Virus record (IMG/VR): IMGVR_UViG_3300042691_052879
Coordinates: 1 to 28,505 of that record
DNA length: 28,505 bases
Source of the DNA: a virus
Reading direction: 5' to 3' (one strand)
Shown: positions 1-28,505 of the stretch, one piece after another
Numbering within the stretch: position 1 is the first letter of the stretch
How the letters are laid out: the number at the start of each line of letters is the position of its first letter
Position numbers and translations under genes: made by a program
The notes under the pieces: model-generated
What the model was told of the DNA's origin: nothing
Databases searched by the model: none
The model's input: the letters and a program-made list of their open reading frames with translations, nothing else

Positions 1-628
1 GAGTATTTCCGTGACTTGTTGGAAGATATATGTAAACTTCAGAAAAAGCGTTGTAACTATTTCGAACTGAATTGATGATGCTGACGTCTCCCAGGTATTT
101 CACTACCTTTTTGTAAAAAATGCTATCATCCTCTTCTACATAAACTGTTGGATTAGAAGTTACCGGGCTAATTGCAGGATACTTAGTAGGGTTAGACGCA
201 ATCACGCTTTGCACGTATTCCGCAGAATTAGCTTCGCGGAAACGAATTGCACCAATCTCTTTAAGCCATTTGAAAAAAACACGTTCAGAAACCGTTAGCG
301 TTGAAGTTGGATCATAACCAGTTTGCCCAGTTAAAGTTGCTTCCAAATTTAAGCAGTAGTTTTGAAAGGACTCTGCAAAGAAGTCGTTCCATGTTTTTGT
401 TCCGTCAACTTGTTCAAAGCCACCGGGAACATTTGATAGTCCGATGGTGTTAATGAAAGATGGCGACGTGTTTTCAATTGGAGGCAGATTCATCAAAGCA
501 TATTTCGAAAAACGAAACTTCTTTTGAGAATCATTGAATGTCAAACCTAAATCTTCAGATGCGGATGAGAACGTGTAGAACGTTCCTCCTTGAAGTCTTA
601 TAGGTCTTATGAGTGGTGCAACAGCCAT
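1..628 (-). CDS. Partial unknown, probably virion structural protein (C-terminus off the left edge)
   Basis: An open frame begins at ATG 628-626 and runs without a stop for 209 codons to the left edge, so only the N-terminal part is present. The protein starts MAVAPLIRPIRLQGG and continues with aromatic-rich, mostly non-repetitive sequence (YTFSSASEDLGLTF, RVFFKWLKEIGAIRF). No signal peptide, membrane segment or catalytic motif is visible. It lies 18 bp downstream of the 268-residue gene on the same strand, and the two start regions share a near-identical 13-mer, so they are probably expressed together. I do not recognise the family. The structural assignment rests on context and composition only. 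Confidence 0.75.
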   Translation of the reverse strand, partial: MAVAPLIRPIRLQGGTFYTFSSASEDLGLTFNDSQKKFRFSKYALMNLPPIENTSPSFINTIGLSNVPGGFEQVDGTKTWNDFFAESFQNYCLNLEATLTGQTGYDPTSTLTVSERVFFKWLKEIGAIRFREANSAEYVQSVIASNPTKYPAISPVTSNPTVYVEEDDSIFYKKVVKYLGDVSIINSVRNSYNAFSEVYIYLPTSHGNT

Positions 629-646
629 TAATGTGCTTATCTAATT

Positions 647-1453
647 TTACCAGTAGGTTACGTCACCGTGAGCTCCTACGACTTTCCAACCGTTTGTTCC
701 AGCCGCCAAGTCAATCCAGATACCGGTAAATTTAGCATCAGTTTGCGAATTAAGAGTTGTATTAAGAATGATATTTGATCCTACGGCAGTGTTATCAAAA
801 GCAGGGTCAAAGTTAGAAGAGTTATCTAATTCAAATTGCAAGTTTGAGGGAGCCGCTGTGTCAAAAACAATAGTTACGAGTTGACCATCATTAACAGTTC
901 CTACAGCAGGAAGAGTCAACACATTGAAAGATGAAGCAGTCGATACGTCCAAGTGAAGAACTCTAACCATGCTAGTAATTGGTAGAATGCCAGTAGCAAC
1001 TTCGGTATTAACCGCAGGGCTCTTTGAATTAGCCGCGTACCATTGCTCATTAGCTTCTGAGTCGTTTGCGATATACCGTAAATTATTAACGAAAACGTCG
1101 AATCCTCCAGTATTGTCAAATGTAACCGCTCCATCAGCGCCAAAAGTGCCGCTGACCGTCATTGATCCAGTAAGTCCAACCGTTGAGCTGTTAGTTGGGG
1201 TTCCTAGATTAAGATTTCCGTCAATCTGTGCTGATCCTTGACAAAGGAAGAGGTTTACCGATGCTGCTCTGTTATATCTTAGAATTTGAACATCGCCTAC
1301 GTTCAATGATCCTCCAGGAACATATGAAGTGTTTAGACGAGTTTCAATAGTGTTAATTGCGTTTTGTAAAAGAGTAAAGTTGTTATTCAGAACAATTCTC
1401 GAGGCGGCAATGTTATCTCCGCCTAAGATTTCTGTGATAGTTACTGTTGCCAT
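647..1453 (-). CDS. Fibre-like virion structural protein, 268 aa
   Basis: The N-terminus has a hydrophobic/asparagine-rich heptad-like stretch (about residues 18-42, with SRIVLNNNFTLLQNAINTIE), followed by glycine-, threonine- and asparagine-rich beta-prone sequence (GNLNLGTPTNSSTVGLTGS) and a C-terminal module ending GWKVVGAHGDVTYW. A short trimerising helix before a beta-rich shaft and tip is the usual plan of small phage fibre or fibre-attachment proteins, so a tail-fibre or appendage role is likely. This rests on composition and architecture, not on a named family. The start is the only ATG near a plausible leader; no Shine-Dalgarno sequence precedes it. The 49-bp gap upstream carries the element GATATATAG. 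Confidence 0.7.
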   Translation of the reverse strand: MATVTITEILGGDNIAASRIVLNNNFTLLQNAINTIETRLNTSYVPGGSLNVGDVQILRYNRAASVNLFLCQGSAQIDGNLNLGTPTNSSTVGLTGSMTVSGTFGADGAVTFDNTGGFDVFVNNLRYIANDSEANEQWYAANSKSPAVNTEVATGILPITSMVRVLHLDVSTASSFNVLTLPAVGTVNDGQLVTIVFDTAAPSNLQFELDNSSNFDPAFDNTAVGSNIILNTTLNSQTDAKFTGIWIDLAAGTNGWKVVGAHGDVTYW

Positions 1454-1484
1454 TTATGTGCGTATTTTTTATGCTTTTTCTAAA

Positions 1485-1493
1485 CTATATATC
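1485..1493 (-). promoter_or_regulatory. Candidate late-promoter element GATATATAG
   Basis: The minus strand reads GATATATAG in the 49-bp gap ahead of the fibre-like gene. The same 9-mer occurs ahead of the S1 gene. A/T-rich -10-like late promoters (TATAAATA) without a -35 are the T4 norm. This is motif recurrence only. Confidence 0.35.
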
Positions 1494-1502
1494 TCCAACA
1501 TC

Positions 1503-2351
1503 TTATTTTGAGTTTGACCGATTGTATGATTCTGGAACATCGTTTTCCCACTTTGGGTCATACCAGAATCTTCTACCAGTTTTATCAATTACGTTGTTGC
1601 CTTTGCCATAGACCTGCATCCACGCGCCAAAACCATCAGCGGGAACGCCATTAGGGTTTACCCAGTCTTTTAGCTGCCCACCTCCAAGGGTGTATGCATC
1701 TCTTACGCAAAGATGAACAGTTTTTAGAATCTCTTCTAACTGGTCACGAGTAAGATCTTTTGCAATGGTAAAAGGCATAACATCGGTACGATAGAGAATC
1801 TCAGCTCGGAGGTAGTTTCCTACTCCATTAAAATAGCCTTGATTCATTAAGATCTCATTTACAGGTGAATTAAATGCTTTAGATGATTGCCAATTTGCTC
1901 GAACCGCATTTGCAAACTCATTAAATTCTGTAAGAGGACAGGGCCCTCTACCAGAATTCCAGGTACCCCATTTCCATTTTGCAAACCTTCTTACATCGTG
2001 TAGGACCAATAAATCTCCGCGATTAGTTATTAGCCGTAAATGTGCATGCTTTAGCACTTCTTCTTTCTTGGGACTATCGTGTCGAACCATTGCCCAAGAT
2101 CCACTCATGCCTAAAGTCACCATTAAGTTTCGTTGATCCTTTCCGGTTGGTCCACCACCAACAAGATCAAGTTCTAACATGAGTTCTTTTCCACGGCTTA
2201 TGGCTCTTACTGTAAAGATTCCACCGCCAAAAGGATCAAGTTCTGTTTTTACTTTTGAAACGGGAGACTTTTCAATTTTTTCAAAGAATTGATTTGTTGC
2301 GACTGCGTTAATAAAGTCGCTCATAATTTTAACTTCTGCTAATTCAGGCAT
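1503..2351 (-). CDS. Fpg/Nei-family DNA glycosylase/AP lyase with zincless finger
   Basis: This is a base-excision repair enzyme expected to remove oxidised bases and nick the abasic site. The N-terminus MPELAEV carries the catalytic Pro2 and Glu3 of the family (usual form MPELPEV). A beta-hairpin lysine is at Lys55 (SRGKELML). The helix-two-turn-helix is at about 163-190, with NEILMNQGYFNGVGNYLRAE. The C-terminal DNA-binding finger (about 247-268) keeps the GRRF arginine pair at 260-261 but has none of the four zinc-binding cysteines of bacterial Fpg, so it looks like the zincless finger known from NEIL1, plant Fpg and a mimivirus Nei. At 282 residues the length is normal. Its ATG overlaps the stop of the exonuclease gene (TAATG), suggesting coupled synthesis of two repair proteins. 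Substrate preference cannot be read from sequence. Confidence 0.93.
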   Translation of the reverse strand: MPELAEVKIMSDFINAVATNQFFEKIEKSPVSKVKTELDPFGGGIFTVRAISRGKELMLELDLVGGGPTGKDQRNLMVTLGMSGSWAMVRHDSPKKEEVLKHAHLRLITNRGDLLVLHDVRRFAKWKWGTWNSGRGPCPLTEFNEFANAVRANWQSSKAFNSPVNEILMNQGYFNGVGNYLRAEILYRTDVMPFTIAKDLTRDQLEEILKTVHLCVRDAYTLGGGQLKDWVNPNGVPADGFGAWMQVYGKGNNVIDKTGRRFWYDPKWENDVPESYNRSNSK

Positions 2352-3070
2352 TACAGTATGTTTTCTTTTACGGTTTCTGGGTGATATGTGTTGTAGATCT
2401 TTTCGGCAAGAAGTATCATAGACTTTACATCCTTTTCACAATAGGTTACAACTCTATCAGCTTCTCCAGCATGAAAAGTAGCGTGTACTTGACTGCCATC
2501 GATATCGTCTTTTGGAGTTGGAATTCCCATGCCAAAACATGCCTCTTCAAAAGTGACGTCCAGTGATGAGCCGCTCTTCCACATTTCTTTCATATCAAAG
2601 ATATTCATTTCCCAAGGCTTCTTTTCATATGAGCTTAGGCAATTTGGAACTTGAATTCCGTTCATCAACAATCGGCGAACAATCCATGGAACGTCAAAGT
2701 TTTTAATGTTCCACCCAGTTGGAATCAATCCAGCAGAATCGGCTTTATGAAAGAGGTTTGCAATCTTTTTCAGCATTGTTACCTCATCAATGTCAGAAAT
2801 TGTCTGAATCTGCATTTCGCCATCTTTCCAAATTCCGTAAGAGAGACAAGCAATTCTTCCAAATTCAGGAAAGAGAGCCACATTATTTGGATAGTCTTGG
2901 TGAAGGTCCCCCGTCCAGCTCTTTCCATTGAGGAGACGGCTGCTCTTCTTTTCAAAAATGCTGCCTGACTCTGGACCTTTGTCATCGATCATGGATTGGT
3001 AGTCTGGGTATTGACCACATGTCTCAATGTCGAAAAAGAGGAATTTCTTAAACTTTTCTCGTGAATACAT
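2351..3070 (-). CDS. PolB-type 3'-5' exonuclease (DnaQ-like), stand-alone
   Basis: The protein has the three DEDD exonuclease motifs: Exo I FFDIETCG with Asp14 and Glu16, Exo II TGWNIKNFDVPWI with Asp126, and Exo III YCEKDV with Tyr210 and Asp214. The GWN..FD form of Exo II is typical of the exonuclease domain of family B polymerases, and 239 residues leave no room for a polymerase domain. It therefore resembles the predicted stand-alone PolB-like 3'-5' exonucleases. The likely role is trimming or proofreading of 3' ends in phage replication or repair. It is the first gene of a two-gene unit with the glycosylase and starts 132 bp from the divergent plus-strand genes. The leader AAGTAAAACT has no Shine-Dalgarno sequence. 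Confidence 0.9.
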   Translation of the reverse strand: MYSREKFKKFLFFDIETCGQYPDYQSMIDDKGPESGSIFEKKSSRLLNGKSWTGDLHQDYPNNVALFPEFGRIACLSYGIWKDGEMQIQTISDIDEVTMLKKIANLFHKADSAGLIPTGWNIKNFDVPWIVRRLLMNGIQVPNCLSSYEKKPWEMNIFDMKEMWKSGSSLDVTFEEACFGMGIPTPKDDIDGSQVHATFHAGEADRVVTYCEKDVKSMILLAEKIYNTYHPETVKENIL

Positions 3071-3202
3071 AGTTTTACTTTATTTGATTATTCTATACAC
3101 CAAGAGATTTAAGTTTTCCGAAACTTTTTTCACATGTTGTATAAAATTAGTATCAGAAGAAAGGAGGATAAGACTATTCTCTATGACAAATAAACACTCA
3201 AT
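3071..3202. promoter_or_regulatory. Divergent intergenic region with candidate signals for both strands
   Basis: This 132-bp A/T-rich gap separates the leftward exonuclease gene from the rightward SET cassette and must hold the rightward start signals. On the plus strand, 3140-3147 reads TATAAAAT, a plausible -10 or T4-late-like element without a convincing -35. A perfect AAGGAGG follows at 3161-3167. Just upstream, 3111-3126 can form a 6-bp hairpin (AAGTTT, loop TCCG, AAACTT) followed by a T-run to 3130, which looks like a weak plus-strand terminator. On the minus strand TATAGAAT (3097-3090) is a weak -10 candidate. All of these are inferences from matches by eye. Confidence 0.4.
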
Positions 3203-3251
3203 ATGGATCAAAACGACATCAGAAATGCTATGCAGTCACAGATTGACTTAA
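3183..3251 (+). CDS. Possible 22-residue leader ORF (MTNKHSIWIK...)
   Basis: The best Shine-Dalgarno sequence in the window, AAGGAGG at 3161-3167, is 15 nt from this ATG but 35 nt from the ATG of the next gene. The short frame ends at 3251 and overlaps the first 49 bases of the 87-residue gene in another frame. It could be a translated leader that hands ribosomes on to the next gene, or simply chance. The peptide has no recognisable motif. Confidence that it is translated is low. Confidence 0.2.
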   Translation: MTNKHSIWIKTTSEMLCSHRLT

Positions 3252-3466
3252 GCACGGCTCCTTGGCACGGTTGTGAGCAGGGAAATTACTTATTCGACAG
3301 CGCTACAATGTTTAAGCGCATATCACCAATTGTTTCTCCTACAGGCAACGAAGAATTTGCTGCTGCAGAAGTGGTAGTTTGCAGAAAGTGCGGAAAGATT
3401 CCACCATTCTTTGCTGAGAAAATGGGTGACTGCCCTGCTGAGCATGTATCAGAATGCAAGAAGTAA
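3203..3466 (+). CDS. Small protein with C-terminal zinc-binding-like motif, 87 aa
   Basis: This is one of only two convincing plus-strand genes. The N-terminal half is unremarkable; the C-terminal part contains Cys60, Cys63, Cys77, His81 and Cys85 in the spacing CxxC-x13-C-x3-H-x3-C (VVCRKCGKIP, GDCPAEHVSEC), which could hold one zinc ion. No membrane segment or signal is visible. The start at ATG 3203 is the only possible ATG after an in-frame stop at 3191. Its last 13 bases overlap the start of the SET gene, so the two are probably translated together and may act together. I do not recognise the family, and a DNA-, RNA- or protein-binding role is only a guess from the cysteines. Confidence 0.7.
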   Translation: MDQNDIRNAMQSQIDLSTAPWHGCEQGNYLFDSATMFKRISPIVSPTGNEEFAAAEVVVCRKCGKIPPFFAEKMGDCPAEHVSECKK

Positions 3467-3870
3467 AGCACTATCAGAAAATTTCAGTGAAACGCTCTCC
3501 CCTTCATGGGTGGGGCGTTTTTGCTGATGATGACATTTCTGCTAACGAAATGATCGAAGTTGCTCCCGGCGTAATTCTAGAGCAAAGCTTTCTGAATGCA
3601 TGTCATTACGTTGCAAAAGCAGAAGGACTAAAGCCTGAAGAGATCATGCTCGACCAATATGGAATTGGCTGGACTGATGGTAGAGCTTTTTTTCCTCTTG
3701 GATGGGTAGGGCTTTACAATCATTCAGACGACCCTTCTGCAGAATTTGTATACGTTAGTGACGAACTTGTTGGAATTCGATCTACAAAATCTATACAGTC
3801 AGGAGAGGAAATCACCGTCAGCTATGGGGATCACTGGTGGAAGCAGAAGGACTACCTCCAAAAGCTCTGA
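3454..3870 (+). CDS. SET-domain protein (putative protein-lysine methyltransferase)
   Basis: This compact 138-residue SET domain shows the N-terminal SPLHGWGVFA (residues 15-24), matching the GxG-F/A part of the S-adenosylmethionine site; the pseudoknot element LYNHSDDPSA (88-97, NHS core); and the C-terminal SGEEITVSYG (116-125) followed by paired tryptophans. SET enzymes transfer methyl groups from S-adenosylmethionine to lysine side chains. The usual post-SET cysteines are absent. The target here is unknown, with host chromatin-like proteins, translation factors or virion proteins as possibilities. It overlaps the upstream small gene by 13 bp and its 3' end overlaps phoH on the opposite strand by 53 bp. 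The lone opposite orientation suggests a later-acquired cassette. Confidence 0.85.
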   Translation: MQEVKHYQKISVKRSPLHGWGVFADDDISANEMIEVAPGVILEQSFLNACHYVAKAEGLKPEEIMLDQYGIGWTDGRAFFPLGWVGLYNHSDDPSAEFVYVSDELVGIRSTKSIQSGEEITVSYGDHWWKQKDYLQKL

Positions 3871-4594
3871 ATTCATATTTCTCAAATTCGTCTTCAATGT
3901 CAATGATGATAGGGTTCCTTACAATGTCTTCACGATTAAAGTGCATTATTCCAAATGGTGGCTTTCCTTCAAACAGTCTCATTACAATTTCCAGTGATGA
4001 CAGCTTTTTGTCTTTTAGGTCGATCTGTTTAGTATCTCCTATGATGATCATCTTGCTGTCTTCACCGATACGAGTCATTGTAGTCCTCATATTTTTAAGT
4101 GAAATGTTCTGAGCTTCGTCTACAATAATAATCGTGTTATCAATAGAGCGACCTCTAATGTACGCCAGAGGTAGTACCTCAATAATTTCATGTTCGATGA
4201 GTTTTTGTGTAAGAGGCTTGCCAATGATCTTGTAAAAATTGTCAAGAAAAGATTCCATGAATGGTTCCATCTTCTCTTTAAGGCTTCCTTTAAGGTATCC
4301 AATGTCTTCTCCTTCTGTGACAGTTACGCTTTTAGCAAGAATAATTTTCTTGTAAAAGTTCTCTGGATTTGCCAAAAGCTTTAATGCCTCGGCGCAGGCT
4401 ACATAAGTTTTGCCGGTCCCGGCAGGACCTCCACAGATGACTATGTCTTTATTTTTGATAAGCCTACTAAGAAGCTTCTGATTTTCAGTTTTTGGTAGAA
4501 AACTGACTTTTACTCGGGCAGCTGAAATTTCTTCCTCCTTAATGTAGTGAGGTCTTTCTTCTGCGGGTTGTTGGTGGGTTTTTCTTCTTGCCAT
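3818..4594 (-). CDS. phoH: PhoH-like P-loop ATPase
   Basis: The Walker A motif GPAGTGKT (residues 56-63) and Walker B motif TIIIVDEAQNI (154-163), followed by IIIGDTKQIDL (184-193, sensor-like), define the PhoH family, a nucleotide-binding, superfamily-1-helicase-like ATPase common in marine and T4-type phages. Its exact role in phage is unsettled; RNA metabolism and phosphate stress have been proposed. At 258 residues the length is typical. The last about 18 residues (GGSPSASTSDPHS end) are low complexity and are encoded antisense to the conserved end of the SET gene, so they may be a recent extension. It starts immediately after the HAD gene stop (TAG ATG) and is probably co-transcribed with it. 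Confidence 0.95.
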   Translation of the reverse strand: MARRKTHQQPAEERPHYIKEEEISAARVKVSFLPKTENQKLLSRLIKNKDIVICGGPAGTGKTYVACAEALKLLANPENFYKKIILAKSVTVTEGEDIGYLKGSLKEKMEPFMESFLDNFYKIIGKPLTQKLIEHEIIEVLPLAYIRGRSIDNTIIIVDEAQNISLKNMRTTMTRIGEDSKMIIIGDTKQIDLKDKKLSSLEIVMRLFEGKPPFGIMHFNREDIVRNPIIIDIEDEFEKYEFRAFGGSPSASTSDPHS

Positions 4595-5149
4595 CTATAC
4601 TTTTACGGTTTCAACTTTTACATCTTTTTCTTTTTCCAATTCTTTTGCGTGATCAAGATTTTCTTGATTGTCATCGAAAAAGATAAAGTCGTGGTATCCT
4701 TGAGCTATGAGGTCCCTCAAAGCTTCTGATTTTTTTTGTGCAATACTTCCTTTAAAATTGTACTTGGGATCGTTTACCGCAATTACAAGATCGGGGTGAA
4801 TGTCTATTCCATTTTCCAAAAAGAAAGTCCTAATCATATTGGAAGATGACCGTGCAGTTAGAATACAAACGTGTACACCTCTTCTGTAGAAATCATTGAG
4901 TTTTTCTAAAACGTGAGTGATGAATTCGGCATTTCTAAGTATGTCCGCGCTTTCAAATTCAGTAAAAGACAGCGAATGCTTTTTAGGATCGTGCTTGAAA
5001 AAGTTAAACTCTGCTGGCGTAAGACTTTTAACAACCTTTCCGCGACGGTCTAGCACCTGTATTTTTGCTGATGATACAACTAGCGTATCATCCAAATCAA
5101 AAACGGCAAGCCTTCCTAGAGAAGTACCTTTTATTGAAGCTTCATTCAT
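4595..5149 (-). CDS. HAD-superfamily phosphatase
   Basis: Haloacid-dehalogenase motifs are present in order: FDLDDTL (motif I, nucleophile Asp18 and acid Asp20), CILTARS (motif II, Thr98), a lysine pair at 139-140 (motif III) and IFFDDN (motif IV, Asp159-Asp160). Such 180-200-residue phage HAD proteins resemble the 3'-phosphatase part of polynucleotide kinases or small nucleotidases, so a nucleic-acid-end or nucleotide phosphatase is the best guess; the substrate is not determined. The gene sits 16 bp after the 2822-residue baseplate gene and abuts phoH. The gap upstream carries GAATAAATA, five bases before the ATG. No Shine-Dalgarno sequence is seen. Confidence 0.88.
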   Translation of the reverse strand: MNEASIKGTSLGRLAVFDLDDTLVVSSAKIQVLDRRGKVVKSLTPAEFNFFKHDPKKHSLSFTEFESADILRNAEFITHVLEKLNDFYRRGVHVCILTARSSSNMIRTFFLENGIDIHPDLVIAVNDPKYNFKGSIAQKKSEALRDLIAQGYHDFIFFDDNQENLDHAKELEKEKDVKVETVKV

Positions 5150-5154
5150 ATAAC

Positions 5155-5163
5155 TATTTATTC
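5155..5163 (-). promoter_or_regulatory. Candidate late-promoter element GAATAAATA
   Basis: The minus strand reads GAATAAATA in the 16-bp gap before the HAD gene, five bases from its ATG. It shares the ATAAATA core of T4-type late promoters. If used, the transcript would be nearly leaderless. Confidence 0.28.
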
Positions 5164-5165
5164 AT

Positions 5166-8100
5166 TTAATGTTCTGCCTTAAAAACTTCCAGGTAGTCTT
5201 GGTTATATCTTCTCTGAACATTTCCATTAGTATCTACGATTTGCAATTCCAAGTCGTACAAACCAGTCTCTAAAAATGTCCATAAGAAATTAGGATCTTC
5301 AATTGAACATACCTTTGTTCCATCGTGATACAAGTTCCAGAGAAACTTGGTTTTTCCGGCTATGTTTGAAGCATCAGACGAAAACAAAACTGAGCTTCCA
5401 GCTGGAATCCTCTTTTCACTGTATGAAATTGTGGTGTCTTCCCATGTGTATGCAGAATTCATGGAAGCCTCGTATTGAAGTCTCATAGAATCCCACTGTT
5501 TTGTAGAGCTCCAGATACTGTTTGTGACTGTTTGATTAGTTTTTAGTCCTAAATCTAGTGGGGTGTATGCAACAAAGTTTCCGGAAGTTGAAGAATCCTG
5601 AGGAATGTCAATTTCAATTAGAGAATTTTCTTGATCCACTTTAGTAATCCGTGTTTTATACGGATCAGTAAGCGGCCCTCCACCAAGCTGCATCAATACC
5701 ATACCTGGCTTTAATGACTGAATTGGGCTTGGCATCAGCGAAGACGTAAAGTACGGAACCCCTGGCTGAGTTATGTCAGTTATTTGGTACACGCCAGGAT
5801 CAAAAATAAGAGAACCGTCAAGAGTGGTTGTTCCATTAAAATAGACAGCGTCTCTTCCAATGATTCCATTTTCTGGATCCACAACTACTGCGTTAAAACT
5901 TAAAATATGCTCGGCCTGAAAAGGATCAGTCACATTTATTACTACAGGAACTGGATATTCATTCCAGTCTGAGTGATTAGCGGCAAAATTTGCATTTGTA
6001 AACAAGTCATACGGAGAGCCTGCTGTATACAATACTGCCTGACCGTCAAAGAACGAATTGAAAATAAGAGCTGTTCCATTAACTGCAATAACAATTCCGG
6101 TTTCGTCGACTACTTCTACCTGTGCCCACGGTTTGTACAAATTAGGATATGTTCCTGGCACAGGAGTATCAAAAAGTAATCCATCGGGCGTTTGGTTGGT
6201 ACCCCAAGTGATAGCGGGGTACCAACCACCATTTACCGCAGTATATTCTCGCGAGCCTTCTTCGCCGTTAAATATGTAAGATTGTATGTTTCTGTATGGG
6301 CTCGCAAACTGTAGAAGACTGTTTTCGAGGCCTCCTCCATAAAATATGTCAGGATCTTGCACCCAATTATAGTAGTTTCCTAGAGGGAAAGTGTGAGAAA
6401 ACGCATCATAAGGCAGACCTACCGCGAGATCTGAATCAATCCAGTAATGATTCTGGATAAACAGATCATAGTCTCCTCTTAGGTAACCAAGTGTGTCCGT
6501 TCCTGGAGACTTGGCGCTAGCTGCAATATAATATAAGTCTTCTGTCGATGAAACAGCTGGATCGATAAATTGAACTATATTGGACTGATACGGAAATGCA
6601 TAGAGCAGACGGTTGTCTTCTGTTGCTAACATTGGAGTATCACTTTCAATGTATGTTACAAAGCCTGACGACTCTTGTATTACACCTTTTCCAGGTCCGA
6701 ATTCGCCAATCACGGTCTCTGCTACTGGATCATAAAGATAACCAGCAATCGGTAGATTTGAATCATAACCTACTATATTGGTTAACGCTTTGCTATTTGC
6801 AACTGTGCTACAGTGGAAAGAACACGTTGGAATCCATGGAACATATGAAGTAGGACCTGGACTTCCCAAGTTGCTTCCTGCAACACTGGGAAGAATGAAC
6901 ACCGATCCGGGTAATACTGAATCGACTGTGTATCCGGGCTGTATTCCTGGTCCATGAACAATTGAAAAAACTTGTATGCCAGTGGTATCTCCATATATGT
7001 TAAAGTCAGTAGGATTCCCCCATGTAAAAACTCTTTCCACAGTTGTCGCTGTAGGATCTCTGGAAACAAGACTGTAGTTAAATTTACTCAGCCCAGGGTT
7101 ATCGTTCTTAGGAGTGTTTCCTAAGTAATCATAGAAATTGTTGTTCAGCAAGCTTGTCATATATGACGCCAGTGCTGGTCGGTTTGCATCCACGGCTGAT
7201 AGGTCAAACACAGAAGCAGACAGCTCGTTGAGCTGTAAAGATATTTCGGTATTGGCATCTGGATCCAAAGCAATTCTAAAATTTGTACCTAGTGTGTATG
7301 GCCAATCTAGAGTAGTCCATGTCTGTGAGCACATTGCATCCCAGTCGAGGTTTTCTACCTCGTTCCATGCAAGTTTTACTCCCAAGTGAGTGTCCGCGTA
7401 ATCTTCATCAAAATCGCGAGCTTTCTCCATGAAAGTTGAATCGCAAAGGTAGAGCTCGTTGTTAGGGTCTTTTACTGTCACAACAGTCCATCCGGGATTC
7501 TCCATGAATTCTCCAACATTTACAACTTCTTGAGAAAACTCGCCTTCAGAAATTCCATGATCATAGAACCAACCTCTTCCAGTTTTTTCTGCCGGAAAAA
7601 TAATGCTGTCCTCGAAAGCTCCCAGAACTGGTCGAGTGTTGAAATCCATTACCAGGTTAAGATTGGTGGCTGAACTATTTGAATACGTCCGTGTAGGGAA
7701 AGAGTTGTATTTGTACTCTATCCATCCAAAAACAGTTACGTTGTCTATTTGTTGAAGTACCGTCTCTAGTTCATTATACTTTTTTCCTTCAAGAGAAACC
7801 GCTTCTACGCAATAAATAGAAGAGCTGGCTTCGCTCCAGATGCTCCAAGGAGTTCCTTGATTGCTTGTGTCTTCGTAAGCATCTATGGTTCTAAAATGCT
7901 GCTCGTATAGAGTAGTCCCTGTATCATATATGAGACCTTTGACTTCGTATACTGAATCCACCCCACCAACTTCACGACATACCCACATTGAATTAGTAAC
8001 TGGATTATAGACTATAAATCTAAATAGCCCTGGCGTAGGCACCGATATGGTGTGCACTGGTGTTGAAAGATCAAAAAAGCTAAATATGTCTATATTTCCA

Positions 8101-11100
8101 TTAGTTCTCCCAATCCACCAATGCCCGTCAGCCTCATGGTAAGCTATTCCACGAACAGTATCCCACGTAAAAGGAATGTTATTGGTGGTCACTGTATACG
8201 GCGCAACGCATTCAATCGTGTAATAATTGGTAGTGGCTGCCGAAGACCTCCAAGCTATCATGGTATCTGTCTGCGAAACATATCTAATTCCTAGAGCTAC
8301 ATCTGGGAGAGTTACTGTTGCAATAATCGTGTTCCAAGTAGATGAATTAGGGTCTGCGTCAATAATTGAAAGCGGTGAGTTATCTCCAGCCAGAGCCCAT
8401 ACATGCTTTCTTATTGGATCGTATGTGATCCCTGACCCGCTTGTGTTAGGCGTGGTGTCTATTCTCGCGATTTCAAAGCCAGTTACCGCATCTAAACAAT
8501 ACACAAATTCATCAGTGGTTGCACAATAGATCATGTTATACCCAACGTCATCTACAAAAGTCATATTTGCGTTGGATGATGTTGGGCTTGACAAAGTTGT
8601 AAATAGAGAAGACGTATTTGTGTTTGGATCAAGTACATATATTTCGTTACCTATTCCTTGGCCTTCTGGAAAATAGAATCGATCCAAGCCTCTATTATAC
8701 CAAAGCTTCTTCACATTAGCAGGAATTGAAACATTGTTCTGCGTTGCTGCTTCTATATCAATGTAGTATGCGTCTGTTGTAGAAGGAGAAGAGTACACTC
8801 CGTAAATATAGCCTGGACCGCCTGTAGGGCTAGGGCGATACGCTCCACTGGATGTATTTGGGAATACTGGAGAAACCAGTGGAGGTGGGAATTCTGTATC
8901 TGTTGGATCAAACCACCACCAAAATGTCTGGTCAGGTTCCACAATCAATAAGTCAAACTCGGTAAATCCTGGACGAACTTCTCGTAAGATGTCCGCAGTA
9001 GTTGCATATTCACTAGTATTGGTATTGTTAATGTAGAACATCACCCGGTTACCCCAATTGTCTTCAGTGAAACTTTCCAATACCTGAATGTTTACTGCCG
9101 AAGTATTTGCGTTTGGAAGCGGGCTTAAGAAGAGATATCCGTTCTCATAGGACTGGTTTCTGAAATTATAGATTTGTCCGTTCACCCATTCTTTTGTCAT
9201 AAATGGATTAGAAGCGTACTCCGAATCTATTTGGATTCCAGAATCTAAAGTTGAAACGCCGTCAACAGTCTTTGCATACACTGGAATACCCCATGTCAAT
9301 GGAGGCATAGCCAAATTCCAACGGCTATCATTGAGAGGCGTGTTGTTGTTTCCTTTAAGAGTGATAAACTGTCCTGGAACCAGAGTCTTTCCATTCTCTG
9401 GAGTGTAGAGATCATCTTGCACAACCACGGTGTTAGCAACTTCTCTTAGAACTTCCCACGTAGTAGGGCTAGATAGAAAACTATCAGGCAGAGGATTAGT
9501 CGTAGTTATTGTAACGCTAAATGTATTACCCGTGACTGTGCCCGAGTTGACTGCTTCTACTTGAAAAATGTTATCCCCTCTTCGGATATAAATCCATTCT
9601 GGTATTGCTGCATTTAGAGTTGGCCTGTTCTGAACATCTGCTAATTCAACTTCTAATTGATATGTCGATCCAGGAGTAATTGTTGTTAGATTTGATACGT
9701 CGCCAACTAGGTTATCATATGCCGATACCCGATAGACTTCGTATTCCGGCACATTGGGGTAGTTCCAATTATTTTCTTGACTGAGAGGTGTAACATTTAA
9801 TGTGTCCCAAAGAATATCACAGTCGTCCCACGTAGTCCAAGTCTTGATTGGATTGATCCATCTTCCCCAATACTCATCCCACATATAAAAAGCTTCATCC
9901 CAAGTGTCCACGCAATTTTTCTCCAGTTGTGCAATGTTTGATTCTGATTCTGAACCATCGCTTACTCCAGGAGTTGATGACGGTCCAATGTACCTTGTAG
10001 CAAAAGAAGAGAGAGCTTCAGGCATGTACACCTCTACAAAGTTTCTCTTTATTTCATTCACCCAATTGTTATCGGTGTCATACACAATCATCTCAACCTT
10101 GTAGAACCCTTTGTATGGCAATAAAACGGTGTGATTGATTAGCTCGTCAATTGATTTTTGTCCAGAAGTATATGTAAAGTTTTTTGTTCCAGGTTCAGAA
10201 GTGACCAACCATTCCATATCATAGAAATTTCCTCTTCCAATCTCATCCCAAGTATAAAGAGTAGAAGTTTGGCCACCAACAAGTTTCACTTCAGGATTAG
10301 ATACATAAGCCGAACCACTGCTAGTAATTTGTACCGCGTGTATCTGTAGATTAAAATTACCTGGTACTGAATTAAAGGCGGTAGTTATGTCCATATAACT
10401 GCCTCCCACGGTATCATACGTAATAACTACGCAAGGCTTTTCTAAACTATTACCACCAGTATCAGTAGCTGTTACAAACATAGTTGGCAATATCTCAATT
10501 TGCAATGGAGACGCTGTCTGTGGTGTAGCAAAAAATACCCTAGACGATGTAGGAGAAAGAACTGCTATTGATGTAACTTCTGCCTCTATTATTTTTACCT
10601 TTCCATCACGCATAAAAGCAGTTGCTGTAGCATTAATGCCATCTCCTCCAATAAATTCAACAGATGGCGTCCTGGAATATCCGCTTCCGGGCTCTACTAC
10701 TTCAATTGCTTCAATTGCTCCAGTTCCAGCAGGCAGCGGATCTATGTATGCTTTTAATGTTGCTTCAGTGGCTCCCCATAAATTCTCCCAAGTGAATGCC
10801 ATCTCATCCCATGTAACGTCGAAACCGATGGCCTCAAGTTCTAGAAATGCTGCTACTGGTGCATTAGGCTCATTGGTAAGAGCTTCTAATTGCTTTCCTT
10901 CATCAAAATAACCAACGTATGGCCCTTGAACAGTTGATAAGTTGAAATTGTAAGATGACGGGATCGTGGATCCAGTGAGAGGGTCAGTTACTATAAACAC
11001 TGGCGGGTCCAGGATAGGATAACCTTTTCCTTGAGTAGTGGTGGTTACGCCTTCTAATTCATATTGAATATCCCCTGCATCGAGTTTAAGGCCTTGACCT

Positions 11101-13634
11101 ATTCCTGAGTAATAGAAGTTATTAACGTAATCTGAACTAGCTACGTAAGTTTGCGAAAATTTCTGAGGCAATGAATAATAACGGCTTCCTTGAGTAAGCC
11201 CTGTCAGGATTTGTACAGAAGTAACAACTCCGCCAGGAGCAATTGCTCCAACGCGCACTCTAATAGGAGTAGAAAAGACGCCTCCACCAAGAGTGACAAT
11301 ATCACCGACTGTGTAGTTGATTCCGCCATCAGAATTTGCTGATAGAAAGTAGTTATTAGGACTGCCTTTTACATAGGCTACGCCATTCCATAATTTTGAC
11401 GGAGACGCGTTTCCTGAAGTAGAACCAACAGTGAGCGTAGGAATTCTATTTACCGTTGCCAGAGGCAAAGTCATATTCACACCTTTAATGGTGTATGTTG
11501 CAAAATACGACTTTAAGGTATCTGTACCAGGAGAATAAGAATACGCTACCTCATTAGTATCATATCTACGAGCATCTTCAATAGGCAAACGTGTATCATT
11601 TACAACAAAATCAACGTTTCTTGTGAGTTCAACCACAAATTGTTCTACTCTATCATTCCAGGTGTTAGCGGCGTATCTTTCAAAATAGACGCCTTCACCT
11701 ACAATATCTACAATTTTTGCATTTAACGGTATGAAGCTACCTTCCAAATATTGTTTTAATGCAAACAATTTAATAAGAACTTCTTGATTGCTAAACTGAA
11801 ATGCATCCACTGTTTGCGGAACGCCATTTTCATCTAATACCCCGCTTTCTTTATTTAAGTCATAAAATAAGCCAAACTTATTAGTCTTTTTGTAGACTTT
11901 GCTCGGCATCATTTCAATACCGTAAGGAACTCCTCGTGCTTCTAACTGAAAAGGTATTTGAATTTGCTTGTACTTTCCATAATATGCGTCATTCTTATTG
12001 ACATTTAGCCAGTATTCCTTGATGCGAATGTCATAGTATCCAAACCAATTGATGATGTTTACAAGTCCTTTATACGATCCAAGATAAGGCCAAATTTGAT
12101 CGCCTTGCAAAAGCATTTCTTTTCTCTTCTCATTAAGAAGAAGATAGTTAGGAAGGTCTTCAAAAACGTCGCTATCACGGAGAATCAATTCTTGATTCTC
12201 GGTTACTGATCTTCCAAAGTTTTCTAATAGCTTTTGCAGTCTTTCGTCTTCGCCTTGCGCTTCTCCTCTAAGAGAAATCTGTGAAATTAACCTAGGCGCA
12301 TACGGAAATGTAATGTCTTCTAAAACAAAAACTCTTATATATGATCCTTCGGTTCCTGCAGAAAAACCTAGGTGAAAATGCATAAGACGCTCTTCCCAAT
12401 TCTCAAATACTTGTCTAAATTGATACCCAGGTACTGACGCGTCTATGAAATTTCCTACGGCTGGATCGCCAGTTAGCCCTGCTGTAAAACTATCCGGACT
12501 TGTGAGTTCTGACGCATTTATTGGGTCGTGAACAAAAGATTGAACTTTTGTAATCACGGGAAACTCTTCTTCGTACTTCACAGTAAACATAAAGATCTCT
12601 TCTTCAAGACCTACCATGCGTCCTCGCCATTTAGGAGCTGCACTAAAGAATGTAGTGGCTGCAGCAGCCGTACTGCCGATTGTAGGTATGGCACTAGTAG
12701 TAGAAAAATAGACTTTTCTATCAGAAACTTGCACAACCTCATAAGTTCCAGCGATTGGCAAAGAGAGCGAATTGTCATATACTCTAATAGACATGCCAGC
12801 AATAAATCCATGAGGCACATATGATTCAAGGGCAATAGACATGCCATTTTGAGTTGGCAGCGAATCTATTGTAATTTGTGTTGCGCTATCAACAGAAACA
12901 ATTTTTGTGCCAGCGGGTATTCCCGTGCCTTCAATAATCATTCCAGCTTTTAGATTTGCTGTGCTGGACATACTAAATATCTTTCCTTCCCCCGCAAAAA
13001 AGTTTCCCGTAACGGATTCAATGTACACTGTCACAGATCCTACTCCAGTGCTTGAAGTAATTGCTGAATTTGCAACATCATTTGAATAAAAGCTCACTGC
13101 ATTAGCAGGCCCTTCCTCTGCTCTTGGAAAGCTATAACCATAATTAAGTTGATTGAAAGGCGTTTGCGGAGTAGCTACTACTTGCTCAAGTACAAAAATA
13201 TCTTGGTTCTCGATCAAACCAGTGGATACCATGTCAAAATACATTTCGCCAAGCCATGTAACATTCGGATACGCAAATGTCTCATTCCCAGGCTTCCAAT
13301 CGGAATTTCCTGTAAATGATAGACCGTTAAAACCTATGATTGTTCCTGTTAGCGGATCGACTACGAGATCTGCAGGATTGCTGTCCCAAACATATCCCGT
13401 GAGTAGATTTTCAAATCGCAGATAAGCGTTTCCCGTTATATCGTAGTTATATCCGCCATTTGCAATTTCTAGTGCAGCAATGTTTCCGTCTGGATTTGTG
13501 TACACATTAAATGTTGCGCCATATCCACCAGAATTGGTAGGATCGACTACAGTTACCCTTGTACCAACTTGCGGAAGAAGGTTGATTTCATTTCCCTTCT
13601 TGTCAAAGAAATTTAGCCTATTTGTTAAAAGCAT
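5166..13634 (-). CDS. Giant multidomain baseplate/tail protein, 2822 aa
   Basis: This single frame of 8.5 kb follows gp25, gp6 and a small gene, the slot where T4 carries the wedge protein gp7 (about 1030 residues), so a peripheral baseplate or fibre-attachment role is likely. Visible parts: an N-terminal beta-rich region; a helical tail-protein-like stretch around residues 470-700 (RLQKLLENFG, PYLGSYKGLVNIINWFGYYD, GEGVYFERY); several Gly-Tyr motifs of the form GxGYxxxPxV (about 60, 870, 985, 1112); tryptophan-rich TWDE modules (about 943, 1130, 1245-1275, 2100, 2730); a PKD-like segment near 1170-1200; six propeller-like repeats at about 1620-1900; and a C-terminal PKD-like domain ending at 2822. 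The start overlaps the previous stop (TAATG). No signal peptide or lytic motif is evident. The homology to gp7 is positional, not proven. Confidence 0.85.
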   Translation of the reverse strand: MLLTNRLNFFDKKGNEINLLPQVGTRVTVVDPTNSGGYGATFNVYTNPDGNIAALEIANGGYNYDITGNAYLRFENLLTGYVWDSNPADLVVDPLTGTIIGFNGLSFTGNSDWKPGNETFAYPNVTWLGEMYFDMVSTGLIENQDIFVLEQVVATPQTPFNQLNYGYSFPRAEEGPANAVSFYSNDVANSAITSSTGVGSVTVYIESVTGNFFAGEGKIFSMSSTANLKAGMIIEGTGIPAGTKIVSVDSATQITIDSLPTQNGMSIALESYVPHGFIAGMSIRVYDNSLSLPIAGTYEVVQVSDRKVYFSTTSAIPTIGSTAAAATTFFSAAPKWRGRMVGLEEEIFMFTVKYEEEFPVITKVQSFVHDPINASELTSPDSFTAGLTGDPAVGNFIDASVPGYQFRQVFENWEERLMHFHLGFSAGTEGSYIRVFVLEDITFPYAPRLISQISLRGEAQGEDERLQKLLENFGRSVTENQELILRDSDVFEDLPNYLLLNEKRKEMLLQGDQIWPYLGSYKGLVNIINWFGYYDIRIKEYWLNVNKNDAYYGKYKQIQIPFQLEARGVPYGIEMMPSKVYKKTNKFGLFYDLNKESGVLDENGVPQTVDAFQFSNQEVLIKLFALKQYLEGSFIPLNAKIVDIVGEGVYFERYAANTWNDRVEQFVVELTRNVDFVVNDTRLPIEDARRYDTNEVAYSYSPGTDTLKSYFATYTIKGVNMTLPLATVNRIPTLTVGSTSGNASPSKLWNGVAYVKGSPNNYFLSANSDGGINYTVGDIVTLGGGVFSTPIRVRVGAIAPGGVVTSVQILTGLTQGSRYYSLPQKFSQTYVASSDYVNNFYYSGIGQGLKLDAGDIQYELEGVTTTTQGKGYPILDPPVFIVTDPLTGSTIPSSYNFNLSTVQGPYVGYFDEGKQLEALTNEPNAPVAAFLELEAIGFDVTWDEMAFTWENLWGATEATLKAYIDPLPAGTGAIEAIEVVEPGSGYSRTPSVEFIGGDGINATATAFMRDGKVKIIEAEVTSIAVLSPTSSRVFFATPQTASPLQIEILPTMFVTATDTGGNSLEKPCVVITYDTVGGSYMDITTAFNSVPGNFNLQIHAVQITSSGSAYVSNPEVKLVGGQTSTLYTWDEIGRGNFYDMEWLVTSEPGTKNFTYTSGQKSIDELINHTVLLPYKGFYKVEMIVYDTDNNWVNEIKRNFVEVYMPEALSSFATRYIGPSSTPGVSDGSESESNIAQLEKNCVDTWDEAFYMWDEYWGRWINPIKTWTTWDDCDILWDTLNVTPLSQENNWNYPNVPEYEVYRVSAYDNLVGDVSNLTTITPGSTYQLEVELADVQNRPTLNAAIPEWIYIRRGDNIFQVEAVNSGTVTGNTFSVTITTTNPLPDSFLSSPTTWEVLREVANTVVVQDDLYTPENGKTLVPGQFITLKGNNNTPLNDSRWNLAMPPLTWGIPVYAKTVDGVSTLDSGIQIDSEYASNPFMTKEWVNGQIYNFRNQSYENGYLFLSPLPNANTSAVNIQVLESFTEDNWGNRVMFYINNTNTSEYATTADILREVRPGFTEFDLLIVEPDQTFWWWFDPTDTEFPPPLVSPVFPNTSSGAYRPSPTGGPGYIYGVYSSPSTTDAYYIDIEAATQNNVSIPANVKKLWYNRGLDRFYFPEGQGIGNEIYVLDPNTNTSSLFTTLSSPTSSNANMTFVDDVGYNMIYCATTDEFVYCLDAVTGFEIARIDTTPNTSGSGITYDPIRKHVWALAGDNSPLSIIDADPNSSTWNTIIATVTLPDVALGIRYVSQTDTMIAWRSSAATTNYYTIECVAPYTVTTNNIPFTWDTVRGIAYHEADGHWWIGRTNGNIDIFSFFDLSTPVHTISVPTPGLFRFIVYNPVTNSMWVCREVGGVDSVYEVKGLIYDTGTTLYEQHFRTIDAYEDTSNQGTPWSIWSEASSSIYCVEAVSLEGKKYNELETVLQQIDNVTVFGWIEYKYNSFPTRTYSNSSATNLNLVMDFNTRPVLGAFEDSIIFPAEKTGRGWFYDHGISEGEFSQEVVNVGEFMENPGWTVVTVKDPNNELYLCDSTFMEKARDFDEDYADTHLGVKLAWNEVENLDWDAMCSQTWTTLDWPYTLGTNFRIALDPDANTEISLQLNELSASVFDLSAVDANRPALASYMTSLLNNNFYDYLGNTPKNDNPGLSKFNYSLVSRDPTATTVERVFTWGNPTDFNIYGDTTGIQVFSIVHGPGIQPGYTVDSVLPGSVFILPSVAGSNLGSPGPTSYVPWIPTCSFHCSTVANSKALTNIVGYDSNLPIAGYLYDPVAETVIGEFGPGKGVIQESSGFVTYIESDTPMLATEDNRLLYAFPYQSNIVQFIDPAVSSTEDLYYIAASAKSPGTDTLGYLRGDYDLFIQNHYWIDSDLAVGLPYDAFSHTFPLGNYYNWVQDPDIFYGGGLENSLLQFASPYRNIQSYIFNGEEGSREYTAVNGGWYPAITWGTNQTPDGLLFDTPVPGTYPNLYKPWAQVEVVDETGIVIAVNGTALIFNSFFDGQAVLYTAGSPYDLFTNANFAANHSDWNEYPVPVVINVTDPFQAEHILSFNAVVVDPENGIIGRDAVYFNGTTTLDGSLIFDPGVYQITDITQPGVPYFTSSLMPSPIQSLKPGMVLMQLGGGPLTDPYKTRITKVDQENSLIEIDIPQDSSTSGNFVAYTPLDLGLKTNQTVTNSIWSSTKQWDSMRLQYEASMNSAYTWEDTTISYSEKRIPAGSSVLFSSDASNIAGKTKFLWNLYHDGTKVCSIEDPNFLWTFLETGLYDLELQIVDTNGNVQRRYNQDYLEVFKAEH
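7935..8775 (-). other. Beta-propeller-like repeat region inside the giant baseplate protein
   Basis: Residues about 1620-1900 of the 2822-residue protein contain six successive segments of about 42-45 residues with the same plan: a hydrophobic strand with a Y/V-x-Asp/Asn-pro turn, an aromatic-rich strand (HVWALAGDN, HWWIGRTNG, SMWVCREVG), then an I-D/F-D type strand (IYVLDPNTN, VYCLDAVTG, LSIIDADPN). This is the pattern of YVTN/NHL/WD-like propeller blades. Six visible blades fit a six- or seven-bladed propeller. In a baseplate protein it could bind a receptor or dock fibres. The fold is inferred from pattern only. Confidence 0.6.
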
Positions 13635-13906
13635 TAAGAGTGTACTTTATAGTTTTTATCTACAGTGTAGTTGAAAGCCTTCTTAATGCTTCCTATGTAA
13701 TTGATTAGATAAACTAACATTCCTTGAAATTGCAAAAATGTATATTCTTTTCGTGAATCTACAAACATATAATTTGACATAGTCTTCTCAAACAGACGGT
13801 TTTCATAGTCAAACCCCTGATTCTTCAATACATCTTGCTGATGTATCATCCAGTTGTAATAGCTAGGTCTTCCTAAATGTGGACCTGGTTTAGGTGTTTC
13901 GGCCAT
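13634..13906 (-). CDS. Small unknown protein between gp6 and the giant baseplate protein, 90 aa
   Basis: This 90-residue protein begins MAETPKPGPHLGRPSYYNW and contains several aromatic residues and a likely helical C-terminal half (LQFQGMLVYLINYIGSIKKA). Its ATG overlaps the stop of the gp6-like gene (TAATG) and its own stop overlaps the start of the 2822-residue gene in the same way, so all three are translationally coupled and probably assemble into the same wedge. I do not recognise the family; no catalytic motif is visible. A small baseplate connector or assembly chaperone is a guess from position. Confidence 0.75.
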   Translation of the reverse strand: MAETPKPGPHLGRPSYYNWMIHQQDVLKNQGFDYENRLFEKTMSNYMFVDSRKEYTFLQFQGMLVYLINYIGSIKKAFNYTVDKNYKVHS

Positions 13907-15609
13907 TATACAGATTTTTTGATATTGTTAACCTCAATTCTATGAAGCTCCATGTTCAAAGATCTTGGAGTATCTTTCTTGGTGAAAGTTATATTTAGAG
14001 TAGAAGGCTTTCCGGCATCTATTCCTGTATTGAAGTATTCTCCATAACGGTTGACCCATCCACCACGAATAATTACAAGTTCTCCTTTTTCCATGATGAT
14101 ATCGCCGAATTCATCTAAACCAATATCCTTTTTTGTTGCATCATTTTTTGGATTCTTTTTGAACTGCTCGTTTTTCTCAGAAACAAAATAGACGTTGACC
14201 GAATCTACGCCTTCAATAGATTCAATTACTGCTATGAGGTCGGATTTTGGAATGCGGTCTCTTCTGCGATTATTAAGGAAATAATCAGAGCACTTTGAAA
14301 TAATTTGTTGACGAATGATGTCTTTATTAAATCCTTCAAAAGCAGTCACATTCACCATCATAACATATCTGCTAATAATAGGATCCACAATTTTATTCAC
14401 AACCGTCATGATCTTTTGTCCGCTCTTTTCAATTAACTCATAAACTTTCGTCTTCTCCTGCTCAGTCAATCTAAATAAACTGATAGGAACCGAAAAGTAG
14501 TCGTCGGAAGCTTTTTTCCGCTTATTTACATCGGGTATGAGAAACAAATAGACAGTATTGTCATCCTCAATGTTATCGTCCCCAAGAGTGTTGAACGCAT
14601 CAACAACAGAAAAGAAGTTAAACTTTTGAAAGAAGTAGACGTAGTTATCAGTGTTAGCTAGCACATAAGAACGACTTGTTTTAGGTGCAAGTAATTTTGT
14701 TAAAGTGAGAGGCTCTGCATCCGATCCAAAGGAAAACGCATTTACCATCGCAATATCCAAAATTTTGTTGAGATCTACATCCTGACCAGCAATGTCATAT
14801 CCTTCCTGTAAAAATTTGAAAGGCGGCGCATTATCAGTGATGATATTTCCAGCGTTTCCGGAAGTTGTCATGTATTCAACCCTAATCACAGCACCAAGAG
14901 GCGGAACCGCTCCAAAGTACGTGTTTCCAAAAAATACGTCAACTCCACCGCTAATACCTGTTTTAACAATGCAAGCCTTCTCATCATAACTTACGTCATA
15001 CAAAGAATCATATTTTTTCCACTCTTCATTATTGACGTAAACCTTTACAAAAAAGTTGTCAATGATGTAGTTTTTCTTTGGAGAAGTAGTGAATGACTGT
15101 AGATCGTTTCCTGTGCCGGTGAAAGATTGTACTTCTATAACTCCTTGATGAGCAAATACTTCAATCGAATTTCTGGCGCTCAGATCTAATGTGACCGCCT
15201 CTTGATCCAAAACAAGTGTATAAGTAAGACCGTTGAGTTTACACTGTAGAGTGGTGAAGTTTGGTATCACCACAGTGTTTCCATACATGTCAACCTTTTG
15301 ACCATTGTATGTTAATTTAAGAGTACCTGTGGCCGATATTGCTCGAGTTGGATCGTGACCAGCTATTCTAGCAAGACCTCGTATAGAATTAGGACGCTGA
15401 GCAGTATATATGTTAAGCTCGTTGATGCTATCTTCTATGTAATAGAACATCAATCGACCTAAATCAAGAATAACGGTTAACAGCTGTCCATAAGGGCTAG
15501 CTGGAGAAAAAATTTGGTCAGATTGTTCGTACTTTGATTCCAGGAAATTCTTCACATCAAAGTACATTTGATTGAAGGTTATCCTGGTAAGTTTAAAGAT
15601 CTCTAGCAT
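13906..15609 (-). CDS. Baseplate wedge protein, gp6-like
   Basis: The 567-residue protein has the N-terminal pattern of T4 gp6/P2 gpJ-type wedge proteins: a helical opening (NFLESKYEQSDQIFSPASPYGQLL), then LYTAQRP-like sequence (NIYTAQRPNSIRGLARIAGH) and a long beta-rich central part with FTGTGNDLQSFTTS and VRVEYMTTSGNAGNI. Helical sequence around 390-480 includes the RRRDRIPKSDLIAVIESIEGV segment region typical of the gpJ core. T4 gp6 is 660 residues. Gp6 dimers form the inner ring that joins the wedges of the baseplate. It follows gp25 by 16 bp, as expected for partners of the same wedge, and is coupled to the following 90-residue gene. Confidence in the gp6 assignment is good, supported by both order and sequence. 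Confidence 0.88.
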   Translation of the reverse strand: MLEIFKLTRITFNQMYFDVKNFLESKYEQSDQIFSPASPYGQLLTVILDLGRLMFYYIEDSINELNIYTAQRPNSIRGLARIAGHDPTRAISATGTLKLTYNGQKVDMYGNTVVIPNFTTLQCKLNGLTYTLVLDQEAVTLDLSARNSIEVFAHQGVIEVQSFTGTGNDLQSFTTSPKKNYIIDNFFVKVYVNNEEWKKYDSLYDVSYDEKACIVKTGISGGVDVFFGNTYFGAVPPLGAVIRVEYMTTSGNAGNIITDNAPPFKFLQEGYDIAGQDVDLNKILDIAMVNAFSFGSDAEPLTLTKLLAPKTSRSYVLANTDNYVYFFQKFNFFSVVDAFNTLGDDNIEDDNTVYLFLIPDVNKRKKASDDYFSVPISLFRLTEQEKTKVYELIEKSGQKIMTVVNKIVDPIISRYVMMVNVTAFEGFNKDIIRQQIISKCSDYFLNNRRRDRIPKSDLIAVIESIEGVDSVNVYFVSEKNEQFKKNPKNDATKKDIGLDEFGDIIMEKGELVIIRGGWVNRYGEYFNTGIDAGKPSTLNITFTKKDTPRSLNMELHRIEVNNIKKSV

Positions 15610-15625
15610 TGAATGACATTATATG

Positions 15626-15988
15626 TTATACGGCTACAAGCCCAAAAGCCTTAGTACCGTTAACATATATATCAATGTAAGCAACATCCCTGGCAGTTCC
15701 AGGTACAAAATTGACGTTCAATTTAAGATCAAAAGAGGCAGCCTCGGGCACATACGCAGCAAGCTGTTGGTCAAACGCCTTTCTTAGTTCGTTTGAGCTG
15801 AATCCCAATTCAAATAGAAGATCTTCCAAACTTATGCCAAACTGCGGTTCTCCTAGAATCTCACCCTTTCTTGTAAACATAATCATCTTGATTTTCTGTA
15901 GGAGAATTCTTACAGAATCGCGCTCTTCAATTTTGAATGCGTCATAACCAGGTTCGTTCTGATTGATTATGTATAGGTCTTTGATCAT
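15626..15988 (-). CDS. Baseplate wedge protein gp25 (GPW/gp25 family)
   Basis: This 120-residue protein matches the small wedge protein gp25 (132 residues in T4), which triggers sheath contraction at the baseplate rim. It shows the family core: a helix ahead of KIKMIMFTRKGEILGEPQFG (residues 33-52), then LEDLLFELGFSS, with a C-terminal beta section (VNFVPGTARDVAYIDIYVNG). The GEPQFG element is where the family has its conserved GE-P-FG/EPR-like turn. Placed directly ahead of gp6 as in T4-type phages. The leader has no Shine-Dalgarno sequence; the ATG lies 6 bp after the stop of the 243-residue gene. Confidence 0.93.
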   Translation of the reverse strand: MIKDLYIINQNEPGYDAFKIEERDSVRILLQKIKMIMFTRKGEILGEPQFGISLEDLLFELGFSSNELRKAFDQQLAAYVPEAASFDLKLNVNFVPGTARDVAYIDIYVNGTKAFGLVAV

Positions 15989-15994
15989 CTTTAA

Positions 15995-16726
15995 TTAGTG
16001 GAATATGTAGAACCAGTCTGGGCTGTTTTCGTCGTCAATCCTTTGTTTGATTTGCTCAAGCTCCTCTTTTCCTTCTTCTCTAATGCTGTCAGCATTTACT
16101 TGCACTCCGCCTGGAAGGTTGAACGAAAAGAACCCTAAGATTCTACCTAAAGAGATTTTAGCCTGCGCTGTCACCCATCTCTGGAAGAACCAATCATCAT
16201 AAAGCTTGCTTTCTTCAATTTTAACATACGTTTGAACAGCGCAGTTTCTCTTGGGATTTCTACCTATGATTTTAAGTCTTTTAGTATTTCGATTGAAGTC
16301 GTAAGACACCCTTTCCAAGATAAAAGCTTGTGTTAAATCCCAATAAGAGTATTGAGCAGCTCGGAGAACCAAGTCATCCGACGCAAAAGGCGAAAGAAAT
16401 AGCTCAGCAGCCAGCAAGCGGTTGTCGTAAAAGTCCGCATCAATAGTTCCAAGTCGGCCTGCGCCATTGATTTCCCTGATTTCGTAAACAGAAACTACAC
16501 AATCTGGAAGCAGTAAAGATCGAGTCTTTTTGAACTCGTCTTTCATAAACCAATCTTTCGTTATTACATAGTATTGAGTTTCAACGGCTGGTCCGTAATT
16601 GACATAGAACCAATTAAGAGCCTGATCTATGATCCTCTCCATTTCTCTCTCAGGAACCGAATACGGAAGCGAACAAGATCCAGTGATCTCGTTGTTTACC
16701 ATTTCAATAAGCTCTGCTCTGGTCAT
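15995..16726 (-). CDS. Unknown virion-associated protein upstream of gp25, 243 aa
   Basis: The N-terminal 40 residues form a likely helical module (RAELIEMVNNEITG, EREMERIIDQALNWFYVNYG), followed by mixed beta sequence and a helical segment ending in DDENSPDWFYIFH. Aromatic content is high. Nothing suggests an enzyme, a signal peptide or a membrane segment. It sits between a small capsid-targeted-like protein and gp25, so a neck, connector or baseplate-wedge role is likely from context. I considered gp53 and gp13/gp14-type neck proteins but see no decisive motif. A 20-bp gap separates it from the previous gene. Confidence 0.75.
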   Translation of the reverse strand: MTRAELIEMVNNEITGSCSLPYSVPEREMERIIDQALNWFYVNYGPAVETQYYVITKDWFMKDEFKKTRSLLLPDCVVSVYEIREINGAGRLGTIDADFYDNRLLAAELFLSPFASDDLVLRAAQYSYWDLTQAFILERVSYDFNRNTKRLKIIGRNPKRNCAVQTYVKIEESKLYDDWFFQRWVTAQAKISLGRILGFFSFNLPGGVQVNADSIREEGKEELEQIKQRIDDENSPDWFYIFH

Positions 16727-16746
16727 TTAAGTCTACTAATTTTTAA

Positions 16747-17094
16747 TTATGCAAAATCGGGCAAGAACCCGATGCTGTTCATACAATCTTGATTAAAGTG
16801 CGCTTGCTGTGAACGCGGATATTTTGAACTCCAAACAATTGTATCATCCTTAGCAATATCTAAATAATAAGTGCTTCCACCAATACCAGCTGTGACAACC
16901 CATTCAGTTCCGCCATTGCGGTCATTGGCTACATATACATCCACCTCATCAAATCGGTTATCGTCATCTAGCACTTCTTCGCTTCTTTCAGTGTCTCTTT
17001 CAAATGAGAAACCGCCAAGACGAAGAGCTTTTTCGATGTCAAATGGAAGATGCGACTCGTTGACAAACTCCGAAAAATTTTTTAGATGCTTCAT
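16747..17094 (-). CDS. Small protein with T4-like capsid-targeting N-terminus, 115 aa
   Basis: The N-terminus MKHLKNFSEFVNES closely resembles the capsid-targeting sequence of T4 internal head proteins (MKTYQEFIAEA), which sends proteins into the prohead before the phage protease cleaves after a hydrophobic-x-Glu. Here the matching site would be V-N-E at residues 11-13. The remaining about 100 residues are acidic with a beta-rich end (EVDVYVANDRNGGTEWVVT, STYYLDI). The gene starts inside the last codon of the amidoligase-like gene (ATGA overlap) with a weak AAGGA upstream, so the two are co-translated. A role as an internal head protein, perhaps injected into the host, is inferred. No family is recognised for the mature part. 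Confidence 0.75.
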   Translation of the reverse strand: MKHLKNFSEFVNESHLPFDIEKALRLGGFSFERDTERSEEVLDDDNRFDEVDVYVANDRNGGTEWVVTAGIGGSTYYLDIAKDDTIVWSSKYPRSQQAHFNQDCMNSIGFLPDFA

Positions 17095-18488
17095 TTTTTA
17101 TCCTTCTTTTTATCTTTTGAATTTTCATTATAGCTGCCCGATGATTCTGCAGGTTCTTTCTCCTCAACAACCATAGTTTCTTTAGAAACTTTTGCAAGCT
17201 TTCCAACTTCACCATTTCGTATCACTCCTCGTTCAACTTGACAGTTAATGATGTTTGACTTGTTTTCAATAAAGCAGTCGTTGCAGGTATTTTCAACATG
17301 CAGCGGAGATTCTACTATTTTTGAAAAATCAACAGTATTTCCTTTAGGAAAAACACTAAATAAAATGCGGCTATTCTTTATCTTGCAACCATAGAATGAA
17401 CATCTCTCAAGCACTCCTTCAATTTCACAGTCAATCATCTCTAAATCAGAAAGCCTGCAATTCTTTAGCTTAGTGCTCTTTAGTTGAAAGCGGCCCGCCT
17501 CGGTATCAAGGTTGAACTCACCCTTGGTCATTCCACCGGTTACGATGACTTCAAATAACTTATCTCGCAAATTTACCCAAACGCCTTCAAGAACATCATC
17601 GTTGTCATTCATATCAAGAGTTACCTTGATATCCGGGAATTCTTTTTTGAAATCCACGTATCTTACAAAGGCTTGAGAAATTTTGTTCTGCTTTTCAATC
17701 ATCTTCTTAAATTCACGGACTTCAGATTTTGTATAATCCATAAAGTTTAGAACTGAATGCATATGAGTTACGAAATAAGACAACAGATCCAAAATCTTTT
17801 TTGTTTTCTTTTCGTAATCCGCACCGCCTATGTATCGGTACTCCAAGTAATTTTTCTCAAGCTTAAGAAAGTTGACTCCATAGTACTTTTCAAAAGGAGT
17901 TTGAAAAGCGTTTCTGCTGTACACCGTGCTATCTTTATTTACAAAGAAAGCAGATTTGTTAGGCAGTATTTCTTTGATACTTCTGGCGTAAACCGAATCC
18001 CTTCTGCTAGGAAAAGATGCATACACATTTTCCTCATCAAATGACAGAATGAACTTTAGAACATTCATGTTTTTGATGTCAAAAATTGTAGGAAGCTCTA
18101 CGTCATCAATTGAAACGTTCATATGAATTGAGCATCTTTCGGTAGTGTACCCGTTATTGCTAATCCATTCTAAGACTTTGATGATTACGTTCCTGGCCTC
18201 CGCGTACTTCATAGGGCCAGTGACCAATTCGCACATAGTCTTTCCGCCAGAGTAATCTGGCTCAAGTTTAAAAATATCACTTGTTGGTGCTATTGGCGAG
18301 TGATATAGCGGCTTCATCTCTTTTATATCGGAAAGAGCCATAGGAACTACAACTCTTTTCCCGATATATTTTGACAATGACCGCGCTGTCTCTACGTGAC
18401 CTTTCAAATTAGAGTAGAACTCGAATTCTACTCCAATCTTTCCTGCTTCTAAAATTTCAGCAGGGCTATAGTTCTTCTTAATTTTCAT
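17091..18488 (-). CDS. Amidoligase-like (COOH-NH2 ligase) protein with beta-helix-like C-terminus
   Basis: The N-terminal about 260 residues look like the amidoligase/glutamate-cysteine-ligase-like fold: GVEFEF (Glu21, Glu23), FKLEPDYSGG (Glu76, Asp78) leading to CELVTGPM (Glu87), the metal/substrate motif CSIHMNV (His122, Asn124) and YLEYRYIGG (Glu216, Arg218). Family members use ATP to form amide or peptide bonds, often adding amino acids to a peptide or protein; the acceptor here is unknown. From about 330 the sequence turns into short repeats (FQLKSTKLKNCRLSDLEMID region, CSFYGCKIKNSRIL) like pentapeptide or right-handed beta-helix repeats, and it ends in a lysine-rich tail. It overlaps the next gene by ATGA and follows the S1 gene. 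The family call is strong by motif order; the function is not proven. Confidence 0.78.
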   Translation of the reverse strand: MKIKKNYSPAEILEAGKIGVEFEFYSNLKGHVETARSLSKYIGKRVVVPMALSDIKEMKPLYHSPIAPTSDIFKLEPDYSGGKTMCELVTGPMKYAEARNVIIKVLEWISNNGYTTERCSIHMNVSIDDVELPTIFDIKNMNVLKFILSFDEENVYASFPSRRDSVYARSIKEILPNKSAFFVNKDSTVYSRNAFQTPFEKYYGVNFLKLEKNYLEYRYIGGADYEKKTKKILDLLSYFVTHMHSVLNFMDYTKSEVREFKKMIEKQNKISQAFVRYVDFKKEFPDIKVTLDMNDNDDVLEGVWVNLRDKLFEVIVTGGMTKGEFNLDTEAGRFQLKSTKLKNCRLSDLEMIDCEIEGVLERCSFYGCKIKNSRILFSVFPKGNTVDFSKIVESPLHVENTCNDCFIENKSNIINCQVERGVIRNGEVGKLAKVSKETMVVEEKEPAESSGSYNENSKDKKKDKK

Positions 18489-18504
18489 CTAAACAGCTTT
18501 TTTA

Positions 18505-18512
18505 TATTTATC
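18505..18512 (-). promoter_or_regulatory. Candidate late-promoter element GATAAATA
   Basis: The minus strand reads GATAAATA 16 bases before the amidoligase-like ATG, seven of eight matching T4 late TATAAATA. It lies in the 42-bp gap after the S1 gene, which also holds a weak 6-bp inverted repeat at 18520-18536 (GAGTAA/TTACTC) without a U-tract. Confidence 0.35.
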
Positions 18513-18530
18513 TCAATGTGAGTAACTTAA

Positions 18531-19745
18531 TTACTCCTCGTTAGGCAACGTTAAAAAGATTTTATCATTGTGAACGCGTTCAACCGATACCATTACGTGA
18601 TCCCCTACAGCAAAGTTTTTCTTCTTTACCTTAATTTCTTTCTTGGAGATCAATCCCACGATATCCTTTTGAAGTTTTACCAGAGTTCCAAATGGTTGTA
18701 TGGAAACAACCTCACCACCTGTGATGATTCCAAGATTCTTTTCCTTGAATTCTTCAAGTTCTTTCATACGAATGCTCGGGTCTTCATCGGTAAGAATGAT
18801 CTTCTTATCTGGTGTAATTTCTTTAATCCAGAAGTGAACGGTGTCTCCTGCCGAGAACTTTCCGTTTTTGAAGTCTTCGCGCATATCAGGAGTCATTTTG
18901 CTAGTGTGTATCAAACCTGTGAAAATTTCATTGAATTCCACAAATACACCAAATTTAGCAGTGCCTGTAACCACTCCAGAATACTTTTCTTCCAAGCTAA
19001 GGCTGTCAATTTTGGAAGGCAATACATGCGAAAGATACTTTTTATGGCTGAATACAAATGTACCAGCATCCTTCAAGTAATCCTCTACCATTACATAAAT
19101 TTCTTTACCGAGCATAGATTCGAAGTCTCTAACTATATTTGCTGCCGCCAGCGATCCTGGTAAGAATCCTTCTACGCCAGCCACATTTACCAAGAAGCCT
19201 CCACCGTTTCTGCTAAGAACTTTTGCGGTGTACGCACTTGTTGGTTTTTCTATCTGATGGAAGAACTCTGTGCGAATGCTTTGCGAATGTCCTTTACTTA
19301 GAGAAGCTATAGTGTATGGCTTGATGGTTTCAATTACCACCTTTTTTCCATCCTCTCCAATGAATCCCGAGAACGCCCCTTCTGTGTTTTTCATCCATTC
19401 CACAAAAGTTTCTTGGTTCATGCCGATAGTTTTGAAATACGGCTTCTCTTTTTCTAATTGAATGACGGCGTCAATCATACCAGAAAGAGTTACTACCATT
19501 TCTTTGTCATTTATGCTGACGACAGAAGTGATTGAGTGATATTCCCCTACTCTTGGTTCTTTTATTCCGCCAGAAACAGATTTTTCATAGCGGAGAAACA
19601 TTTCTTCTGCTCCGCTGTCATGTCTCCAAACTTTCACACCATATTTTTTCAAAATGGTAGGGTTTGGGATTCTTCGTGCTTGACGGTCTTCTGCTTCAAA
19701 AGCCGCCCAGTCAAAGTCGATTGTTGTGTTATTTTTGATTTGCAT
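18531..19745 (-). CDS. S1-domain RNA-binding protein, ribosomal protein S1-like
   Basis: The 404-residue protein has three S1/OB-fold repeats, about 170-238 (AYTAKVLSRNGGGFLVNV), 254-320 (YSGVVTGTAKFGVFVEFNEIFTGLIH) and 338-400 (GIITGGEVVSIQPFGTLVKL), plus a degenerate one near 66-105. The GVFVEF and GLIHTSK signatures are those of bacterial ribosomal protein S1 (four to six repeats, about 400-560 residues). S1 binds A/U-rich leaders and brings mRNA to the 30S subunit. A phage copy could redirect translation to phage mRNAs or protect RNA; this is inference. The minus-strand start is preceded by GATATATAG at 19773-19765, and TATAAATA overlaps the start. It opens the non-structural trio within the late operon. 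Confidence 0.92.
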   Translation of the reverse strand: MQIKNNTTIDFDWAAFEAEDRQARRIPNPTILKKYGVKVWRHDSGAEEMFLRYEKSVSGGIKEPRVGEYHSITSVVSINDKEMVVTLSGMIDAVIQLEKEKPYFKTIGMNQETFVEWMKNTEGAFSGFIGEDGKKVVIETIKPYTIASLSKGHSQSIRTEFFHQIEKPTSAYTAKVLSRNGGGFLVNVAGVEGFLPGSLAAANIVRDFESMLGKEIYVMVEDYLKDAGTFVFSHKKYLSHVLPSKIDSLSLEEKYSGVVTGTAKFGVFVEFNEIFTGLIHTSKMTPDMREDFKNGKFSAGDTVHFWIKEITPDKKIILTDEDPSIRMKELEEFKEKNLGIITGGEVVSIQPFGTLVKLQKDIVGLISKKEIKVKKKNFAVGDHVMVSVERVHNDKIFLTLPNEE

Positions 19746-19764
19746 ATTTATAGGTTTTCTATGT

Positions 19765-19773
19765 CTATATATC
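19765..19773 (-). promoter_or_regulatory. Candidate late-promoter element GATATATAG ahead of the S1 gene
   Basis: This is an exact copy of the 9-mer at 1485-1493, 19 bases before the S1 ATG, in a 50-bp gap. The exact late sequence TATAAATA is also present at 19752-19745 but runs into the ATG, so the upstream copy is the better candidate promoter. Confidence 0.4.
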
Positions 19774-19795
19774 TTCTATGAACTACCCCTTATGG

Positions 19796-22700
19796 TTATG
19801 GAACTGAGACGTATGGAATTACATATGCCGATCCCAGTCCACCTTTTCTTTGAGCTGTGCCTATTAGTTGGTCTAGCCACACCAAGAACGGAATGTTTTT
19901 GATGCTCAGAGACTCCCAAGACGGCAACCTGTCTACCGGTTTAGTTGGATGCAATTTAGTAAACGCTACTCTGGAAGGCGTAAAACTGCAAGCAAGAAGA
20001 GTTACAATGGCTGGCAAATTATTAAAAAGTATCGGAAGAACGGATTCAATGATAGGCTGCACTACTGGCTTGACCACAAATTCACCTACATCATAAAAAG
20101 GTCCGTCATTCCCAGGAAGAGAAATCTTTGGTGGGAATTGAAAGAGCTCAATTATGCTCAGAAAATTGCCTTTTAGAGAATTGACCAGATCTATGATGTT
20201 AGAAATTGTATCTAGTACTGGATAAAGTGTGGATTCCAAAAAGCCATTGATGAAATTCTTGATATCGCTTCCTTTAATGTCAGAAAGAGAAACTCCAAAC
20301 ATTGCTTTGATGATCATTGATACTGCGATGATCTTTGCAGCGTTTCCTTCCTGGATTGCTTCATACACTTTTCCCATTATTAAGCCAATGAGTCCTTCAA
20401 TTGCTATCTGCGCAGCCTCTTTTAAGAGTGTTTTAATCAGAGACGGTGGAATGACAACCTGGGTTGGTAAGCCAACCTTTGGAAGGCGCACCTTAAACTT
20501 TGTAGGTATTTGCTTCACCATGTCAATTGTCTGCTTAAACATATTGTCGTTGAGACCTGCGGGAACTGACAGGTCAGGAATAGCGTCAAGGAGCCCGTTA
20601 ATAGTTCCATAGAACATCGGAGTTGCTCTTGGAAGTGCCTTTGATAGGTCAAGTTCAAAAGATACAAGTTCTGCAATACGTTCTGCAGAAAGCGCGTCTA
20701 TAATAGATGGAGCAGCTTTGATGGCAGCTATGAGAAGATACACGTAAGGCGGTACCGCTGGCAGCGTTATGTTTGTGTAACATGGAAATGGAAGAGGCGG
20801 AACATCTAGCGCTTTTGCAACAAAGCCTAAGATTTCTGGAGTTATTTCTTTAGCAACTTCTCCTAAAACCTCTTTAGCAGCTTTTTTGATTGCGTTGACA
20901 CGTTCTATTACTTTTTCTTCTGCTGTTATATTCACGTCCAGAGAAAGACGATTTTCCAAATCCGATATCTCTTGATCCAGATCTCTAAAAAACTCTTTTA
21001 CTGATGGTTTATCAATTGCTTGTGTAACGCGCTCTTTGATTGTTTTCTTAACATCGAGAACTTTAACAGCAGCACCAATATCCTGGAGGACTGTCTTTTT
21101 CAGTTCCGCCGGAGCGGCTAGAGCTGTCTCTAGCAGTTTTTGGAAGTTGTCAATAATTTCGCCAGGCCCCAAAGTAGGCATCATCAATTTCTTATCGTCC
21201 TTTGGAAATTTGATCACGGGTATTTTCAGTTCATCGATAGCGGCGTTCACTATGCTAAACACTTCAGTTAGACCTCTCTCAATTTGCTGAGCATCGGGTG
21301 GTACAAGCTCAAACGCTTCTTTAATCTTTCTCCGCCTCTCGATAGCCTCGGGTGAGTTTCCTCCAAGTGAAGGCGGGTCGTTAATTTCTAATTGATCAAA
21401 AGAAGACTTGATGTTTTCTTTGAGCTTGTCTATGATATTTTTTCCAGAATCTGGATTGTCAACGTCATTACGAGTGCTACCTGCTAAAAGTTTTCCTAGT
21501 GGCGAGCTTAGATTGATCTTAATTGTTCCAGGAGGAAGAATCAAATCTAGCAGGGCTTTGAGTTCAATGTTGGCCGTTGCGGGGCTGACTACGGTTGGGT
21601 GCGGTATTGAACATGGACCAAACAAGGATACCATAAATGTAGCCTCGCCTTTTTCATCAATGAGCATCACAAACGGAGATGGCACAATTCCAGCCAATGC
21701 AATCCAGACCACGATAGTTCCTATGGGTGTTGTGACAGTGATGATGTGTTTCCACACATATGGAAGAGGTATGCAAAGAATAGGGCTCGGTATGCCCATT
21801 GCTAGAGAAGGAAGCGGAGGAATTGGCGGAGGAATCGGTATTTGTATAGCCACTGGGTAATACCTAAAGAGTCGCTGGCTCATATTAGGCGGGTCAAGCT
21901 CTATGACTGGAAGTAGACTCACCTTTTGCATAATCTTGGTGTATTCCTTCCAATAACAGTTCTTTGTGTAACTTGGACATTTTCCGCTTGGCGGTCTCTG
22001 TCCTACTGGATCTGATCCAAGCAGCTGCTTGCACTGTGCTTCCAGACTTTGATTTTGTGAGCCTCCTTCATCAACACTTGTGAGATTCCGTTTTGCTTCT
22101 TCTTCTATGTCTTTCTCTTTTTGATCAACACATGCCTGTGCATTCTGCATCGTAATTTCCAAGTCGATTAACTCCTGCAGTATGAGCTCAGTATATTTTT
22201 CACAGACAAAAGATTTTCTTCGAAAGTCGTTGATTGAATTTATTGCAAAGATATTTCTCGGGCCATCTAGAAAGTTTCTATTTTGCAATTCTTCAAAGAA
22301 AACTTTTGCTGCCTCTTTTTGAGCTGCATCATTCAAAACATTATTGACATAGTTGCTGTACGCTGTAGATGCTTCAATGTTCAAAGCCGCCTGCTCAACC
22401 CGTATACGCAGGTTTGCGTCCATATTTTCCAAGAAAGCAGTAGCGACTGCGTCATCTACTTCCAGCCCTTCAGCAGCTGCCGGACTTTCTATTATTACAT
22501 CTTCCTCTAGACCGTTCTTTACTATTTTTTGAATTTTTTCACCTATTAAATTTCCTCTGTCATCGTATTGAGGAGGCTGCTGATTGTAACCCTGCTCCTG
22601 GTATGTAAAAAAAGCGTTAATTCTTTGCGCCGAGTAGAATTTATTCCAAACTCCTGTTTCAAATAGGCCAGTGCGATTCTGAATAATGTTGCCTTCTGAC

Positions 22701-24859
22701 GTGTAATACGGAAGTGATATAGGCACTATGTAAGGAGTAAGAGGCGTGGTTACTCCATCTACAGGAATTTGCAATGTTCTTGAAGAGGTTGTTGAAGCCT
22801 GTGTCCAGAGTTCTTTGCATCGATCAGCAATGTTTCCTTTTACCATCACAGTCCAAAATAGATTCTGTGAAGAAACTAAAGACGCATAATTAGGCGGCCA
22901 CCATATGTTTGTGAGCGCATTGGAGGCAGGAGGGAATCCTACAGTATTTGTAAGAGGGTTGTTAGATGACTGCAGGCTTTGTCTAATGCTACTCAGGTCT
23001 TGATTTCCTATTTGTCCTAAAATTTCTACAAATTCATTGAAAGAATCCCGAGTCTCTTCCAATATGGATAACTGATAGTTTCTTTCCTCGGCGCTTAGAA
23101 TTCCATTTGAAAACGCAGCAATATAGTTGGGATCAATAGATTCGCCGTTGGCGCCTGGGGTATACAAAGTCTCTTCTATTAAGGTCTCGAATTTCTCCCG
23201 GTTCGTTGTTATTTCTCTCTCGCTAATTTGAGTAAGCGCAAGTTGCTTAAGAGCAGAATCTCTCTGTATTAAAATGCTTTGTAGTTCTCCATAATAGTTT
23301 TCTAAATTGTCTCGTAATAGATCAAAATACCTGGTAGTGATCCTGTGCTGGAACGTGTGTTCAAAGAACCCCCACCAGCGATCTGACGCATCACTTTTGG
23401 TCTTTGCACACGACTGCATCTCATTGGTAATTTTCTGTAGGCCTTCCATGAATTTTTCCAACTCGCCAATTGCCTCGGCTTGGTTTGGAAGAGAAACGTC
23501 AGGGATATTTAGAGTAGAACCTGCATCGGATTGAAGTAAACCAGAGTCTATAGGGTTTTTAACAAAATCAATTGCAATAAACCCATCCTGATCCGGAGCA
23601 TCGCCAATATCATTGAATTTTGCAGTTAGCGCAGCATCCTCTGCGAGCGGAGCAAGATCACCTTTTTCTCTTGCAAATGCAGAAACAACGTCACCGCTAC
23701 CCGCAATCTTAATGTCCACTGACACAGTTTTTGTCTCAGGACCAGATTGTTCTCCAGGATCTTTGACAAGCACTCTTCCAGGCGCTTTCCAGTTTTTACA
23801 ATTTTGATCATGGACTTTTTGAATTTCCTCAGGCCTATATGGCGCTGGAGATGGTACTCGTTCAGCACATTTGCCTATGACTTTGCCAATATCGGAAGGG
23901 ACCGCCTTTTCTGGTATAATTACCAGATCAGGATCTCCATTTGCAGGAACGGAAGAAAGCTTTTCTATCTCTTTTACGCTCTCCACGGCTTTTACCATAT
24001 CAGCCATTTCTTTTGCAACATCCACGTCTTTCTGTATGTTCACTTTAAGAAGCTCAGCAGTTTCAAAGAAATTCTCTTTATCTGTTGCCAGCTCGAGCAT
24101 TTCTTTTACATATGAGTTTTCAGGTGATGCAAATTGCTCTTTGGCGAGAGCCTTTAGCTCATCCAGGCCTTCTGGTCCAGAAGGTGTGAGCGTTTTTTTG
24201 TATGTGGATCCTTTTAATCTATCAAGAGCTTCTTCGTTGGTTTTTACTGAAAATGCAGGCGCCCATGCAACATCTCCACCGCCTATTTTGAACAGCAGAC
24301 CTAGCGAAACTGGACCAAACTTCATTCCAATAGTTGCCTCAATAGTCTTTGATATAATTGAGATCTTTAAGTTTTGAATTGGTCCCATGTTGATGCTATC
24401 GAAGTCTACTAATTTTGAAACATCGATTCCTGGATGGTCAGTGATCTCGGTGACTTTGAGCCCGCCTACTTCTTTATTAGGATCATCAATTTTTAGGAGT
24501 TCAAAATTCAGGTCTCCGTCTGGCAGACTAAAAACCTCGTCGACTATTTTTCTTAGAGATGCGAGGCCTCCATTTGCATCAACGCTACCAACAAATCTTT
24601 CGTCTTCGGGAATTGCCTCATACGGTCGGTACTCGCTGCCGTCGGCATTTATTTCTACCTTATTGTAGTCATCTGCGCTAACCGTCCGTGTAAATTGATC
24701 CACGACTTGATCAAATTTCTTTAGTATTTGTTCTTTCTCGGACTCTATTCCCGTGCCACTTGGATCCAGAATTTTTCTAATTTCCTCTAAGATCTGCTTT
24801 GCCTCGGGTGATTTAGATTCGCAGCATTCACAATTTATACCATGTATCTCTTTTTTCAT
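19796..24859 (-). CDS. Very large baseplate/hub-associated structural protein, 1687 aa
   Basis: The frame is translationally coupled to the gp5-like gene (TAATG overlap). The N-terminus MKKEIHGINCECCESKSPEA has a CxCC cluster (Cys10, 12, 13) and is followed by long helical, acidic stretches. Around residues 990-1080 comes proline-rich and very hydrophobic sequence (IPPPIPPLPSLAMGIPSPIL, GTIVVWIALAGIVPSPFVML), and near 1360-1390 another (AVPPYVYLLIAAIKAAPSII). C-terminal helices (AAQIAIEGLIGLIMGKVYEA) and the end GSAYVIPYVSVP follow. Large proteins of this kind sit beside the hub gene in some marine T4-type phages. Tape-measure, hub or DNA-ejection roles are all possible; no catalytic motif is visible. 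The hydrophobic stretches could insert in membrane during infection. Confidence 0.8.
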   Translation of the reverse strand: MKKEIHGINCECCESKSPEAKQILEEIRKILDPSGTGIESEKEQILKKFDQVVDQFTRTVSADDYNKVEINADGSEYRPYEAIPEDERFVGSVDANGGLASLRKIVDEVFSLPDGDLNFELLKIDDPNKEVGGLKVTEITDHPGIDVSKLVDFDSINMGPIQNLKISIISKTIEATIGMKFGPVSLGLLFKIGGGDVAWAPAFSVKTNEEALDRLKGSTYKKTLTPSGPEGLDELKALAKEQFASPENSYVKEMLELATDKENFFETAELLKVNIQKDVDVAKEMADMVKAVESVKEIEKLSSVPANGDPDLVIIPEKAVPSDIGKVIGKCAERVPSPAPYRPEEIQKVHDQNCKNWKAPGRVLVKDPGEQSGPETKTVSVDIKIAGSGDVVSAFAREKGDLAPLAEDAALTAKFNDIGDAPDQDGFIAIDFVKNPIDSGLLQSDAGSTLNIPDVSLPNQAEAIGELEKFMEGLQKITNEMQSCAKTKSDASDRWWGFFEHTFQHRITTRYFDLLRDNLENYYGELQSILIQRDSALKQLALTQISEREITTNREKFETLIEETLYTPGANGESIDPNYIAAFSNGILSAEERNYQLSILEETRDSFNEFVEILGQIGNQDLSSIRQSLQSSNNPLTNTVGFPPASNALTNIWWPPNYASLVSSQNLFWTVMVKGNIADRCKELWTQASTTSSRTLQIPVDGVTTPLTPYIVPISLPYYTSEGNIIQNRTGLFETGVWNKFYSAQRINAFFTYQEQGYNQQPPQYDDRGNLIGEKIQKIVKNGLEEDVIIESPAAAEGLEVDDAVATAFLENMDANLRIRVEQAALNIEASTAYSNYVNNVLNDAAQKEAAKVFFEELQNRNFLDGPRNIFAINSINDFRRKSFVCEKYTELILQELIDLEITMQNAQACVDQKEKDIEEEAKRNLTSVDEGGSQNQSLEAQCKQLLGSDPVGQRPPSGKCPSYTKNCYWKEYTKIMQKVSLLPVIELDPPNMSQRLFRYYPVAIQIPIPPPIPPLPSLAMGIPSPILCIPLPYVWKHIITVTTPIGTIVVWIALAGIVPSPFVMLIDEKGEATFMVSLFGPCSIPHPTVVSPATANIELKALLDLILPPGTIKINLSSPLGKLLAGSTRNDVDNPDSGKNIIDKLKENIKSSFDQLEINDPPSLGGNSPEAIERRRKIKEAFELVPPDAQQIERGLTEVFSIVNAAIDELKIPVIKFPKDDKKLMMPTLGPGEIIDNFQKLLETALAAPAELKKTVLQDIGAAVKVLDVKKTIKERVTQAIDKPSVKEFFRDLDQEISDLENRLSLDVNITAEEKVIERVNAIKKAAKEVLGEVAKEITPEILGFVAKALDVPPLPFPCYTNITLPAVPPYVYLLIAAIKAAPSIIDALSAERIAELVSFELDLSKALPRATPMFYGTINGLLDAIPDLSVPAGLNDNMFKQTIDMVKQIPTKFKVRLPKVGLPTQVVIPPSLIKTLLKEAAQIAIEGLIGLIMGKVYEAIQEGNAAKIIAVSMIIKAMFGVSLSDIKGSDIKNFINGFLESTLYPVLDTISNIIDLVNSLKGNFLSIIELFQFPPKISLPGNDGPFYDVGEFVVKPVVQPIIESVLPILFNNLPAIVTLLACSFTPSRVAFTKLHPTKPVDRLPSWESLSIKNIPFLVWLDQLIGTAQRKGGLGSAYVIPYVSVP

Positions 24860-25623
24860 TATTGCGAAACTTTAACGTTCTTGGAAGTTGAAAGCTGTTC
24901 AAATGAAGAAGCCGCGCCTACCATTACGCCAGGAGTAGACGGGAGTTTTGCGTCAACTGCTCCCGCCATCATTTTAAGAAATGCCCAGAGAGGTTCGGCG
25001 AGAACTGCCGAATACATTGGAGCGGGCCCAAGCTTTGTAGTCGCAGATCCGTTCATATTCACCTCGGTAGACTCTGCCTTGATTAGCGAATTTGAAGTGA
25101 TATTGATAGTACTGTTTGCCGTGATATTGATGGTAGTGCCGACCAATTCTATGATGCTTTGACTGTCTTTGTGTTCTATGGTTATGCTGCTATCCGGATT
25201 GATAGTAATATGAGAATCTTTGTGGAAGATTTCCATACCGTTCCCCGGAGTATAGTAGACTTTCATCTCTTCGTCTTCATCATAAGCAAGAACGTGACTG
25301 TTTAGGTATGTGTCACTAATATCAGATTGCATTGCTCGGTTAATAGTCTGAATTCCATAGTACTCCGGAGAGTATAAATTTCCTTCAGAAAATTGAACTC
25401 TTACAATTGCACCTATTTTAGGTATTGATAAGCTTCCAAATCCCCCAGCCCCACCTGCAAAAACACTATTGGTTACTGGAAATGCCCAAGGAACACTTTC
25501 ATCGGGTATATCATCAAAAAGGCTAAAAACTTTTATTCTGCATCGACCTAGTTTTTCTGGATCGTCATTATCAACAACAGGCCCTAACCAAATTCTTTGT
25601 GCTAAATCTTTTTGTGTTGCCAT
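24859..25623 (-). CDS. Baseplate hub/tail spike, gp5-like (OB-fold and beta-helix, no lysozyme)
   Basis: Residues about 11-95 form the OB-fold N-domain of gp5/VgrG-type spikes (IWLGPVVDNDDPEKLGRCRI, IPKIGAIVRVQFSEGN, YYGIQTI). From about 118 to 200 comes a stretch of short repeats (SITIEHKDSQ, INITANSTINITSNS) typical of the triple-stranded beta-helix that pierces the outer membrane. T4 gp5 is 575 residues with a lysozyme domain between these parts; at 254 residues that domain is absent here. The protein should trimerise at the tip of the tail tube. It lies after the tube-cap-like gene and overlaps the 1687-residue gene. The leader has ATAAAT-rich sequence and no Shine-Dalgarno sequence. Confidence 0.9.
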   Translation of the reverse strand: MATQKDLAQRIWLGPVVDNDDPEKLGRCRIKVFSLFDDIPDESVPWAFPVTNSVFAGGAGGFGSLSIPKIGAIVRVQFSEGNLYSPEYYGIQTINRAMQSDISDTYLNSHVLAYDEDEEMKVYYTPGNGMEIFHKDSHITINPDSSITIEHKDSQSIIELVGTTINITANSTINITSNSLIKAESTEVNMNGSATTKLGPAPMYSAVLAEPLWAFLKMMAGAVDAKLPSTPGVMVGAASSFEQLSTSKNVKVSQ

Positions 25624-25641
25624 TCATTTATGAGTTATACC

Positions 25642-28446
25642 TTATTTATCGGTGTTTGTTGGAGGAGCTTCTTGCGGAGAATTTCCAAGTGTGCCCGGAC
25701 TTTGTAAATTTACATCAGGACCTTTCATTCCAGTATTTTTTTCATTCATATTGGATTCGGGTCTTGATGCATTAAGATCAACTTGACCAATTGTAGTGTA
25801 GTTGGTAATGTCTAATTTCTCTCCAGTTGATTTCATAATAACTTTTCCTAGAGACGGCTTTTCAATTCTTTGGCCTTCCAAATCAGCATTTCCAAGATCC
25901 TGTATTTGATTTACGCGATAGCTATCAAACAAAACTTTTCCAGGGTCATCGTCATTTTTTGGAAGATTGTTAAACACAACCGGATTGAGGAACTGCTTAA
26001 TGATTGCAGGGCCTGTTAAGTCCTCTTTTCCAAGTATTTTATCAGGAATTGACGGACCTTCTAATGGAACCGAACCAAAATCAGGAGTTAAGCCAAAGTT
26101 ACCTTCTTTTGCAATTTCCGGAGAAGGAGGAGCTTGCAAGTTAACAGTGGTTGGCTTTACATTACTCTTTGGAGGCTCTTCTAAGCGAACTGGATCCGGC
26201 GCTATATTTGAAACGTTAGGCGCTTGAAGATCTACATTTGTCACATTTACATTTGAAACTGGTGCTTCTGTTAGTTCTACATTGGCAGGTGTATCTGTAT
26301 TTGGTCTAGCCTCTACAAGATTCACTTCATTCGCAGATAGAGTTTTTGGAATTTTAGGTCCATCTAGACTAACTGATCCAGGTCTTCCGTCCATGCTTGC
26401 TCCTCCATCATCAAGTTTAACATTTGATAACTGCGTAGGGCTTACTGGAGGAGAATCCAATTGAACAACTTTGACCGTAACAGGCGAGGCCGGTGCGGAT
26501 GCCAATTCTACGTTTGAAGGTGGCGCAATGTTGTCCTTTGGAGGAGCTTCCAAATCCACAGAATCTGCACGGCCACCTTCTGTTGGAGGCGCAACTAGAT
26601 CAGCTTGACCTGGAGGATCATTTGCAATCGCAGGTCCTTCTAGGTCTACTGTATTTCCAGTCAACCCATTTACAGGAGGCGATGTTAAAGTAACGCTTGA
26701 CGCTGTTGGTGGTCCTAAAATTGGACCTTCCAAAACAACTGCTTTGTCTGGCGATGGTGAAATCAAAGGCGCTTCCAAAACAATATTGGATGGAGGTGCT
26801 CCTGTTAGAGGCGGCGCTTGTAATTCAACAGATCCAGAAATGTTATCACTTATTAGAGGTTGATCGAGAGAAACATTGGTTGCAGTAGCTGAACCTACCG
26901 GGGCTTCTTCAAATGGAACCGTCCCGGGAGCTGAAGGAGTCGTAGAAGGCGCAATAAAGACTACAGTACCGCCGCCTTCCGAAATTGGAGGAGCTACGAG
27001 TTCCTCGGTTGGAGGGCTCACAGGACCCGCAGAAGTTGCACCGTTGCTCTGTAAAACAATAGTGCTGAGCAGATTTTGAATAAATGGAGGAGCTTCTAGC
27101 TGAACTTTGTCAGAAATTGCTTGCGCAACTTGTGGAGGAAAAAAGTCCGAAAACGCATTGCCCAGTACAAGCCCAGCTACCGTGTCTTGCACGGCTGCAC
27201 TTAGCTGCGAAGTCACCACAGTTGAAACAGTACCAAGTAAACCACCCAATAAACCGTTTGCTCGAGTATTTTCTTCCTTTAATTGAGATTGGTGTAGTGT
27301 TTGTTTGGAAGTATCAAAAACTTCGCCTTTTACCCCTTGTATATAGCCAATTTCTGTGGAAGGAGGGCTTTGAGTTAGCGGATCCCAGAAAAAGCTGGGT
27401 ATTTTATCGGCATTTCGATCAAGAAGTCCTTGTGTATCTTTTAGAATTGCTCCTAACAGACCGTATGTGTTTCTCTCTCTTATGATTGGAGTTTTGATGG
27501 TGAATTTGTTTGTTGCCTCTTTTTCTGCTATCTTTCCGATAGAACCCAGAAAAGGCGGCGCTTCTTCTTTAATGTCAAATTCACAATGCGAAAATTCAAA
27601 TACCAAGAATGTTGCAAGTTCATCAAAGCTTCTTAGCAAAACAGGATAAGATGAGTAGCTTCCAGGATCTCTTTGAAGAGTGCTGATTAACGCGTTACTT
27701 AATCCCGACGCCCATTGTGTGTTTGGCACAACTGCGCTCACTGCACTTTGAATTCCTGCAGCAGCTAGACCGGGTATGTTAATGTTTCCAATTGGCGGGG
27801 CTTGTATAGGATTCTGAAAGTTAGCAACGTCTTGCGTTATTGCAGGATCATTCGTAGATGGTAAAACGTCAGCAGGCCTTTGCATAGATCTAATTTCGGT
27901 TATTACCAATTCCATGTCAAATGTTCTTAGATTCTGCGGCAGCATCCATCTCATATACACTGAATCAAAAACAATCTTTCTGTATAAATCCATCAAATAA
28001 GTCATTTTCAAATCAATAGATTCAAGAGTTTCGAAAGAGAGCTTCTTTTCTTTACCGCGAAAACTTTCACCTGGGTTGATTTTCCAAATTTCTTCCATCC
28101 CAGATACTTTGGTAATAAACCAAGGCATGTTTTGAATGTTTTGCAATCCGCCAATAAATTCTCTAAGCATTTGCGCCCGAGTGTATTCTCCCATATTTTT
28201 GAGATACTTAATAGCGGAATCTGGATGCTCTTCGTTATACAATAAGCCGCCTGGAAACTGGTCAAAGTCTCCAGTCAAATCTCCATACGGAATTTGGTTG
28301 AGCTCTTTAAATCTTACATAGAACCCAATATACGTGGGATCTTCATAATCTTTCCACTTATTTGGACGAGCTGCTGCATAGCCAGTTCGCCATGCTGGCG
28401 AACTATAATCCAAAAATTTTCTGGTGACTGAATCGGTAAACTGCAT
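25642..28446 (-). CDS. Tube-cap/baseplate protein with C-terminal 15-16-residue repeats, 934 aa
   Basis: The N-terminal half (1-about 460) is ordered phage sequence with a helical start (TRKFLDYSSPAWRTGYAAAR) and tail-tube-like strands (YMRWMLPQNLRTFDMELVIT, LVFEFSHCEFDIKEEAP), similar in plan to the T4 tube-initiator or tube-cap proteins gp54/gp48. From about residue 483 to 810 the sequence changes to a tandem array with the consensus V-x-L-x-x-P-P about every 15-16 residues. A short tail (LDITNYTTIGQVDLNAS, end PPTNTDK) follows. It lies upstream of the gp5-like gene, consistent with a role where tube meets baseplate. The gp48/54 link is inferred, not shown. Confidence 0.78.
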   Translation of the reverse strand: MQFTDSVTRKFLDYSSPAWRTGYAAARPNKWKDYEDPTYIGFYVRFKELNQIPYGDLTGDFDQFPGGLLYNEEHPDSAIKYLKNMGEYTRAQMLREFIGGLQNIQNMPWFITKVSGMEEIWKINPGESFRGKEKKLSFETLESIDLKMTYLMDLYRKIVFDSVYMRWMLPQNLRTFDMELVITEIRSMQRPADVLPSTNDPAITQDVANFQNPIQAPPIGNINIPGLAAAGIQSAVSAVVPNTQWASGLSNALISTLQRDPGSYSSYPVLLRSFDELATFLVFEFSHCEFDIKEEAPPFLGSIGKIAEKEATNKFTIKTPIIRERNTYGLLGAILKDTQGLLDRNADKIPSFFWDPLTQSPPSTEIGYIQGVKGEVFDTSKQTLHQSQLKEENTRANGLLGGLLGTVSTVVTSQLSAAVQDTVAGLVLGNAFSDFFPPQVAQAISDKVQLEAPPFIQNLLSTIVLQSNGATSAGPVSPPTEELVAPPISEGGGTVVFIAPSTTPSAPGTVPFEEAPVGSATATNVSLDQPLISDNISGSVELQAPPLTGAPPSNIVLEAPLISPSPDKAVVLEGPILGPPTASSVTLTSPPVNGLTGNTVDLEGPAIANDPPGQADLVAPPTEGGRADSVDLEAPPKDNIAPPSNVELASAPASPVTVKVVQLDSPPVSPTQLSNVKLDDGGASMDGRPGSVSLDGPKIPKTLSANEVNLVEARPNTDTPANVELTEAPVSNVNVTNVDLQAPNVSNIAPDPVRLEEPPKSNVKPTTVNLQAPPSPEIAKEGNFGLTPDFGSVPLEGPSIPDKILGKEDLTGPAIIKQFLNPVVFNNLPKNDDDPGKVLFDSYRVNQIQDLGNADLEGQRIEKPSLGKVIMKSTGEKLDITNYTTIGQVDLNASRPESNMNEKNTGMKGPDVNLQSPGTLGNSPQEAPPTNTDK
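26022..27000 (-). repeat. Tandem repeat region coding for about 20 copies of a 15-16-residue unit
   Basis: This part of the 934-residue gene repeats every 45-48 bp. Examples of protein units are VELQAPPLTGAPPSN, IVLEAPLISPSPDKA, VTLTSPPVNGLTGNT, VDLQAPNVSNIAPDP and VRLEEPPKSNVKPTT. DNA copies have diverged, but the 10-mer GGAGGAGCTT (plus strand, coding for the APP end) occurs exactly at 26126, 26540, 27086 and 25661. The repeat keeps register with only one- or two-residue length changes, so it is under selection as a structural unit, probably an extended or beta-solenoid rod. Confidence 0.85.
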
Positions 28447-28451
28447 CTAGG

Positions 28452-28460
28452 CTATATATT
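28452..28460 (-). promoter_or_regulatory. Candidate late-promoter element AATATATAG
   Basis: The minus strand reads AATATATAG, one base different from the other two copies, five bases before the ATG of the 934-residue gene. The spacing equals that of the element before the HAD gene. Confidence 0.3.
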
Positions 28461-28461
28461 T

Positions 28462-28505
28462 TTATACTGGAGTTGGCCACTCACGACGGGTAAGAACCAT
28501 TGTCT
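28462..28505 (-). CDS. C-terminal end of an upstream gene (frame uncertain)
   Basis: The last 59 bases lie upstream of the 934-residue gene. One minus-strand frame reads VLTRREWPTPV and stops at TAA 28464-28462; another reads SGQLQYKNI and stops at TAG 28454-28452, just five bases before the next ATG. Only one can be real. The first is listed because the remaining gap then holds AATATATAG. Evidence for either is thin. Confidence 0.3.
   Translation of the reverse strand, partial: TMVLTRREWPTPV

Follow-up and report, generated by a model that had tools for sequence, protein, structure and literature searches.

The amidoligase RimK glutamylates ribosomal protein S6. Phages encode ligases of another fold, the Amidoligase_2 (PF12224) enzymes of LUZ24-like, phiEco32 and OM43 phages, which have the motifs and fold of COOH-NH2 ligases of the glutamine synthetase (GS) type. 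Huge phages encode rpS1-like proteins with bS1-like repeats, and phage rpS1 has been linked with missing Shine-Dalgarno (SD) motifs in these phages (Al-Shayeb et al. 2020, PMC7162821). In T4, the first 10 residues of internal protein IPIII suffice to send it to the head, and cleavage by gp21 occurs after [L/I]-x-E (PMC9026906); IPI, IPII and IPIII share N-termini of 10–13 residues that contain aromatic residues and end in [LIV]-x-E, and their mature parts are variable.

The locus described here resembles each of these systems and departs from each. As with RimK and bS6, an amidoligase is encoded together with a ribosomal-type protein, although RimK is an ATP-grasp enzyme whereas the ligase here has a GS fold, and the acidic tail substrate is not seen. 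The ligase resembles the Amidoligase_2 phage enzymes in motifs and fold, but has a C-terminal pentapeptide beta-helix, lies in a late virion operon without a glutamine amidotransferase (GATase) gene and has a sub-threshold Pfam score. The S1 protein has bS1-like repeats and comes from phages without SD motifs, but unlike huge-phage rpS1 (PMC7162821) it is a fixed member of a hub-neck-wedge operon and adjoins the ligase. Small proteins encoded next to the ligase have starts like those of the T4 internal proteins, and related genomes encode a T4-type S77 protease. However, there are far more such cargo genes than in T4 (with as many as 18 arrayed within 18 kb), their slot lies beside the neck gene and next to the ligase, and the packaging and cleavage of their products are putative here. 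The individual parts are of known kinds. Our literature search, with most subscription journals outside it, returned no description either of the fixed pairing of S1 with a ligase/beta-helix protein in a virion operon or of the cargo slot.

The window analysed is a 28.5 kb virus record (28,505 nucleotides, IMGVR_UViG_3300042691_052879), a genome fragment. Our best explanation as a whole, which we hold to be somewhat better founded than not, is that the segment comes from a myovirus of a large, largely uncultured lineage and covers part of its late virion operon, in which S1 and the ligase form a core pair, the ligase is a late assembly enzyme and the head cargo is interchangeable.

Organization of the operon

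An ORF check of the window confirmed the positions of three minus-strand genes, encoding a 404-aa S1-domain protein with three S1 repeats, related to bS1 (18531–19745), an Amidoligase_2-like ligase (17091–18488) and a 115-aa protein with a capsid-targeting (CTS)-like start (16747–17094). The earlier note's family assignments for the three proteins are right, and the overlap it had reported between the enzyme and small-protein genes is present in the sequence as a 4-base ATGA that combines the ligase stop with the 115-aa start.

The same note had placed the three genes between hub and wedge genes on one strand. Their same-strand adjacency stands, as does the upstream hub: immediately upstream of S1 is a weakly conserved 1687-aa virion-operon ORF (19796–24859, minus strand), preceded by a hub/tail-lysozyme-type baseplate gene (24859–25623, minus strand; phrog_37871 and phrog_430, E ~1e-16). 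The other flank is not a wedge gene. The gene adjoining the 115-aa ORF (15995–16726, minus strand) encodes a gp13-type neck or head-tail adaptor Ad2 protein (phrog_211, E=2.5e-14), and its homologues are annotated as neck protein in Tenacibaculum, Delftia and Synechococcus phages. The wedge genes lie beyond it in the conserved block, gp25-like (15626–15988) and gp6-like (13906–15609; phrog_219, E=1e-27), both on the minus strand. Downstream of these is a 2822-aa ORF (5166–13634), and at the far end of the same-strand series are a PhoH-like ATPase gene and a polynucleotide-kinase-like gene (3818–5149).

S1 and the ligase as core genes

A profile scan of viral contigs gave at least 509 ligase relatives, and 80 loci were examined. 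About 68 distinct loci (27–100% identity) share the arrangement hub–S1–ligase–gp13-type neck–gp25–gp6, with S1 directly preceding the ligase, mostly at a gap of -52 to +134 bp. In the 58 loci that have the full set of five genes (ligase, S1, neck, gp25 and gp6), their pairwise distances correlate at r=0.85–0.98 and mean identities are alike (0.39–0.49), the ligase being conserved like the neck and wedge proteins. S1 and the ligase belong to the core of the gene set and are inherited vertically; they are not passengers. Their adjacency, which had been seen in the window, holds across a wide lineage, and S1 is present in each of the six database genomes that gave a strong ligase match.

The two genes are not inseparable, however. 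Both are kept in four more diverged genomes of 635–735 kb (LR756501, LR756502, LR756504 and LR745206), where they lie tens to hundreds of kb apart, and adjacency alone therefore does not prove a joint function. In Lak phages S1 is present and the ligase was not detected.

The ligase

The ligase of 465 aa consists of a GS-fold domain (residues ~1–320), a pentapeptide-type beta-helix (~323–428) and a Lys-rich disordered tail (444–465). PF12224 matches the window protein at E=0.006 with 16.9 bits, below its gathering score of 22, and of 20 family members 14 match it at E<=0.1, the strongest at 8.8e-05; a pentapeptide model matches 15 of 20 relatives, and pentapeptide proteins were the only matches in a profile search against PDB sequences. 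The AlphaFold model, built from a 39-sequence alignment, has a pLDDT of 87.8. Its top Foldseek matches are glutamine synthetases (E=2.6e-5, probability 1.0), with low TM-scores (~0.25) for a two-domain query of which one domain is aligned. E<=0.001 was reached by 33 PDB matches, and those listed are glutamine synthetases or their homologs. No variation was seen at E21, E23, D78, S80, E87, E216 or R218 among 39 diverse members, 37 of which also keep H122/N124. The protein has the GxExE, D-x-S..E, H-x-N and ExR motifs of GS-fold COOH-NH2 ligases, and its invariant core (ExE, D-x-SGG, E87, R218) is made up of metal- and phosphate-site motifs.

It is conceivable that the protein has been repurposed as a neck or baseplate component with an inactive enzyme fold, as it evolves and travels as the neck and wedge genes do, and beta-helices are common in phage tails. 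The invariance of E21, E23, D78, E87, E216 and R218 speaks against this, and we consider it unlikely. A role at the envelope, in which the ligase changes cell-wall peptides and so blocks superinfection, is suggested in a passage of PMC10580990, citing Iyer 2009, for phage amidoligases paired with glutamine amidotransferases. We judge it very unlikely here: known ligases of that sort accompany GATase/ATP-grasp genes among early genes (LUZ24-like UFV-P2), whereas this one is in a virion operon, has no GATase or ATP-grasp partner and has an added beta-helix. We prefer a late assembly enzyme that most likely spends ATP to couple an amino group with a carboxylate of some substrate in virion assembly, and in which the beta-helix is the probable docking domain.

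The only cultured relatives of the ligase found are weak, beta-helix-less matches in Atu_ph07 and SCTP-2. The search returned none of the cultured Bacteroidota phages PAU, PTm1, MaF61 and MA9V, which share gp6 and mostly the neck gene with the S1/ligase lineage. Cellular or host homologues of the ligase were also considered and rejected; the two genome matches are MAG contigs, and the one examined (L125) has the same phage block. In Salicola phage SCTP-2, gp125 and gp124 (L029:10924–14684) are adjacent overlapping ORFs that both match the ligase family weakly and are possible tandem amidoligases.

The S1 protein and translation

PF00575 matches the S1 protein in three stretches (E=9.5e-22) and bS1 chains in the PDB match it at E=3e-15, as befits tandem S1 domains related to bS1, although NCBIfam bS1 models match it far under their equivalog cut-offs (best 77.9 bits vs 524). 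Upstream regions are A-rich, and SD-like motifs are about as common in them as after shuffling (7% vs 6%), as against 22% in Atu_ph07 and 40% in SCTP-2. The bS1 homology and the missing SD motifs point to a role in translating SD-less mRNA; most likely, S1 would bind A-rich, SD-less phage mRNAs and favour initiation. The earlier suggestion that S1 aids translation or RNA binding thus gains backing from homology and from the missing motifs (PMC7162821), and remains a prediction from sequence. Together with the presence of gp6 relatives in Tenacibaculum, Flavobacterium, Chryseobacterium and Prevotella phages, the translation context suggests Bacteroidota hosts.

One could suppose that the ligase acts in translation too, modifying phage S1 or a host ribosomal protein so that ribosomes are biased to late phage mRNA. 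The action of RimK on S6 is a precedent, S1 lies immediately upstream of the ligase in the ~68 loci, and the six database genomes with strong ligase matches all have it. However, the S1 C-termini end at the last S1 strand with no conserved acidic or modifiable tail, on which ground a RimK-like poly-Glu tail on S1 was rejected; the two genes are unlinked in the four huge genomes, and the Lak phages have S1 with no ligase detected. Such control seems to us distinctly unlikely.

The 115-aa protein and its N-terminus

The 115-aa protein begins with MKHLKNFSEFVNE (residues 1–13; 17056–17094, minus strand), followed by S. This is a T4 CTS-like start, the sole one among ORF starts in the window, with a putative prohead-protease site after VNE; it has V at P3, where other slot members have L or I. 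In an AF2 model (pLDDT 84) the N-terminus is disordered and the core is a confidently predicted alpha/beta fold. A fold search against the PDB and viral models gave no significant match, no family was found in Pfam, PHROGs or NCBIfam, and a single-sequence search returned a near-identical contig only, with nothing significant in the phage collection.

With a regular expression permitting E/D at P1 and L/I/V/M/A at P3, the motif is N-terminal-specific, occurring at 31 of 133 gene starts vs 4 of 365 internal Met; P1 is E in 28 of the 31 and P3 is L/I in 25. As a DNA pattern it has 12–44 matches in most larger related genomes, vs 0–2 for the reversed control, and the head-targeting N-terminus that had been read on the small protein accordingly survives as a putative signal far in excess of that control. 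A T4-type S77 prohead protease is encoded in 9 of 11 related records, and the 28.5 kb window is a fragment without the S77 gene. A motif of 13 residues is weak by itself, so that resemblance and adjacency might both be meaningless, but the reversed-control excess and the strong confinement of CTS insertions by position, described below, already disfavour chance and make it scarcely credible.

The S77 frames in relatives are unusually long (~630–810 aa open frame), and in one relative a CTS-bearing ORF lies just upstream of the S77 gene (L117:1031–1372), recalling the T4 prohead core genes.

A cargo slot beside the neck gene

The earlier note had the three genes as a trio. The conservation check contradicts a fixed trio: the 115-aa family occurs in 7 distinct loci only, and elsewhere the slot is empty or holds unrelated small proteins. 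What survives in general form is a recurrent CTS-tagged cargo gene beside the ligase; the 115-aa protein as fixed partner does not. There are 19 slot families, unlinked by BLAST once the first 16 residues are removed, and most slot proteins begin with the same CTS motif, e.g. MKHIKLYEDYINE, MKYIKKFEDYVAS and MKHIKLFENFLNE.

CTS starts are found in 17 (strict) or 21 (loose) of 29 ORFs inserted between ligase and neck genes, in 7 or 11 of 23 between neck and gp25, in 1 of 4 between the 1687-aa ORF and S1 and in the single gp6–w90 insertion, against 0 of 35 between hub and S1 and 0 of 8 between S1 and ligase; the conserved-block survey gave no insertions in the gp25–gp6 interval. CTS-type cargo genes are almost wholly restricted to the two sides of the neck gene. 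The ligase-neck enrichment in the close clade has a Fisher p of ~9e-16, which is descriptive and overstates independence, the loci being related. In most loci of the close clade the gene after the ligase is of the CTS type, and no gene separates ligase and neck in many loci, including nearly all of those at ~38% identity. In the rearranged genomes LR756502, LR745206 and LR756504 (635–642 kb), S1 has moved away from the ligase and the neck gene is rarely near it, yet a CTS gene still comes right after the ligase. With 31, 37 and 21 genome-wide pattern matches respectively, the chance of this is estimated at ~2e-3, taking about one gene per kb and the first two genomes as one event. ATGA overlaps recur in three loci (L003, L024 and L025). 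The turnover of unrelated cargo families in the slot speaks for repeated insertion, and CTS genes beside the neck gene are swappable, the packaging of their products being putative. The 735 kb genome LR756501 retains ligase and S1 genes and has a weak match for S77 but none for the CTS pattern; it may use a different head-targeting motif.

Some relatives carry arrays of CTS-tagged genes, as in a 202 kb relative (L119/L120) and a 126 kb relative, where the T4-like tag is on 18 of 33 called genes in 18 kb (L123:1–18000); sampled array proteins include two nucleotidyltransferase-like domains and one weak R2K ATP-grasp-like domain. Elsewhere, a CTS-tagged protein resembling biotin-protein-ligase-N/glutamine amidotransferase is encoded between neck and gp25 genes (L007:10705–11418), and a 642 kb phage has, second after the ligase, a gene for a DHH-domain protein whose start is CTS-like (L024:13826–16102).

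The earlier note had also suggested that the ligase modifies the packaged protein. This is weakened for the 115-aa protein itself, and the recurrent adjacency gives mild support to a general form, in which CTS-tagged head proteins, or the 115-aa one, would gain amino acids at a shared site such as the CTS Glu or an exposed carboxylate. The CTS gene after the ligase in most close-clade loci and, despite the departure of S1, in three huge genomes, as well as the recurrent ATGA overlaps, are consistent with it. On the other hand, at ~38% identity most loci lack a cargo gene next to the ligase, LR756501 has a ligase without a CTS of this pattern, cargo genes also lie on the far side of the neck gene, and the slot proteins have only the N-terminus in common. 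We consider ligase-cargo chemistry rather unlikely, and its specific version, covalent modification via the common N-terminal tag by a GS-fold ligase docking through its beta-helix, unrelated inserted proteins included, quite improbable.

We favour reading the 115-aa protein as interchangeable head cargo and not as an obligate ligase partner. Judging by the motif, its N-terminus would direct it into the prohead core; it would be cleaved after VNE13 by a protease of the T4 type and delivered to the next host along with the DNA. Its gene would lie in a permissive slot next to the neck gene and be expressed through read-through and ATGA translational coupling from the ligase gene.

Significance

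These results define a core pair of S1 and a GS-type ligase for a very common, almost uncultured phage lineage, and raise the question of why an amino-acid ligase should be needed in a particle-building operon. The CTS tag offers a simple sequence readout of proteins that are probably carried in the phage head, and the list of proteins bearing it supplies candidates for injected anti-defence and take-over proteins.
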